A stretch of DNA of 64,000 nt from Gammaproteobacteria bacterium (GTDB taxonomy: Bacteria; Pseudomonadota; Gammaproteobacteria; Pseudomonadales; Pseudohongiellaceae), in assembly GCA_028818225.1 (NCBI GenBank), contig JAPPOG010000062.1, forward strand, positions 54,163 to 118,162. Direction: 5' to 3'. Below, piece after piece: positions 1 through 64,000 of the stretch. The position numbers and the translations under genes are program-made. Under the pieces are notes generated by a model. The model did not search any database, was not told the DNA's origin, and was given only the letters and a program-made list of their open reading frames with translations. Numbering within the stretch: position 1 is the first letter of the stretch; each line of letters begins with the position of its first letter.

Positions 1-513
1 AAATCAGAAGAATACCTGAAGATAAATCCAAAGGGTCGAGTTCCAGCATTGGTTACGCATCAAGGCATTATCACCGAAACTCCGGCATTACTGGTTTTCG
101 TTGCACAATCTTTCCCCGAAGCAAATCTTGCGCCGCTGCATGACCCTTTTCAGTTTGCCAAACTACAGGAAATTAATAATTACCTCTGCTCAACAGTTCA
201 CGTCAACCATGCTCATAAGATGAGAGGCAGTCGTTGGGTTGAAGATGACGACGAACAGTCAAAAGCGGCAATGACAGCAAAAGTACCCAAGACAATGCAT
301 GAATCATTCGATCTGGTGGAAAAAGAAATGTTTGTTGGCCCTTGGGTGCTGGGCGAGAACTTCAGTGTATGCGATTGTTATATTTTTTGTATTTCGAACT
401 GGTTAGCGGGAGATCAGGTCGACCTCAAAGATTTTCCAAAAATCTATGATCACCATTTGCGTATGCGAGAACGGCCAAGCGTACAAAAAGTCATGGCGAT
501 TCATAAACTCTAG
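1..513 (+). CDS. glutathione S-transferase family protein (5' truncated by window edge)
   Basis: The frame is open from the first base and begins with residues KSEEYLKINPKGRVPAL, the end of the thioredoxin-like GST domain, with the NPxGxVPAL motif that holds the cis-proline of the glutathione site. The next 120 residues are helical and match a GST C-terminal domain, including the hydrophobic run GPWVLGENFSVCDCYIFCI, equivalent to the conserved F/L-S-x-AD segment. The true start lies upstream of the window; the TTG at 49 is internal to the motif and is not a start. Cytosolic, probably glutathione-dependent; the substrate is unknown. The stop overlaps the stop of the convergent gene by 4 bp. 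Confidence 0.85.
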   Translation, partial: KSEEYLKINPKGRVPALVTHQGIITETPALLVFVAQSFPEANLAPLHDPFQFAKLQEINNYLCSTVHVNHAHKMRGSRWVEDDDEQSKAAMTAKVPKTMHESFDLVEKEMFVGPWVLGENFSVCDCYIFCISNWLAGDQVDLKDFPKIYDHHLRMRERPSVQKVMAIHKL

Positions 514-1025
514 CCTTCTTTCTTTTTATAAAGTCCATTAAACCACGGATCCCATTGCTCACTGTCGTGATTGTATTGCTCAAAAAACTGCCGCACTGAA
601 CCATCGGAATTTGGTATCCAGGTGCCGCGGAAATCCCAAACTGCTCCGGCGAAATTATAGATGCTACCTTCCAGTACCATGGCTCCTGCCCTTATACCGC
701 CGACGATATCGATTGAGTAGCGGCCAGCGGAAACCCACACCTGGCGCCATTCGTTGGTCACAGGATTGAAGTAGTTCAGACTGGTACCCGTATCACCCTG
801 AGCACTGGTCCAGCTCTCCATGATCATGCAACCAGCCTCCATTTTCTGGATACTGTTTTCGCCCACCTTGATCGTACCACTGCTCTCAAATACCTCCCAT
901 TCTCCTACCCAAAAATCAAACTGATCGAAACCAGCAAGAGAGTCGCAGCCTATTTCCTGGGATAAGACGGTATTGCTGAGAAGCAGTGACAAGAGCGTTA
1001 AATGCAGGAATTGGCTTTTTTTCAT
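510..1025 (-). CDS. secreted DUF1579-like hypothetical protein
   Basis: A 171-residue protein with an N-terminal signal peptide (hydrophobic run at residues 5-21, likely cleavage after LSQ). The mature part starts with FDFWVGEWEV, typical of DUF1579-like lipocalin-fold proteins that form a small beta-barrel. No catalytic residues can be named. It is probably periplasmic. It is monocistronic, convergent with the upstream GST gene and divergent from the TPR gene. The function is unknown; the family call rests on the WxGxW-type motif and length. Confidence 0.7.
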   Translation of the reverse strand: MKKSQFLHLTLLSLLLSNTVLSQEIGCDSLAGFDQFDFWVGEWEVFESSGTIKVGENSIQKMEAGCMIMESWTSAQGDTGTSLNYFNPVTNEWRQVWVSAGRYSIDIVGGIRAGAMVLEGSIYNFAGAVWDFRGTWIPNSDGSVRQFFEQYNHDSEQWDPWFNGLYKKKEG

Positions 1026-1180
1026 CAGGGAAATCTCGAAGCGCAGAAAAATTAATTCCTTAGAATCAACATATTACAGTGGACGCGCCCCACGCACCAA
1101 CGGGTGGAAAGAAGAATTTGCAATACTTCAAGGGACTTGGCAACCTTATGCTGTCTCTAACTAATATCAGAGGATTGAGT

Positions 1181-2761
1181 ATGAAAAACCGCATCTCATC
1201 GGCTGTTCTTATAGCGCTCTTTTTCAGTCTTTCGTTTAGCTTGAACGGCGCAGAGTTTGAGCGAGTAGGGACTTATGATTTCCCTTCGACGCTTGCACCC
1301 GAAGCACAAGAACACTTCCTCCTGGGAGTAGGCTATCTCCATAGCTTTGGCAGTACCCAGGCTCAGCGGGAATTTCGCTTGGTCCAGGAACTTGATCCAG
1401 ATTTTGTGCTGGGTTACTGGGGTGAGGCATTTACCTATCAGCATCCATTCTTTGGACCAAAGCATGATGGCCCCGGCGAAACTCTGATGCGACTGGGTGC
1501 CACTGCTGAAGAACGCCACGCCAAGGCAAGAAATGATAAAGAGTTGGGTTTCCTAAAAGCGGCCGAAGCCTATGCTCTTACCGTAGGTGATATGCCAGAA
1601 CGACGCGTCGCCTGGAAAAATGCCATGGCTGAGCTGTATGAGAAATATCCTGAAGATGACGAAGTAAAAGCTTTTTATGCAGTATCGATTCTTTCTGCTG
1701 CAGGAGCCTCAGGTGACATGGCGCCTCGCATGCGGATGCAAGCCGGCGCACTGGCTATGGAACTCTTTAAGAAAAATGATAATCATCCAGGTGCTGCACA
1801 TTATGTAATTCACGCTTTCGATGATCCGGAACATGCCCCGATAGCGCTGGAAGCCGCCTTCAAATATGCAGACATTGCTCCTGCCGTTTCCCATGCGCGA
1901 CACATGCCTACTCATATTTTTATTCAACACGGCAAATGGAATGAAGTAGCGCTGTGGAATGAATCTGCCTATCAAGTAGCGCGCGAGCTTTGGCAACCAG
2001 GTGATGCGGTTGGCGAGCAAAACCATGCCACTGATTGGGGACAGTATGGTGATCTGCAAATGGGGGACGTAGCACGATCCGAACGCTGGATAGCAAGAGC
2101 CGAAGAAACCCTGAGCGAAAACCCCGGTGATACTCGCTCAATCAGCACTCTCAAAACAGTAAAAGCTCGACACATTATCGAAACCGAACAGTGGGAGTTA
2201 CAGGAAATAAATGACGACCTGTCCGGCGATCAGTTGCTGGCCTTGGGTCTTAGTGCAATTAACCTGGGTGATGCTGAATTGGCGCAACAAGTGGCCGATC
2301 GAATGGCAGTCCTGCTTGAAGAAAGCCCAAACAACAGCGCTTTGAAAGTTGCACACTTAGAAGTGGCCGGTTTGTCCCAATTGTTAGGCTCTCATGATTC
2401 GAGTGGTCCCGTTGCCATGCAGATGCAAGAGGCAGGAATAGCAATGCTTGATGAGGCCGTTGCACTGGCTAATGCTGGCCCGCTGCCGCGCGGCGCCGCT
2501 ACGCCTCTCAAACCAGCGCATGAAGTCGCAGGTGATGCCTATCTGCATGCGGGTAATGCTGAAAAAGCGGCGGCACTTTTTGAACAATCCTTATTACGCA
2601 CTCCAAATCGTCCCCATTCACTCATAGGCGCAGCCCGTGCCTATGACCAGATGAATGAGGTTTCCAAAGCAGCAGACATGTACATTGCCCTGCTAGGTAT
2701 ATGGAACGACGATAGCCATCCTGCAGTTCAGGAAGCGAAAAAGTATCTTTCATATAACTAA
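1181..2761 (+). CDS. secreted TPR-repeat protein with His-rich central motifs
   Basis: 526 residues from the ATG at 1181, chosen because it has a ribosome binding site (AGAGGA) and starts a clean signal peptide (KNRISS then a hydrophobic run, cleavage near LNGA); the upstream in-frame start at 1079 would add a meaningless leader. Tetratricopeptide-like helical pairs run through the protein (HSFGSTQAQREFRLVQELDP near the N-terminus; HAGNAEKAAALFEQSLLRTP near the C-terminus). The centre holds unusual histidine clusters, HYVIHAFDDPEHAP and HARHMPTHIFIQHGKW, which could bind metal or heme. It lies 14 bp upstream of the soxC-like gene on the same strand and is probably cotranscribed. The precise role is unknown. 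Confidence 0.75.
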   Translation: MKNRISSAVLIALFFSLSFSLNGAEFERVGTYDFPSTLAPEAQEHFLLGVGYLHSFGSTQAQREFRLVQELDPDFVLGYWGEAFTYQHPFFGPKHDGPGETLMRLGATAEERHAKARNDKELGFLKAAEAYALTVGDMPERRVAWKNAMAELYEKYPEDDEVKAFYAVSILSAAGASGDMAPRMRMQAGALAMELFKKNDNHPGAAHYVIHAFDDPEHAPIALEAAFKYADIAPAVSHARHMPTHIFIQHGKWNEVALWNESAYQVARELWQPGDAVGEQNHATDWGQYGDLQMGDVARSERWIARAEETLSENPGDTRSISTLKTVKARHIIETEQWELQEINDDLSGDQLLALGLSAINLGDAELAQQVADRMAVLLEESPNNSALKVAHLEVAGLSQLLGSHDSSGPVAMQMQEAGIAMLDEAVALANAGPLPRGAATPLKPAHEVAGDAYLHAGNAEKAAALFEQSLLRTPNRPHSLIGAARAYDQMNEVSKAADMYIALLGIWNDDSHPAVQEAKKYLSYN

Positions 2762-2775
2762 ATGGGTTGGGCAAG

Positions 2776-4047
2776 ATGACCGAGAAGAAGCTTGAAAAAG
2801 TCGCTGGCAACGGGCTCATTAGCCGGCGGCACTTATTGGGCATGGGAGCTACCGGAGTTGGATTAGCGGCGTCGAATAGTGTACTTGGCCAGAATTCTGG
2901 TATTAACTTCGAGATACCAGGATGGTCCCGCACTCCTGGACCCGGCCCAAGCAATTACGGCAGTCGTTCCAGATATACTGCAGCTGTTCAACGCTCTACA
3001 GCGTTTCAAAACCCTACCTATCCCGGAGGCGGCGCGTCCCGATCTCCATTGCAACATCTGCAGGGAACCATCACCCCAAACGCGCTCCATTTTGAAAGAC
3101 ATCATGCTGGTATTCCAGACATTGACCCGGCAGGACATAAACTGGTCATCAATGGATTGGTGCGCCAGGCTCTGGCTTTTAGCTATGAAGATCTTCTGAA
3201 GTATCCAATGGTTAGCAGCGTCTATTTTCTCGAGTGTGCCGGAAACAGCGGTGCCTTGCTCCGCGGTGGAAATGAAGACGGTACCGCCCAGAGTATTCAC
3301 GGCCTGGTATCTTGTGCGGAATGGACAGGTATTCCCTTGTCGACCCTTTTAGATGAAGCCGGAGTGCTGCCTGAAGCGAGATGGGTGGCTGCAGTGGGAG
3401 CCGATGCCGCCAGCATGGGAAGATCAATACCAATCGAAAAAGCGCTGGACGATGTTATGGTTGCGCTGTTTCAGAATGGTGAGCCGGTAATGCCAGGGCA
3501 AGGATATCCCATGCGCTTGTTCGTGCCAGGATGGGAAGGAAACATCAGCGTTAAGTGGTTAACTCAAATTAAACTGACCCGTGCCGCTGCTCAATTCAGG
3601 GATGAAACAAGCAAGTATTCCGACACTCTGCCGGATCGTTCCAGTTACCAGTTTACTTTCCCCATGGGAACGAAATCCCTGATTACCTCCCCCTCGGGTC
3701 AAATGTCCCTGCGTAATGCAGGAATTTATCAGATCACAGGTATAGCCTGGAGCGGCAGTGGCAGCATCAGTCGAGTTGAAGTAAGCGCAGACGGCGGCCA
3801 AACCTGGGCCGACGCATCGATACAGGGATTACAACTTGATAAGGCGCTGACTCGTTTCACCATCCCATGGGAATGGAATGGCGGTCCGGCAGTGCTGCAA
3901 AGTCGAGCTACGGACAGCCGAGGCAATGTCCAGCCGACTCGAGATGTCATTCTGGCAGAAAGAGGCAACATTAGTTTTTATCACAACCACTGTATTCAGA
4001 GTTGGGCTGTAAGTAATTCCGGTGAGGTAACAAACGTTTATGTATAA
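2776..4047 (+). CDS. soxC: SoxC-like sulfite dehydrogenase, molybdopterin subunit
   Basis: A 423-residue Tat substrate: SRRHLLGMG at residues 16-24, followed by a hydrophobic stretch. The sulfite oxidase fold shows FLECAGNSG with the likely molybdenum ligand Cys at about residue 154, then GLVSCAEWTGIPLS and the GYPMRLFVPGWEG segment; the last third is the immunoglobulin-like dimerisation domain. By family it oxidises sulfite, or sulfane sulfur in the Sox complex, in the periplasm and passes electrons to a cytochrome c, here the gene overlapping its stop. ATG 2776 is preferred over the in-frame TTG 2767, though neither has a strong Shine-Dalgarno. No soxXYZAB genes are in the window, so it may act outside a full Sox system. 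Confidence 0.85.
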   Translation: MTEKKLEKVAGNGLISRRHLLGMGATGVGLAASNSVLGQNSGINFEIPGWSRTPGPGPSNYGSRSRYTAAVQRSTAFQNPTYPGGGASRSPLQHLQGTITPNALHFERHHAGIPDIDPAGHKLVINGLVRQALAFSYEDLLKYPMVSSVYFLECAGNSGALLRGGNEDGTAQSIHGLVSCAEWTGIPLSTLLDEAGVLPEARWVAAVGADAASMGRSIPIEKALDDVMVALFQNGEPVMPGQGYPMRLFVPGWEGNISVKWLTQIKLTRAAAQFRDETSKYSDTLPDRSSYQFTFPMGTKSLITSPSGQMSLRNAGIYQITGIAWSGSGSISRVEVSADGGQTWADASIQGLQLDKALTRFTIPWEWNGGPAVLQSRATDSRGNVQPTRDVILAERGNISFYHNHCIQSWAVSNSGEVTNVYV

Positions 4048-4579
4048 GAAAATAGTTTTTCCCCTATTGGCAATTTGTATTGCTTTAAATTCTCTGGTTG
4101 TTAACTCGCAAGAAAGAGTGCGCCTTGGCACTCCCATTTCGGAAGCTGATCTTGAGGGATTTGACCTGATAGCTGAACCCGATGGATCCGGTTTTCCATC
4201 GGGCGGCGGCACAGCCAGGCAAGGAAAGGCAGTTTATGACATCAATTGTGCCGTTTGCCATGGTGCCAATGGTGAGGGCACTTCAGGTAATACCATAATT
4301 GTTGGTGGCGATATGCAATCTGAAGGACCTCCCCTGCGAACCGTAGGCAGTTACTGGCCTTACGCCAGCACGGTTTTCGATTTCATTCGCCGCGCAATGC
4401 CGGCAACAGCACCCAAGTCGCTTACTAATGCGCAGGTATACCAGGTAACTGCCTACATTTTGTTTATGAATGGCATTATCGGTGAAGACACCGAGTTAAA
4501 TGCCAATACCCTGGTAAATATCGAAATGCCGAATGCCGATGGCTTTGTCGATCGTAGTCATATTCACTCAATAGAATAA
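4040..4579 (+). CDS. SoxD-like monoheme cytochrome c
   Basis: A 179-residue protein with a signal peptide (residues 1-23) and one c-type heme site, CAVCH, at about residues 72-76. The probable axial methionine is in RRAMPATAP. The segment PPLRTVGSYWPYASTVFDFIRRAMP is characteristic of the SoxD cytochrome partner of SoxC. Family SoxD proteins are often about twice this length with a second heme domain, so this is a short single-heme form. The start overlaps the end of soxC by 8 bp, so translation is coupled and it is very likely the electron acceptor. A rho-independent terminator follows at 4593. Confidence 0.85.
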   Translation: MYKKIVFPLLAICIALNSLVVNSQERVRLGTPISEADLEGFDLIAEPDGSGFPSGGGTARQGKAVYDINCAVCHGANGEGTSGNTIIVGGDMQSEGPPLRTVGSYWPYASTVFDFIRRAMPATAPKSLTNAQVYQVTAYILFMNGIIGEDTELNANTLVNIEMPNADGFVDRSHIHSIE

Positions 4580-4592
4580 ATTTAAGGTACGG

Positions 4593-4618
4593 AAAAGGGC
4601 GCTCAGACGCCTTTTTTC
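4593..4618 (+). terminator. rho-independent terminator after the soxCD-like pair
   Basis: Stem AAAAGGGCG with CGCCTTTTT around the loop CTCAGA, ending in a T-run. It sits 13 bp after the cytochrome stop. Confidence 0.8.
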
Positions 4619-4863
4619 TATCGCGAGATAATGCTGGCAGGAGCTAAGGCAAACCCCGATTAGCTGAAAACATCACCTTCGTCAGGAAGAATTGCTGCCT
4701 GCACCAAAAAGCACTACGGAATCAGCCAGACAGTAATCCGTCACAGCACAATCATTCAATTGCGCTAAATCAAACTCCATACTAAATCCGATTTACCCTA
4801 GGGAATTCCGGTTAGCTTCTGGGTTAGAATCTGCAAATCGCACTACTTGTATAGCTCCAGATC

Positions 4864-5613
4864 ATGATCTTCCAGCAATTGTTTGAACCTCTCTCCAATT
4901 CTTACACCTATCTATTTGGCTGCGAAGAAACTGGCAAGGCGGTATTAGTCGATCCGGTAGTGCCTACACTGGAGAGAGACCTTGAAGCGATCAGCAAGCT
5001 GGGCATGAAGCTAGTCTCCACGCTCGAAACTCATATCCATGCAGATCACATTACGGCGGCATTAGCTTTAAGAGAAGCTGTTAATTGCAAGATTGGTTTT
5101 CCCGCAATCGACAATCTTCCCTGCGCCGACATCCATATAAAAGACGAAGAACCGCTGCGCTTTGGCTCAATTGCGATAAATCCAATCTTCACCCCGGGAC
5201 ATACTGACGACCATTTCAGTTTCCTGGTAAACGATAAGTTGCTTAGTGGCGACAGCTTGTTAATTGATGGCTGCGGTCGAACAGATTTCCAGAATGGCGA
5301 TGCAGCAATACTTTATAGAAGCATTACGGAAAAACTGTTTAGGCTACCAGATGAAACTCTGGTCTATCCTGGTCACGACTACAATGCCAGATGGGTATCC
5401 AGCATTGCCCAGGAAAAAGCGAGAAACTCCCGAATCGCCATTGGCACTTCAGAAGCCCAGTTCGTCAAAACCATGGCAGAGCTAAAACTTCCTCACCCGA
5501 ATTTTATTGATTATGCCGTCCCGGGAAATCTACTCTGCGGACAATGCCCAAGCGATCTTCCAGAAAATATGGAAAAGTACTGCCAGCAAATGACTGAGAG
5601 CCCGCAGGGTTAG
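4864..5613 (+). CDS. ETHE1-type persulfide dioxygenase (metallo-beta-lactamase fold)
   Basis: A 249-residue MBL-fold hydrolase. The metal ligands are visible: THIHADH (about residues 57-63), the His of TPGHTDDH, and the Asp of the GDSLLIDGCGRTDF motif. The GCGRTDFQxG string is the hallmark of the ETHE1/sulfur dioxygenase branch and separates it from glyoxalase II. In that family a mononuclear iron oxidises glutathione persulfide to sulfite, which would feed the sulfite dehydrogenase upstream. It has no signal peptide, so it is cytosolic. It follows soxCD after a terminator and 240 bp, so it probably has its own promoter. The C-terminus contains CGQC, possibly redox active. Confidence 0.88.
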   Translation: MIFQQLFEPLSNSYTYLFGCEETGKAVLVDPVVPTLERDLEAISKLGMKLVSTLETHIHADHITAALALREAVNCKIGFPAIDNLPCADIHIKDEEPLRFGSIAINPIFTPGHTDDHFSFLVNDKLLSGDSLLIDGCGRTDFQNGDAAILYRSITEKLFRLPDETLVYPGHDYNARWVSSIAQEKARNSRIAIGTSEAQFVKTMAELKLPHPNFIDYAVPGNLLCGQCPSDLPENMEKYCQQMTESPQG

Positions 5614-5615
5614 AG

Positions 5616-6128
5616 CTACGCCATACGTTTCAGGAACGGTTGTTTATCAATGAACTGGTGCTTGATCGCCGCCAGAATATGTAGCGCGATAAGCGCCAGA
5701 AATATCTTTGATGCAACATTGTGAATCAGGTTGAACAGAGCCATTAGTGATTCATTGTGCCCTGCTGTGATATTCACAACTCCGAACACTCTGACATCTT
5801 GCTCGAAGAACACGCCCTGTAAAATTCCAGTTAGCGCCATAACTGCCACCAGAATATAAAAAGCCAAATGAATGCGCACACTCCAGGTTTGTTCCCAGGA
5901 CCTCAGGCTCGACATTGGCTGAACCAAGTTTTTGCGCCGTTTCGAGTAACGCCACATCATCAAGGCAAAAATGATCAGGGCGCCTCCTGAATGAAACATG
6001 AGAATCATGCCCTTTTGCTCACCTTCCGATGATGCAGCGAGTTGTCCGGAAACCAAGAGCCAGAATGAAACCAGAACCGCTAACAGCCAGTGCAGAACTT
6101 TTTGACCACGAGTATAGGAATCAGCCAT
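5616..6128 (-). CDS. cytochrome b561 family membrane protein
   Basis: 170 residues with four transmembrane helices (about 12-30, 40-60, 88-110, 138-158). Candidate heme ligands are LHW (13), FHSGG (46), RIHLAFY (100) and ALHILAAIKH near the end, matching the two-heme CybB pattern. These proteins move electrons between the quinone pool and periplasmic donors or acceptors. It is convergent with the persulfide dioxygenase with a 2-bp gap, so it is not in that operon. The start ATG at 6128 has an AGGAG-type site upstream (gctcctt on the plus strand). Confidence 0.88.
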   Translation of the reverse strand: MADSYTRGQKVLHWLLAVLVSFWLLVSGQLAASSEGEQKGMILMFHSGGALIIFALMMWRYSKRRKNLVQPMSSLRSWEQTWSVRIHLAFYILVAVMALTGILQGVFFEQDVRVFGVVNITAGHNESLMALFNLIHNVASKIFLALIALHILAAIKHQFIDKQPFLKRMA

Positions 6129-6310
6129 GGTTTGCTCCTTCTATTTATTATTTTATAGACATCCTATTGCATTTCAGCGCCACTAACCAAACATTAGCGG
6201 CACTCACCTTTTACAGAACCCATTTAATGGGTTAGTTTTACCGTCAGCAAAACTTCAATAAGAACAAAAATCCTGCCATTTCGCTAAGGATGGCAGTAAG
6301 GATTTCATAA

Positions 6311-7999
6311 ATGGCTGGACTTCTCTCCAAAGAACGCATTATTGCGCCTGCTGATTACAACCGTTGGCGTGTTCCCGTGGCTTCCGTGGCGATCCATTTA
6401 TGTATTGGATCTGTCTACGCCTGGAGCATTTACAACCCTCCCCTCACTCGAGTTCATGGCGTAGTTACCAGCTCGGCCAATGACTGGAGTCTGAGCGCCG
6501 TGGTGTGGGTGTTTACCGTTGCCATTGTTTCGCTTGGATTAGCTGCGGCATTTGCGGGCAAATGGTTAGAAGAAGCCGGGCCTCGCAAGGTCGGCGTGGT
6601 TGCTGCCTGCTGCTGGGGCGGCGGCTACCTGGTGGGTGCAATAGGAATATTTACTCATCAATTGTGGTTACTGTATTTGGGGTATGGCGTGATTGGAGGA
6701 GTCGGCCTCGGCATGGGCTATGTGTCTCCAGTAAGCACTCTCATTCGTTGGTTCCCTGATCGGCGCGGTATGGCCACGGGCATGGCCATTATGGGATTTG
6801 GTGGTGGCGCCATGATCGGTACGCCCATGAAAGAATTCTTAATTCGTACTTTCTATCGTGCTCCCGAATATCTTGGAACCGTTGCTGATGTAGACCTGGT
6901 AACCGAGGCAGGACGCCGATTCGCGGAAATCGGCGGCAGCTTAAGAGAAGTGGTTGTAGTCGGTGCTGCGGAAGTCCGGGATATGACTGTACCCGGGCCG
7001 GAAGGCGTTTATGTTGTAGAGACAGGCGCTGCAGGGGTTGGCGAAGCTTTCGTGGTTATTGGACTGATTTATTTAGTAGTCATGTTGCTGGCAGCATTCT
7101 CTTATCGGATACCTGCAGAAGGCTGGAAACCTGCAGGATGGGTAGAACCAAGCGAAGAAGAAAGAGGCGCATTGATTTCAAGCCACAATGTCCATATCGA
7201 TGAGGCTCTCAAGACACGGCAGTTTTATCAGTTATGGATTGTGCTTTGTTTTAATGTGACGGCTGGTATCGGGGTGCTGGGGGTAGCCCGCACCATGATT
7301 ACAGAAATATTTGGATCATCGCTGCCCCAGGTGGTGGATACTGCTTTTGCTGCAACTTATGTAGTAATGATTAGTGCATTTAACATGGTCGGAAGATTTA
7401 TCTGGGCCAGCACGTCAGACTACATTGGGAGACGAACCACTTATTGGATATTTTTCGCTCTGGGCATTGTTCTCTATCTTTCAGTACCAATAACTGCGCA
7501 GCAAGTAAGTGTAAATCCATCGGTTGTCTGGTTAGTTTACTTCTACGCAGCAACGATGATTATTTTTACAATGTATGGAGGTGGGTTTGCCACTATCCCT
7601 GCCTACCTTGCCGATATTTTTGGCACTAAATATGTAGGCGGAATTCATGGACGCTTGTTGACGGCATGGAGTACTGCCGGTGTTCTAGGTCCACTGGCAA
7701 TTACTTCTTTGCGTCAAAACTCGGTTAACAATGCCATTGATGATCTCGTATCCGTGGTGGATCCATCGGCATTTCAGGCACAGTTCGGTGCCGGCATAGA
7801 TCAACTGGAAGCACTGGTCGCTTCAAACACCGTAACTATTTCCAGATTAATGGAGATTGCCCCTGCTGGAACAACAGACCCAACCAGCAGTCTATATAAC
7901 TCGACGATGGTATTAATGGCCGCACTGTTGGCTATTGCTTTGGTAAGCAATGCATTGATGCGACCAGTGGATCCGAAACACCACCTGATAGAAAATTAA
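6311..7999 (+). CDS. MFS transporter, OFA (oxalate/formate antiporter-like) family
   Basis: 562 residues with 12 predicted membrane segments. The first helix carries VPVASVAIHLCIGSVYAWSIYNPPLT, the signature of the OFA subfamily (G-x-x-Y-x-W-S-x-Y/F). The loop between helices 2 and 3 has an MFS-like GPRKVG motif, and helix 5 has GMATGMAIMGFGGGAMIG. A longer hydrophilic insertion (about residues 185-245) precedes helix 6. Substrates in the family include oxalate, formate and other small carboxylates; the substrate here cannot be told. It stands alone, divergent from cytochrome b561 and convergent with the SelW-like gene. Confidence 0.85.
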   Translation: MAGLLSKERIIAPADYNRWRVPVASVAIHLCIGSVYAWSIYNPPLTRVHGVVTSSANDWSLSAVVWVFTVAIVSLGLAAAFAGKWLEEAGPRKVGVVAACCWGGGYLVGAIGIFTHQLWLLYLGYGVIGGVGLGMGYVSPVSTLIRWFPDRRGMATGMAIMGFGGGAMIGTPMKEFLIRTFYRAPEYLGTVADVDLVTEAGRRFAEIGGSLREVVVVGAAEVRDMTVPGPEGVYVVETGAAGVGEAFVVIGLIYLVVMLLAAFSYRIPAEGWKPAGWVEPSEEERGALISSHNVHIDEALKTRQFYQLWIVLCFNVTAGIGVLGVARTMITEIFGSSLPQVVDTAFAATYVVMISAFNMVGRFIWASTSDYIGRRTTYWIFFALGIVLYLSVPITAQQVSVNPSVVWLVYFYAATMIIFTMYGGGFATIPAYLADIFGTKYVGGIHGRLLTAWSTAGVLGPLAITSLRQNSVNNAIDDLVSVVDPSAFQAQFGAGIDQLEALVASNTVTISRLMEIAPAGTTDPTSSLYNSTMVLMAALLAIALVSNALMRPVDPKHHLIEN

Positions 8000-8005
8000 G
8001 CTGGC

Positions 8006-8221
8006 TTAGGAAAGTAACTCGGCGATTTCTCCCTCGTTGGGGAATCTGCCGAGCTTATGCTTGGAAAATATGAGCGTACCGTCGCGCTTCACGTCGAAGA
8101 TACCCCCACCTCCAGCAATTAAAACAGCATCGACTCCAACCGCTTCTTTGATTTCAGCCGACACACGGTCAGCATCGGGTTGGTAGTTTCATGCCATGCA
8201 ATAGGTGATTTCAATTTCCAT
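8006..8221 (-). CDS. SelW-like selenoprotein (in-frame UGA read as Sec)
   Basis: 71 codons with one in-frame TGA (codon 11, plus-strand 8189-8191). The frame reads MEIEITYCMA-U-NYQPDADRV and continues with IFDVKRDGTLIFSKHKLGRFP before a TAA stop. This is the Rdx/SelW fold: beta-strand, CxxU redox motif (C8, U11), helix, two strands, then the conserved SxxKLGRFP turn and a final helix. Reading UGA as stop leaves a senseless 10-mer, while the homology continues on both sides. Upstream are GGGGGT at 8 bp and a well-spaced promoter; a SECIS-like hairpin follows the UGA. A sense-codon miscall is excluded only if the base is sequence-confirmed. Standard gene callers miss it. It is convergent with the MFS gene. 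Confidence 0.85.
8157..8173 (-). promoter_or_regulatory. SECIS-like hairpin downstream of the Sec UGA
   Basis: On the coding strand GCTGAC pairs with GTCGGC (6 bp, one G-U pair) around the loop CGTGT. The loop starts 21 nt after the UGA and has a G in its second position, matching the general rule for bacterial SECIS elements (a short stem-loop about 16-37 nt after UGA with a G among the first two loop bases). Confidence 0.6.
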
Positions 8222-8250
8222 AGGATTTACCCCCAAATCATTACTTATTT

Positions 8251-8279
8251 ATTAGACCCCAGTCCCGGAATGTTTGCAA
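8251..8279 (-). promoter_or_regulatory. sigma70-like promoter of the SelW-like gene
   Basis: On the minus strand TTGCAA (8274-8279) is separated by 17 bp from TCTAAT (8251-8256), 30 bp before the start codon. Both boxes are near consensus. Confidence 0.55.
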
Positions 8280-8379
8280 AATCCTGAATAGGGGTGAATA
8301 TGACACGAATTCCTGGCTCTTTTTCAGGTAACATGTTCACGTAACCTACAAATCGTTTCAGTTTAAATGGACATTTACA

Positions 8380-9960
8380 ATGATTCCTTCGAAAACAATG
8401 CACTGGCGGTGGCCAGCTATTTTTCTAAGCACCCTCTCTCTTTCCTGTGCAGCGCAAGAAACGCCGCAGCGATGGTATGAAGAAGGTCGAGCTACAGTTG
8501 AGCGCAACCTTTCCTATCGTTATGCCAATACCGAAGTTCCAATAGCAAAAAATGTAATTTTATTTATCGGTGACGGCATGGGCGTTTCCACGGTTACCGC
8601 AGCACGCATACTTGCTGGACAGCTGGAAGGAAATCCTGGAGAAGAAAACCAATTGTTCTTTGAAACGTTTCCCAATGTTGCACTTTCCAAAACCTATAAC
8701 ACTGATGCGCAAGTTGCAGACTCTGCCGGTACCATGACAGCAATGGCGACTGGTATTAAAACTGATCGCGGTATTATCAGCATTAACCAGAATGTCGAAA
8801 GAGGTGATTGCGATTCGGTAGCTGGCAATGAATTGCAAACTTTTCTGGAAATGGCTGAACAGAAAGGAATGTCTACTGGTGTTGTTAGTACTGCCCGCCT
8901 TACTCATGCTACACCGGCTGCAAATTATGCCCATACCATGGATCGTGATTTTGAAGATGACCGTGACGCTGAAAACATGCGCAATGCCGGAGATTGCCCG
9001 GATATTGCACGGCAGCTAATCGAGTTTATCGACAATGTACCCGGCAGTGATGGTATTGAAGTTGCAATGGGTGGAGGTCGCAGAAGCTTTATTCCTCGAA
9101 CGGATGGGGCAGATCCTGAAACCGGAGGACTGGGAGAGCGACTGGATGGCAGAAACCTTCCCCAGGAGTGGATTGAAGTTCACGATAATGCTGCGTATGT
9201 CTGGAACAAAGCACAGTTCGATGCAATCGACGCACGAAGCACAGATCATTTATTAGGACTGTTTAATCCATCCCATATGCAATACTCCTACGATACTCCC
9301 ACCGATAGTGGTGGCGAACCTACACTGACGGAAATGACTGCAAAAGCGATCGAAATTGTCAGTAAAAATGAACAGGGTTATTACCTGAACATCGAAGCAG
9401 GCAGAATTGATCACGCTCATCATGCGGTAAACCCCTTTCGCGCTTTACGGGATACCATTGAGTTCGCAAATGCTATTCAAACCGCCACCGAGATGGTTGA
9501 CCTGAATGAAACCCTGATTATTGTGACTGCCGATCATAGTCACGTATTTACAATCGCGGGTTATCCAAAACGGGGTAATCCGATATTAGGTAAAGTAGTA
9601 GGCCTGGACGCTGCTGGTCAACCAAGAACAGAGCCTAGTCTTGCGCGGGATGGCCTGCCCTACACTACCCTTGGCTATGCCAACGGTCATGGCTTTGCGG
9701 AACTTCCGAACCGAAACACCGCCGATGCTATCTACACAGTTCCTGTAGAGGAACAGCGTCGTTATGATTTGAGCGAGGTAAACACCGAGCATGAGGGGTT
9801 CCATTCTGAATCTCTGATTCCACTAGCGGATGAAACACACGCTGGTGAAGATGTGGCCATCTATGCTATTGGCCCGGGCTCAGATTTGATTCGCGGGGTT
9901 ATGGAACAAAACGTGATCTTTCACGTTATGATGGAAGCCGCGCAAATGGATTCGCGCTAA
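8380..9960 (+). CDS. secreted alkaline phosphatase (PhoA family)
   Basis: 526 residues with an N-terminal signal (residues 1-25). The metal site motif VILFIGDGMGVST and the nucleophile motif DSAGTMTAMATG (Ser at about residue 115) are both present, as are the later metal ligands in EAGRIDHAHH (about 340) and ADHSHVF (about 387), and the HxxE-type histidine near THAGEDVAIYA. It hydrolyses phosphate monoesters in the periplasm or outside the cell. The length is that of the longer PhoA-like type. No clear Pho box is seen upstream. Its stop overlaps the stop of the convergent astB gene by 4 bp. Confidence 0.93.
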   Translation: MIPSKTMHWRWPAIFLSTLSLSCAAQETPQRWYEEGRATVERNLSYRYANTEVPIAKNVILFIGDGMGVSTVTAARILAGQLEGNPGEENQLFFETFPNVALSKTYNTDAQVADSAGTMTAMATGIKTDRGIISINQNVERGDCDSVAGNELQTFLEMAEQKGMSTGVVSTARLTHATPAANYAHTMDRDFEDDRDAENMRNAGDCPDIARQLIEFIDNVPGSDGIEVAMGGGRRSFIPRTDGADPETGGLGERLDGRNLPQEWIEVHDNAAYVWNKAQFDAIDARSTDHLLGLFNPSHMQYSYDTPTDSGGEPTLTEMTAKAIEIVSKNEQGYYLNIEAGRIDHAHHAVNPFRALRDTIEFANAIQTATEMVDLNETLIIVTADHSHVFTIAGYPKRGNPILGKVVGLDAAGQPRTEPSLARDGLPYTTLGYANGHGFAELPNRNTADAIYTVPVEEQRRYDLSEVNTEHEGFHSESLIPLADETHAGEDVAIYAIGPGSDLIRGVMEQNVIFHVMMEAAQMDSR

Positions 9961-11306
9961 CCAAGTTGAAAATCGTAGACTGATCCCAGGTTGAGCAAAT
10001 CTGACAGCTCATCCAGTGCGCGACGACATTCATCTAATAGGGTTGGGTCAGCCAGATCTTCAGGGGCCAGACTTCCCCGATAATGCTTTTCGATCCAGCT
10101 CTTTAGTTGTTCATAAAGTGAATCTGATAGAAACACATTAGCAGCGCAGCCTTCTATTTGATCTTCACTCATGACCACTCTCAAGCGCAAGCAGGCGGGC
10201 CCACCACCATTGTTCATACTCTGTCTCAGGTCGAAATACAAAACTTGAGAGATGGCATCATGGTCCATTTCAAGTTGCTTAAGGTAATTGTGTACCGGCT
10301 CAGTATCCCTACATTCAGTAGGTACAATTATTGTAGTTCCATTAGTTCCAGGAACATTTATAAGCTGCGAGTTAAACAAATAGGATGCCACTGCATCTTC
10401 CAGACTTACTTGCGCGCTGGGTACTTCGATAAAGATCAACTCTCCTTGATCAAAGGCAGTCACAAGTTGACTGCGAACTTCAGCATTATTGACAAATGCC
10501 TGCTCGTGATAAAGCAACAGATTACGGTTCCCTACTGCAATTACATCATTGTGAAACACGCCAGCGTCAATTGCTTGCGGATTTTGTTGTGCAAAAACAG
10601 TTTTTGAAGAATCCAGACAGTGATTGCTGGCAATTGCCTGACAGGATTCCAGAGTTTGTCGCGCAGGAAACTTTTTTGGCGCCAGATCTGGCTTCACTTT
10701 ACTGCTTCCATAAACAAACAACTCTACTCCCGTCTCGCCGTAATCATTGCAGAATCTTGTGTGATTGGCTGCCCCCTCATCAGAGAATACTGGTTCCACA
10801 GGTAGCGGTGAATGGTGCTCATAGCCTGCACCGGCAAAAATAGACCGCAAAACTCTGCCTGTTGTTTCGACTTCAATAGAGCGATGGAACATGCTAGTTA
10901 AATTAGCCGGCGTAATGTGAGTTTTCCCATCAGCAGAATCTGGAAATGGGCTTATTGTGGCCGCATTGGCCACCCACATCGAAGAGGCCGAACAAGCAGA
11001 AGCAAGTTTGTGTGGGGTTAATTCTGCAGCGTTTTTAATGATTTCAGCATCATTACTTCCCTCAAAACCAAGTTTCTTGAGAGTAGGAATATGAGGCCGT
11101 TCCTGTGGCGGTAAAACCGCCTGCTTTATGCCAAGCCGATGCAGCGCCATCATTTTTTCCAGGCCTTGCAGCGCAGCGGCCCGCGGCGACGAAGTTAATC
11201 CGCCATGACTTGATGATGCTACATTGCCATAGGAAAGACCGGCATAATTATGAGTTAAGCCAACTAAGCCATCGAAGTTGACTTCGTAACAATTCGACTT
11301 GCTCAT
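9957..11306 (-). CDS. astB: N-succinylarginine dihydrolase
   Basis: 449 residues, the usual AstB length. The N-terminus NCYEVNFDGLVGLTHNYAGLSYGN and the C-terminal MNNGGGPACLRLRVVM are family signatures; the guanidine-modifying core has the Cys in the latter motif as expected nucleophile. It converts succinylarginine to succinylornithine, CO2 and two ammonia, the second step of the AST pathway. It is the last gene of the cluster and its start overlaps the astD stop by 4 bp. Confidence 0.95.
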   Translation of the reverse strand: MSKSNCYEVNFDGLVGLTHNYAGLSYGNVASSSHGGLTSSPRAAALQGLEKMMALHRLGIKQAVLPPQERPHIPTLKKLGFEGSNDAEIIKNAAELTPHKLASACSASSMWVANAATISPFPDSADGKTHITPANLTSMFHRSIEVETTGRVLRSIFAGAGYEHHSPLPVEPVFSDEGAANHTRFCNDYGETGVELFVYGSSKVKPDLAPKKFPARQTLESCQAIASNHCLDSSKTVFAQQNPQAIDAGVFHNDVIAVGNRNLLLYHEQAFVNNAEVRSQLVTAFDQGELIFIEVPSAQVSLEDAVASYLFNSQLINVPGTNGTTIIVPTECRDTEPVHNYLKQLEMDHDAISQVLYFDLRQSMNNGGGPACLRLRVVMSEDQIEGCAANVFLSDSLYEQLKSWIEKHYRGSLAPEDLADPTLLDECRRALDELSDLLNLGSVYDFQLG

Positions 11307-12769
11307 AAAGAAATGCCAGGCGCCAGTTTTTCAGGAAGCTCAACAGAATCACTTGCCATGCTGGCTATGGGATAGGCACTGTAGTCGGCAGCATAGTATG
11401 CACCGGGGCGAAAGTTTCCACTAGCTCCCACTCCACCAAATGGCGCCGCACCACTGGCGCCGGTAATTTGCCGATTATAATTAACGATGCCGGCACGAAT
11501 CCTCGAGTAAAACATATCCCAGGATGCGCCATTGTCGCTGAGTAATCCTGCCGATAAGCCATAACGGGTGTTATTCGCCTCATCAATCGCCGCATCGAGA
11601 TTCTCAACCCATTTTACTTGCAGTAATGGACCAAAACATTCTTCATCCTGAACTTTACTTGCATTGGTAACATCAATTAAAGAGGGTTGCAGAAACGGCA
11701 AATTCTCATCTCGCCTGACAACAGCTAAAAGTGTGGTAGCGCCTCTCTCCAAAAGCGCTTTCTCGAAAGCCTGAACATTTTCCGCCGCCGTATTCGATAC
11801 AACCGGACCAATAAAGCAGTCATCATCGCTACCAACTTTGATTTGTTTACTGGCTACAATGAGTTTATCCAGTAAATTTTTATTGGATTCATTATCCACG
11901 AGTATTAAGCGCCTGGCACAAGTACAGCGTTGGCCTGCGGAAATAAAGGCAGATTGAATTATCGTGTAAACTGCGGCATCGATGTCTTTTACTTCATCGA
12001 CTACTAGTGGATTATTACCACCCATTTCCAGCGCCAGCATCTTATGGGGCTGACCTGCCAAGGCAGCATGAATTGCATGACCGGTTTTCGAACTTCCAGT
12101 AAACAAAACACCGTCTATTTCAGCAGCATTCACCAGGGCCTCACCAGTTTCCCGCGCACCCTGCACAAGATTGATCACACCAGCCGGAATTCCAGCCTCT
12201 TCCCAGCACTGCACCATTAGCTCACCAATCATGGGAGTCAATTCTGAGGGTTTGAAGACAATAGTATTACCCGCCAGTAACGCTGGAATTATGTGGCCAT
12301 TAGGTAAGTGGCCCGGGAAGTTGTAAGGACCTAAAACAGCAAACACGCCAATTGGTCGATGTGCTAACAGGATAGCAACATTATTGGCTTCCTTTTCAGT
12401 TGCGCCGGTTCGATCCTGGTAAGCATTGACTGATATTGCTGCCTTACCAATCATCGTAGCTATTTCGGTTTTACTTTCCCAAAGTGGTTTGCCGGTCTCG
12501 ATATGAATCGCTTCCGCTAGCTCCTGAGTGCGTTCCTTGATTCGTTCTATGAAACTATCAACGAATGCCTTGCGCTCATCGAAACTGAGCAATTTCCAGC
12601 TTGCAAACGCTTTCTTTGCTGCCGAAATCGCGACCAGTACATCATTGCTATCCGCAGCGTTCCCAGACCAGATAATTTCGCCATTAGCAGGATTTTCTGA
12701 TTGAAACTCATTGCTGCTGCCTGTGAGCCAGGCACCATCAACAAAATTTTCATGCCTAAGAGCAGCCAT
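11303..12769 (-). CDS. astD: N-succinylglutamate 5-semialdehyde dehydrogenase
   Basis: 488 residues of the aldehyde dehydrogenase fold. The catalytic Cys is in SAGQRCTCARR, the general base Glu in LALEMGGNNPL, and the NAD-binding stretch VLGPYNFPGHLPNGHI is present. It oxidises succinylglutamate semialdehyde to succinylglutamate (fourth step). The start at 12769 is chosen because the frame upstream of MAALRHENF runs into the astA coding region; it begins 4 bp after the astA stop. Confidence 0.95.
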   Translation of the reverse strand: MAALRHENFVDGAWLTGSSNEFQSENPANGEIIWSGNAADSNDVLVAISAAKKAFASWKLLSFDERKAFVDSFIERIKERTQELAEAIHIETGKPLWESKTEIATMIGKAAISVNAYQDRTGATEKEANNVAILLAHRPIGVFAVLGPYNFPGHLPNGHIIPALLAGNTIVFKPSELTPMIGELMVQCWEEAGIPAGVINLVQGARETGEALVNAAEIDGVLFTGSSKTGHAIHAALAGQPHKMLALEMGGNNPLVVDEVKDIDAAVYTIIQSAFISAGQRCTCARRLILVDNESNKNLLDKLIVASKQIKVGSDDDCFIGPVVSNTAAENVQAFEKALLERGATTLLAVVRRDENLPFLQPSLIDVTNASKVQDEECFGPLLQVKWVENLDAAIDEANNTRYGLSAGLLSDNGASWDMFYSRIRAGIVNYNRQITGASGAAPFGGVGASGNFRPGAYYAADYSAYPIASMASDSVELPEKLAPGISL

Positions 12770-12773
12770 AGTT

Positions 12774-13802
12774 TTACCGCATCTCCAGCGCTTGCACTTG
12801 GGAGCCCACATTCACACCCAGAAGTTCAGCGTCTTTTTCAGAAATAACAACTTCATCGTCTGCTAGCTGCTTAATCGGCGCCATTATCAATTTATAGTCG
12901 GGGAGTTGGCGATTACTCACAATATGCCTCGATGATGTAGCAGATTCTTCCACCTCCTTTACCAAGGATTGGATGGTTAGGGTTCTGGCATTTTTGATTG
13001 ATTCGATATTAGCGCGTTCGCATTCCATTACCGGCCCGGCATCGAATATATCTACGGTGCCCAGGTAGCTGAATCCCTCCCGCTCCAGCAATTTTTTTGC
13101 AGGAACTGAATCTTCATGAGCTTTGCCGATTACTTCAACTGCCTCTTCTGGCAGCAACTCCAGATAAACCGGGAAACGTGGCATTAGGTCTGAGATAAAC
13201 TGGGAGCCGTTTACAGCACTGATAAAATCAGCCCGCGCAAATGGAAGATTAAAGAATTTCTTGCCGAGATGTTCCCAGAAAGGAGACTTTTCACTTTCGT
13301 TTAACCAGCCCCGAATCTCGGCAAATACGATATCGCTGAAGCGCTCCGGAAAATCGCTCATAAAAAGGTAACGGCAGCGAGAAAGAAACTGGCCGATACC
13401 ATTGCGACGATAGTCGGGCATCAGAAACAGCGATATAAGTTCTGTCTCGCCGGTAAAGTCATTCACCAGGTTAAGTAAATTACTGGTCACTCTAATATCC
13501 AGCGCCTCTGAAAACTTTGATTCCTTGGAAAGTTTGTAGTTATAAAAAGGTCGCGTTAATCCAACCCCAGCTACTATTCCAGCTGTTCCTACGATTTCTT
13601 TTTTTTCCGGATCCTCTAGCACCAATAAATATACTGATTCCAAATCGGTGCTCTTTTCTTTCTCAAGGCTATCTTCTAATAGATCGAGTTTTTTCTCCCA
13701 GGTATTTTTGTCAAATGGCATTGAAGTCATGCCTGGAGGCAGCATGGCAGATAACTTCAGCAAGCTCGATAAATCATTTTTGGTTGCGGTTCTGATTAAC
13801 AC
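12774..13802 (-). CDS. astA: arginine N-succinyltransferase
   Basis: 342 residues, single-subunit AstA of the GNAT-related family. IRTATKNDLSSLLKLSAM at the N-terminus, the acetyl-CoA-type loop MPDYRRNGIGQFLSRCRYLFM and the DIFDAGPVMECE motif near residue 250 are typical. It transfers succinyl from succinyl-CoA to arginine, the first step of catabolism. The start overlaps the M20 hydrolase stop by 7 bp, so translation is coupled. Only one copy is present (no aruF/aruG pair). Confidence 0.95.
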   Translation of the reverse strand: MLIRTATKNDLSSLLKLSAMLPPGMTSMPFDKNTWEKKLDLLEDSLEKEKSTDLESVYLLVLEDPEKKEIVGTAGIVAGVGLTRPFYNYKLSKESKFSEALDIRVTSNLLNLVNDFTGETELISLFLMPDYRRNGIGQFLSRCRYLFMSDFPERFSDIVFAEIRGWLNESEKSPFWEHLGKKFFNLPFARADFISAVNGSQFISDLMPRFPVYLELLPEEAVEVIGKAHEDSVPAKKLLEREGFSYLGTVDIFDAGPVMECERANIESIKNARTLTIQSLVKEVEESATSSRHIVSNRQLPDYKLIMAPIKQLADDEVVISEKDAELLGVNVGSQVQALEMR

Positions 13803-15040
13803 TGTTTCACCATGCCCTGTTCATTTAGTGCTTTGATGCGTTCTCCTTCACTGGCTATTTTATGCAAGATGCTCAAACTTAATTTTGCTCGCTCGACCAG
13901 GCTTGGAATAATCATGAATTCATCTGCTGTGTGAATCTGACCGCCCAATACACCAAGGGTATCAACATTTGGCAAGCCTGCTGCAGCGAGGTTATTGCCA
14001 TCACAGCAACCTCCGGTGTCTTTGAACTGCACATCGATATTCAACTGACTGCCGCAATCCACAACCCAGTCCATTAACAATTGATTCGCAGGTGAAATAG
14101 TTTTAGGTGGACGGGAAAAAGCGCCACTCAGTTCCAGGGCAACTTCGTTTTGGGATGAAATCTCTCGAAGAATCTTTTTCATTTCAGCTTCGAGTGATTG
14201 TTGCTGTTCGAGTGTTAGGCAACGAATGTTTAACTGCAGGACTGCGTTTGCCGGAACCACATTAAATGCCGTACCACCTGAAATTCGGGCAATGTTTACC
14301 GTCACGCCGCTCTCTAAATCCGTTAATTCTTCCAACTTTTTGGCAGCTGCATAGAGGGCCATGATAGCGTTCTTACCGACGGAAAATTCCCTGCCGGCAT
14401 GAGCAGCTTTACCGCTAGCAACAATTGTAAAATTTCCAGAACCTTTACGTGCTCGTGATAAGGTGCCATCAGCCAGAGCTGGTTCGTAAATAAGGCCTGC
14501 ATCCGCAACCCGCGCCGCCGTAACCAGGCTATCAACAGAGCCATGGGAGCCGGTTTCTTCATCGGCGTTGAGGATTACTTGCCAGCCCAGTTGTTTGGAA
14601 TGATTGCTGGCCTCGAATGCCTGAAGTGCTGTGAGCATTACCAGGATCCCACCTTTCATATCCGCTACACCTGGCCCATGTAGAGTATTTTCATCAAGTA
14701 TTGCTGGAGATTGAAAGCTGTGATTCTCCGGAAACACCGTATCCATATGCCCCACTAACAATATCTGTAATGGAGCATCTTCTCTTTTTCTGAACTTCAG
14801 GATATTGCCAAATTCTTCCTGAATTTTATCGCCTTCAATATTCGTATGTTCTCTGGGTTTAGATTTGACCTCTTCAACTTTATCTGCGGTTTCGACGAAA
14901 TAAGAGCGAAAGAATTCTGCAACTTTATTTACTCCGCTTAAGTTGTTAGTGCCCGAATTAATTTCTGACAATTGCATAAGATTACTCAACAAGCCTTGTT
15001 GCTGCCCATCTATCCAATTGCAACTCTCAGTAAATTTCAT
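13796..15040 (-). CDS. M20 family metallohydrolase (carboxypeptidase G2-like) inside the ast operon
   Basis: 414 residues. Zinc-site motifs of the M20 family are in order: VGHMDTVFP (about 96), GPGVADMKGG (about 130), NADEETGS (about 163) and the final QIHTADEF His (about 378). The closest recognisable subgroup is the CPG2/acetylornithine deacetylase branch. It lies between astC and astA with a 3-bp gap and a 7-bp overlap. A dedicated AstE (succinylglutamate desuccinylase) is not seen in the window, and the enzyme is well placed to hydrolyse the amide bond of succinylglutamate. That assignment is inference; the substrate could also be another N-acyl amino acid. Confidence 0.85.
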   Translation of the reverse strand: MKFTESCNWIDGQQQGLLSNLMQLSEINSGTNNLSGVNKVAEFFRSYFVETADKVEEVKSKPREHTNIEGDKIQEEFGNILKFRKREDAPLQILLVGHMDTVFPENHSFQSPAILDENTLHGPGVADMKGGILVMLTALQAFEASNHSKQLGWQVILNADEETGSHGSVDSLVTAARVADAGLIYEPALADGTLSRARKGSGNFTIVASGKAAHAGREFSVGKNAIMALYAAAKKLEELTDLESGVTVNIARISGGTAFNVVPANAVLQLNIRCLTLEQQQSLEAEMKKILREISSQNEVALELSGAFSRPPKTISPANQLLMDWVVDCGSQLNIDVQFKDTGGCCDGNNLAAAGLPNVDTLGVLGGQIHTADEFMIIPSLVERAKLSLSILHKIASEGERIKALNEQGMVKQC

Positions 15041-15043
15041 TTC

Positions 15044-16258
15044 TTATTCCTTAAATTCTGCAAGCGTCACATCCAGTATTGAAATAGCTTTTTCTATATG
15101 TTCCTGAGAGATGTTAAGGGGAGGCAGCAGCCGAATCATATTTGAACCAGACTTGCCTACTAGCAGCTTATTATCCCTGAGTTTCACCAGCACATCGGTA
15201 TTAGGCACTTTACACTTAATCCCGAGCATCAGACCTTGGCCATGAACTGATTCGATGGCATCCGGGTATTTTGCAATCAATTGCTCTATCTTTTCTCCAA
15301 AGAATTGACCCTTGGACTTAACCGAATCCAGCAAACCATCTTCCAACATGAGGTCAAGAACTGCGTTGCCTACTACTGCGGCAAGGGGGTTACCACCAAA
15401 GGTGCTGCCATGGGTACCAACAACCATAGTTTGTCCAACTTCTTGAGTACTCAGGCACACGCCAATTGGAAATCCACCACCCAGGCCCTTCGCCAGAGCC
15501 ATAACGTCTGGTCTGATACCGTAACTCTCATAGGCAAACAAGTTACCGGATCGTCCAACACCACACTGCACCTCATCAACCATAAGCAACAAACCGTGTT
15601 CATCACACAGATTTCTAACCGCCTGCAGAAAAGATTTACTTACTGGACGAATACCGCCTTCTCCCTGAATAGTCTCGAGAACAATGCCAGCGGTGTTTGA
15701 GCCAATTGTACTTTTCAAGGCATCAAGGTTTTCCCATTCCACCTGATCAAATCCGTAATCCGTAGGCACGAAGTTTTGCATGTGTGAATTATTTCCCGCT
15801 GCGGCGAGAGCGGCGATAGTGCGCCCATGAAAACTTTCGGTAAAACCGATAATGCGAAACCGCTCTTCGTTCCCCTGTGCAGCATGAAATCCACGCATGG
15901 CCTTCAACCCGGCTTCAATCGCCTCGGTTCCGGAATTTGCAAAGAACACGCTGTCAGCAAAACTGTTTGCCACTAATCTGCGCGCCAGCTGTTCGGCTGC
16001 AGGTATTCTGAAAACATTGGATAGATGCCAGAGCTTGGAGGCCTGTTCCGTTAATGCATTCACAAGGTGGGGATGGGAATGGCCAAAACTAGTTACGGCA
16101 ATTCCTGAAAGACAATCGAGATAGCTGTCTCCTGATTCAGTGAATAATTCACTGCCCTTGCCATGGGTGAAAATCAGCCCATCGGGAGGGCTGTAGTTTG
16201 GCCATAAGGCGGCCCTTGGATCTTCCTGTTGTCCGGTATTTACGGCATTCTCAGACAC
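15044..16258 (-). CDS. astC: succinylornithine/acetylornithine aminotransferase
   Basis: 404 residues of the class III PLP aminotransferase fold. The PLP lysine is in ALAKGLGGGFPIG (about 252), with the Asp of MVDEVQCG (about 222) and GTHGSTFGGNPLA. First gene of the ast operon. The enzyme transaminates succinylornithine with 2-oxoglutarate; because AstC and ArgD overlap in activity, ArgD is an alternative name, but the operon position favours AstC. It is divergent from the Lrp-type regulator. Confidence 0.92.
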   Translation of the reverse strand: MSENAVNTGQQEDPRAALWPNYSPPDGLIFTHGKGSELFTESGDSYLDCLSGIAVTSFGHSHPHLVNALTEQASKLWHLSNVFRIPAAEQLARRLVANSFADSVFFANSGTEAIEAGLKAMRGFHAAQGNEERFRIIGFTESFHGRTIAALAAAGNNSHMQNFVPTDYGFDQVEWENLDALKSTIGSNTAGIVLETIQGEGGIRPVSKSFLQAVRNLCDEHGLLLMVDEVQCGVGRSGNLFAYESYGIRPDVMALAKGLGGGFPIGVCLSTQEVGQTMVVGTHGSTFGGNPLAAVVGNAVLDLMLEDGLLDSVKSKGQFFGEKIEQLIAKYPDAIESVHGQGLMLGIKCKVPNTDVLVKLRDNKLLVGKSGSNMIRLLPPLNISQEHIEKAISILDVTLAEFKE

Positions 16259-16367
16259 TGTTTCCTCCAGCGAATAATATTTAGTAATAGATTACCAAGA
16301 ACGGCACCAAAGGAATTATGTATCTTTTTGTATCTGATAAATAAGCTTTTTTTATTTGTATACGAAT

Positions 16368-16382
16368 CCGAATAAAATTCGG
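16368..16382. promoter_or_regulatory. inverted repeat in the astC/regulator intergenic region
   Basis: CCGAAT-AAA-ATTCGG is a perfect 6-bp inverted repeat with a 3-bp spacer in the 173-bp AT-rich divergent region. It is a candidate operator for the adjacent Lrp/AsnC protein. The region also contains a T-rich, bendable tract. Confidence 0.35.
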
Positions 16383-16431
16383 TAAAATCCGCCCTCGCAT
16401 GATCTAGACAGCAAATCCCGGCAGTGATCCT

Positions 16432-16935
16432 ATGACAGACCTGAAAATCGATAAGATCGACATGAAGATATTGCAAACTCTGCAAAAGAACGGTCGCATA
16501 ACCAACCAGGATCTGGCCGAGAAAGTCTGTCTCTCTCCGAGTTCCTGCTTGCAACGAGTTCGCCGCCTGGAAAATGAGCAAGTCATTCAATCCTATCATG
16601 CGAGAATTGACCTCTCCCGCATCACGCGACACATAATGTGTATCGCAACGGTATCTCTGAAAAACCACACTCAACAGGAATTTAAAGCCTTTGAAAGTCT
16701 GATTGAATCAATCCCGGAAATTGTCGAATGTTACACGGTAAGCGGTGAGTCAGATTTTCTGATAAGAATAATTTGTGCAGACATGAACCGGTATCTGGAA
16801 ATCAATGATCAGCTGGTGGGATCCAGCAGCTACCAGGTAACGATTAATTCCTATGTGGTGATGAAAGAAAACAAAGCCTTCGAAGCAGTAGAACTTAACT
16901 CTTTGAGAGGCAATGTAACTCCAACAAATATCTAA
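16432..16935 (+). CDS. Lrp/AsnC family transcriptional regulator, likely controlling ast
   Basis: 167 residues. The N-terminal HTH spans DLKIDKIDMKILQTLQKNGR to CLQRVRRLE (residues 2-47), and the RAM effector-binding domain follows (about 65-145), including EIVECYTVSGESDFLIRI, the ligand loop of Lrp proteins. Members sense amino acids such as leucine, lysine, asparagine or arginine. It is transcribed away from astC and shares its promoter region, which suggests it responds to arginine or a catabolite and regulates the ast genes. Confidence 0.93.
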   Translation: MTDLKIDKIDMKILQTLQKNGRITNQDLAEKVCLSPSSCLQRVRRLENEQVIQSYHARIDLSRITRHIMCIATVSLKNHTQQEFKAFESLIESIPEIVECYTVSGESDFLIRIICADMNRYLEINDQLVGSSSYQVTINSYVVMKENKAFEAVELNSLRGNVTPTNI

Positions 16936-16940
16936 TATCG

Positions 16941-16974
16941 AAAGTCCGATCGCGTGATCCTTGGCGGGCTTTTT
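16941..16974 (+). terminator. rho-independent terminator after the Lrp-type gene
   Basis: AAAGTCCG pairs with CGGGCTTT (one G-U) around a 16-nt loop, followed by TTTTT. Confidence 0.7.
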
Positions 16975-16989
16975 CTACTCGGAACTCGC

Positions 16990-18939
16990 TTAATTAATGG
17001 ATAGCTGAGACTCCAAAAATTCGACCTGGCGACGATAGTAAAATAGCCGGTTGGACATTTTACGCCAGCCATGACCCTCATCGGGAATTAAGATAAAGGG
17101 TGCTTCTATTCCATTATCCCGCAGTGCCCGCACCATGGTTTCAGTTTCTGTTATATCGATACGCGGATCCATTGCTCCATGGGAATAAAGTACTGGCACA
17201 TCGATTCGGTCAGCCTGCCTGATTGGTGAATTAACTTCATAGAAACTTCGCCATTCGGGCAACCTGATATCGCCGTATTCAATTCGATCCGAAGCTTTTA
17301 ATGCCGGCGACGCGATTTCTAATCCGGTGATCCAATCCGCCACACCATAGCGCGAAACACCCGCCTTAAAGTATCCCGGGTACGCGGCCAGGACAGCATT
17401 AACCATGTAGCCACCATAAGAACCTCCGGAAACTGCGGCCCGATCGACATCGACTCTTCCATCACTGCGGAAAAACTCCAACATATCAATCAAGTCACGA
17501 ACACTATCCAGACGATTGGTTCGATCATCCAAGGTGACATAGGTGCGCCCAAACCCTGTTGAACCTCTTACATTGGGTTCGAATACAGCGATGCCGCGAT
17601 CGACATGGTATTGCACTACAGCATCAAAAGTGGCCATGGATTGCCCAGTAGGACCGCCGTGAACTTCGAATAATACCGATGGCGCACCCTCATCAATTCT
17701 GGAATCTGCATCCGGCAAATACAGTAAGCCTTGTAACTCAACGCCATCCCTTGCCGGAACGCGAACGCTTTCAGGTCGTATCAGGCGATTGGCATCCAGG
17801 CCTGCCAGGTTCGATTTGAAGTTTTGCTCAAGAGTACCCGAGTTGAGATTCCAGGTGTGAATGTCGCCTGGCGTTCGCCACCCATTGGTAGTCACTACTA
17901 GCTGATCACTGTTTTTTGCACAACTAATCGTGTGAACACCTTCGGGCAAAGATGGCGTTTGTAGATCGTTACCATTTTCCAGGTTGCGGACTACCAGTCG
18001 ATGAAAACCATCCACATTTTCAGTCCAGGCGAGATACTCACTGTCTTCTCCGCACAGCTCAATTCGAGCCATGTCGTAGTCTGTTTCAGCGATGGTCGAA
18101 AAGCGACTTGTACTCAGGTCATAATAATTTACTGCAGCGAATTCACCGTGCAGATTTGTTGCAAGATAAAAGCCTGTGCTGTCTGGAGACCAGGCAAATC
18201 CACCATCGGCATGATTGGCGCGGGGATCTGGCGCAGAAATAGTTTTCAATTCACCGGATACAGTATCCAGTATGAATAGATTATCGGAATCTTCACCGAC
18301 AGTTTCGCTGACCAGCAAATGCTTTCCATCAGGTGAAAGCGAACGCGCAAAATAGCCATAGGTGCCTTCATAAATAAGCTCACTGTTACCCAGTGTAAGA
18401 TTGGCTCGATAGATATCAAAATCCAGCCCATTTCTTTCTGTTGAAGCGAAGTAAATTGTCTGACCGTCAATCGAAAAATCCCCGAACGACCTGAAACCAC
18501 CAGAAACCGGTGGCAATACTATTTTTTCATTGCTGCCATTTGCATCGATAAGAGCATAGGATTCCTGTTCATCGCCGTCGTTATCTGCTCCATACAAAAT
18601 TTGTTCACTATCGGGAGCCCAGCGGAAAAAAGTTATACCATTGCCAAAGGTTAATTGTTGCATCTGGCCCCCGCTGGTTGATACTACCCAAAGTTGAGGA
18701 GCTCCAGTGACAGAATAGCGAAATGCAATTTTGCTTCCATCAGGGGAAATCTGAGCTGACGAAGCGCCCCTAGCCAACAGGTAACGACCTATGTCTGCCG
18801 GATCGTCTCCAGCCTGACCTACGATTACTGATTCATTCTCTGGAGACAGATAAGAGAGCTCAGATTGGGTTTCCTGAGACGAAGAAAAGAAAGCCCAGTT
18901 TAAACCGACCAATAATAATAGGAGCCTTGCTAGTTTCAT
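16990..18939 (-). CDS. S9 family prolyl oligopeptidase-like peptidase with signal peptide
   Basis: 649 residues from the ATG at 18939, which has GAGGA 6 bp upstream; longer in-frame starts give a leader without signal character. A signal peptide (residues 1-20) is followed by a WD40/PD40-like beta-propeller (about 40-370; repeats such as ISPDGSKIAF and WAPDSEQILY), then an alpha/beta hydrolase domain with the triad: Ser in GGSYGGYM (about 507), Asp in DPRIDITETE, His in DEGHGWRK. It cleaves short peptides in the periplasm or outside the cell. It is divergent from the TonB-dependent receptor, and the pair could act in peptide uptake. Confidence 0.92.
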   Translation of the reverse strand: MKLARLLLLLVGLNWAFFSSSQETQSELSYLSPENESVIVGQAGDDPADIGRYLLARGASSAQISPDGSKIAFRYSVTGAPQLWVVSTSGGQMQQLTFGNGITFFRWAPDSEQILYGADNDGDEQESYALIDANGSNEKIVLPPVSGGFRSFGDFSIDGQTIYFASTERNGLDFDIYRANLTLGNSELIYEGTYGYFARSLSPDGKHLLVSETVGEDSDNLFILDTVSGELKTISAPDPRANHADGGFAWSPDSTGFYLATNLHGEFAAVNYYDLSTSRFSTIAETDYDMARIELCGEDSEYLAWTENVDGFHRLVVRNLENGNDLQTPSLPEGVHTISCAKNSDQLVVTTNGWRTPGDIHTWNLNSGTLEQNFKSNLAGLDANRLIRPESVRVPARDGVELQGLLYLPDADSRIDEGAPSVLFEVHGGPTGQSMATFDAVVQYHVDRGIAVFEPNVRGSTGFGRTYVTLDDRTNRLDSVRDLIDMLEFFRSDGRVDVDRAAVSGGSYGGYMVNAVLAAYPGYFKAGVSRYGVADWITGLEIASPALKASDRIEYGDIRLPEWRSFYEVNSPIRQADRIDVPVLYSHGAMDPRIDITETETMVRALRDNGIEAPFILIPDEGHGWRKMSNRLFYYRRQVEFLESQLSIN

Positions 18940-19244
18940 GATTAGTCCTCTTCGGTAACGACAGCTCAGCGACACTGGCGAAGGAGTCCATTTTGAGCAT
19001 TTTGAGCGCATAATGGCATCTAAAATATTGCATTCACCTATTATTTTTAGACAGCCCTTGGAGTGCGCTAACAAGCGAATTTTCTATCTTTTACGCTGCC
19101 CCCTGACGCATCAAGTTCGCAGTTTTGGCTTATCTGCCTGAAAGGCACTGTATTGTTCGCATAGTGGGCCAGAAATCAGGCTCGGAAAAGGGATCAATTT
19201 TACCCAAAAAGCCCTAATTTTCGGCATTTTTAGTGATTAGCGAG

Positions 19245-19273
19245 TTTTCAAGGAGTTTGGTTGCACTTATAAT
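19245..19273 (+). promoter_or_regulatory. sigma70 promoter of the TonB-dependent receptor
   Basis: TTTTCA (19245-19250), 17-bp spacer, perfect TATAAT (19268-19273). The predicted transcript leader is about 55 nt. Confidence 0.7.
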
Positions 19274-19283
19274 GCGCCCTACG

Positions 19284-19307
19284 TCACGGGAATGCTCGTG
19301 ATTTTTT
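19284..19307 (+). promoter_or_regulatory. possible attenuator hairpin in the receptor leader
   Basis: TCACG pairs with CGTGA around an 8-nt loop and is followed directly by TTTTTT. Located between the promoter and the ATG, it is shaped like a weak terminator. Confidence 0.35.
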
Positions 19308-19335
19308 CATTCCAACCTATTTTATGGGGACCCAC

Positions 19336-22300
19336 ATGAAGACTAAAAACCTTCGCCACCAAGTAAACGGTGGTGCAGTAGCACTGTTGGCAGCGACCAC
19401 GCTTCCACTCAGTGGTCAGGTTGTTGCTCAAGACGACTTGATTGAGCAGGTAATCGTCACTGGTTCTAGAATATCAAGGGATTCTAATTTAACTGGAGCT
19501 TTACCCGTTCAATCTGTAAACGCCGATGACATTCGCATGTCCGGCGAATTCTCCATCACCGACATCGTAAACGATGTGCCTGCCCTGTTGACTTCGGTCT
19601 CGCAAGAACAGTCCATCGATACTGGCGGTTTTGCTGATGGGGCGAACGTACTTAATCTGCGAGGATTAGGTAGCGCCAGAACGCTGGTACTTGTTGATGG
19701 TCGACGTCATGTTGGTGGACAACAAGGGTCATCTTCTGTAGACGTTGGATCAATTCCAATGCCATTGATAGAACGTGTTGAAGTTCTCAGTGGTGGTGCC
19801 TCGGCAGTATACGGTGCCGACGCTGTGACCGGCGTGGTCAACTTCATCCTTAAAGATGATTTTGAAGGCATCGAAGTTGATGCCAACTATGGTCTTTCTG
19901 AATACGGCGACGGTGAGCAAAGTTCATTGTCTGTTGTGTTCGGTGAAAACTTTGATAATGGCCGCGGTAACGTTACTGTGGCGGTAGATATCAGAAACGA
20001 TGATGGCCTGAAAATGGGCGATCGCTCCAATGGTCATCAGATTGGTTCAGCCAGCAACTGGGTAAACCCAGCTCTGCGCTTCCAACAGGGTGACATTGGT
20101 TCAGCCACTCCGAACTTTGCCCAGTATTACAATTACTTTAATACCGGTCTGACTAATTTTGGTTTGCGAATTCCTTCTGCTGATGACTTTGTCGCTGATT
20201 ACACAGCACAATTTGGTACTGCACCGACATTAACGGCGGCAGAAAACGCCTTGATCGCTCGGGCGGCTAATGCGCCTCAGCGTGCTGTATTACCAGAACG
20301 TACATTCCCATTTACTTCTGGTTACGGTTATCTCATTCCAGGTAACCCGTTTACCTTTGCCGGTTTCGATCCTGAAACACCAATCGATTTAGATGGGAAC
20401 GGTAATCCTGACTGTCTTGATTCATTTACTGGTTATAACTCTGTTTTCGGAGCTGCTTCCTTTGGAGTCGTCGGTGGATGTTGGAACGTAGGGCCTGATG
20501 GTTCCTACTCACCTGTTCAGGATGGCTTGGTATCAGGTAACTTCCAGGGCTTTGGAGGTGATTCATGGAATGTGTATGGAAACGACGATTTCGACCTGCT
20601 TTTACCAGACGAAAAATTAACACTTAATCTGCTTTCACACTATGACCTTACCGATCAGACTACGCTTTTCGGTGAATTCAAGTATGTAACACAGGAAACC
20701 GATACGGATGCCCGGCCGAACTCCTTTTGGGATTTGCTCTTTGGTGCATCTGATAACCCATATATTCCCTCCTTCCTTCAGGGTGTTGCAAACGCCACTG
20801 GCGGTATTGCAACAACTGTAGACCCCATCTTTTTCAATAACCGCACCACTACCGAGCGCGATACTTATCGGCTGGTTGTGGGCCTTGAAGGAGAGTTGGA
20901 CAATGGTTGGGATTGGGAAATCAGTGCCAACTATGGTCGACATGAGCGTGAAATTAATCGAACGGAGCAAGTCATCAATGATCGCTGGTTCGCTGCCATC
21001 GATGCAGTGGTTGATCCGGCAACAGGCCAGCCAGCCTGTCGCGCCGATGTTGATCCAAATGCGCCAGCGATGAATACACCTTTCCAGATTCCTGCTTATG
21101 ATGCGGGATACTTTTCATTCACCCCTGGGGCTGGCCAATGTGTACCGATTAACATTTGGGCTGGACAGGGTGCTGTTTCCCCGGGCGCCGCTGCTTGGGT
21201 AACTACGCCTACCTGGGATGAGTTGGAACTGGAACAGACTGTGATTGCAGCCTCATTGGTTGGCGATACTGAGGAATGGGTAAATCTTCCTGGTGGACCA
21301 ATCGGTTTTGCGACTGGCATTGAATGGCGCGAGGAGGAATCTACCGCTAAGTTCGATCCATGGCAGCTAGGTGTTATTCCATCTGGCTCTCCGTTCCCAG
21401 CGGGAACATTGTTGGAAGATGTGTCAGGAAACTCTAACCTGGTTTTCCGTCCGCAACTCTCAAATAAAAACGAGACTGGTGACTATGACACGACTGACGT
21501 TTATCTGGAGGTATCTCTACCTCTTCTGTCCGGCGCACCTTTTGCTCGCGAGCTAACACTGGACGGAGCTGGTAGATGGGCAGACTACTCAACAATCGGC
21601 AATACGACTTCCTGGAAAACTAACCTGGTGTGGGCGCCGATCGACGATCTCGCATTCCGCGGCAGTGTTTCCCAGGCAGTGCGAGCGCCCAACATTACTG
21701 AACTGTTTGGACCGGAAATCGGTACGACTTTCCGACCAGCGGATCCCTGTGATGCGGCTCAGATTAATGCACTGGCAACTGACCAGCCTGGTCTGGCGGC
21801 AAACTACCAGGCCAACTGTGTAGCTGATTTGCAGTCAATAGGCGTTAATCCATTTGATGGGGCAGGTAACTATGTGTTTGCAGACCCACTGTCTGCATCA
21901 TTCGGTGGTGTAGCTGGTGGTAACCGCAACCTGACAGAAGAGACTGCTGACACTACCACCTACGGTTTAGTGTTCCAGCCTAGTTTCCTTGAAGGACTGA
22001 GCTTTACCATCGACTATTGGGAAATAGAAATTGAGGATGCGATTTCTGCAGTAACTTCTCAAGACATCGTGGATGGCTGTTACCAGGGTGCCGCATTGAA
22101 TGACGCATTCTGTAGCCTGTTTACCCGTAACCCAGACCCAGCGTCTGCTCAGCACGGTGGATTCAATTTCTTGCGTTCAACCGATATAAACTTTGCCAAC
22201 CTGGAAACAAGTGGTATTGATGTGGCTATCGGTTATGACTTCAATATTGGTGCTCATAATCTGGGCATTAGTGTTCAAGGCACTGAAGTAAACGAAATTG

Positions 22301-22677
22301 ATTTCTTTACCAACCCTTCAGATCTGAGCGAAGTAAATCCAGAGCTTGGAGAAATTCTTCGACCAGAACGTGCTGGTAACGTGTACCTGAATTGGGGCTG
22401 GGGTGATCTAAATGTTTCCTTCCAGTCACAGTACCTTGATGAAATGTTACTGGGTACCGTAGAAATCGAAACAGCTGACACACTTTATGGTGACGCAGTA
22501 ATCATGGACGAAACCTGGATCCACGATATCAGCGCAAGCTATAACTATAATGATCAGATCACCATTTATGGTGGTATTCGAAACATCAGCGAAGAAGACC
22601 CGTTCATGACGGAAAGAGCATTTCCGATCAATCCACGCGGTCGTATGTTCTTCCTTGGTGGAACTTACAGACTGTAA
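19336..22677 (+). CDS. TonB-dependent receptor
   Basis: 1113 residues. The ATG at 19336 is chosen (GGGGA 5 bp upstream); the ATG at 19324 lies within the ribosome binding site. A signal peptide ending VVAQ is followed by a TonB-box-like stretch (IEQVIVTGSRI), a plug domain (about 45-160; DIVNDVPALLT, NLRGLGSARTLVLVDGRR) and a 22-strand beta-barrel. The VIVTGSRI start resembles receptors of carbohydrate or peptide uptake systems in marine bacteria. The terminal residues GGTYRL end in Leu where an aromatic is usual. The ligand is unknown; the neighbouring S9 peptidase suggests peptides. Confidence 0.93.
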   Translation: MKTKNLRHQVNGGAVALLAATTLPLSGQVVAQDDLIEQVIVTGSRISRDSNLTGALPVQSVNADDIRMSGEFSITDIVNDVPALLTSVSQEQSIDTGGFADGANVLNLRGLGSARTLVLVDGRRHVGGQQGSSSVDVGSIPMPLIERVEVLSGGASAVYGADAVTGVVNFILKDDFEGIEVDANYGLSEYGDGEQSSLSVVFGENFDNGRGNVTVAVDIRNDDGLKMGDRSNGHQIGSASNWVNPALRFQQGDIGSATPNFAQYYNYFNTGLTNFGLRIPSADDFVADYTAQFGTAPTLTAAENALIARAANAPQRAVLPERTFPFTSGYGYLIPGNPFTFAGFDPETPIDLDGNGNPDCLDSFTGYNSVFGAASFGVVGGCWNVGPDGSYSPVQDGLVSGNFQGFGGDSWNVYGNDDFDLLLPDEKLTLNLLSHYDLTDQTTLFGEFKYVTQETDTDARPNSFWDLLFGASDNPYIPSFLQGVANATGGIATTVDPIFFNNRTTTERDTYRLVVGLEGELDNGWDWEISANYGRHEREINRTEQVINDRWFAAIDAVVDPATGQPACRADVDPNAPAMNTPFQIPAYDAGYFSFTPGAGQCVPINIWAGQGAVSPGAAAWVTTPTWDELELEQTVIAASLVGDTEEWVNLPGGPIGFATGIEWREEESTAKFDPWQLGVIPSGSPFPAGTLLEDVSGNSNLVFRPQLSNKNETGDYDTTDVYLEVSLPLLSGAPFARELTLDGAGRWADYSTIGNTTSWKTNLVWAPIDDLAFRGSVSQAVRAPNITELFGPEIGTTFRPADPCDAAQINALATDQPGLAANYQANCVADLQSIGVNPFDGAGNYVFADPLSASFGGVAGGNRNLTEETADTTTYGLVFQPSFLEGLSFTIDYWEIEIEDAISAVTSQDIVDGCYQGAALNDAFCSLFTRNPDPASAQHGGFNFLRSTDINFANLETSGIDVAIGYDFNIGAHNLGISVQGTEVNEIDFFTNPSDLSEVNPELGEILRPERAGNVYLNWGWGDLNVSFQSQYLDEMLLGTVEIETADTLYGDAVIMDETWIHDISASYNYNDQITIYGGIRNISEEDPFMTERAFPINPRGRMFFLGGTYRL

Positions 22678-22690
22678 GAGTAAGAGCACT

Positions 22691-22719
22691 AAAAAGCCCG
22701 CTTCGGCGGGCTTTTTTTT
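22691..22719 (+). terminator. rho-independent terminator after the TonB-dependent receptor
   Basis: AAAAAGCCCG-CTTCGG-CGGGC followed by TTTTTTTT: a strong tetraloop-type hairpin 14 bp after the stop. Confidence 0.92.
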
Positions 22720-22832
22720 GCCTGAGAAATAAATATGAAAGGTATTGCCAGATTAATTATGGCGGCTTTGTTTCATTTCCATAAACAGCGCTACAATCTA
22801 TGCATCCGAGTACTTGCGTAAGTAGAAGCCTA

Positions 22833-24335
22833 ATGAAAAACAAGTTTAATAGTATTTTGGAAACAATTGGTAATACGCCAGTTGTAAAAATTAGCAGCAT
22901 AGCCCCAAACAATGTCAATCTCTATGTAAAACTGGAATCTTTTAATCCCGGAGGTTCAGTCAAAGATCGATTAGCGCTTGGTGTTATAGAGGCGGCAGAA
23001 AAATCTGGAGAACTCAAGCCTGGTCAAACTGTCGTTGAAGCAACCAGCGGCAATACCGGAATTGGTCTTGCGGTTGTTTGCGCAAAGAAAGGGTACCCCC
23101 TGGTAATTGTGATGGCAGAAAACTTCAGCATCGAGCGTCGCAAACTGATGCGATTTCTCGGAGCCAAAGTCATTATTACTCCTGCTGCACTTAAGGGAAG
23201 TGGTATGTTGGCGAAGGCCAAAGAACTTGCCGATACGCATGGCTGGTTTCTGACGCAGCAGTTTGAAAATGAAGCTAATGCAGCAATCCATGAACGCACT
23301 ACGGCAGAGGAAATTCTGCGAGACTTTGAAGGTGAGCGCCTGGATTACTGGGTAACCGGATTCGGCACTGGCGGCACAGTGAACGGTGTGGCACGCAGAC
23401 TTAAAAAAGAAAGGCCAGAGACTCAAATCGTTTTATGTGAGCCGGATAATTCACAATTAATTGGTAGTGGCGAAAAGCAACCAGAATGGCGTGGCAAGGG
23501 CCCCACTCCCTCCCATCCCGCATTCCGGCCGCACGCCATGCAAGGCTGGACACCGGACTTTATTTCAAGTCTGGCTGCCGAAGCTGTAGAGAAAAAACAC
23601 ATCGACAGGCTTATGCCAGTTTCTGGCGCAGATGCATTAGCGCTCTCCAAGGCCCTAGCACAAAAGGAGGGAATATTTACCGGTATAACCGGAGGCGCAA
23701 GTTTCGCTGGTGCGCTTGCCATTGCTAATGAGGCTGGGGCTGGCAGCAACATTCTGTGTATGTTGCCCGATACCGGTGAACGCTATTTGACCACGCCATT
23801 GTTTGAAGACATCGATACTGAAATGAATAGCGATGAGTTAGCTATCGCAGAATCAACTCCAAATTATCGCTTTGACAACTTGGCGATTCCTCAAGATGAA
23901 GAAAATGAAGAAGAAGTTGAAGACCCTTTTCCACTAACAGATGCTGGCATAGCAACAATGAATAAATTTCTTACTGATTCAGACAGTCCAGTTGTCATGT
24001 TTGCACTGGAATGGTGCGAGTTTTGTTGGGCTGCGAGAAAGCTGTTTAAAGCCTTAGATATTCCCTTTGTTTCGGTAGATCTTGACTCCGTCAGTTATGC
24101 AGAAAGCGGTATGGGCACGCAGCTACGCGGTGCACTATTAGATAAGCTGGGTACGCCAACCGTCCCCCAAATTTTTATTACTGGCGAAGTGATCGGAGGC
24201 TGTACGGAATTGTTTGCCGCGAACGATGATGGCTCACTCAAACAATTGCTTGAGCGAGCCGAGGTTCAGTTTGATTCCGAAAAGAACGTCATAGGTGCCG
24301 ACTTTCTTCCTAATTGGGTACGAAAAAAGGACTAA
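22833..24335 (+). CDS. cysteine synthase fused to a glutaredoxin-like domain
   Basis: 500 residues from the ATG at 22833 (GTAGAAG upstream). Residues 1-325 are an O-acetylserine sulfhydrylase: PLP Lys44 in GGSVKDR, TSGNTG at 71-76, GFGTGGTVNGV and the C-terminal PDTGERY. After an acidic linker (EENEEEVEDP, about 360-370) comes a glutaredoxin-like domain: EWCEFCWAA with the CxxC at 395-398, cis-Pro motif GTPTVPQIFI, and GGCTE. By family it makes cysteine from O-acetylserine and sulfide; the fused domain could deliver sulfide from a persulfide or reduce disulfide substrates. A tail of about 25 residues follows. The stop overlaps the convergent MFS gene by 4 bp. Confidence 0.93.
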   Translation: MKNKFNSILETIGNTPVVKISSIAPNNVNLYVKLESFNPGGSVKDRLALGVIEAAEKSGELKPGQTVVEATSGNTGIGLAVVCAKKGYPLVIVMAENFSIERRKLMRFLGAKVIITPAALKGSGMLAKAKELADTHGWFLTQQFENEANAAIHERTTAEEILRDFEGERLDYWVTGFGTGGTVNGVARRLKKERPETQIVLCEPDNSQLIGSGEKQPEWRGKGPTPSHPAFRPHAMQGWTPDFISSLAAEAVEKKHIDRLMPVSGADALALSKALAQKEGIFTGITGGASFAGALAIANEAGAGSNILCMLPDTGERYLTTPLFEDIDTEMNSDELAIAESTPNYRFDNLAIPQDEENEEEVEDPFPLTDAGIATMNKFLTDSDSPVVMFALEWCEFCWAARKLFKALDIPFVSVDLDSVSYAESGMGTQLRGALLDKLGTPTVPQIFITGEVIGGCTELFAANDDGSLKQLLERAEVQFDSEKNVIGADFLPNWVRKKD

Positions 24336-25693
24336 TCTGTCGCAGACAGGCTGGTCTTATAAGTCTCAGTGAGCATCGCAACGGAAATAATCGATACCAA
24401 TGATGCCAATGCCATGTAAGCTGACACCCAGATAATCGAGTACTCGGTCCACAGAATCGTCGCAATCGTCGGCGCAAAAGCACCACCAACAATAGCGCCT
24501 AACTGGTAGCCCAGCGATGCGCCAGAATATCTGACTTCAGTCGAAAACAGCTCGGTAAAAAATGCCGCCTGTGGGCCATACATCATCCCAAGGAAACAGA
24601 GTCCCGCCGTAATTCCCAATACACTCAACCAGAAGTTGCCGGTATCCACCAGTGGGAATAATGCAAAGGCAGCGAGGCCAGTCAAAGCCGCGCCGAGCAT
24701 AAAGATGCCTTTCCGTCCGTGTCGATCCGAGTACGAAGATGACCAGAACTGTGTCGGTATCTGCAGGGCGGATGCGACCAAGACCGCCAGCAGTACCGTG
24801 TCACGACTCATACCCGCGCCATTAGGATCGCTTCCATAAGCGAGTATAAATCCTATCAGTATGTAAAAATTTACCTGCACTGAAATAAAGGCACCGGCAG
24901 CTAATGTAATCCGTTTGGGATACTTAATTATTGCTTCCAGTACTGGTGAACGTCTTACCGGCGCATGAGTTCCGTCAGCCTCAGCGAGACGTTGCTCTTT
25001 TAACGCTTCCAGTTCTTTAAAGGCATCAGTATCCTCCATATGTAATTGAACATACATGGAGATCCCGATTAAGAGCACGCTGGCAAGGAAAGGAATCCTC
25101 CAACCCCAGGTCTGGAAGAATTCCTCCGAAACAGATGCACTGATAAGGATAAATGCCAGGTTTGCCAGAATTACTCCTACCGGTGCTCCCGCCTGAGCAT
25201 AGGCACCATAGTAACCACGTTGATCCGCGGGCGCGCTTTCCGTTACCAGCAACATTGCCCCGCCCCACTGACCGCCAATGGCTAACCCCTGGGCAAAGCG
25301 CAGGATGGTCAGAATGATTGGTGCAGCTATGCCTATAGTGGCATAGGTTGGTAGTAATCCAATCAAGGTAGAAGCCACACCCATGAGCATTAATGCAATT
25401 ACCAGGGTACGTTTACGCCCAATCCGATCACCAAAATGCCCAAATAAAATTCCACCTACGGGACGGGCGATAAATCCAAAGGCAAAAGTACCAAAGGATA
25501 GAATCAGGCCCATGGTAGGTGTTGATTCGGGGAAGAAAGCAGCCGGGAAAACCAGGGCAGCAGCCGTGGCATAAAGAAAGAAGTCGTACCACTCAATACT
25601 CGTGCCTGCCAGGGCAGTGAGGGCAACTTTGCGCATATTGGCTTTTAGATGCGCTTCATCTGTAGTCGTTTCGTTAGGTGTTGTTTCGGACAT
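24332..25693 (-). CDS. MFS transporter, metabolite:H+ symporter (MHS) family
   Basis: 453 residues with 12 membrane helices. TSIEWYDFFLYATAAALVFP in helix 1, then ILFGHFGDRIGRKRTLV and RFAQGLAIGGQWGGAMLL, are the classic MHS signature shared with ProP, ShiA and KgtP. It is expected to bring in a carboxylate, betaine or sugar acid with protons. Of two adjacent ATG codons, the second (25693) has better spacing to GGGGG. It is not in an operon. Confidence 0.88.
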   Translation of the reverse strand: MSETTPNETTTDEAHLKANMRKVALTALAGTSIEWYDFFLYATAAALVFPAAFFPESTPTMGLILSFGTFAFGFIARPVGGILFGHFGDRIGRKRTLVIALMLMGVASTLIGLLPTYATIGIAAPIILTILRFAQGLAIGGQWGGAMLLVTESAPADQRGYYGAYAQAGAPVGVILANLAFILISASVSEEFFQTWGWRIPFLASVLLIGISMYVQLHMEDTDAFKELEALKEQRLAEADGTHAPVRRSPVLEAIIKYPKRITLAAGAFISVQVNFYILIGFILAYGSDPNGAGMSRDTVLLAVLVASALQIPTQFWSSSYSDRHGRKGIFMLGAALTGLAAFALFPLVDTGNFWLSVLGITAGLCFLGMMYGPQAAFFTELFSTEVRYSGASLGYQLGAIVGGAFAPTIATILWTEYSIIWVSAYMALASLVSIISVAMLTETYKTSLSATD

Positions 25694-25857
25694 CATTCCC
25701 CCATTACCCGTTGCTGTGGTTGTTATTTTCAGGTGCTCGAAGCATAGCAAGAATCTGCCAGACTCAGCATCAATTTTTATGATCCTGTTTCATGGAATTA
25801 AGCGGATTCCAGTCTGCCCTCTGGCATAGACCCAGCACCCTCTATTATTATCGGCTC

Positions 25858-26295
25858 ATGCTTTACGTGGTTTTTAAATATCTTCATTTTTTGGCAATTT
25901 TCGGCCTGGCAGGTGCATTGATCATCGAAAACATGGCAATCAAACCTACAATTAATGGGGAAGATGCCAGAAACTTAGCCAAAGTAGATGCCGTATATGG
26001 CATCTGCGCAGCTCTCGTTTTCTTGTTTGGGTTGGCTCTGTGGTTGTGGATTGGAAAACCCAGTGATTTTTATAACAGTAATCCAATTTTTCTGATCAAA
26101 GTTGGACTGTTCATAGTGATTGGCATCCTATCGATTTATCCTACTGTGTTTTTTGTTAAGAACAGAAAATCAGAGTCGGAAGTAATTGCGGTGCCGGGCC
26201 TGATCCCCCTTCTGCTAAAAATCGAGATGCTCTTGTTACTGGTTATTCCAATCCTCGCTTACCTGATGGCGCGAGGCATTGGCATTCCGTCCTGA
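25858..26295 (+). CDS. DUF2214-family membrane protein
   Basis: 145 residues with four hydrophobic helices (about 3-25, 47-68, 78-98, 118-138). MLYVVFKYLHFLAIFGLAG fits DUF2214-type inner membrane proteins. The ATG at 25858 is preferred, as the upstream GTG/ATG extension is hydrophilic and lacks a ribosome binding site. The function is unknown. Confidence 0.75.
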   Translation: MLYVVFKYLHFLAIFGLAGALIIENMAIKPTINGEDARNLAKVDAVYGICAALVFLFGLALWLWIGKPSDFYNSNPIFLIKVGLFIVIGILSIYPTVFFVKNRKSESEVIAVPGLIPLLLKIEMLLLLVIPILAYLMARGIGIPS

Positions 26296-26358
26296 CTTGA
26301 TTGCTGCGCTTTTTAATAATGTCTATAAAAAGCATTTCAAAATTCTGTGCTACATGGA

Positions 26359-26520
26359 ATGGCAATAAGCCAGGCTGTTGCGATTGCGGAACGAGCGGGA
26401 TTTGGAGCGGCGAGCAGCAATCTACTTCATAATCCTGATGATGATTACCGACGCAGTATCTTTGCTCGGCGTCTGGCAAGAAACGCAGACCGATTTCTTT
26501 TGCAACTCAACAAACCCTAA
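26359..26520 (+). CDS. possible small protein (53 aa)
   Basis: An open frame reads MAISQAVAIAERAGFGAASSNLL and continues through DDDYRRSIFARRLARNADRFLL to a TAA. Composition (Arg/Ala-rich amphipathic helix) looks protein-like and the frame is open 30 bp further upstream with a GTG at 26347. No clear ribosome binding site is seen. A 37-codon ORF in another frame (26319-26432) overlaps. It lies in a 292-bp gap between the DUF2214 gene and the second sulfite dehydrogenase, and nothing else is recognised there. Confidence 0.3.
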   Translation: MAISQAVAIAERAGFGAASSNLLHNPDDDYRRSIFARRLARNADRFLLQLNKP

Positions 26521-26587
26521 TCCTTAACGATCCGCTCCTATTCTGATAATCTCGTCGATACCACTCAAGCTCTCCAGAGTAGACACA

Positions 26588-27901
26588 ATGAGCAAGCAAA
26601 GATCTCTGTCACTCAATAAAATTTACGAAAAAGATCCTGTCGCGGCGGACAAACTAATTTGGAACCGCGAATCTGATGCAGTATCCAGGCGCGGATTTCT
26701 AAAACGCTCTGGCTTGGTAACACTTTCCACTGCATTGGGTATGAGCATTCCCTTTGCCCGATTTATGCCCTCGGGACTTATTCCTGCAGCATTTGCTGCG
26801 GATAATGCGCCGGATACTATTGAAGGAAAAGAAGGACTGATCATCTTAAATGATCGTCCAGTAAACGCGGAGACACCTGCGCATTTATTAGATGACGATA
26901 TTACGCCTAATCACTATATGTTTATTCGCAATAATGGCCTCCCACCGGAAAATATAGATCCGGACAGCTGGCAATTAGAGGTAAGTGGTGAATCCTGTAT
27001 CACACCTACTACTTTTACTATTGCCGATTTAAAAGCGCGTTTTGAAGAAGTTAGCTTACAGTTGCAATTGGAATGCGGAGGTAACGGTCGCAGTGAATTT
27101 GTTCCCGCTGCGAGCGGAAACCAATGGACCACGGGAGCAATTGGCTGCCCGGTTTTTACTGGGGTGCGGCTGCGTGACATTTTAAATTTCTGCGGTGTAG
27201 CCAGAGATGCGGTTTATGTTGGCTATTACGGTGCGGACACCCACACCAGTGGCAATCCCGATCTAGATCCGATCTCCCGTGGCGTGCCAATTTCCAAGGC
27301 GATGGAAAGAGAATCATTAATTGCCTGGGCAATGAACGGCGAAGATATTCCAATACAAAATGGGTTCCCATTACGCATGGTATGTGCGGGCTGGCCCGGA
27401 TCTGTTTCCGGTAAATGGATAGATCGCCTTGTCGTGCGCGACCGGGTTCACGATGGCGAAAAAATGGCACCACCCTCATACACTGTGCCCACAGTACCAG
27501 TGGCGCCCGGTAGTCGCGTACCTGATGAAGCCATGCGCATCATTGAATCCATGCCGGTGAAATCATTAATCACTTCACCCCAATCAGGGTTAAGCCACGA
27601 CTATCGACAAAGGATGACAGTTCGAGGTCATGCCTGGGCAGGAGACAATCAGATTAGCGGAGTCTTTCTTTCAGTCGATTTTGGAGCGACCTGGTTGCCA
27701 ACAGCCGTTAGCTCACCGGCAAATAGATTGTCCTGGCAGACATTTCAATCCTGGGTCCAGTTTCCAGAACCCGGCTACTATGAAGTCTGGGCAAGGGCCA
27801 TGGATAACCAGGGTCGATCCCAGCCTATGGTGGTACCTGGCTGGAATCCTCGGGGCTATTTGAATAACGCCTGCCATCGCATCGCAGTACAGGCAGTTTA
27901 A
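26588..27901 (+). CDS. SorA-like molybdopterin sulfite dehydrogenase
   Basis: 437 residues with a Tat signal (SRRGFLKRSG at about 33-42, then a hydrophobic stretch). The Mo domain has LECGGNGRSEF, with the likely molybdenum Cys at about residue 163, and GCPVFTGVRLRDIL; the C-terminal Ig-like domain includes VFLSVDFGATW. It differs from the SoxC at 2776 in its ECGGNGR motif and N-terminal extension, so it is a second, separate sulfite or related S-oxide oxidising enzyme. Electrons should go to the cytochrome whose ATG overlaps the stop (TAATG). Periplasmic. Confidence 0.82.
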   Translation: MSKQRSLSLNKIYEKDPVAADKLIWNRESDAVSRRGFLKRSGLVTLSTALGMSIPFARFMPSGLIPAAFAADNAPDTIEGKEGLIILNDRPVNAETPAHLLDDDITPNHYMFIRNNGLPPENIDPDSWQLEVSGESCITPTTFTIADLKARFEEVSLQLQLECGGNGRSEFVPAASGNQWTTGAIGCPVFTGVRLRDILNFCGVARDAVYVGYYGADTHTSGNPDLDPISRGVPISKAMERESLIAWAMNGEDIPIQNGFPLRMVCAGWPGSVSGKWIDRLVVRDRVHDGEKMAPPSYTVPTVPVAPGSRVPDEAMRIIESMPVKSLITSPQSGLSHDYRQRMTVRGHAWAGDNQISGVFLSVDFGATWLPTAVSSPANRLSWQTFQSWVQFPEPGYYEVWARAMDNQGRSQPMVVPGWNPRGYLNNACHRIAVQAV

Positions 27902-28278
27902 TGAAGCTTAAGGCCTGTTTCTTGTTACTGGTTATTACTTTGTCTTTATTAGCGGTAGATGAAGGCGTTTTGCATGCACAGGAAATTGAGAGAGTTACGG
28001 GATTGATTCTTGCTGACGGTTGGCAAGACGTCCAGGCGAATTGTACTGAATGTCATTCAACTCAACTGATTGTACAAAACTCTGGTAGCAAGGCAGTCTG
28101 GGAGAGCCGGATTCGTTGGATGCAGGCAACACAGGGCATGCATGAACTAGAAGCAGAGCTGGAAGAGTCAATTCTGGATTATCTGGCCACGAATTATGGA
28201 CAGAAAGATTCATCACGCAGAGCTCCGCTAGCGCAGCACTTGTTACCAGCAAATCCCTATGAGAGCGATATTCCATGA
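27901..28278 (+). CDS. small c-type cytochrome, partner of the SorA-like enzyme
   Basis: 125 residues with a signal peptide (residues 1-25), one heme motif CTECHS (about 46-50) and candidate axial Met in RWMQATQGM. It resembles SorB, the monoheme subunit of sulfite dehydrogenase. Its ATG overlaps the SorA-like stop by 1 bp and its stop overlaps the downstream gene by 4 bp, so all three are translationally coupled. Confidence 0.8.
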   Translation: MKLKACFLLLVITLSLLAVDEGVLHAQEIERVTGLILADGWQDVQANCTECHSTQLIVQNSGSKAVWESRIRWMQATQGMHELEAELEESILDYLATNYGQKDSSRRAPLAQHLLPANPYESDIP

Positions 28279-28784
28279 GTTCTGATCAGCTTTCATTTTT
28301 TGACAGGAACGACAGGGAGCGCAGCTTGTTCGAACCCAAAGCTTCCGAGACGAGACCTGCAAACTTTTCTATTACCAGGACGATAAACGCTCCCGCACAG
28401 AAGGTGTTCGACCAGTGGCTGATCCCAGTGTTCTTGGGTGACTGGATGTTTGGCCCCAAAGTGCAACGAGAAAAGGTCCTGTCACTTGAAAATAAAGTGT
28501 GCAAGGGCGGCGAGTATAAGTTTCTTATCAATCGAAAAGGTCAGGAAATGCACATAACTGGCGAAATCAAGGAACTTGATATTCCCAATAGCCTGACCCT
28601 GTCGTGGATTGAAAGCATACACCCGGAAAGCGAAAGTCTGATCAGCGCTCAGTTCAATTCATTAAGTGACAAAACGAAATTGAAACTCAGCATAAAACTT
28701 CCTGTCGAACTCGCCGCTCATAAAGAAAGTATCAAAAAACTCTGGACGAAACGGCTCGCTACCCTGGCAGCAAAGCTTAAATAG
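28275..28784 (+). CDS. SRPBCC (AHSA1-like) domain protein
   Basis: 169 residues. FSITRTINAPAQKVFDQWLIPVFLGDWMFGP opens an AHSA1-type START fold; a strand-rich middle and a final helix (HKESIKKLWTKRLATLAAKL) complete it. These domains bind hydrophobic ligands, and some act with DNA-binding ArsR proteins. There is no signal peptide, so it is cytosolic. It is the third gene of the sulfite dehydrogenase operon; the role there is unknown. The stop is adjacent to the convergent hydrolase. Confidence 0.75.
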   Translation: MSSDQLSFFDRNDRERSLFEPKASETRPANFSITRTINAPAQKVFDQWLIPVFLGDWMFGPKVQREKVLSLENKVCKGGEYKFLINRKGQEMHITGEIKELDIPNSLTLSWIESIHPESESLISAQFNSLSDKTKLKLSIKLPVELAAHKESIKKLWTKRLATLAAKLK

Positions 28785-30185
28785 CTAACGACTGCCGATA
28801 GTTGAGGCTTCTGCTTCCCTAATTGTTCTCTCTGCCGCGTAGGGAAGTATGTATCCAGCTTCCAGGTTCTGCTGAACTACTGCTTTAACTGCATTCACGT
28901 AGGCTTCATGACTTGGATATAAACTATCAAGAGTTTCCTTATCGAAAGGCTCATGGGATCCGTAAAGAAAGCAGAATCGATTAGTAACCCCAGAGTTCAT
29001 ACCCGTATTTTTTGCAGTTGCCACGGCATGCTCGGCCAGCCGTATTCCCCCGAGAATATTGCCATATTCGTCTCTGGCGAATTCCACTTCCGGCATCATG
29101 CGGGCTACGCGCAGCGGCTCAGCACCCGGTGGACGTACATCTTCTTTTATCCATCTGACCAGGTGCTCAAAGGCTGCATTAAACGGATCACGAAAAGGAA
29201 TTCTGCTGTGGGCAGGCAGCTCGCAGCCAACATCTCTTGCTTCTGCCTGGGCAATCGGAAGCCCATCACGCAGTAGTCGAAGCTTGGAATATTCGATTTC
29301 AAAATCATAATCAGCATGGGAGGTACCCGCCACCTCCCATTGTATAAATGTGTCAGTATCTGGCTGGGGATCAGCGGCTCGGCGTGCCATGTCGGTTTCT
29401 GCCATGATCTTGAAGATCTTGGTTTCCTGATCATCTCGAATTCGACCTCCACCACCGTGAACCATTACCCCATCGTAAATTGGTTCCAGGGGATGAATAT
29501 TATTGAGGTAGACGGCCAGGCGGCTTGCTGATTGGGAATGACCAGTGGCAATAATCAATTCGGCCTTTAGCCCATCGAGAATATCGACCTGCCCTGGAGG
29601 CGTGGACTCACCAAGTCGATTGATTGCCCGCCCTACAGCGGAAAAGATGTCATAGGAAAGCCCATCCCTGGCCACCATGCCGTCATGAGTTGTATCGAGA
29701 GTTCCATATCGCTGCGGGCTCCACTCCTTCATGGTATCGATACCCATTTGCTGCGCGGATACAGCGACATAGGCATAACCATTACGAATAAAATGAGTAC
29801 CGGAGAGCCACCAATCAATATCCTTATCCGGACCGCCGGTAACATTAATCCATTCCACGATAACTATGCCATTGAAATCTTCAGCTTGTGGCCGGCGAAC
29901 AATTAATCGGCTGCGATAACGATGGCCGCTGTCGATTACTTCTCCGGTTGCCAATTCTGGATTACTGTATTGATTAGCCGTACCCTCAATAAAAAATTCT
30001 TCTTCCACATAACCATTGGCGTTCAACTCGATTGCCGACGCGGCATAAATGGAATTGCGCGAGGAATGTCCTGGCGGATCGGCCTCGATAGGACCAATGA
30101 TTTCTGCTGCCGGAACGACTGCTAACGCGTTGGCAGTAAATAAGCCCGCAAAAACCAAAGCGATCAACACTGTTATTCTATTCAT
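28785..30185 (-). CDS. secreted alpha/beta hydrolase-domain protein
   Basis: 466 residues with a signal peptide (1-22). The nucleophile elbow is in GHSQSASRLAVYLN (about 208-221). FNGIVIVEWINVTGGPDKDIDWW and the mid-domain VMVHGGGGRIRDDQETKIF match the large family of uncharacterised bacterial alpha/beta hydrolases (PF20091-like). Ester or lactone substrates are possible. It is divergent from the NhaC-like antiporter. Assignment to a reaction is not possible. Confidence 0.75.
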   Translation of the reverse strand: MNRITVLIALVFAGLFTANALAVVPAAEIIGPIEADPPGHSSRNSIYAASAIELNANGYVEEEFFIEGTANQYSNPELATGEVIDSGHRYRSRLIVRRPQAEDFNGIVIVEWINVTGGPDKDIDWWLSGTHFIRNGYAYVAVSAQQMGIDTMKEWSPQRYGTLDTTHDGMVARDGLSYDIFSAVGRAINRLGESTPPGQVDILDGLKAELIIATGHSQSASRLAVYLNNIHPLEPIYDGVMVHGGGGRIRDDQETKIFKIMAETDMARRAADPQPDTDTFIQWEVAGTSHADYDFEIEYSKLRLLRDGLPIAQAEARDVGCELPAHSRIPFRDPFNAAFEHLVRWIKEDVRPPGAEPLRVARMMPEVEFARDEYGNILGGIRLAEHAVATAKNTGMNSGVTNRFCFLYGSHEPFDKETLDSLYPSHEAYVNAVKAVVQQNLEAGYILPYAAERTIREAEASTIGSR

Positions 30186-30290
30186 GGAATTTTACCGCCC
30201 TGATAGTTTTCAAAAGTAATATTACATCCCCGAAAATTTCAGCTTAGCAAAATTTTACTCTGCTCCCAATTGTTTATATGCTCGGTGGCC

Positions 30291-31697
30291 ATGAACACAG
30301 AACCGCTGGTACCGCCGCGACCACCAAATTTTGTAGAAGCCCTGCTCTGCTTCACAGTAGTTATCCTGATAATTGCATTGGGCCTATTTATTCTGGCCAT
30401 AGATTTGCATAGCCTGATGTTTATTTGCCTGTTGTGGACGGGAATTAATGCTTATCGCCTGGGATCCTCTTATGGCCAGATACGAGAATTTATGAGCTCG
30501 GCAATTGCTCGAGCATTGCCTGCTATCTATATTTTTATTCTGATAGGCATGGTGATTGCCAGCTTTATGCATAGCGGCACAATCGCAGCCTTAATGTATT
30601 ACGGCTTGAGCTGGGTTACGCCTTCTCTATTTCTGGCCATCGGATTAGTCCTGTGTGCTCTAATGTCGGTAGCAACTGGAACCTCATGGGGCACAGTAGG
30701 AACCCTGGGCGTGGTATTTATCGGCATCGGTGGCGCCTTACAAATTCCTCTACCCATCGTCGCCGGCATGGTGGTATGCGGAGCAACATTTGGTGACAAA
30801 ATGTCGCCTATATCTGATACCACCAATCTAGCGGCAATGAGCGCCGAAACAAATTTGTATCGACACATTTATTCCATGTTTTTTACCACGGCGCCAAGTT
30901 TCCTGCTGGCCTTTATAATATTTTTATTTATGGGAGTTCGATTTGGCGATGGCGTTCTGGCAGAAGATGAAATATCCGCAATCAGAAATGCACTTGCTGA
31001 CTCTTATGGATTAAATCCACTAATCACCCTACTACCAATTATCGTATTGGCGACTCTGAGCATCAGGCGGGTACCGGCAGAGGTGACTATGTCGATTAGT
31101 GTCATAGTTGCCGTGTTAATCGCAATTATCTATCAGCAACACTCCCTTGTGCAGGTAATGAATGCCTTATGGGCAAATACACCGGGGGAAACATCGATAC
31201 AAAACCTTGATGAATTACTTGGGCGGGGCGGAATTCTGAGTATGGCCTGGACATTAATTCTCGCTCTTATGGCACTCGCTCTGGGTGGTATTCTCCATGG
31301 CTCCGGAATTTTGACTGCCTTACTTAGTGGCTTAATAGCTCGAGTGCAGAGAGTAGCAAGTCTTATAGCAACTACAATCTGCTCGGGCCTGGTGGGCAAT
31401 ATGGCAATGGGCGAGGCTTATATTTCGATAATTCTAAATTGCCAGTTATTCCGCGACAAATATAAGAACAAAGAATTAGATAAAGCGATCCTGTCCCGCT
31501 CTGTAGAGGAAGGATCAACCCTGACTACTGGTTTAATACCGTGGACCACTGCCGGCGCATTCTATTCAGCCACCCTCGGTGTGTCGGTAGTCGACTATGT
31601 CCCCTATGCTTTTTTTAATTACCTGAATGCCTTCATTTCCGTGAGTATGGCTGCCCTTGGTATCGGCTTACTCCGTAACAAAGCTGTGCAGTCCTAA
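30291..31697 (+). CDS. NhaC-family Na+/H+ antiporter
   Basis: 468 residues with about 11-12 helices. GTSWGTVGTLGVVFIGIG and GATFGDKMSPISDTTNLA are the NhaC family signature, repeated in the second half (ICSGLVGNMAMGEAYIS). Exchanges sodium (or an amino acid/carboxylate in some members, such as malate-lactate antiporters) for protons. The ATG at 30291 is preferred over an upstream in-frame ATG at 30270. The stop overlaps the convergent metallohydrolase by 4 bp. Confidence 0.85.
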   Translation: MNTEPLVPPRPPNFVEALLCFTVVILIIALGLFILAIDLHSLMFICLLWTGINAYRLGSSYGQIREFMSSAIARALPAIYIFILIGMVIASFMHSGTIAALMYYGLSWVTPSLFLAIGLVLCALMSVATGTSWGTVGTLGVVFIGIGGALQIPLPIVAGMVVCGATFGDKMSPISDTTNLAAMSAETNLYRHIYSMFFTTAPSFLLAFIIFLFMGVRFGDGVLAEDEISAIRNALADSYGLNPLITLLPIIVLATLSIRRVPAEVTMSISVIVAVLIAIIYQQHSLVQVMNALWANTPGETSIQNLDELLGRGGILSMAWTLILALMALALGGILHGSGILTALLSGLIARVQRVASLIATTICSGLVGNMAMGEAYISIILNCQLFRDKYKNKELDKAILSRSVEEGSTLTTGLIPWTTAGAFYSATLGVSVVDYVPYAFFNYLNAFISVSMAALGIGLLRNKAVQS

Positions 31698-34231
31698 TTG
31701 AGATTTTTGCGATATACCTCACGCGCCTGTTCGAATTGACCATATACGTGATCTTTTTCTAGCTGCGAGCGCCATCCAGGCCATTGCTCTGCCAGTTCCT
31801 GTAAACGATCAATCCACCGCAATGCATATTCTGCGGAAGCCGCATTCTGAATTTCCTGTTCTCCCACCTGAAACCAAATGGGATTAGTAAATGCCTGGGC
31901 GTAGTCAACATCCAGTATACCCCGCGCAGCAGGATCACCCTCCGTGCGCAAATGGCACCAGCCTGAGCGATTGACTTCCAGCTGGTAGTCAATCGCCAGA
32001 CTCATTCCATTACCGCGCACAGGAAACGCTTCTATTTCCTCGCCATTGCAAACCAGCAGTACTTCCTCCAGTTCTGTGACGGAATTTAGCCGACCCGTAA
32101 TTTGTACTTCTCCTCCACCGGCTGGGAGATGCACAGTGTCTCCCGGAAGCGCACTGCCTGCTTCCAACTCCAGCAAAGGTCCGGAACTCACCATGGCTCG
32201 ACCCCGAGTTAACCCATCAAACCATGATTCCATCGACAATCCCTGATTGCCGGTATAGACGTAGGTACGAAATGAGCCCACCAGTTTGCTGCGGTGCAGT
32301 GAACTAATCGAGTCTTCCCCACCGGTTGCGGTAACCCGCAAGCCATTGTTCCAAACAGCATAGAGAGGATAGAATCCAGCAAGGTTCGAATCCGACCACT
32401 CCAGTGCATCGGTAGTACCAAGTGCCGCATCAACGATAAATCCCTTTCCACCCCCAAGAGTTCCATCCAAGGGATCATTTTCACCGAGAAATGGATGCAC
32501 GTAGCCGGTAACCGCTCCCTGTTCTTTTGCCTTGATTAACATGTCGGTATTACTCGGATAAAGACTTTCTATGGCGGTTCCTTCGTAGCCGGTAACAAAC
32601 GGTGAAATCAGATGCTCGCGCATGCCGAACATAAATACATGTCCGTAAAACGGAGGTCGATATTCCTGGCCAACCACCACGATCTGGTCAGGCTCGGAGA
32701 CTGAATGAGCACCGCCTCCTGCCTCGAAATAGTGGTAGTCCAGAATGCGATTATCTTTGTTCGCAACCTGTTCCAATACCAGATCCTGATCTTCAGCCCG
32801 GGACATCATCATCAGGTTCTCCAAAGTATTATGTAAGTTGCCTCCATAATTTGCATGGACATGAGTAGATGCGCTGTACCAACCTTTTGCCGCCATGTCA
32901 GTCAATCTCTCTAACTCGATCGTTAACTGAGTAACTTCGCCTGCGTCAATTGTTACTTCTTGCAGGTGAGGAATAAATTCAAATCCTTTCACTGTCGTTA
33001 GCTCTGCTCTTCCAACTGGAAGAGTGACTGAAAATTCCCCCTCATTATGGAATATTTGTTCTCCCCGCGTACCTGCTCTTGCATAAGCATTATCAGGCGC
33101 ATAAAACTTTCCATCACTGGCCGACAAATGGATTCTATTCGGGGTTACTTGCTGACGACTGGCATCCAAAACCCTAACAGATAGCGTTCCCATGGGGCGT
33201 TTGTAATGCATCTCAGTAATGTCCCGCTCAATTAGTTTCCCACCATAGGTTTCGAGCAATCTTAACTGGGAAAGTCCAGGCTCATTGGAAATGAATGCTA
33301 TCCACTCGCCATCAGGGGACCAACGGGGATGAAAAGCATCATGTTCGTAGAATGTCAGCTTATAAGGCTCACCTCCCACCGTTGGCTGCACGTAAAGGTT
33401 GTTGTATTGATCGGCTGAACCACTGGTTGACGCATAGACAAAGCGTTTGCCATCGATAGACACATCAGGTCGGGTTCGATACAAAGACTGTTCCGCCAGA
33501 ACCGTCTGTGCTTCACTAATACCCCCTGCTACCGCCGGTACACGCAATACATTACCGGACCCCAGGGGCACATTGCGATTTGAGACTACCAGCAACTCTT
33601 CGCTATTGGGCAACCAGCTGGGAGTAATGTGCATATCCCATCTGCCAAAATAAAGCCGATTTCTGCCAAAATCATTATCAACAGAGACCGCTATTGGTTC
33701 TCCTGCCCATTGTCCATTGACGAACTCACGCACATATAAATTGAAGTAACCGTTTGGATTCGTTGAAACATAGGCAATCCTGGAGCCGTCTGGTGAAAAC
33801 ACGGGATCCGTATACACTGCCTGGTCATCGGTAAGTTTACTTATCTCCCCCGTTTCAATATTCAGTATTTCTAATTGAATACGCTGGTGGTCGTAATCGG
33901 CCGTGAAGATCAGCCAGCGCCCATCAGGGGAATAGTCGGGAGAAGAATGATACGCGTCTTCGCTATAGGTAATTTCATGGGCTATTCCAGAATCCGGATC
34001 AAGCTGCCAGATCGATCCCTGCATGGCTACCGCGATGTGTTCTCCGTCAGGTGCCCAATCTGGCGCCCAGGGAGTTGAACTGGGAGAAGGAGGGAAATAG
34101 AAATTGTGCATGTAGTTGCCGCCGCTTCTGGCATCAGGGTAGAAACTAGGCTGAGCACTTGCTGTCAAAGCAGCTGCACTCACCACACATATCAAGCAAA
34201 TAGTGGAAAGTTTTGACTGATTAAAACCCAT
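31694..34231 (-). CDS. TolB-like propeller fused to a CehA/McbA-type metallohydrolase
   Basis: 845 residues from the ATG at 34231 (AGGTG 7 bp upstream, signal peptide cleaved near TASAQ). Residues about 40-350 are PD40/TolB-like repeats (WAPDGEHIAVAM, YSPDGRWLIFTAD, FSPDGSRIAYVS, WSPDGEWIAFIS). About 490-720 is a PHP-fold hydrolase: GWYSASTHVHANYGG carries the first metal histidines, with GQEYRPPFYGHVF, YVHPFLGEND and TGGEDS later. Members of the CehA/McbA family cleave carbamates and related esters. It is exported and convergent with the NhaC-like gene. The substrate is unknown. Confidence 0.83.
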   Translation of the reverse strand: MGFNQSKLSTICLICVVSAAALTASAQPSFYPDARSGGNYMHNFYFPPSPSSTPWAPDWAPDGEHIAVAMQGSIWQLDPDSGIAHEITYSEDAYHSSPDYSPDGRWLIFTADYDHQRIQLEILNIETGEISKLTDDQAVYTDPVFSPDGSRIAYVSTNPNGYFNLYVREFVNGQWAGEPIAVSVDNDFGRNRLYFGRWDMHITPSWLPNSEELLVVSNRNVPLGSGNVLRVPAVAGGISEAQTVLAEQSLYRTRPDVSIDGKRFVYASTSGSADQYNNLYVQPTVGGEPYKLTFYEHDAFHPRWSPDGEWIAFISNEPGLSQLRLLETYGGKLIERDITEMHYKRPMGTLSVRVLDASRQQVTPNRIHLSASDGKFYAPDNAYARAGTRGEQIFHNEGEFSVTLPVGRAELTTVKGFEFIPHLQEVTIDAGEVTQLTIELERLTDMAAKGWYSASTHVHANYGGNLHNTLENLMMMSRAEDQDLVLEQVANKDNRILDYHYFEAGGGAHSVSEPDQIVVVGQEYRPPFYGHVFMFGMREHLISPFVTGYEGTAIESLYPSNTDMLIKAKEQGAVTGYVHPFLGENDPLDGTLGGGKGFIVDAALGTTDALEWSDSNLAGFYPLYAVWNNGLRVTATGGEDSISSLHRSKLVGSFRTYVYTGNQGLSMESWFDGLTRGRAMVSSGPLLELEAGSALPGDTVHLPAGGGEVQITGRLNSVTELEEVLLVCNGEEIEAFPVRGNGMSLAIDYQLEVNRSGWCHLRTEGDPAARGILDVDYAQAFTNPIWFQVGEQEIQNAASAEYALRWIDRLQELAEQWPGWRSQLEKDHVYGQFEQAREVYRKNLN

Positions 34232-34583
34232 ATTGAATTCACCTGTTAATTCACGACAATCAGCATTGTATCGCCAAGCATGGAATACACACAGTTTAAA
34301 GTTATATTTAGATGAGGCATTTAGGCGAGCTCTCACGGGAAAATTCCATGCCATTTATGGAGAATCGAGCAAGACCAATAATGCTTTTGGTGAAGATACG
34401 CAATGGACCTGACATAGTTATCCAATTGTCATAGTCGATAGAGCAAGGCTGTATGCTGAGAACACGGGTACCTAAACCCCGGGTTCTTGAGAATTTCAAA
34501 AATTAACAGGTTCTTTAGCTACTGACAGACGAATCCAATAGAAGATTTTGGAGAAATGCCAAGCGTTTCCGATGATTCTATTG
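34232..34583. other. 352-bp region without a supported gene
   Basis: Between the metallohydrolase start and the glpD stop. Small frames here are short and lack ribosome binding sites. A GAAC-CGGG/CCCG-GTTC hairpin with a mismatch (34460-34486) could terminate glpD transcription but has no T-run. Confidence 0.6.
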
Positions 34584-36074
34584 CTAATGCGGATTAGACT
34601 GTTTGATGTAGTTTTCCAGTGACTGCTTTTCGTTTTCATTGAATACATAACCCAGTTTCGTTCTGCGCCACAATATATCCTCGGCGGTGCGCGCCCACTC
34701 TTCTTTACAAAGATAGTCAACTTCGAGTTGGTACAGGTTGGCTCCAAACTTAACGCCCAGATCACCCAATCCTCGGACATTGCCCAGGATGTCAAAACTC
34801 AGCCTGCCATAACTTGCCAACCAACGATTTAGCAAATCCGGATCAAGCCAACCATATTTTGTAGCCAGGTCCTGAAACAGGTTCTCGGATAGTCCGAAAT
34901 CGCCACCGGGTAGAGGTGTTTTACTGGTGTTTGAAGTGGGCATGCGAGGAAAGTAGCGAACCAGACTACTTACAGCTTGTTCGGCTAACACGCGGTAAGT
35001 CGTAACCTTTCCTCCATAAACACTTAACAGCGGAAATGGATGCGTTTCTAACTCAAGCCGATAGTCTCGCGACACGCTGCTTGCCGATTTGCCAGATTGA
35101 TCGATTAAAGGCCTTACCCCGGAATAGGTATGGATAATGTCAGAGCGATGCACAGCTTTCCGGAAATATAAATTGACTATTGAAATCAGGTAGTCGATTT
35201 CATCATTAGAAATTTCAACCTTGTCCAGATCACCCCGGTACTCTTCTTCGGTAGTGCCAATCAAGGAATAATTGGACAGGTAAGGGATTACGAAAACGAT
35301 CCGGCCATCGTGATGTTGCAACAGGTATGCTTCATCCCCTCCATGGATCCTTGGCACGACGATATGACTGCCTTTTACCATTCGCAGCGGATGAGGATTT
35401 CCCTGTTCCGTGAGATTCTCCAGTAGCGAAGACACCCAGGGGCCTGTTGCATTTACCACGGCTCTAAAAACCTGGGTCGAGGATTCATTAGTTAGATGAT
35501 TCTGAAAAGTGGCTGACCATCCCTGCTCTACTGGATTCAGGGCAACACATTCTACCCGTGTGTAAATACTGGCCCCATGACTACGCGCCTGCAATGCATT
35601 AAGGATAACTAAACGCGCGTCATCCACCTGGGCATCCCAATACTCGAATCCATGTTTAATGCTGTCGTTAAGTAGACTGCCAGAAGAGTAACGAACTGTT
35701 GAAGAGTTCTTGAATCGGTCTCTTTTAGCCAAATTGTCATAAAGAAACAATCCTGCTTTTAACAACCATGATCTTCTTGAATGAGAAAGTTGTGGAATCT
35801 GAAAAGCTAGGGGCCTGACTATGTGAGGCGCTATCGAAGCGAGAATTTCTCGTTCTTTAAGGGATTTTCTTACCAGCCCAAACTCATAGAACTCGAGATA
35901 TCGAAGCCCACCATGAATCAGTTTACTGCTATTGCTCGATGTCGCACTAGCAAGATCACCTTTTTCGCAAAGCACCACACTCAAGCCCCGACTCGCCGCA
36001 TCAGCAGCGATCCCGGCGCCATTTATACCACCCCCGATTACCAGAATATCTTGAACAGAATTTGATTTATTCAC
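34584..36074 (-). CDS. glpD: aerobic glycerol-3-phosphate dehydrogenase
   Basis: 496 residues. The FAD-binding motif DILVIGGGINGAGIAADAASRGLSVVLCEK opens the protein (residues 9-38), followed by SSNSSKLIHGGLRYLE. The C-terminal domain includes the GVRPLIDQSG segment and the DAxxRR-like tail. It oxidises glycerol-3-phosphate to dihydroxyacetone phosphate at the membrane, passing electrons to quinone. The start is a GTG. It is divergent from glpK, 154 bp away; together they form the glycerol catabolism pair. Confidence 0.95.
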   Translation of the reverse strand: MNKSNSVQDILVIGGGINGAGIAADAASRGLSVVLCEKGDLASATSSNSSKLIHGGLRYLEFYEFGLVRKSLKEREILASIAPHIVRPLAFQIPQLSHSRRSWLLKAGLFLYDNLAKRDRFKNSSTVRYSSGSLLNDSIKHGFEYWDAQVDDARLVILNALQARSHGASIYTRVECVALNPVEQGWSATFQNHLTNESSTQVFRAVVNATGPWVSSLLENLTEQGNPHPLRMVKGSHIVVPRIHGGDEAYLLQHHDGRIVFVIPYLSNYSLIGTTEEEYRGDLDKVEISNDEIDYLISIVNLYFRKAVHRSDIIHTYSGVRPLIDQSGKSASSVSRDYRLELETHPFPLLSVYGGKVTTYRVLAEQAVSSLVRYFPRMPTSNTSKTPLPGGDFGLSENLFQDLATKYGWLDPDLLNRWLASYGRLSFDILGNVRGLGDLGVKFGANLYQLEVDYLCKEEWARTAEDILWRRTKLGYVFNENEKQSLENYIKQSNPH

Positions 36075-36168
36075 AGGGGATACTTATGAGGATAAAACAT
36101 GCCATCGAGAGCAAAACTTAGTGTAACATGACTGCCTTACCAATCTCCTACAAATGATTTCTAGAGGA

Positions 36169-36186
36169 ATAGGTTTTAAACCCTAT
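36169..36186. promoter_or_regulatory. palindrome in the glpD/glpK divergent region
   Basis: ATAGGTTTTAAACCCTAT matches its own reverse complement at 16 of 18 positions. It sits between the divergent glp genes and is a candidate operator for a glycerol-responsive regulator. Confidence 0.35.
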
Positions 36187-36228
36187 ATAAGTCTAGACAC
36201 TAAATATGTGATGTAGAGCAATAAATTC

Positions 36229-37716
36229 ATGAGCAAATATATACTCGCGATCGATCAGGGGACTACTAGCAGCCGGGCCCTGGTATTCGACACTGAAGGA
36301 ACTCCGGTTGCCGTAGGACAACAAGAGTTTACGCAGCACTTTCCAGCAGATGGCTGGGTGGAACATGACGCCGAAGAAATTTGGCAAACGACCCTTAGCA
36401 GTTGTCAAAGCGCGCTGACGGATGCCGGCGCCAATGCCAATGACATTATCTGCATAGGCATCACCAACCAGAGAGAAACTACCGTTGTATGGGACAGAAA
36501 AACCGGGGAGCCATTAGCTAACGCAATCGTTTGGCAGGATCGACGCACCAGTGATTACTGTGACGAACTGAGGCAGCAGGGTATTTCTGCTGCAATTCAG
36601 AGCAAAACAGGCTTGATTCTGGATCCTTATTTCTCTGCTACAAAGCTACGCTGGCTGTTAGACAACGTTCCCGATGCCAGGGCTCGAGCCGAAAATGGCG
36701 AGTTGGCGTTTGGCACCATTGACAGTTTCTTATTGTGGAAACTAACCAGTGGCAAAAGTCACTTTACCGATGCAACGAATGCCTCGCGCACGATGTTGTT
36801 CAATATCTCTGAACAGAAATGGGATGAAGAACTGCTGGCACAGTTTAATATTCCTGCATCTGTTTTGCCGGAGGTCAAAGATTGCGCCGCTGAATTTGGC
36901 GAAAGTGATCCTCAAATCCTGGGAGCTGCTATACCAATTACCGGTATGATTGGGGATCAGCAATCCGCAGCATTCGGCCAGGGGTGCTTTGCTCCGGGAT
37001 CGGCTAAAAGCACCTATGGGACTGGCTGCTTCCTGTTACTGAATACCGGCACTGAATTTGTTAAATCGTCAAACCGGCTTTTATCCACTGTGGCCTATCG
37101 CCTTGGAGGTGAAACAGCTTATGCAATGGAAGGCAGCATTTTTATGGCAGGAGCAACGATGCAATGGATTAGGGATAAATTAAAACTCATTGCCAGTGCG
37201 GATGAATCAGAGCAACTCGCGAGAGAAACCACAGATGACCTGAATGTATACCTGGTACCTGCTTTTACTGGACTCGGCGCGCCTTACTGGGATCCTCATG
37301 CCCGGGGTTCAATCTATGGCATGACAAGGGATACAGGTATCAATGAGATCGTTACTGCTGGTCTGATGTCGGTATGTTATCAAACTAAAGACCTGGTTGA
37401 AGCTATTGCTGCTGATGGCGCAAGCCTGTCTTCACTCAAAGTCGATGGCGGCATGGCGAATAATAACTATGTCACACAGAAACTGGCCGATCTTTTAAAC
37501 TGCGAAGTGCAACGACCCGTCATTACTGAGACAACCGCACTGGGCGCAGCCTATGTTGCAGGTCTTCATGCTGGCGTATTTTCGTCCATTGACGAAATAA
37601 CGCAGAAGTGGCAACTGGCACAGGCCTTTAAACCAGACAAAGATGATAACTGGCGTAGCAAACAATATGCGGGCTGGAAAATGGCAATAGAGAGAACACG
37701 AACTCGAGAGCAGTAA
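36229..37716 (+). CDS. glpK: glycerol kinase
   Basis: 495 residues of the FGGY kinase family. [27 protein letters not shown]-like [10 protein letters not shown], the catalytic-region [13 protein letters not shown] and ATP-site [11 protein letters not shown] and [11 protein letters not shown] are present. It phosphorylates glycerol to glycerol-3-phosphate. It is followed 5 bp later by a histidine phosphatase gene. No glpF or glpR is in the window. Confidence 0.96.
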
Positions 37717-37721
37717 AAACC

Positions 37722-38339
37722 ATGGAACTACATCTTATTCGTCACGGTCAAACCGACTGGAACGAAGAAAGACGAGTGCAGGGACAGAGCGATTCACGTC
37801 TTACAGAGCTCGGCGAACAACAAGCTTCCTCTCTTGGGCAACGCCTGGAGCCAGTAGAATTCAACAAGGCCTTTTGCAGTAGTTCATTGCGAACTCGACA
37901 GACCGCAGCAAGGCTTTTTGCTGGTACCGATCTGGAAATAGAGTATCTCGATTCACTAAGAGAAATATTTCTTGGCCCTTGGGAGGGAACCCTCTACGAT
38001 GAAATCGAGCAACGGGATCCTGATTCTTTTCGACATTTCTGGGAGGAACCTCACCTGTTCAATGTGGATGGCGCAGAATCATTCTTTGATTTACAAGCAA
38101 GGGCGGTGGCTGCAATAGAACAAATCGCCAAACGACATTTGAATCAATGTATCGCTCTAGTAAGCCATGGCGCACTTATAAAGACTTTACTCTGCCATGC
38201 CGAAGGTAGACCAATGCATGAACTCTGGACACCACCCCATATGCATAATTGCGCCCACAGTATAATCAGGGTGCGAGAAGATGGTACTCGAGAAATCATT
38301 CAATATGCAGACATTCCCTTTTCAGATCTCGAACGCTAG
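37722..38339 (+). CDS. histidine phosphatase family protein (phosphoglycerate mutase-like)
   Basis: 205 residues. The catalytic LIRHGQTDWN starts the protein (His7), and the second histidine is in ALVSHGALIK (about 148). It also has SSLRTRQTAARL and the EIFLGPWEG acid motif. Family members remove phosphates from sugars, cobalamin precursors or other substrates. It follows glpK closely and may be cotranscribed; the substrate is not known. Confidence 0.85.
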   Translation: MELHLIRHGQTDWNEERRVQGQSDSRLTELGEQQASSLGQRLEPVEFNKAFCSSSLRTRQTAARLFAGTDLEIEYLDSLREIFLGPWEGTLYDEIEQRDPDSFRHFWEEPHLFNVDGAESFFDLQARAVAAIEQIAKRHLNQCIALVSHGALIKTLLCHAEGRPMHELWTPPHMHNCAHSIIRVREDGTREIIQYADIPFSDLER

Positions 38340-38349
38340 CTAATTACGG

Positions 38350-38634
38350 TCAATCCCTTACCCGATATTGTTGCAGTTTTCGTCGTAACCAGCGAGAAAC
38401 GGGTGGAATGTCTGTAGCCAGCACTACTATTCCCAGAGGTATCATCCAGAATCCCAGCACAGGAAGGAAGCCTAATATACCAAGAAAAATGAGAAGCAAC
38501 CCCAGTAGCGCACGCACTACCGGAGGTAAATAACGCTTGGCTTTTTTGAAGCATATATAGGCATTTAATACCCAAAAGCTTGTTCGCCGACTACCCGAAT
38601 TGGATTTAGCACTTTGCCTTTCCAGCCGATTCAT
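38350..38634 (-). CDS. small membrane protein, PGPGW-like
   Basis: 94 residues. A basic N-terminus is followed by two hydrophobic helices (about 40-75: VRALLGLLLIFLGILGFLPV and LGFWMIPLGIVVLATDI), resembling the PGPGW family of unknown function, in which GLPVLPGW-type turns join two helices. It is convergent with the histidine phosphatase. Confidence 0.6.
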   Translation of the reverse strand: MNRLERQSAKSNSGSRRTSFWVLNAYICFKKAKRYLPPVVRALLGLLLIFLGILGFLPVLGFWMIPLGIVVLATDIPPVSRWLRRKLQQYRVRD

Positions 38635-38720
38635 ATAAATACATCCAGAAAAGAAGCTTCCTTTGATTATGATATGCTTGAGCCTGATTTAGTTTTTGAT
38701 CTAGGTTAAGTGAAAATGCT

Positions 38721-39206
38721 ATGAGCGCAAAATCGACCAATCTAAGTCTTTATTTTGGCATAGTCCTTGGCGTTTTAGCCTGTTCACAACTCATTGGGTA
38801 TTGGGTTAATAATAACATTGCCCTGAATACGACCTGGGAAATTAATGGCCTTATTCACTTTACCCATATACGAAACTACGGGGGCATTTTCGGGCTGGCC
38901 CAGGGAATGGGATGGCTGTTTGGGCTTATCTCGGTTAGCGTACTTGGCGCTGTGACCGCTTACCTGTGGCTAGGAAAAGAGGTAAGCCGGTATGAGTTTA
39001 TTTGTTTTGGTTTTATTGTAGGCGGCGGCGCAAGCAATATCCTCGATAGACTGATTTATGGAAGCGTTATCGATTTCATCGACATCCAACATATTCCTTA
39101 CTGGAATTATGTTTTTAATACTGCTGATATGATGATACATATAGGCATCTGGCCTATGCTGTTGATAAGTATAATTTGGCAGCCTGATAAAAGTTCTGAG
39201 AAATAA
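38721..39206 (+). CDS. lspA: LspA-like signal peptidase II
   Basis: 161 residues with four membrane helices. Conserved LspA motifs: HIRNYGGIFGL (usually RNPGAAFG), GGGASNILDRLIYGSVIDFID with the first catalytic Asp, and YVFNTADMMIHIG with the second Asp. It cleaves lipoprotein signal peptides in the inner membrane. The Pro in RN-P is Tyr here. No ileS or fkpB lies beside it as is usual for lspA, so this may be a second or specialised copy. A terminator follows. Confidence 0.75.
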   Translation: MSAKSTNLSLYFGIVLGVLACSQLIGYWVNNNIALNTTWEINGLIHFTHIRNYGGIFGLAQGMGWLFGLISVSVLGAVTAYLWLGKEVSRYEFICFGFIVGGGASNILDRLIYGSVIDFIDIQHIPYWNYVFNTADMMIHIGIWPMLLISIIWQPDKSSEK

Positions 39207-39217
39207 ATCAAGAAATA

Positions 39218-39255
39218 AAAAAAGCCCGAACTGAAAATCAGCTCGGGCTTTTTTA
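39218..39255 (+). terminator. rho-independent terminator after the LspA-like gene
   Basis: AAAAAGCCCGA pairs with TCGGGCTTTTTT around CTGAAAATCAG-type loop sequence; A-rich on the other side, so it could work in both directions. Confidence 0.88.
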
Positions 39256-39331
39256 TATTAGGTTTTGCCTATATTCGATAACACATCGTATAAATATTGT
39301 CCTCTGAATAAGGCGCCGCAAGCGCTACGTC

Positions 39332-39354
39332 CGTTGGAGCTGTGTTAGCTCCAC
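39332..39354. repeat. perfect hairpin in noncoding DNA
   Basis: GGAGCT-GTGTT-AGCTCC, a 6-bp perfect stem, lies between the terminator and the GST pseudogene. No T-run; no role assigned. Confidence 0.3.
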
Positions 39355-39429
39355 TTACTCCGAGTGTAGCTCTTACCTGGAGATTCAGCACCAACAGCGC
39401 GAGTTGCTGCGGAAAAGCAGGGTCCTGCT

Positions 39430-39922
39430 AGCTCGATTGCAGAGCTCGTAGAAAAATATGGGCGTTCATCCAAGAGGCAGCACATGAAAGCTGCTGGCTT
39501 CCTTTCCGGTAATCCGGCAGATGCGGCAGTCGCAGCGTTGCCAACCAATGCCTGGAACATCCACCCGCCGTCGTTCGCGACAATTCATTGGCATGCCATT
39601 TCTTAGTGCTAAAAAACTCGCATGCATCGCGGCACAATAAGAACGACAAATTGCCTTTTTCCTCCTCATCAGGCAAGGCAGTGCCGGTTAGGAATTTTTC
39701 ATTGACATATTCCAGGATGGAAAGGGAATCCCAGACCACCAGCCCATCATCTATTAAGACCGGGACCCGTATTGTTGGTGAATATAGGGCTAGCTCTTCC
39801 TGAAAGCCGTCCTCGAAAAGCGGTATGCGAATTTCTTCAAATTCGATTGCAAAATATTTCAGTAATACCCAGGGCCGCATTGACCAGGAAGAATAATTCT
39901 TATTTCCAATAACTAACTGCAA
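39430..39922 (-). pseudogene. glutathione S-transferase, frameshifted pseudogene
   Basis: The first 85 residues are a clear GST N-terminus (LVIGNKNYSSWSMRPWVLLK, RVPVLIDDG and WDSLSILEY). The match then leaves this frame: in a second frame the typical continuation CAAMHASFLALRNGMPMNC is read (about 39550-39650), and the remaining part is scattered and stops early. At least one frameshift lies near 39640-39660, and the C-terminal domain is incomplete. Inactive unless the frameshift is a sequencing error. It ends close to the bidirectional terminator. Confidence 0.75.
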
Positions 39923-40046
39923 AGCAGAACTCCATTGCGTCGTTTACTAGTCTAACTTGTCAGAACGGGCACTATAACCAATAATCACACACTGGTTCAC
40001 AGGCTCAATATTACGGGCTATCAAAGAATTACCAGGAAGGAAAACT

Positions 40047-40958
40047 GTGTCGCAACATAGATTTAGTGGCGTCTTGGCTCCAGTCATTACCCCTTACAAC
40101 GCAGACCTCTCTCCGGATGCGGCCCGCCTTGGCAATCACTGCAGCTGGTTAGTCTCCCAGGGAGCAGGATTGGCGGTTTTCGGCACCAACAGTGAAGCGA
40201 ACTCCTTAAGCATAGATGAGAAATCAAGTCTACTTGAAGCCCTTATTGAAGCAGGCATAGATACGGACAAGCTAATGCCTGGAACAGGCTGCTGTGCTCT
40301 CAGCGATAGCATCACTTTAACGAAAAAGGCTGTCGACTTGGGTTGCGCAGGTGTACTAATGCTGCCACCTTTCTACTATAAAGGTGTATCTGACCAGGGA
40401 CTATTCGATTTTTATGCAAATGTCATCGAAGCAGTTGCCGATGACAAGTTGCATATTTATCTCTACCACATTCCACCAATTTCCCAGATTCCGCTTTCAC
40501 TCAATCTAATTGAACAACTGGCAGCAAAATACCCAGACACTATCGTTGGTATTAAAGACAGTTCTGGCGACTGGAACCAAACCCAGGCTTTCCATGATTT
40601 GCAAATTGAGAATTTTGCAGTCTTTTGTGGCTCGGAAAGTTTCCTATTACAGAACATGGTGGCTGGTGGCGCCGGGTGTATTTCTGCCACAGCTAATGTA
40701 AATCCCCATGCAATTTTTGACCTGTATTACCACTGGAATGAGGCGGGTTCAGCAAAAAAGCAATCAGCGCTAAATAGTATCCGAGAGATTTTCCAGTCCT
40801 TTCCAATGATCCCTGCATTGAAAGCGGCGACCGCGATATACGGTGATGATGCAGCATGGATGCGGGTCAGACCCCCTCTCACTGGTCTCACTGACAAGCA
40901 GCATGCCACTCTTGCTTTGAAGCTGAAAAAAGCCGGTTTTGAGATGCCTGATCTTTAG
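40047..40958 (+). CDS. DapA-family (dihydrodipicolinate synthase/N-acetylneuraminate lyase) protein
   Basis: 303 residues of TIM-barrel aldolase type. The catalytic Tyr (YLYHIPP, about 138) and Schiff-base Lys (GIKDSSGD, about 168) are in place, with GTNSEANSLS (about 47) in the pyruvate-binding position where DapA has GTTGE. The GTNSE variant and DHDPS-type GCC suggest an uncharacterised 2-keto acid aldolase rather than lysine synthesis. The start is a GTG with AGGAAGG upstream. It stands alone. Confidence 0.85.
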   Translation: MSQHRFSGVLAPVITPYNADLSPDAARLGNHCSWLVSQGAGLAVFGTNSEANSLSIDEKSSLLEALIEAGIDTDKLMPGTGCCALSDSITLTKKAVDLGCAGVLMLPPFYYKGVSDQGLFDFYANVIEAVADDKLHIYLYHIPPISQIPLSLNLIEQLAAKYPDTIVGIKDSSGDWNQTQAFHDLQIENFAVFCGSESFLLQNMVAGGAGCISATANVNPHAIFDLYYHWNEAGSAKKQSALNSIREIFQSFPMIPALKAATAIYGDDAAWMRVRPPLTGLTDKQHATLALKLKKAGFEMPDL

Positions 40959-41177
40959 TTATTTCAGACAAATCTCGTAACTTTTTCCACGTGGACAACA
41001 TCCCATGCTTCCGGTAGCCTCAAGTTTACGCATATTCCAGTTACAATACTTTGCTAGACAATATAAGTAACTGATTTTGCTGGATTAAGTTGAAACTTCA
41101 ATACTTTTATTCCAGCAACATTTTAAGGAATAATGCCTGTAAGGATTTGGTACTCATTTTTATCTACGAGGCGAAAA

Positions 41178-43199
41178 ATGATAAGAAAAGTAGACATCTT
41201 TAAACGCTGGCAAATTGTCGCTCTAGGCGGCTTATTGTTGAGTGGATCGAGCAGTCTTTTGGCTCAACAAGATGATGTTGAATGGTTCACTCTGGGTAAT
41301 GACTACGGCAATACCCGCTATACAACATCCAGTGAAATTACGTCTGAAAATTTTGGCGAATTAGAAGCAGTTTGGGAATGGGATGGTGCCAGCCTTGGTG
41401 CTGCCAGTGGCCGTTCTACCCCCAGCTATATTAATGGCACCTTGTATACAGTCGCCGGCGCTCGTCGTCATGTGGTTGCTATCGATCCCAAGACAGGCGA
41501 ACAACTCTGGAGTTATCGGTTGCCAAATACCGGGCGCTGGGAATATTCCATGCGCGCCGATTACGGTAAGGGAATAGGTTACTCGGAAATTGATGGCAAA
41601 GGTGTAATCTACATGATTACTCCTGGCTTCTTCTTAACAGCTTTAGATGCTGAAACTGGTGCCCCATTAGAAGGTTTTGGGCAGCCAGTTCCAATCGATG
41701 GCTTTCCTGAAACCGGTGTCGTTGATCTCTTAGCGGATCTTGGTCATCCATATGATCCCTATGAAGGCATTCCGTTGGAGACTGGATACATTACCGGCTC
41801 ATCACCGCCAATAGTTGTGAACGATACCGTTATAGTCGGTAACTCTGCGGAGCAAGGCTACAACCAGGCACGAATTGAAAACGTTCCTGGCGATATTCTC
41901 GGGTATGACAAGCGCACCGGTGAATTCAAGTGGAAATTCAATGTAATTCCACAACCCGGTGAGTATGGTCATGAGACCTGGGAGAATGATGCCTGGCAAT
42001 GGACTGGTGACGTTTCATCATGGGCGCCGATTTCTGCCGACATAGCAAATAACCTTGTCTATATTCCAACTAATGGCGCGACCATCGATTACTACGGTGG
42101 CTTCCGCCCTGGTGATAACCTGTATGGAACCAGCCTGATTGCATTGAATGCCAGCACTGGCGAACGCGCATGGCACTTTCAAATGGTGCATCACGATATC
42201 TGGAATTATGACAACCCCATGGCTCCAGTGTTACTTGACTTGAATGTTCCGGGTCAAGGCCAGGTTCCTGCAGTAATGCAGGTAACAAAGCAAAGTTTTG
42301 TTTATGCCTTTAATCGTCTTACCGGTGAACCAATCTGGCCAATCGTAGAAAGACCAGTGCCACAATCAACGGTTCCTGGTGAGGTGCTTTCAGCAACCCA
42401 ACCATTCCCCACCAGACCAGCACCTTTCGATATTCAGGGCGTATCGATTGACGATTTGATCGACTGGACACCTGAAATCAGGCAGCAAGCCATAAATGCG
42501 TTTGCTGACTATCAGATGGGACCTCTATTTAATCCTCCAATTCAGCGAGGTCATGGGTCTGGAAAGCGCGCAGCGATGTTTTGCCCGGGCGGCGGCGGTG
42601 GTGCCAATATCACCTCACCCTCGGTAGCAGATCCAAATTCTGGTTACCTATTTGTCTCCTCGCGATCAGCCTGTAGCCCGGTGGTACTGGTACCTGGAGA
42701 AGAAGCTGATCTTCAGTATGAGAAGCCAACTGGAACTACCTTTGCGCAATATGCCTCCGGTCCCGGAGCCGGTGCGCCTCGTCACCCCCTGGGCATTCCC
42801 TTGTTCAAACCGCCATTCAGTCGTATTTCTGCAATCGACATGAACACTGGCGAATATGCCTGGGTAATTCCAACCGGTGAAACTCCAGCGCGCGTGCAAG
42901 AAGTTATCGATGACAACAATCTCGATGTTGGCAATACCGGAACCGGTGCCCTCGTGCCAATGGTGGTTACACCAAACATGCTGGTTTATTCAGACACAGC
43001 GTCTGATGGAACACCAATGCTTTATGCAATCGACAAAGCTACTGGTGAAACCATGGGGGCAGTCGAAGTACCTGACCGCAGCCGCTACGGCATGAGCTCT
43101 TGGACCCATGATGGACATCAGTACATCATGCTACAAACGGGCTCGAAGCTGACCGCAATGGCGTTACCAGCTGCTGCTCCAGCGAGCACTGGTTACTAA
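41178..43199 (+). CDS. PQQ-dependent quinoprotein dehydrogenase
   Basis: 673 residues from the ATG at 41178 (GAGG 8 bp upstream); the upstream in-frame start adds no signal. A signal peptide (about 5-27) precedes a propeller made of W-motif repeats (WEWDGASLGAASG, ATGERAWHFQ-type, NTGEYAWVIP). VHHDIWNYDNPMAP is a typical PQQ glucose/alcohol dehydrogenase motif. No heme motif is seen in its sequence, so it needs an external acceptor or quinone. It oxidises a sugar or alcohol in the periplasm; the substrate is unknown. A terminator follows 18 bp after the stop. Confidence 0.88.
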   Translation: MIRKVDIFKRWQIVALGGLLLSGSSSLLAQQDDVEWFTLGNDYGNTRYTTSSEITSENFGELEAVWEWDGASLGAASGRSTPSYINGTLYTVAGARRHVVAIDPKTGEQLWSYRLPNTGRWEYSMRADYGKGIGYSEIDGKGVIYMITPGFFLTALDAETGAPLEGFGQPVPIDGFPETGVVDLLADLGHPYDPYEGIPLETGYITGSSPPIVVNDTVIVGNSAEQGYNQARIENVPGDILGYDKRTGEFKWKFNVIPQPGEYGHETWENDAWQWTGDVSSWAPISADIANNLVYIPTNGATIDYYGGFRPGDNLYGTSLIALNASTGERAWHFQMVHHDIWNYDNPMAPVLLDLNVPGQGQVPAVMQVTKQSFVYAFNRLTGEPIWPIVERPVPQSTVPGEVLSATQPFPTRPAPFDIQGVSIDDLIDWTPEIRQQAINAFADYQMGPLFNPPIQRGHGSGKRAAMFCPGGGGGANITSPSVADPNSGYLFVSSRSACSPVVLVPGEEADLQYEKPTGTTFAQYASGPGAGAPRHPLGIPLFKPPFSRISAIDMNTGEYAWVIPTGETPARVQEVIDDNNLDVGNTGTGALVPMVVTPNMLVYSDTASDGTPMLYAIDKATGETMGAVEVPDRSRYGMSSWTHDGHQYIMLQTGSKLTAMALPAAAPASTGY

Positions 43200-43216
43200 A
43201 TCTTTTCTTAGCTATA

Positions 43217-43253
43217 CAAAAACCCGACTGCTTTTCAGTAGTCGGGTTTTTTA
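43217..43253 (+). terminator. rho-independent terminator after the PQQ dehydrogenase
   Basis: AAACCCGACT pairs with AGTCGGGTTT around GCTTTTC; T-run follows, with A-run on the other side. Confidence 0.9.
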
Positions 43254-43360
43254 TTATTTTGCAATTTAATCCATTCTTTACGCCAGCTGACGGATAGTTG
43301 TTGGCGGTGGTTTTGATGCTTTACGAGAAGCATTCGAGCGCCAAGAATTCCTGCCGGCAG

Positions 43361-43525
43361 TTATCGGGGCGATTTTAGCTCCTTCTTTTTTCGGTCAGGA
43401 TCAAAAGATATAACGTTGTCGGGAATAGGCAACATGGCATGTTCTGGTAATACCTTTTTGCCTTTGAAATCCCAGGATGGTGTGTCAGGAATAAGTATGA
43501 CTGAGCCTCTATAACGGTAACGCAC
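43361..43525 (-). CDS. small conserved-looking hypothetical protein (54 aa)
   Basis: A frame from GTG at 43525 with AGGGAGAAG 6 bp upstream reads MRYRYRGSVILIPDTPSWDF and then GKKVLPEHAMLPIPDNVIS to a TAA at 43361. The ribosome binding site is strong and the composition is that of a folded or basic small protein. It is divergent from the 67-residue gene at 43574 with 48 bp between. No family is recognised. Confidence 0.5.
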   Translation of the reverse strand: MRYRYRGSVILIPDTPSWDFKGKKVLPEHAMLPIPDNVISFDPDRKKKELKSPR

Positions 43526-43573
43526 TGTACTTCTCCCTTTAGCTCTAACGTGGCAAGTAGGAATAAATCACTT

Positions 43574-43777
43574 ATGACCATGACCGACGCGGAAAAGAGG
43601 GAGGCAATTGCAAAGCTTGAAAAAGATATTGCGAATTACCTAAACCAGGGCGGTGAGGTCAAAAAAATAAAGCCGGACGAATCTACAATAGACCCATCCG
43701 GTCATGATTATAGCAAAAATAAGCTGTTTGCCCACGATCGACCTCCATCCCGTCGGCCGAACTTTATTGTTCGCTAA
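43574..43777 (+). CDS. small hypothetical protein (67 aa)
   Basis: MTMTDAEKREAIAKLEKDIA is a charged helix, followed by NYLNQGGEVKKIKPDES and a basic C-terminus (PPSRRPNFIVR). GTAGGA lies 10 bp upstream. The ATG at 43574 is favoured over the upstream GTG at 43550, and the ATG at 43580 is a second option. No function is recognised. Confidence 0.5.
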   Translation: MTMTDAEKREAIAKLEKDIANYLNQGGEVKKIKPDESTIDPSGHDYSKNKLFAHDRPPSRRPNFIVR

Positions 43778-43894
43778 CAGCCACCCACCATCTAGCTTAT
43801 ATAGGGAGTATCTCTAAATTTCTAAACTTTGATTTATTTGGATTGATTCTAAATGAAGGTTCAATCCCGAGTGGCGAGCGAGGGCGCGAGTAGC

Positions 43895-43993
43895 GAGGCA
43901 CATGAAAATTCAGATATGGCGAACAGTACAAGCAGTACGGGAGCCACTCGGAATTTTCATTTAACGAAGGAAATCGTGCCCGCAGCCGGCACG
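43895..43993. repeat. structured repeat, copy 1
   Basis: ATGAAAATTC (43902-43911) pairs with GAATTTTCAT (43951-43960); nested inside are TGGC/GCCA and GTAC/GTAC. A second hairpin CGTGCC/GGCACG follows (43975-43993). Similar sequence and fold occur at 63785-63875 with different pairing letters. It touches the 3' end of the GspE-like gene. An ORF called across it (43853-44158) is not supported. Confidence 0.6.
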
Positions 43994-46219
43994 TTATATG
44001 GTTCTTATCTGGGTGTAGTCCGTGTAACCCACGAGAATTTTTTCGATGCCGTCTTGTTTACGTGTACGCATCCCCGATCTAACCGCTGCGGAGTGTATTT
44101 CCGCTGCAGGAGCCTGCCTAAGAATCATCTTCTTAATTTCCGGCGTACTCATCAATAATTCATGCACACCCATTCGTCCGCGATAACCGGTATCAAGACA
44201 ATCCATGCAACCAGGGGCTTTGTAAAGAGTAAATTCCCCTTTTTGAGAAAATCCCTTCTCCCATTCTTTTAGTTGAGCTTCTATTTCCTCTTTATTTGGT
44301 GCCGCCCGTGCTGCATCTTCGATGCTTTCACGCACATATTCGGTCGCCAGAAACTCAAGTTCGTCCTTTTCCGGAACGTAAGGCTTCTTGCATGACGTAC
44401 AAAGTGTTTTAGTCAGTCGTTGCGATAAGACGCCAATCATCGCATCCGCAAAATTGAATGGATCCATGTCCATATCCAATAATCTAATTATGGTTTCAGC
44501 GGCACTGTTTGTGTGAAGAGTGGAAAGCACAAGGTGGCCAGTTAAAGATGCTTCAATCGCCGTACCGGCAGTTTCACTATCTCTCATCTCACCGATCATA
44601 ATTATATCGGGATCAGCACGAAGGAAGGCCCGCATAGCGCCCGCAAACGTCATCCCTATTTTTTCATTTACTTCTACCTGTCTCAGTCCTGCCTGTGTGA
44701 TCTCAACCGGATCTTCTGCGGTCCAGATTTTTCGTTCCGACGAGTTAAGGTAATTAAGGATAGAGTGCAGTGTTGTACTCTTACCAGAACCTGTAGGACC
44801 ACAAACAAGAAATAGACCATATGGTTTGCTAACCCCTGCAAGCAAGTTATCAAGATTTCTCGAACTCAGACCGATGGCATTAACAGGCATGCATTTGCCG
44901 CTAGTGAGAATACGAATGACTACATCTTCCAGGCCTCCAGAAGTTGGAATAGTCGCAACACGTAATTCAACATCTACTGGGGCAAAATGCCGGAAGTTAA
45001 TCTTTCCGTCTTGGGGTTTGCTTTTGTTTGATATATCAAGGTGGGCCATAACCTTAATACGGGAAACTAGCGCACTGCGATATTTCGCTGGAAATTTATA
45101 ATAGACAGACATTACGCCGTCCTTTCTGAACCGCACCAAAACCTTTTGCTTGCCCATTCCAGGTTCGATATGAATGTCTGATACTTTCTGACGATGGCCG
45201 TCCTCGATAATTTTATTTACAACTTTTACGACGATATTATCCGTGACTTGCTGCGTTTCAACAGCCGAAAATATTGTCGGATCATAATCTTCATCTTCCT
45301 CATCGTTTTCAAACTCTTCTTCCATGTCCTCCATAGAAGATTCGATGTCTTCAGAAGAATAATAAAATTGCAACGCCCAGTTGATATCCTCAGGTGACGC
45401 CATCACTGGTTCTACATATTTATTAATATTAAAACTCAGGGCATCGGTAATCTGCCAGTCCATTGGGTTTTCGATGGCAACTACAATTTTGCCTTCATAA
45501 ACATAGAGAGGGACTACTTTGTGTTTAAATGCAATAGCGGCCGTAAGCATGCGTATAACTTCCGGCTCTACAATGAATTCACGCAAGTTAATAAATGGAA
45601 TACCAAGTTTCTTCGCCAGGGCTTGCTGAATTTCCTCTTTGTGAATTACACCACGATCAACCAGAATCTCACCTAAGGCGCCGCTACGCTTTTTCTTCTG
45701 CGCTTTTAACGCTTCAGTTAGCTGTGCTTCTGAAACCAGGTCTTCGCCAATAAGAATCTCACCCAGTTTCAGATTCGGCATATTCTTCTGGCGAGCGAGA
45801 GCTGATTCCAGCTCCGAGGCGTCTACTATCTTTTGTGTTACCAGATATTCACCCAGCAGGCGTGAGCGTTCTTCTTGCTGATCCTGCAGCGCAGTATCTA
45901 CAACCTCCTGAGTAACAATATTTTCTTCAACCAGCATCTCGCCTATCTGGCCACCGATGATATGGTTTTCAATAGCTGCTTTGGCTACAAACAAGTGTGT
46001 GCAGTAACGCCATTTGCGACCGACTTTAGTTTGTTCATAAAGATGAACTCCGTTCTTGTCCGTTCGGGTTCCAAACGTTTTACCGGTCAACTCTGTGCGA
46101 TCTTTAAAATAGACTTCGAAACTTCTAGCTTCCGCATCAACATTGATCCTGGATGCTGGATCATTACTCAGCATAAGCTGATAGGGTTTCTCCAGGCGCA
46201 GGTATTTCAATGTGCTCAT
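43994..46219 (-). CDS. GspE/PilB-type secretion or pilus ATPase
   Basis: 741 residues. Three N-terminal GspE-N/MshEN-like repeats (about 95-230; GEMLVEENIVTQEVVDTAL, GEILIGEDLVSEAQLTEAL and GEILVDRGVIHKEEIQQAL) bind nucleotide second messengers or ATPase partners in relatives. The ATPase core shows Walker A GPTGSGKST (about 474-482), Asp box, Walker B IIMIGEMRDSETA and the zinc-finger CTSCKKPY/CMDCLDTGYRGR. An N-terminal region before the repeats and an acidic stretch (EDMEEEFENDEEDED) are extra. It drives pilus assembly or type II secretion; pilC/D or gsp genes are not in the window. Confidence 0.88.
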   Translation of the reverse strand: MSTLKYLRLEKPYQLMLSNDPASRINVDAEARSFEVYFKDRTELTGKTFGTRTDKNGVHLYEQTKVGRKWRYCTHLFVAKAAIENHIIGGQIGEMLVEENIVTQEVVDTALQDQQEERSRLLGEYLVTQKIVDASELESALARQKNMPNLKLGEILIGEDLVSEAQLTEALKAQKKKRSGALGEILVDRGVIHKEEIQQALAKKLGIPFINLREFIVEPEVIRMLTAAIAFKHKVVPLYVYEGKIVVAIENPMDWQITDALSFNINKYVEPVMASPEDINWALQFYYSSEDIESSMEDMEEEFENDEEDEDYDPTIFSAVETQQVTDNIVVKVVNKIIEDGHRQKVSDIHIEPGMGKQKVLVRFRKDGVMSVYYKFPAKYRSALVSRIKVMAHLDISNKSKPQDGKINFRHFAPVDVELRVATIPTSGGLEDVVIRILTSGKCMPVNAIGLSSRNLDNLLAGVSKPYGLFLVCGPTGSGKSTTLHSILNYLNSSERKIWTAEDPVEITQAGLRQVEVNEKIGMTFAGAMRAFLRADPDIIMIGEMRDSETAGTAIEASLTGHLVLSTLHTNSAAETIIRLLDMDMDPFNFADAMIGVLSQRLTKTLCTSCKKPYVPEKDELEFLATEYVRESIEDAARAAPNKEEIEAQLKEWEKGFSQKGEFTLYKAPGCMDCLDTGYRGRMGVHELLMSTPEIKKMILRQAPAAEIHSAAVRSGMRTRKQDGIEKILVGYTDYTQIRTI

Positions 46220-46306
46220 GTCTACTTAAGTTGGCACTACCGCACGAGGTTCTAAAATTGTTATTTCTTCATTGGTCGCGCTAAAGGCCAGGAGCTTACC
46301 CTTTAT

Positions 46307-46486
46307 TCAGGTGTTATTCGTAAGCTCTACGGTTACAGAAGTTTTATCGTAGTCCGGCCCACCATGGACTTCAGAGAAAGGGGGTGGTTGAAGATCAATC
46401 GCGACGGCACTTGAAGAGCCGCCGCCTTTGGACTCGAATTCTATCGTTTCAATTTCTGCTGCCGCTTCTGCGGTTTCTGCTTGCAT
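46307..46486 (-). CDS. small hypothetical protein (59 aa) upstream of the GspE-like gene
   Basis: From ATG 46486 with AGAGG 6 bp upstream the frame reads MQAETAEAAAEIETIEFESK and then AVAIDLQPPPFSEVHGGPDY before TGA. It is acidic and Gly/Pro rich, without transmembrane segments. It lies 88 bp before the GspE-like gene on the same strand and could be cotranscribed. No family is recognised. Confidence 0.45.
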   Translation of the reverse strand: MQAETAEAAAEIETIEFESKGGGSSSAVAIDLQPPPFSEVHGGPDYDKTSVTVELTNNT

Positions 46487-46735
46487 GGTTAGCCTCTGGC
46501 TCTATACCTGATATGGGCCAATCTTTCTGAATCGGCTTAGACAGTACAATGAGCCGCAAAGCCGCGTCATTACAGGCTTCTATCGACCAATCACTTTAGC
46601 AGGTTATAGAAACCGGTACAATTTGTACGTCTTTTAAGGGGGTATCATTGAATGCTTGCAGACCCTACAATATCAGGACTTTGCTAGTTTTAAAGCCCTG
46701 CGCTCAGATTAGGCTCATTGTCCCTTTCTTTAGTT

Positions 46736-47626
46736 TTATTTAGAAAGTATAGCAATTCCCGGGAATCTACCGGTAGTCATGCCAACTCCCATGAGCACCA
46801 GCATACCGCCAAAGAACATGAATAATGTGATGCTCTCCGCAAGAAAGAGATTTCCCCATAAGATACTGAAAATTGGGATCAAATAGGTGGTCATGATGGC
46901 CTGTTGAGAGCCAATTCTGGCGATTAAGCGATAGAACAGTATGTAGCCGAAACCAGTACAAACTACTCCAAGGGCCAGCACGCTGAGCCACACGCTACCC
47001 TGCGGCATGACCTCGGGTTGCTGGCCTAGCGCAAATGGCAGCAGAACAATGGTTGAAAAAAATAGTCCGCCTGCAGTGATTGTGACTCCGGAAACACCTT
47101 GAAGTTTGTTGGATACTATATTTAACGCAATCCCATACAGAACGCAGGCAAACAGGGCTGAAGGAATTGCCAGCTGGCTGGTAACTCCAGACGCCTCAGA
47201 AGGGTCGAACACCAAAACGACTACACCTAGAAATCCAACCATCAATCCGGCCAGTCCAATTCTGTGCAACCGTTGTTGATAGACTACGAACGCAATAATT
47301 GCGGTAAAGAATGGAACTGTGGCATTCATAATAGACAAGACACCTGCTCCCATGTTCAACGAGGAATAGGCGAAAAAGCAGAACGGAACTGCCATATTAA
47401 AAAGGCTCACGATAAAGATCATCTTCCAATGTTGCTTCAACTCGGCAAATTTTCCCATAAGCAAACACATAGGCATTAAGACTATTAGTCCGCTCGCTAC
47501 GCGTAGCTCGATCAGAAATACGGGACCAAACTCAGGTGAAGCTATTCTCAGAAACAGAAAGGATGATCCCCAAATCGCTGAGAGAATCAGTAGTTCTATG
47601 TAATCTCTGAGAGTCGCCTGTTGCAT
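46736..47626 (-). CDS. DMT family (EamA) transporter
   Basis: 296 residues with ten membrane helices in two EamA repeats. LLILSAIWGSSFLFLRIA opens the first and the second has a matching FGYILFYRLIARIG segment. Probably an exporter of an amino acid or metabolite; the substrate is unknown. It is directly downstream (minus strand) of the alpha-operon terminator. Confidence 0.88.
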   Translation of the reverse strand: MQQATLRDYIELLILSAIWGSSFLFLRIASPEFGPVFLIELRVASGLIVLMPMCLLMGKFAELKQHWKMIFIVSLFNMAVPFCFFAYSSLNMGAGVLSIMNATVPFFTAIIAFVVYQQRLHRIGLAGLMVGFLGVVVLVFDPSEASGVTSQLAIPSALFACVLYGIALNIVSNKLQGVSGVTITAGGLFFSTIVLLPFALGQQPEVMPQGSVWLSVLALGVVCTGFGYILFYRLIARIGSQQAIMTTYLIPIFSILWGNLFLAESITLFMFFGGMLVLMGVGMTTGRFPGIAILSK

Positions 47627-47654
47627 TGAACTAATCGGGTATTTTTGAAATGCG

Positions 47655-47690
47655 AAAACAAAAAACCCGACCTACAGTGGTCGGGTTCTT
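47655..47690 (-). terminator. rho-independent terminator of the alpha operon
   Basis: AACCCGACC pairs with GGTCGGGTT around TACAGT; on the minus strand a TTTTTT run follows. It ends the ribosomal block. Confidence 0.85.
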
Positions 47691-47716
47691 CAAATCTAGT
47701 CGGAGTAAATAACTAA

Positions 47717-48130
47717 TTATTCCGCTTCTTCCGCCGCTTCCACGTTATCATCAATATCCTCTTCACTATGAATTGGACGATCAACTAACTCGACATAAGC
47801 CATTGGTGCTTTATCGCCGGCCCTTTCACCACATTTAAGAATGCGGATATATCCACCGGGACGATCTGCGTATCGAGGACCAAGTTCGGTGAAAAGTTTG
47901 CCTACAGTCGCCTTGTTGCGAGTGCGATCAAAAGCAAGGCGACGATTCGCCACGGAATCTTTCTTGGCAAGAGTGATTAGAGGTTCTGCAACCGAACGCA
48001 ATTCCTTCGCTTTCACCAAGGTAGTTTTGATTATTTCATGTTCCACCAGTGACGATGTCATGTTGCGAAACATTGCTGTGCGGTGCGGACTGTTCCGATT
48101 TAGTTGGCGACCGCTGTGTCGATGACGCAT
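47717..48130 (-). CDS. rplQ: 50S ribosomal protein L17
   Basis: 137 residues; [30 protein letters not shown] is the L17 N-terminus. Last gene of the alpha operon, 23 bp after rpoA. The C-terminal 25 residues are acidic and slightly longer than usual ([15 protein letters not shown]). Confidence 0.97.
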
Positions 48131-48153
48131 AGTCCTATATCCTTTGTCTCTTC

Positions 48154-49161
48154 CTAAGCTGCTCGATCGTCGGATTTAAGGCTTGATGGAGGCCAATTCT
48201 CAAGACGCAAGCCAAGAGACAGTCCACGTGTAGCCAGTACATCTTTGATCTCTGTCAGAGACTTCTTACCAAGGTTTGGAGTCTTAAGCAATTCAACTTC
48301 CGTGCGCTGAATTAAGTCTCCAATATAGTAAATGTCTTCTGCCTTCAAACAGTTTGCAGACCGAACTGTAAGTTCCAAATCATCAACTGGTCGTAACAGG
48401 ATAGGATCAATTTCATCTTCGAGTTCTTCAGGCTCCGCGATAATTTCGCTCTGAAGATCAACAAATACACTCAATTGATGCTGCAGAATTGTAGCCGCTC
48501 TACGTATGGCTTCTTCAGGTTCAATTGTTCCATTAGTTTCAAGATCAATAATGAGTTTATCAAGGTCAGTACGCTGCTCTACTCGCGCGTTCTCAACCGA
48601 GTAAGAAACTCTAATAACCGGGCTGTATGACGCATCCAATAGGAGCTTGCCTACGGAACGAGTTTCATCGTCTTCGGCAACACGACTATCCGCAGGGGAG
48701 TAACCTCGACCCTTGCGAACTGTTAAGCGCATATTTAACTCACCATTGCTATTTAGATTAGCGATGACATGATCAGGATTCACAATCTCCACATCATGAT
48801 CTTCTGCAATATCTCCTGCCGTGACAGTACCAGTACCTTTCTTGGAAAGTGTTAATACTGCTTCCTCATTGTTATTCAAGACTACTGCTACGCCTTTCAG
48901 GTTTAGCAATATCTCTATGACATCTTCCCGCACACCTTCAATTGTGCTGTATTCATGAACAACACCATCAATTTCAACTTCCTCTACCGCGCAACCTGGC
49001 ATTGATGAAAGCAGTATGCGACGCAGTGCATTTCCTAAAGTATGCCCAAAGCCACGCTCGAGCGGCTCCAAGACCACTTTGGAATGACACTTGTCGAATT
49101 CATCAACCTGTATCACTTGTGGTGTTAAGAAGTCTGATAAAGAAATTTGCATGTAATCCAC
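48154..49161 (-). CDS. rpoA: RNA polymerase subunit alpha
   Basis: 335 residues, normal length. The N-terminal domain ([30 protein letters not shown]) mediates dimerisation and assembly; the C-terminal domain (about 250-320; [36 protein letters not shown]) binds UP elements and activators. Confidence 0.98.
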
Positions 49162-49180
49162 CCTCTGTGTGATTAAGTCA

Positions 49181-49801
49181 CTACTTGGAATAAAGCTCGA
49201 CGATCAGATTTTCGTTAATTTCAGGAGGCAAATCCGCTCGATCTGGCTTGCGAGTGAACTGACCTTCCATCTTTGAAGAATCAACGGACACCCAATCTAC
49301 TTCAGAACGTTGAGCTGCCAGTTCCAATGCAGATTTAATTCTTAGCTGTTCCTTGGATTTTTGTCGTACGGCGACTACATCTCCTTCTGCTATCTGATAA
49401 GAAGGAATATTTACAACATCTCCGTTAACGCAAATGGATTTATGTGAAACAAGCTGGCGTGCTTCGGCACGGGTTGAACCAAAGCCCATTCGATAAACGA
49501 CGTTATCCAAACGACACTCTAACAGTTGCAACAGATTCTCACCGGTAGCACCTTTCAATCGCGCCGCTTCTTTGTAATAGCCACGGAACTGCTTCTCCAA
49601 TACGCCATATGTGCGACGTACTTTCTGTTTCTCACGAAGCTGAACACCGTAGTCCGAAAGACGGCCACGACGCTGACCGTGCTGGCCAGGAATTGTGTCG
49701 GTCTTGCACTTGCTGTCAATAGGACGAACACCGCTCTTTAAGAACAGATCCGTTCCTTCACGACGAGATAGCTTACACTTAGGGCCTAAATAACGGGCCA
49801 T
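49181..49801 (-). CDS. rpsD: 30S ribosomal protein S4
   Basis: 206 residues; [21 protein letters not shown] is the conserved N-terminus and the S4 RNA-binding domain spans about 95-160 ([25 protein letters not shown]). S4 binds 16S rRNA early in assembly and in relatives represses the alpha operon. Confidence 0.98.
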
Positions 49802-49816
49802 ACTTTCTCTCCTAGT

Positions 49817-50206
49817 TTACACACGTCGCTTTTTAGGCGGACGGCAACCATTGTGTGGAATTGGGGTAACGTCAGTGATATTGCCCACTTTCAATCCACA
49901 AGTGTTTAATGCGCGAACTGCTGACTCGCGACCCGGACCAGGTCCGTTTACTTTCACATCTAAATTTTTCAGGCCATAGTTTTCAATAGCCTGCTTACCT
50001 GCTTTTTCAGCTGCAACCTGGGCAGCGAAAGGAGTACTCTTTCTTGAACCACGGAAACCAGACCCACCGGCTGTGGCCCAGGCAAGCGCGTTACCCTGAC
50101 GATCAGTAATCGTGATGATGGTGTTATTGAAAGAAGCGTGTATGAACGCGATGCCATCTATAACGGTACTGCGAGCCTTCTTCTTTGCTGTCTTGGGAGT
50201 CGCCAT
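49817..50206 (-). CDS. rpsK: 30S ribosomal protein S11
   Basis: 129 residues, usual length. [45 protein letters not shown] is the conserved core. S11 binds the 690 loop at the platform. It is followed by S4 at 15 bp. Confidence 0.98.
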
Positions 50207-50209
50207 CTT

Positions 50210-50566
50210 TTACTTCCTGATTGGTTTGCGAGGACCCTTGCGAGTTCGCGCATTAGTTTTGGTTCTTTGTCCGCGCACGGGCAAAGAGCGTCGATGACGA
50301 ATTCCCCGGTTACAACCCAGATCCATCAATCGCTTAATGTTCATTGAGACTTCACGGCGCAGATCACCCTCAGTTGGGACTTTTGCCACTTCAGCGCGAA
50401 TACCATCGAGCTGTTCCGGACTCAAATCTGATACTTTAGTAGATGGCTCAATACCAGTTGCTTCGCAAATGCTCTTGGCAGTGGTTGGACCAATGCCATA
50501 CACATAACTCAATGAAATTACGATATGCTTGTTGTCTGGTATGTTAACCCCGGCAATACGTGCCAT
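50210..50566 (-). CDS. rpsM: 30S ribosomal protein S13
   Basis: 118 residues. [25 protein letters not shown] is the N-terminus and [28 protein letters not shown] the basic tail that contacts tRNA. It has a 3-bp gap to rpsK. Confidence 0.98.
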
Positions 50567-50590
50567 AGATTTACTCCGTTATCTCTCGCC

Positions 50591-50707
50591 CTAGCCCTGA
50601 CGCTGCTTGTGTCGGGGTTCAGCGCTACAAATTACTCGTACCGAACCGTTACGGCGAATAACCTTACAGTTTCGGCAAATCTTTTTTACTGATGCTCTTA
50701 CTTTCAT
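50591..50707 (-). CDS. rpmJ: 50S ribosomal protein L36
   Basis: 38 residues, [19 protein letters not shown], then a [12 protein letters not shown] end. It keeps the zinc ligands C11, C14, C27 and H33 (zinc-containing form). It is too short for common ORF thresholds and starts 24 bp after secY ends. Confidence 0.97.
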
Positions 50708-50730
50708 CTTCCTGCTCCTCTAGCTTATGG

Positions 50731-52056
50731 CTAGATTCCACTCCTGCCGTAATTACCTAATTTGGACTTCTTCATCAGTGAATCGTATTGATGTGACATC
50801 AAATGCGATTGCACTTGCGACCAGAAATCCATGGTTACCACCACAGAAATAAGTAATGCTGTTCCACCCAGGTTGAATGGCACGTTCGCCATCATCTGCA
50901 TGAAATTTGGTAACAAACAAACCAGGGTAATGTAGATCGCTCCAAACATGGTGAGGCGAGTAATAACGCCGTCGATGTACTTCGCAGTTTGCTCACCAGG
51001 TCTAATTCCTGGAATAAACGCGCCTGACCGTTTCAGGTTTTCTGCCACATCCCTCGGATTAAAGACAAGGGCAGTATAGAAGAAGCAGAAAAATATAATC
51101 ATGGCGCTAAAAATAATGATGTATAGCGGTTGCCCCGGACCTATAAGCAGGGCCAAATCCTGCAACCACTCAGCACCTTCCGATTGACCAAACCACTGAC
51201 CCAGAGACGCCGGAAACAATAAGATTGAGCTGGCAAAAATCGCTGGAATCACACCGGCCATGTTGATTTTTAATGGTAGATGGCTGGCCTGAGCCTGGTA
51301 CATCTTGCGGCCTTGCTGACGCTTGGCATAGTTAACAGTTATGCGACGCTGTGCCCGCTCTACATATACGATGCCAGCAACCACACCGACTGCTACTAGC
51401 GCAACTACTAACAGCAGCACCCCACTAATCTGGCCTTCATAGGCCTGGGTCAGAGACGTACCAACTGCTGCCGGGAATAACGCAACAATACCGGCGAAGA
51501 TGAGCATCGATATGCCGTTTCCGATACCTTTTTCCGTAATTTGTTCCCCTAACCACATAAGGAACATGGCACCTGTCACCAACGAGATAATAGCGGTCAG
51601 GTTAAAGGCCAGCCCCGGGTTATAAGCCATCGGTGACAGGAGACCAACAGTCATACCTGTTCCCTGCACCGTTGCCAGTACCAGCGCACCATAACGCGTG
51701 TACTGTGTAATCTTACGTCGACCAGATTCTCCTTCTTTCTTTAACTGATCTAATTGCGGACTCACTGCAGTCAGCAACTGCATGATGATTGAAGCTGAGA
51801 TGTAAGGCATTATGCCAAGGGCGACAATGCTCATGCGCTCCAGAGCGCCGCCAGAAAACATATTAAACAGACCAGCAAAGGTGCCTTCATTCTGGGCGAA
51901 GAAAGCCTGCAGTTGTAATGGGTCTATTCCAGGCACAGGGATGTGGGTGCCTACTCGATAAACGAAGATGGCAAACAACAGGAACAACAGGCGCGCCTTC
52001 AGCTCGCCGAGGCCGGCGCCTATATTCTCAGGATTGATGTTTGGTTTATTTGCCAT
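50731..52056 (-). CDS. secY: protein translocase subunit SecY
   Basis: 441 residues with ten membrane helices; [16 protein letters not shown] in the first loop and the conserved cytosolic loop [12 protein letters not shown] are typical. It forms the SecYEG channel with SecE and SecG. It sits in the spc operon between L15 and L36. Confidence 0.98.
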
Positions 52057-52101
52057 TTCTGTTTATTACTTCTTTATAAATCAATAGAAACGAGAATCCG
52101 G

Positions 52102-52710
52102 TTACTCTTCGTCTTTCTTTTCTTCTTTTTCCTCTTCACTCGAAACTTCTTCTGAAGATTCTGCTTTCGGCTCTTCTGCAGGAGCATCTTCTGTCTTGGC
52201 CTCAGCTTTTTCTTCTGTCTTTGGGGCCGCCTTCGCTTTCCTGGCTGGTTTCGCTGCCTCTTTTGCCACAGTTTCTACCACCTTGCCGCCGGCTTTTTCG
52301 ATGGCCTCACGAGCACCTTTTGATACAGCAACATTTCCACCTTCAACTGTAACTTTTTTAGTTACATCGCCAGAAAGCATAATCTTTACTCGCTTTTTGT
52401 TAGCTGAGATAACACCAGCTTTTTTAAGGCTTTCAACGGTTATTAAGTCGCCTTCAACCTTATTCAACTCTGAAGTACGAACTTCCGCAGTAATACGACC
52501 AACTCGCGAGCTAAAGCCATACTTAGGCAGACGCATTTGCAAAGGCATTTGACCGCCTTCAAAGCCTGGTTTAACAGTGCCACCACTGCGTGACTTCTGG
52601 CCTTTATGGCCAGTTCCACATGTCTTTCCCCATCCGCTACCGATACCACGACCAACGCGTTTCTTCGCTTTGGTGCTGCCTGCAGCCGGCCTTAAAGTAT
52701 TTAGTTGCAT
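52102..52710 (-). CDS. rplO: 50S ribosomal protein L15 with acidic C-terminal tail
   Basis: 202 residues against about 144 for the family. The conserved part ([39 protein letters not shown] onwards) ends near residue 142; about 60 residues of Ala/Lys/Glu follow ([21 protein letters not shown], then a Glu-rich end [18 protein letters not shown]). The tail is mixed charge, probably disordered. No internal stop or frameshift is seen. Confidence 0.96.
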
Positions 52711-52712
52711 GA

Positions 52713-52904
52713 TTAACTCTCACCTTCAACGGCTAACATATAATTAACCTTATTGATCATGCCGCGCACTGCTGGAGTATCTTCCACTTCAACAGATTGA
52801 TGCATACGCCGTAATCCAAGCCCCTGTAAACAAAGCTTGTGCCTGGGCAATGTACCAATCGGGCTCTTTACCAGAGTAACTTTGACAGTTTTCTTCTTTG
52901 CCAC
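52713..52904 (-). CDS. rpmD: 50S ribosomal protein L30
   Basis: 63 residues; [36 protein letters not shown] is the family sequence. It lies 2 bp before rplO, as usual in the spc operon. Confidence 0.97.
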
Positions 52905-52923
52905 CGTTTAATTCCTTATCTAC

Positions 52924-53433
52924 CTAGCCCACGATCTCTTCGACCGACTTTCCGCGCTTAACGGCAATATCTTCTGGCGAACGCATGTCTCTCAAACCTT
53001 TAAATGTTGCTTGTACAACATTCACCGGGTTAGTAGAGCCATAGCATTTTGCCAATACATTCTGCACACCAGCTAATTCCAGAATCGCACGCATGGCACC
53101 ACCGGCGATTACACCAGTACCTTCCGAGGCTGGCTGCATATACACTTTCGAGGCGCCATGACGAGATTTGATTGGGTATTGCAAAGTGTGCCCATCCAGG
53201 GAAACAGTGATCATATTGCGTCGTGCAGATTCCATAGCCTTTTGAATTGCCAATGGAACTTCACGAGCTTTACCGCGGCCAAATCCAACACGACCATTGC
53301 CATCACCTACTGCAGTTAATGCGGTAAAACCGAATATGCGACCACCCTTAACTACCTTGGCTACACGATTCACTTGAATAAGTTTTTCCTGTAAACCTTC
53401 TTCGTTTTTACCTGGCTCGTCTTTAAATGCCAT
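52924..53433 (-). CDS. rpsE: 30S ribosomal protein S5
   Basis: 169 residues. The double-stranded RNA-binding part [39 protein letters not shown] and the [25 protein letters not shown] segment are intact. It is involved in decoding accuracy. Confidence 0.98.
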
Positions 53434-53507
53434 ATTTTACAAACCTTTTATTTATTGGCTGGCGTCAATCAACGACCAGTCCAAAGTCAGAATCCTTATC
53501 GTTTCCC

Positions 53508-53858
53508 TTAGAATTTCAATCCGCCTTCACGTGCTGCATCCGCCAAGGCTTTGACACGACCATGATAGGCATAACCAGATCGATCAAAAGCCACCTCTTC
53601 GATTCCGGCTTTCTTTGCTCGTTCTGCTATTAATGTTCCAACCTTTCCTGCAGCTTCTATATTGCCTGTAACACCTTTCCTGTTCTTCTTTTCAACAGTC
53701 GAGGCGCTTACGACGATTTCATCGCCAGTTGGCGAAATTATTTGTGCATATATATGCTGCGGCGAACGATAAACACAAAGTCGATTCATTCGCAGTTCAC
53801 TTATCTTTGCTCTAGCCCTTCTTGCTCTGCGCAAACGAGCTGTTTTCTTAACACTCAT
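53508..53858 (-). CDS. rplR: 50S ribosomal protein L18
   Basis: 116 residues from the ATG at 53858 ([17 protein letters not shown]), the usual N-terminus; the frame's longer start at 53906 overlaps the end of L6 and is not likely. Binds 5S rRNA. Confidence 0.97.
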
Positions 53859-53868
53859 TATTAAAGCC

Positions 53869-54402
53869 CTATTTCTTCTTCGCTTCTTTTCTATACACGC
53901 GTTCATCTGCGTAGCGAATACCTTTCCCTTTATAAGGTTCAGGTGGACGAAACTTTCTTAACTCGGCAGCGACCTGACCAACCAGTTGCTTATCCGCACC
54001 AGAAATTACAATTTCAGTCTGAGAAGGTGTTTCAGCTGTTACTCCATCAGGTAGCTGGTAATTTATTGGATGTGAGTACCCAACTGTCAAATTCACTGTC
54101 TTACCTGAAGCCTTGGCACGATAGCCTACACCCTGAAGCTCCAATTTCTTTTGAAATCCTTCACTAACACCTACAACCATATTGTTAATCAGTGAACGAA
54201 ATGTACCAGCAAGAGCTCCTGCCTGACGCGAACCATCTTTAGCGGAGACTTTCAAATCTTCTCCGTCCTGAGCGACAGTAACCAGATCATGAAGCGATAG
54301 GTTGAGATTACCTTTCGACCCCTTAACTGAAATAGCGCTATCACTTAAAGAGGCTTCAACACCTTTAGGCAGGGTTACTGGTGTGTTTGCTATTCTAGAC
54401 AT
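53869..54402 (-). CDS. rplF: 50S ribosomal protein L6
   Basis: 177 residues; [21 protein letters not shown] and the C-terminal [24 protein letters not shown] are diagnostic. It binds near the GTPase centre. Confidence 0.98.
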
Positions 54403-54434
54403 CTTCTCGTTTCTCTTTACTTAATCAGCACTGA

Positions 54435-54830
54435 TTAAAAAACAGTGCAAAGTACCTCGCCACCAATACCAGCAGCCTCAGCCTGCCTATCTGTCATCAA
54501 TCCCTGGTTAGTTGACAGAATAGCGATACCCAAACCTGCTCGGTTCTTTGGCAAATTCTCTTTTCCTTTGTAATCGCGAAGACCCGGCCGGCTCACACGC
54601 TTGATCTCTTCAATCACCGGCGCTCCCTGAAAGTACTTAAGATCTATGCTGATTACAGCCTTGCCGTCTTCTTCACTGACGTCATAGCCATTAATATATC
54701 CTTCATCTTGCAGCACTTTACTTATCGCCACCTTAATTTTCGATGACGGACAGCTAACATTTGGCAGCTGCGCCATTTGTGCATTGCGAATGCGAGTAAA
54801 GAAATCTGCAATTGGATCTGACATGCTCAT
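54435..54830 (-). CDS. rpsH: 30S ribosomal protein S8
   Basis: 131 residues; [20 protein letters not shown] starts it and the end has [26 protein letters not shown], the S8 signature. In relatives S8 autoregulates the spc operon. Confidence 0.98.
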
Positions 54831-54843
54831 ATTTCTTCCCTCA

Positions 54844-55149
54844 CTACCAACTTGCCTTGGTCAGACCAGGCACATCACCACGCATGGCTGCTTCGCGTAA
54901 TTTATTTCGACAAAGGCCAAACTTTCGATAAACGCCATGAGGACGGCCGGTAATCTGGCAACGGCGTTGCTGGCGACTTGGGCTCGCATCACGTGGCAGT
55001 TTCTGTAACTTCACTTGTGCTTGCCACTTGTCGTCATCAGATGCTTTCGGATCCCGCAGAATAGCGCGTAATACGGCACGCTTTTCCGCATACTTAGCCA
55101 CCATTCTGGCACGCTTATTCTCTCTGGCTATCATCGATGCTTTAGCCAT
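54844..55149 (-). CDS. rpsN: 30S ribosomal protein S14
   Basis: 101 residues from the ATG at 55149 ([24 protein letters not shown]); the longer frame start at 55224 lies in rplE. It is the long, zinc-free form (single Cys in [10 protein letters not shown], no CxxC pair). It starts 1 bp after the rplE stop. Confidence 0.97.
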
Positions 55150-55150
55150 A

Positions 55151-55918
55151 TTAAGATTCCTCTTTATCTTCTTCTGAAGCATTACCACTGCTTTCTTCAG
55201 CAGACGCTTCTTCAGTTTGTTCAATTTCTTCTGCAGTTGCTTCTTCAGTTTGTTCAGTTTCTTCTGCAGGTGTTTGTTCAGTTTCTTCAGCAGGTACTTC
55301 TTCTACTGGTGCTTCCTCAACAACTTCTTCAGCAGGTGCATCTTCTTTAGCTTCTGCCTTTTCTTCGGTTGCCGATGCCATGCCGCGGAACGGAAAGCGC
55401 AAGGCAGTTAATAATGCGCGACCTTCATCATCATTCTGCGCCGTAGTAGTAATAGTGATATCTAATCCGCGCAGGGTATCGATCTTGTCGTAATCGATCT
55501 CAGGAAAAATGATTTGCTCGTTAACTCCCATTGCGAAATTACCGCGGCCGTCAAACGACTTGGGGCTTAAACCACGAAAGTCTCTAATTCTCGGAATAGC
55601 AATACTTACCAATCTTTCCAGGAATTCATACATGCGTTCACCACGAAGAGTGACTTTGCATCCAATAGGCCAGCCTTCGCGAATCTTGAATCCAGCGATA
55701 CTTTTACGCGCCTTGGTGACCACAACTTTCTGACCACTGATTTGCTCCAGATCACTGGTAGCATTTTCCAGGATCTTTTTGTCAGCAACGGCTTCTCCCA
55801 ATCCCATGTTTAAAACAACCTTGGTGACTTTGGGCACACGCATAGTATTTTCGAACCCAAATTGCTGGGCCAACGCCGGCACTACTTCATTTTGATAATA
55901 CTCTTTCAACTGAGCCAT
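55151..55918 (-). CDS. rplE: 50S ribosomal protein L5 with repetitive acidic tail
   Basis: 255 residues against about 179 for the family. Conserved L5 runs to about residue 180 ([24 protein letters not shown] to [11 protein letters not shown]). A 75-residue tail follows, built from imperfect repeats of TEQTxEE and AEE/VEE units ([20 protein letters not shown], then more repeats to EEDKEES). It is strongly acidic. The repeats are visible in DNA as CTTCTTCAGTTTGTTCA units (about 55190-55330), so slippage is a plausible origin. The neighbouring frame is intact, so this is not a frameshift. Confidence 0.96.
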
Positions 55919-55927
55919 GATCGTCTC

Positions 55928-56239
55928 TTAATCTATAAGCTGTCCGTTAGACTTAAAGATGCGCTGCTTATTGCCATCTTCGTCTACCTGAATACCAACG
56001 CGATCGGCTGCATTAGTCTCAGGATTAAAAATTGCCACATTCGAGATGTGAACTGCTGCTTCTCTTTCAATAATTCCACCGGGCTGTCCTGCATTAGGAT
56101 TGGGCTTGGTGTGGCGCTTAACCATGTTCACGCCGGCAACAAATACTCTGTCTCCGGTAATCTGAGAAATAGTTCCACGCTTACCTTTATCCTTACCGGT
56201 GATCACTATCACTTCATCATCACGCTTAAACTTATTCAT
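55928..56239 (-). CDS. rplX: 50S ribosomal protein L24
   Basis: 103 residues; [24 protein letters not shown] is the KOW motif. One of the two assembly initiators. Normal length. Confidence 0.98.
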
Positions 56240-56301
56240 CTTTCCGTCTCTAACTGTCTCTTTCTACTCAGCTTGGGCTTACTATTTCTCTTTCAGATTC
56301 T

Positions 56302-56670
56302 TTATAAAACTTCCGGCGCCAATGAAATAATTCTCATGAATTTTTCGTTTCGAAGTTCTCGAGTTACTGGCCCAAATACACGAGTCCCGATTGGAGCTTG
56401 TTGGGCATTCAATAAAATAGCTGCATTGTCATCGAACTTAATCAAGGAGCCATCACCGCGACGCACACCTTTCTTGGAGCGCACTACCAGAGCAGTCAGA
56501 ACTTGACCTTTCTTCACCTTACCGCGAGGAATTGCTTCCTTTACGGTAACCTTAATAATGTCACCAATGCGTGCGTATCGACGGTGAGAACCACCAAGTA
56601 CTTTGATACACATTACGCGTCTTGCGCCGCTGTTGTCGGCGACATCTAAGTAAGACTGCACTTGAATCAT
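56302..56670 (-). CDS. rplN: 50S ribosomal protein L14
   Basis: 122 residues; [41 protein letters not shown] is the L14 N-terminus. First gene of the spc part. Confidence 0.98.
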
Positions 56671-56733
56671 CGATTCACTCCATCCTGTATTTGCTTCACA
56701 AATACAAAACCACTTCTAAATTAAACCCGTTCT

Positions 56734-57036
56734 TTATACCTGAGCAGCTCGTTCATCTATCGAAACCAGAGACCAGCTCTTGGTTTTGGAGATTGGACGA
56801 ACTTCTTTAATTGTTACCGCGTCACCCAGACCGCACTCATTGTTTGCATCATGCGCATGAATCTTGGTTGAACGCTTAATTATCTTGCCGTAAACAGGGT
56901 GCTTAACGCGTCGCTCAACCAGTACAACAATTGATTTATCCATTTTGTTGCTGACTACTCGACCCGTCACAGTTCGGCTCATCTTTTCCTGGCCTTTTGC
57001 GCTTGCCTGGCTCTCTTGAATTTCAGTGTCGGACAT
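56734..57036 (-). CDS. rpsQ: 30S ribosomal protein S17 with N-terminal extension
   Basis: 100 residues; the conserved core [43 protein letters not shown] starts at about residue 20, after [18 protein letters not shown]. An ATG at that point (M19) could be the real start, giving the more usual 82 residues; the 57036 start leaves a 2-bp gap to L29. Confidence 0.93.
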
Positions 57037-57038
57037 AA

Positions 57039-57257
57039 TTAAGCTTCACTCTTCTCTTCTTGAGTTTCTGAATTTTCTTTTTCAGAAAGAATTGTTTTTA
57101 CTCGAGCAATGTCCTTTCGCACCTCTTTTACCAGGTGTATTTGCCCAAGTTGACCTGTACTGTTCTGCATACGGTAATTAAATTGATCCTTGTAGAGATC
57201 TTGCAGTTGCTGCTGCAATTCTTCTACAGATTTCTCTCTTAACTCTTCAGCTTTCAT
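57039..57257 (-). CDS. rpmC: 50S ribosomal protein L29
   Basis: 72 residues, slightly long; [36 protein letters not shown] is the family part, and the last 12 ([10 protein letters not shown]) form an acidic tail. It shares its ATG with the stop of L16 (1-bp overlap). Confidence 0.96.
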
Positions 57258-57670
57258 TACATTACCGTCCGCTTAACAAAAGTTGTTTCAAAGGGCAGCT
57301 TCGCTGAAGCCAGTGAAAAAGCTTCTCGAGCAAGCTCCTCATCTACACCTTCAATTTCAAACATGATACGGCCAGGTTGAATCTGGGCTACCCAGTATTC
57401 AACACTACCCTTACCTTTACCCTGTCGGACTTCTAAAGGCTTCTGAGTAATAGGCTTGTCAGGAAAAACCCGAATCCAGATTTTTCCACCACGCTTGATT
57501 CGACGAGTCATCGCTCGGCGAGCTGCTTCAATCTGACGAGCCGTTAGTCGTCCACGTGAGATAGCTTTTAATCCATACTCACCAAAATCCACTTTGCTAC
57601 CACGATGGGATAAGCCTCTGTTGCGGCCCTTCATCATTTTGCGAAATTTTGTACGCTTCGGTTGTAACAC
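57257..57670 (-). CDS. rplP: 50S ribosomal protein L16
   Basis: 137 residues; [39 protein letters not shown] and the [22 protein letters not shown] motif are diagnostic. Binds near the A-site. Confidence 0.98.
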
Positions 57671-57704
57671 GCCGTTATTCCTCTATTCTCTTTCGCCAAT
57701 AGGC

Positions 57705-58376
57705 TTAACTTGCTGCCGGTTGCTGCTTCGGAACGATAGCCTCGTCAAGATCCAGGATTTCGCCTTTAAAGATCCAGACTTTGACGCCAATGATTCCGTA
57801 AGTTGTACTTGCTTCAGAAGTAGCGTAGTCAATATCTGCCCGCAGTGTGTGCAAAGGTACTCGACCCTCGCGATACCATTCGGACCGTGCGATTTCAGCA
57901 CCACCTAAACGGCCACCTACTTGCACCTTGATTCCTTCAGCGCCCTGCCGCATAGCGTTCTGCACTGCCCGTTTCATCGCCCTGCGAAACATAACTCGAC
58001 GTTCGAGCTGTTGCGCAACACTGTCAGCAACTAACTGTGCATCCAGGTCAGGCTTACGAATTTCTTCGATGTTTATTTGTACGGGGATTCCCATTTTTTC
58101 AGTGAGAATTCCGCGCAGTTTTTCAACATCCTCACCTTTCTTGCCAATGACGATTCCAGGTCTTGCAGTGTAAATCGTTACTTTTGCAGTTTGAGCAGGT
58201 CTTTCTATATCAACGCGCGATACAGACGCACTTGCCAATCGCTTCTTGACGAAATCACGAACCTGCAGATCAACCAACAGATTGTCAGCGTATTCCTGTC
58301 CTTCGGCGAACCACACCGAAGTGTGCTTCTTCACAATTCCGAGACGAATACCAGTTGGATGTACTTTTTGACCCAT
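57705..58376 (-). CDS. rpsC: 30S ribosomal protein S3
   Basis: 223 residues; [33 protein letters not shown] and the KH-domain [15 protein letters not shown] loop are present. Final residues PKQQPAAS are unlike the E. coli tail but normal in length. Confidence 0.98.
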
Positions 58377-58385
58377 CCGAATCTC

Positions 58386-58718
58386 CTAGCTATCAGCGAC
58401 TGTAATTGTTATGTGACAACTGCGCTTGAGAATGCGATCAGCGCGACCTTTCGCTCTCGGCATAATGCGTTTCATTGTCATTCCTTCATCAACACAAATC
58501 GTTGATATCTTCAGTTCGTCCACGTCTGCCCCTTCGTTATGCTCGGCGTTGGCAATCGCGGAGTTTAAAACTTTCTTTATTATTGCAGCGCCTTTCTTCG
58601 AGCTGAATGTGAGAAGCTCCAACGCTTCTTCCACACCTTTGCCTCTAATCTGATCAGCAACTAATCGCGCTTTCTGAGCAGAAAGACGAGCGCCTTTTAA
58701 TCTTGCTTGAACTTCCAT
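58386..58718 (-). CDS. rplV: 50S ribosomal protein L22
   Basis: 110 residues; [25 protein letters not shown] is the N-terminus; [18 protein letters not shown] ends the protein. It lines the exit tunnel. Confidence 0.98.
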
Positions 58719-58727
58719 TACCTACTC

Positions 58728-59000
58728 CTAGCGCGCCTTTTTATCTGCGGCATGGCCGCGATAGGTGCGAGTTTGTGCAAACTCGCCCAGCTTGTGTCCC
58801 ACCATATCTTCAGTGATGAACACTGGCACATGTTGCCTGCCGTTATGAACCGCAATAGTCAGTCCAAGCATGTCAGGCGATATCATCGAACGACGCGACC
58901 AAGTTTTAATCGGACGCTTGTCTTTATTCTCCTGTGCGGTCTGTATCTTCTTCATCAAATGAAGATCAATGAATGGACCTTTTTTAAGTGAACGTGGCAC
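58728..59000 (-). CDS. rpsS: 30S ribosomal protein S19
   Basis: 90 residues; [40 protein letters not shown] is the conserved N-terminus. Located in the S10 operon between L2 and L22. Confidence 0.98.
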
Positions 59001-59025
59001 GAATAAAATCCTCTATCACTTGTCG

Positions 59026-59859
59026 CTATTTGCGACTCGCATTTCTACGGCGAACAATCATCTTGTCAGTTCGCTTGTTAGTTCTAGTTTTGTATCCCTT
59101 AGTAGGAACACCCCAAGGTGAAACTGGATGACGCCCACCTGATGTTCTGCCTTCACCACCACCATGAGGGTGATCGACTGGATTCATGGCAACACCGCGC
59201 ACTGTTGGGCGGACTCCGCGCCAGCGCTTGGCACCTGCTTTGCCCAAGGATCTCAATGAATGCTCAGAATTCGAAACTTCACCCAATGTCGCTCGGCAGT
59301 CGCTCAATACTTTGCGCATCTCACCGGAGCGCAGTCTTAGCGTTGCGTAATCACCCTCGCGGGCCACCAACTGCAAAGACGTTCCTGCGCTGCGAGCTAT
59401 CTGCGCACCTTTGCCGGGCTTCATTTCTACACAGTGCACCGTGCTACCCAGGGGAATGTTGCGCAACGGCAAGCAGTTGCCAACTTTAATTGGTGCCTGT
59501 TCACCAGACATCAAAACATCGCCTTTTCCAACCTTATTGGGGGCGATGATGTAGCGACGCTCACCGTCGGCATAAAGCAAAAGAGCAATGTTTGCCGAAC
59601 GATTTGGATCGTATTCCAATCGCTCTACCTTTGCTTCGATGCCGTCTTTATTGCGACGGAAATCGATAATGCGATACTTCTGCTTATGGCCTCCGCCCTG
59701 ATGACGCCGGGTAATACGACCCTTATTATTTCGTCCACCTGATTTAGATTTAGGTGCAGTTAAAGGTGCATAAGGCTCACCTTTATGCAGGTCAGGGTGC
59801 ACGACCTTGACGACAAAACGACGTCCTGGCGATGTAGGTTTACATTTAACTACTGGCAT
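59026..59859 (-). CDS. rplB: 50S ribosomal protein L2
   Basis: 277 residues; [55 protein letters not shown] and [26 protein letters not shown] are the conserved motifs, including the catalytic-region His in DHPHGGGEG. Confidence 0.98.
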
Positions 59860-59870
59860 GATTTAACCCT

Positions 59871-60173
59871 CTACCCTGCAATATCCGCAAAATCGATTTC
59901 GTGCCCTTCCTCTAAACGCACGTAAGCTTTTTTCCAGCTCGGGCGGCGTCTGACTTGTCCACGAAAGTTGCGTTTTGTTTTTCCCTTCACGTTTAGCACC
60001 TGAACATCAGAGACCACAACGTTGAAAAGTCCTTCAATCGCCGTCTTGATTTCTGGCTTGGTGGCATCTCGCGCTACCTTAAACGTGTATTGATTATTCA
60101 ACTCGCCTTGAAGTGTTGACTTCTCTGATACGTGAGGCGCCAAGACGATGGTGTACATGCGATCCGCATTCAT
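59871..60173 (-). CDS. rplW: 50S ribosomal protein L23
   Basis: 100 residues; [36 protein letters not shown] is the family core. The start overlaps the rplD stop by 4 bp. It contacts signal recognition particle and trigger factor at the exit. Confidence 0.98.
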
Positions 60174-60793
60174 GACAGCATCTCCTCTACTTTCTTAAGC
60201 GCTGGAACAGTGATCAACACCTTTTCAAAACCAATGAGACTGACTGGATCGAGTCCGGAGACATCCAGTGCATCAACTTTATGGAGGTTTCTTGCGGCGA
60301 GATAGAGATTTTTTTCTACTTGATCTGAAACGATTAGAACGTTTTCCAAATCGAACTGTTTGAGCTTGTTTACCAAGTCTTTTGTTTTATGTGTTTCGAC
60401 TGTGAATTCATTAACGACAATCAGTCGGTCTTGTCGGATCAGTTCGGAGAGAATGCATTGCATTGCTCCACGGTACATTTTTTTATTCAGCTTTTTGCTG
60501 TGATCCTGTGGGCGGGCTGCAAAGGTCACACCACCAGAACGCCAGATTGGGCTGCGAATAGTACCGGCACGAGCACGGCCTGTTCCCTTTTGGCGCCATG
60601 GTTTGCGTCCACCACCACGAACTTCCGAGCGAGCCTTCTGTTTGACGGAACCCTGGCGCGCACCAGCTAAATAAGTAACCACAGTTTGATGAACCAGGGG
60701 TTCGTTGTATTCACGACCGAAAGATTCATCAGAAAGAGAGATTTTTTCTTTACCGGCTTTCTTCTTTCCGGGCGAGGCTAGAGCTAATTCCAT
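60170..60793 (-). CDS. rplD: 50S ribosomal protein L4
   Basis: 207 residues; [68 protein letters not shown] is the tunnel-lining loop region. In E. coli L4 regulates the S10 operon through its leader. A 2-bp gap separates it from rplC. Confidence 0.97.
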
Positions 60794-60795
60794 GC

Positions 60796-61437
60796 TTAGT
60801 TACCTCTCACTTTGATTGCCGGTTTAACGATGACGCTTGATCCAGTTGCTCCTGGTACTGCGCCTTTGATGAGGAGGAGATTATTATCGATGTCTACTTT
60901 AACTATTTCGAGTGATTGAACTGTTTTGCGGACATTTCCCATTTGTCCTGCCATTTTCTTGCCTTTCCAAACTTTACCGGGGGTCTGACATTGACCGATG
61001 GATCCAGGAGCACGGTGAGAAATGGAGTTACCGTGAGTGGCGTCTTGCATGCGAAAGTTATGACGCTTTACACCACCCTGAAAGCCTTTACCTTTTGAGG
61101 TGCCAGTGACATCAACTTTCTGGCCAGCTTCGAATTGATCAACCTTGATCTCGCTTCCCAGTTCGATTTCTTCCAGATCAGTAGTACGAATTTCCCAAAG
61201 GCCATCGCCTGCTGCAGTATTCGCTTTGGCATAGTGGCCTGCAGCCGCCTTGCTCACACGGGATACCTTGCGCGCACCAGTCGTTACCTGGATTGCACTG
61301 TAGCCATCGGATTGAGGAGTTTTGATCTGAGTAACGCGGTTTGGCTGAACTTCGACAACTGTCACCGGGACAGAGTTGCCTTCTTCAGTGAAAACGCGGG
61401 TCATGCCGCTCTTTCGACCGACTAATCCTATAGACAT
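60796..61437 (-). CDS. rplC: 50S ribosomal protein L3
   Basis: 213 residues; [20 protein letters not shown] and the loop [33 protein letters not shown], with the methylated Gln site, are typical. It follows rpsJ after an unusual 170-bp gap. Confidence 0.98.
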
Positions 61438-61504
61438 TTTTTGTAAACCTCATCGTGCAAGGGGCTTAAACCCGCTATGGCCACTGACGTGTTGCACTCA
61501 TGCT

Positions 61505-61522
61505 TTTCCCGCATCGGGGAAA
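61505..61522. repeat. hairpin in the rpsJ-rplC gap
   Basis: TTTCCC-GCATCG-GGGAAA stem-loop inside the 170-bp gap between rpsJ and rplC. The gap holds no ORF; regulatory use is possible but not shown. Confidence 0.3.
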
Positions 61523-61607
61523 TTGGAATTTTCAGTTCTCCAAAACTTTGTTAATAAAAGGGCAATGAGGACTGAAATGCTCTATTGCCTGGCTATTTAT
61601 TCTTGCT

Positions 61608-61919
<312 letters not shown>

Positions 61920-62416
61920 CTACGTAAAACTCCAAAAAAATCGTTATAAAAGAACAAGTTACTGCTTAAAAAATTGGCGCTCTGTTTCAGAACGCCAAAA
62001 AAGGATGCGAATTTTAGTTGGCTTGACCCCCTAAGTCAAGCTATTTAGGTTCCTGAAAGCCGCATAATTGCTGGCTTTGAGCGGATTTTGCCGCATTAAA
62101 TTTTTGGCTCATTTTTCCCGTTATTTTCGTGACAATTTGACTTGTTTTTCGAGCATTTTTCAGTAATTGGAGCCCATTGCCTCCTCCGCAATCCGCGTCA
62201 GTCCCCGATTCCTTCGCACTGAAATTAGCCTGAAGGTCTAATTTCGTCGCTCAGCGCTGGATTTTGACTGCGGATCCGGCAATAACCTGCGCTTGCTCGG
62301 GCACAACCAAGGTTAGTAGGAGTATGCCGCCCTTCTTGGCGGCTCGTGTCCGAAGAAGTGATTAAATGCTCAGATATTTTCGATAGTAAGGGATATCGAG
62401 CAGCGGCTGCGCCCTA
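61920..62416. other. 497-bp intergenic region between rpsJ and nhaA
   Basis: Contains the S10 promoter and leader, an 8-bp perfect hairpin GAAATTAG/CTAATTTC (62221-62245), and a GCCGCC/GGCGGC hairpin (62326-62343). No credible ORF on either strand. Confidence 0.7.
61974..62039 (-). promoter_or_regulatory. S10 operon promoter with leader hairpin and U-run
   Basis: On the minus strand TTGACT (62034-62039) and TAAAAT (62011-62016) are 17 bp apart, a strong sigma70 promoter. The transcript would start near 62004. A few bases on, TTGGCG pairs with CGCCAA (61974-61998, minus-strand order), followed by TTTTTT, a terminator-like hairpin 55 nt before rpsJ. It could be a short attenuator. Confidence 0.65.
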
Positions 62417-63592
62417 CTAGGTAAGGGCTTTACGTAAGACTAAGTACCCAACAATTCCTGAAGCGAAAGAGCCGATGATGATGCCCAGCCTCTCATCAAA
62501 TAGGAGATTGACTCCTGTCTCTTCGAACGCCAACGATCCGATAAACAAGCTCATAGTGAACCCAATGCCACATAGCGCAGCAGTGCCATATAAACTGGCT
62601 AAACTCATTTCATTCGGGAGTCTGGCAAGTCCCGCTTTCACACTAAGCCAACATAATCCGAAAATTCCAATTTGTTTCCCTGCAAAAAGGCCTAAAGCGA
62701 TTCCCATAGGGACTCCGTGAAAAAGCTGATCGCTTCCTATTCCACGTAAATCGATTCCGGCATTGGCGAATGCGAAAACTGGTAAAACAAAAAATGCGAC
62801 AACTGTATGTAAATCATGTTCCAGAGTTTTAAGCGGAGATATTTCTGGATTTGCTGCATCCTTTAGAGGAATAAATGCAGCGAGCAATACTCCTGTAAGC
62901 GTTGCATGAACTCCCGACTTCAGCATCGCCACCCACATTACAATCCCTATCATGATGTAAGTGCTGCTCGAAACAACTCCACGCCTATTTAAATTGAAAA
63001 GCAGAGGTACGCAAACCGCAACAACCATTAGTGCATTAAGTGAAATATTCGCGGTATAGAAAAGCGCAATAATGATAATCGCACCTACATCGTCAAAAAT
63101 TGCCAGAGAAGTTAAAAACACTTTTATAGACGTAGGTACTCGAGAACCCAAGATAGCCAATACGCCCAGAGCAAAAGCAATATCAGTGGCTGCAGGAATT
63201 GCCCAGCCCTGCAGGGCAATGTCATCGCCACCATTAAACCAGGCGTAAATCAGTGCAGGAACAACCATGCCACCGATTGCACCGATACCGGGCAACACGA
63301 TATTGCGTGGATCGGCCAATTCCCCTTCCACGATTTCGCGTTTTAATTCCAATCCAATCAGGAAAAAGAAAATGGCCATTAGACTATCGTTAATCCAGAG
63401 CAATAACGGTTTCGCAATTTCCAGGGCGCCAACGCGAATCTCTACAGGCGTGTCGATGAATAGCTGGTAATAACTACTCAGGGGCGTATTGGCACAGACC
63501 AATGCGAGCAGCGCGGCAAAAAACAGGCAGATTCCGCCAGCGGACTCCAGCCGCAAAAAATCCTGGATATAGTTTGATGTGTTCTTTTCCAT
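62417..63592 (-). CDS. nhaA: Na+/H+ antiporter NhaA
   Basis: 391 residues, normal NhaA length, about 12 helices. LPGIGAIGGMVVPALIYAWFN and PAATDIAFALGVLAILGSRVPTSIKVFLTSLAIFDDVGAIIIIALFY carry the essential Asp pair (in ATDIAF and FDDVGA). It expels sodium for protons at alkaline pH, consistent with salt-rich habitats. The segment between tuf and rpsJ is usually short; here nhaA occupies it. Confidence 0.95.
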   Translation of the reverse strand: MEKNTSNYIQDFLRLESAGGICLFFAALLALVCANTPLSSYYQLFIDTPVEIRVGALEIAKPLLLWINDSLMAIFFFLIGLELKREIVEGELADPRNIVLPGIGAIGGMVVPALIYAWFNGGDDIALQGWAIPAATDIAFALGVLAILGSRVPTSIKVFLTSLAIFDDVGAIIIIALFYTANISLNALMVVAVCVPLLFNLNRRGVVSSSTYIMIGIVMWVAMLKSGVHATLTGVLLAAFIPLKDAANPEISPLKTLEHDLHTVVAFFVLPVFAFANAGIDLRGIGSDQLFHGVPMGIALGLFAGKQIGIFGLCWLSVKAGLARLPNEMSLASLYGTAALCGIGFTMSLFIGSLAFEETGVNLLFDERLGIIIGSFASGIVGYLVLRKALT

Positions 63593-63715
63593 ATACGAAC
63601 TATTCTAACGCTGTCTAACAGATGATTGGGTCATGAACACAGCGGCAAATAGTGCAACTTTCGACTAGATTCTGAATTTCCCTATATAGAAGGGAGCGAT
63701 CTCGAGCAGCGAGCG

Positions 63716-63742
63716 GCCGACAATTGCTCCTGCATTGTCGGC
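63716..63742. repeat. 9-bp perfect hairpin near the structured repeat
   Basis: GCCGACAAT-(9 nt)-ATTGTCGGC. It lies just upstream of repeat copy 2 and may be part of it. Confidence 0.4.
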
Positions 63743-63784
63743 ATACCGTCCATCCATGGACATAAGAAGCATGGAAACGAGGCA

Positions 63785-63875
63785 AAAGGAAATTCAGATG
63801 TGGCGAACAGTACAAACAGTTCATGAACCACTCGGGATTTTCTTTTAACGACGTTTCAGCGTTGCGCAGCCGCTG
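63785..63875. repeat. structured repeat, copy 2
   Basis: Shares about 60 bases with 43902-43969 (GGAAATTCAGATGTGGCGAA and the CACTCGGGATTTTC end) and again folds: GGAAATTC pairs with GGATTTTC with two wobbles, GTGG with CCAC. Then CAGCG/CGCTG around TTGCGCAGC. The pairing is kept while the letters differ. Confidence 0.6.
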
Positions 63876-63884
63876 CGTCCCAAC

Positions 63885-63920
63885 AAAAAAGCCAGGATAT
63901 GCAACATATCCTGGCTTTTT
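63885..63920 (-). terminator. rho-independent terminator after tuf
   Basis: AAAAAAGCCAGGATATG-CAA-CATATCCTGGCTTTTT; on the minus strand a T-run follows. Very strong (13-bp stem), nearly symmetric. Confidence 0.9.
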
Positions 63921-63938
63921 AGGGCTGAGCTTTATTGA

Positions 63939-64000
63939 TTACTCAATAATCTTACTTACAACGCCGGCGCCAACAGTACGACCGCCTTCACGGATAGCAA
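63939..64000 (-). CDS. tuf: elongation factor Tu, C-terminal end (truncated by window edge)
   Basis: The last 19 residues read AIREGGRTVGAGVVSKIIE and then TAA, the EF-Tu C-terminus. The rest is outside the window. It would be the last gene of the str operon. Confidence 0.93.
   Translation of the reverse strand, partial: AIREGGRTVGAGVVSKIIE

Follow-up and report, generated by a model that had tools for sequence, protein, structure and literature searches.

A SelW-like gene with a predicted selenocysteine codon and a covarying SECIS-like hairpin in a bacterium of the Pseudohongiellaceae

The 64,000-nucleotide stretch of DNA analysed here, referred to as the window, contains a small SelW-like gene of the Rdx family in which the single in-frame UGA, at codon 11, is very likely decoded as selenocysteine (Sec); SelB and tRNA-Sec would carry this out with the help of a predicted SECIS hairpin. 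The insertion of Sec at this codon had been proposed in an earlier note on the same DNA, and the proposal gains support from the analysis described below: the UGA is likely to be read as Sec because dozens of relatives keep it, the downstream hairpin covaries and the genome contains selA, selB, selC and selD. Incorporation of the residue itself is inferred from sequence. The gene adds a new and well-supported member to a family that was known before and is abundant in marine samples, and will be no surprise to the specialist. In the available text of the respective studies, SelW-like proteins are the most abundant selenoproteins of the Sargasso Sea set, with 48 genes (PMC1088965), and top the GOS marine table, with 427 genes (PMC2398784). 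The family is listed under PF10262 with a CxxU motif in the accessible parts of PMC9312934 and PMC13188914, and the latter, a review from 2026, places it, in that part, under 'Predicted with high confidence' and not under 'Experimentally verified'.

The frame reported by the earlier note was recovered on the minus strand, where it runs from 8221 to 8006 through 71 codons, from an ATG start to a TAA stop, with codon 11 as its only TGA (Table 1). Its read-through product is MEIEITYCMAUNYQPDADRVSAEIKEAVGVDAVLIAGGGGIFDVKRDGTLIFSKHKLGRFPNEGEIAELLS. With the TGA read through, Pfam Rdx (PF10262) matches residues 2-70 at an E-value of 3e-15 (56.6 bits against a cut-off of 22.6), and the SelT/SelW/SelH family TIGR02174 is also matched above its threshold (43.4 bits against 34.2). 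Scores of this size are far from chance, and the homology extends to both sides of the TGA, in agreement with what had been claimed. The CxxU motif (C8-M-A-U11) comes after the predicted strand of residues 3-8; the UGA occupies its fourth position, and not the second position to which the earlier note had assigned it. The SK...RFP segment, which was adopted from that note as a mark of family membership, is found further on, as it had stated, in the form SKHKLGRFP; within this segment all 29 rows of the protein alignment (A3) agree on K54, F60 and P61, but not on R59.

A structural model built from the 29-sequence alignment (pLDDT 93.8) is predicted to adopt the thioredoxin-like Rdx fold. PDB matches at E <= 0.001 comprise 22 chains with SelW-related proteins at the top, and include 2FA8, 2OBK, 2OKA, 2OJL, 2P0G, 3DEX and human MIEN1, several of the bacterial Rdx entries being titled SelW-related. 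The modelled protein resembles in fold the Cys-type Rdx protein Atu0228 of Agrobacterium (2FA8), with a TM-score of 0.89; Atu0228, however, displays the sequence YCTQC, and thus a CxxC motif, where the protein described here has CxxU. Mouse SelW (2NPB) appears to have the Rdx-type thioredoxin-like fold in common with the model, although the match is weaker (TM-score 0.63, E 3.7e-3), and it contains a CxxU motif. The eukaryotic SECIS is located in the 3' UTR, according to the available portion of PMC1088965. The best NCBIfam match by E-value (3.6e-24) is to NF041051, SelTWH_Campy, with 69 of 70 positions aligned; its score of 84.8 bits, obtained with Cys in place of Sec, lies below the curated cut-off of 88. 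With the bacterial SelW-like (SELENOW-like) selenoproteins the gene has in common PF10262, the CxxU motif, a UGA at the place of Sec and a predicted downstream SECIS. Nothing in the comparison breaks membership of that group, and a C facing a U at position 46 of the hairpin is a feature of this lineage.

Table 1. Location of the SelW-like gene, its predicted elements, its neighbours and the Sec machinery (coordinates without a contig name refer to the window).
Feature	Position	Strand	Details
SelW-like (Rdx) gene, predicted selenoprotein	8006..8221	minus	Pfam Rdx 56.6 bits, TIGR02174 43.4 bits
TGA in frame at codon 11, predicted to specify Sec (CxxU, C8 to U11)	8189..8191	minus	TGA in 90/90 placeable subfamily loci, repeats included
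Predicted bacterial SECIS hairpin	8157..8173	minus	stem 8173-8168 (GCUGAC), loop 8167-8163 (CGUGU), stem 8162-8157 (GUCGGC)
GGGGGT, Shine-Dalgarno-like stretch before ATG	8229..8234	minus	letters in sequence; exact letters not conserved
Divergent neighbour, alkaline-phosphatase-like	8380..9960	plus	family match under its cut-off
Convergent neighbour, MFS transporter	6311..7999	plus	NF049980, 322 bits against cut-off 320
selC (tRNA-Sec)	C28:151464-151555		62.4 bits against gathering score 47; ARAGORN tRNA-SeC, anticodon tca
selB	C17:8988-10898		SelB 398 bits against cut-off 242
selA	C17:19440-20810		SelA 581 bits against cut-off 268
selD	C28:68968-69885		SelD 281 bits against cut-off 125

A selenoprotein requires a dedicated decoding apparatus, and the earlier note had held that selA, selB, selC and selD, none of which lies in the window, must be present elsewhere in the genome, naming the absence of selB or selC as grounds for abandoning the proposal. 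All four genes were located, on contigs C17 and C28 of the assembly (3,471,152 bases in 89 contigs, 97.47% complete, with the window on contig C40), selA and selB being about 8.5 kb apart on C17; the genome therefore displays the Sec-decoding trait as defined by these four genes. SelD constitutes the C-terminal part of a 788-residue frame (L021:1393-3759, minus strand, contig C28), where it lies behind a Pyr_redox_2 domain, and it carries the sequence MRCAGCGAK, which we take to be the Cys-type SelD motif. This arrangement is a known kind of fusion; the accessible text of PMC4561486 describes NADH-dehydrogenase-like fusions as by far the commonest fusions of SelD, and fused SelD as Cys-type except in one NifS case.

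The SelW-like gene is probably not the sole selenoprotein gene of the genome. A CMD/AhpD-related gene with a CFYU motif and one in-frame TGA (L134:1165-2286, minus strand, contig C37) is predicted to encode another and, scored with Cys for Sec, attains 464 bits against a cut-off of 175 for NF041238 ('alkylhydroperoxidase-related (seleno)protein'). Folding did not settle a SECIS in this second gene, which provides independent support for an active Sec system. Formate dehydrogenase was considered as a further selenoprotein and ruled out: the single formate dehydrogenase alpha match over the cut-off (L122, contig C72) contains no in-frame TGA, and thus does not account for the Sec system. A search for GRDB/PrdB returned no match in the genome, and none in the control genomes either, so that the lack of a match is not evidence of absence.

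Conservation of the UGA was evaluated in 97 genomes, 61 from the same genus (that of the window included) and 36 from other families of the order. The gene is present in 37 of the 61 genus genomes, in which a total of 38 genes each contain one TGA and none has Cys, the codon itself having been read in one gene of each genome. In one of these organisms (G057) two SelW copies with a TGA lie ~5.5 kb apart (C1:1212536 and 1218057), the second being taken from the search tables, while another member of the genus (G050) has a partial match that stops short of the site. Among the 36 genomes of other families eight have an Rdx protein, which in every case displays CxxC and belongs to a clearly different subfamily. 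Genomes of named species contributed 39 loci, of which 38 have TGA, none has Cys and the remaining one does not cover the site; five of these 38 have the same sequence around the site as a genus locus, and the two sets thus overlap. The titles of the named records refer to Gammaproteobacteria (including OM182 bacterium MED-G28), Planctomycetes, Verrucomicrobia, Deltaproteobacteria, Bdellovibrionales, Myxococcales, Obscuribacterales and a Neobacillus. At this site TGA is the codon in all 90 placeable subfamily loci, a number that includes repeats and corresponds to 69 distinct contexts. TGC or TGT at this position, which had been identified in advance as evidence against Sec, was seen neither in the 37 genus genomes nor in any of the 90 loci, and sequencing error is excluded for practical purposes because TGA is kept in all placeable loci. 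Between the window gene and six relatives pN/pS is 0.07-0.28 over codons 1-10, a rough estimate from 10 codons only, and 0.08-0.31 downstream of the TGA; alignment A3, with its 29 rows, shows no change at Y7, C8 or P15.

The distribution of selB within the genus says little about the SelW-like gene. Genes scoring over the SelB cut-off are present in 52 of the 61 genus genomes, including 21 of the 24 that have no SelW gene, and co-occurrence of the two genes in the genus is uninformative because selB is nearly universal there (Fisher p = 1.0). Over all 97 genomes the association has a p value of 1e-4 and is confounded by clade. In six of the 37 gene-carrying genus genomes no selB exceeds the cut-off. 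Completeness is 73-89% in five of them but 94% in the sixth, G033, which is a point against the proposal. Two of the six have matches under the cut-off, of 223.5 bits in G032 and over a 141-position piece at a contig start in G016, which are probably pieces of selB. The AhpD-related gene may explain why selB is retained in genomes without SelW.

The predicted SECIS hairpin, which is new here and had not been named by the earlier note, starts 15 nt past the UGA, and its loop begins 21 nt past it. Two nucleotide alignments were used. The first, A1, consists of 37 rows, 35 from the genus and two from close named relatives (L053 and L057), and is also the 'genus' set in the folding counts given below; the second, A2, consists of the 68 distinct rows that remained of the 90 TGA loci when exact duplicates and L120, which is cut by a contig end, were dropped. 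Aligned on the TGA, these 68 sequences are gap-free from -21 nt to +60 nt. The genus-set stem is usually GCN-GAC / GTC-NGC with CGTGT as the loop. In the 37 rows 92.8% of 222 cells are paired, and the covariation score is 0.361, whereas shuffled alignments average 0.118 and none of 500 attains the observed value; when the stem was slid by 1-3 columns pairing dropped to 13-46%. The 68 rows are 85.7% paired, with a covariation of 0.457 against 0.135 that again none of 500 shuffles attained. Pairs changed on both sides were not significant (72 of 500 shuffles for the 37 rows and 149 of 500 for the 68), nor were further pair types (39 and 223 of 500, respectively). RNAalifold, unaided, chose the four inner pairs, all of which have changed on both sides.

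As shuffling does not remove the relatedness of the sequences, tests that exploit the genetic code were added. In 32 rows of the genus set (L108, L109, L110, L117 and L118, which have another hairpin class and other residues, are omitted from the 37), the hairpin codons are locked, Arg being CGT in 31 of 31 cases, Val GTG in 31 of 32 and Asp GAC in 30 of 31. Elsewhere in these genes, in counts that include repeated loci, CGT represents 16% of Arg, GTG 34% of Val and GAC 53% of Asp codons. Synonymous recoding of the hairpin codons, performed 300 times, gave a mean pairing of 61%, and no recoded set came to the observed 93%. Codons Ala +6 and Ser +10 have third positions that are free of protein constraint, and these pair in 28 of the 29 rows (of 37) that have Ala and Ser (TCN) there; permutations gave a mean of 14.5, and none of 20000 attained 28. 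The G at the second place of the loop is the same in all 68 rows, and the letter after it is T in 62 and G in six. With 68 distinct sequences in a fixed register, the locus provides a large natural alignment of one SECIS in which constraint on the RNA can be separated from that on the protein.

The published model of the bacterial SECIS, in the part of PMC13188914 that was available, specifies a loop of 3-9 nt, a stem of 4-16 bp, a spacing of 16-37 nt between UGA and loop, a minimum free energy of <= -7.5 kcal/mol and a G within the first two loop positions, mostly then followed by G or U. The hairpin conforms to four of these five points, with a loop of 5 nt, a stem of 6 bp, the loop G and a spacing of 21 nt. 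Energy is the doubtful point: the 17-nt hairpin has -6.6 kcal/mol alone and -7.8 within 51 nt, against the limit of -7.5. The 17-nt hairpin alone is above that limit in 26 of the 37 genus-set rows and 14 of the 31 others, while some structure in the 51 nt attains -7.5 in 32 of 37 and 30 of 31, respectively. It speaks against the prediction that, within 51 nt of the window's sequence, the conserved hairpin (-7.8 kcal/mol) is slightly less stable than a shifted one (-8.5) and its pairs have a probability of 0.16-0.17. The z-scores of this single sequence range from -0.47 to -1.67, and folding it by itself was uninformative; the hairpin came from the alignment. It can also be argued that a bacterial SECIS is bound by SelB, which folding programs do not model.

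At hairpin position 46 a C faces U, and forms no pair, in 38 of the 68 rows; in the other 30 there is an A or G, which can close the loop. Two classes of SECIS loop are observed in the one genus (columns 46-50 of A2), C-GUG-U and A-GUC-U, the latter with a closing A-U pair, and this second class (L108, L109, L110, L117 and L118) accompanies a more divergent SelW. It is conceivable, if rather unlikely, that the genus holds two SelW SECIS classes proper, an open C-GUG-U and an A-U-closed GU loop, and that loop recognition by SelB has shifted within it. If this were true, natural variation alone could yield the SelB-SECIS code.

Public databases present such genes in other forms. Fifteen of the 30 protein matches were read: five span the site, all with Trp (P0002, P0003, P0004, P0005 and P0016), and ten, of 52-65 residues, begin past the UGA. 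The expectation that gene callers would split or drop the gene is borne out by P0011, a 53-residue 'hypothetical protein' from a Pseudomonadales MAG, which starts at the GTG of codon 20, inside the loop and stem of the predicted SECIS. It could be argued that the functional product consists only of the C-terminal 52 residues from this GTG, as gene callers have it; the codon is kept in 31 of 32 rows, and P0011 and other database proteins start at or near it. We consider this very improbable. Against it stand the low nonsynonymous change in codons 1-10 (10 codons only) and the invariance of Y7, C8 and P15. The GTG itself lies inside the hairpin: 62 of 68 rows have a pair between C45 and the final G of this codon, and the other six have T-A (five) or T-G (one). 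A product starting at codon 20 would, in addition, miss both the CxxU site and the first strand that the structural model shows.

The five Trp residues in the 15 records read might also be taken to mean that UGA is translated as tryptophan, or another standard residue, by a near-cognate tRNA, as might the finding that TGA ends just one of 29 long ORFs in the window (chosen by length among 117), with 17 ending in TAA and 11 in TAG. This seems less probable still. The same 29 ORFs use TGG 214 times, selA, selB, selC and selD are present, and the Trp records are most simply table-4 gene calls because P0005 equals L055 over residues 1-71 except for W at the TGA. A Trp at the site would abolish the redox pair and leave the covariation of the hairpin without a reason. 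The rarity of TGA stops may reflect avoidance of UGA as a stop. The TGA might, finally, be a nonsense mutation or sequencing error in a decaying Rdx gene, as a fresh pseudogene would show just such a lone stop within a short frame, and the contig belongs to a draft assembly with 89 contigs. This is of negligible probability when set against TGA in 37 of 37 gene-carrying genus genomes and in 38 of the 39 named relatives, which come from several phyla, and against the low nonsynonymous change downstream of the codon. The records illustrate two routes to wrong database entries, namely stubs that start inside the SECIS hairpin and Trp-containing proteins that most simply derive from table-4 calls.

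Decoding of the UGA as Sec would proceed as follows. SelD would make selenophosphate, SelA would charge tRNA-Sec and, with the ribosome at the UGA, SelB would bind to the G-U in the apical loop. The resulting Cys8/Sec11 pair would form a thioredoxin-like redox site, the physiological substrate of which is expected to be a thiol, of a small molecule or of a protein (glutathione or a mixed disulfide). Under a shortage of selenium or SelB, translation would end at codon 11, with a 10-residue peptide as the product.

The signals proposed upstream of the gene are less clear. The GGGGGT described as a ribosome binding site is present, but relatives have other, often A+G-rich, letters in its place. 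The suggested promoter with 17-bp spacing is weak: TTGCAA-17-TCTAAT, picked out by eye, fits nine of the 12 consensus letters, and a consensus promoter scan found 0 sites, against a mean of 1.1 in shuffles, so that a promoter is not claimed. Rfam at gathering scores gave no match within the window, and ARAGORN no tRNA. The open-licence literature, as far as its searchable text extends, yielded no paper on selenocysteine in OM182 nor, by title or abstract start among the papers listed, on this gene.

Gene neighbourhood was compared across 75 loci that have 1.5-3 kb of flanking sequence, contig ends cutting many of them short, and no operon partner pointing to the substrate was seen. A similar divergent alkaline-phosphatase-like gene lies upstream in 24 other loci of the 75, or 20 when loci with the same sequence at the TGA are counted once. 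Downstream, 17 loci besides the window's own (13 distinct) have a similar MFS transporter. In a different branch, two further conserved genes follow downstream in 14 loci (13 distinct). At a distance from the SelW-like gene, positions 46736-63592 of the window (minus strand) hold a run of mostly short ORFs whose sizes resemble those of a ribosomal protein operon.
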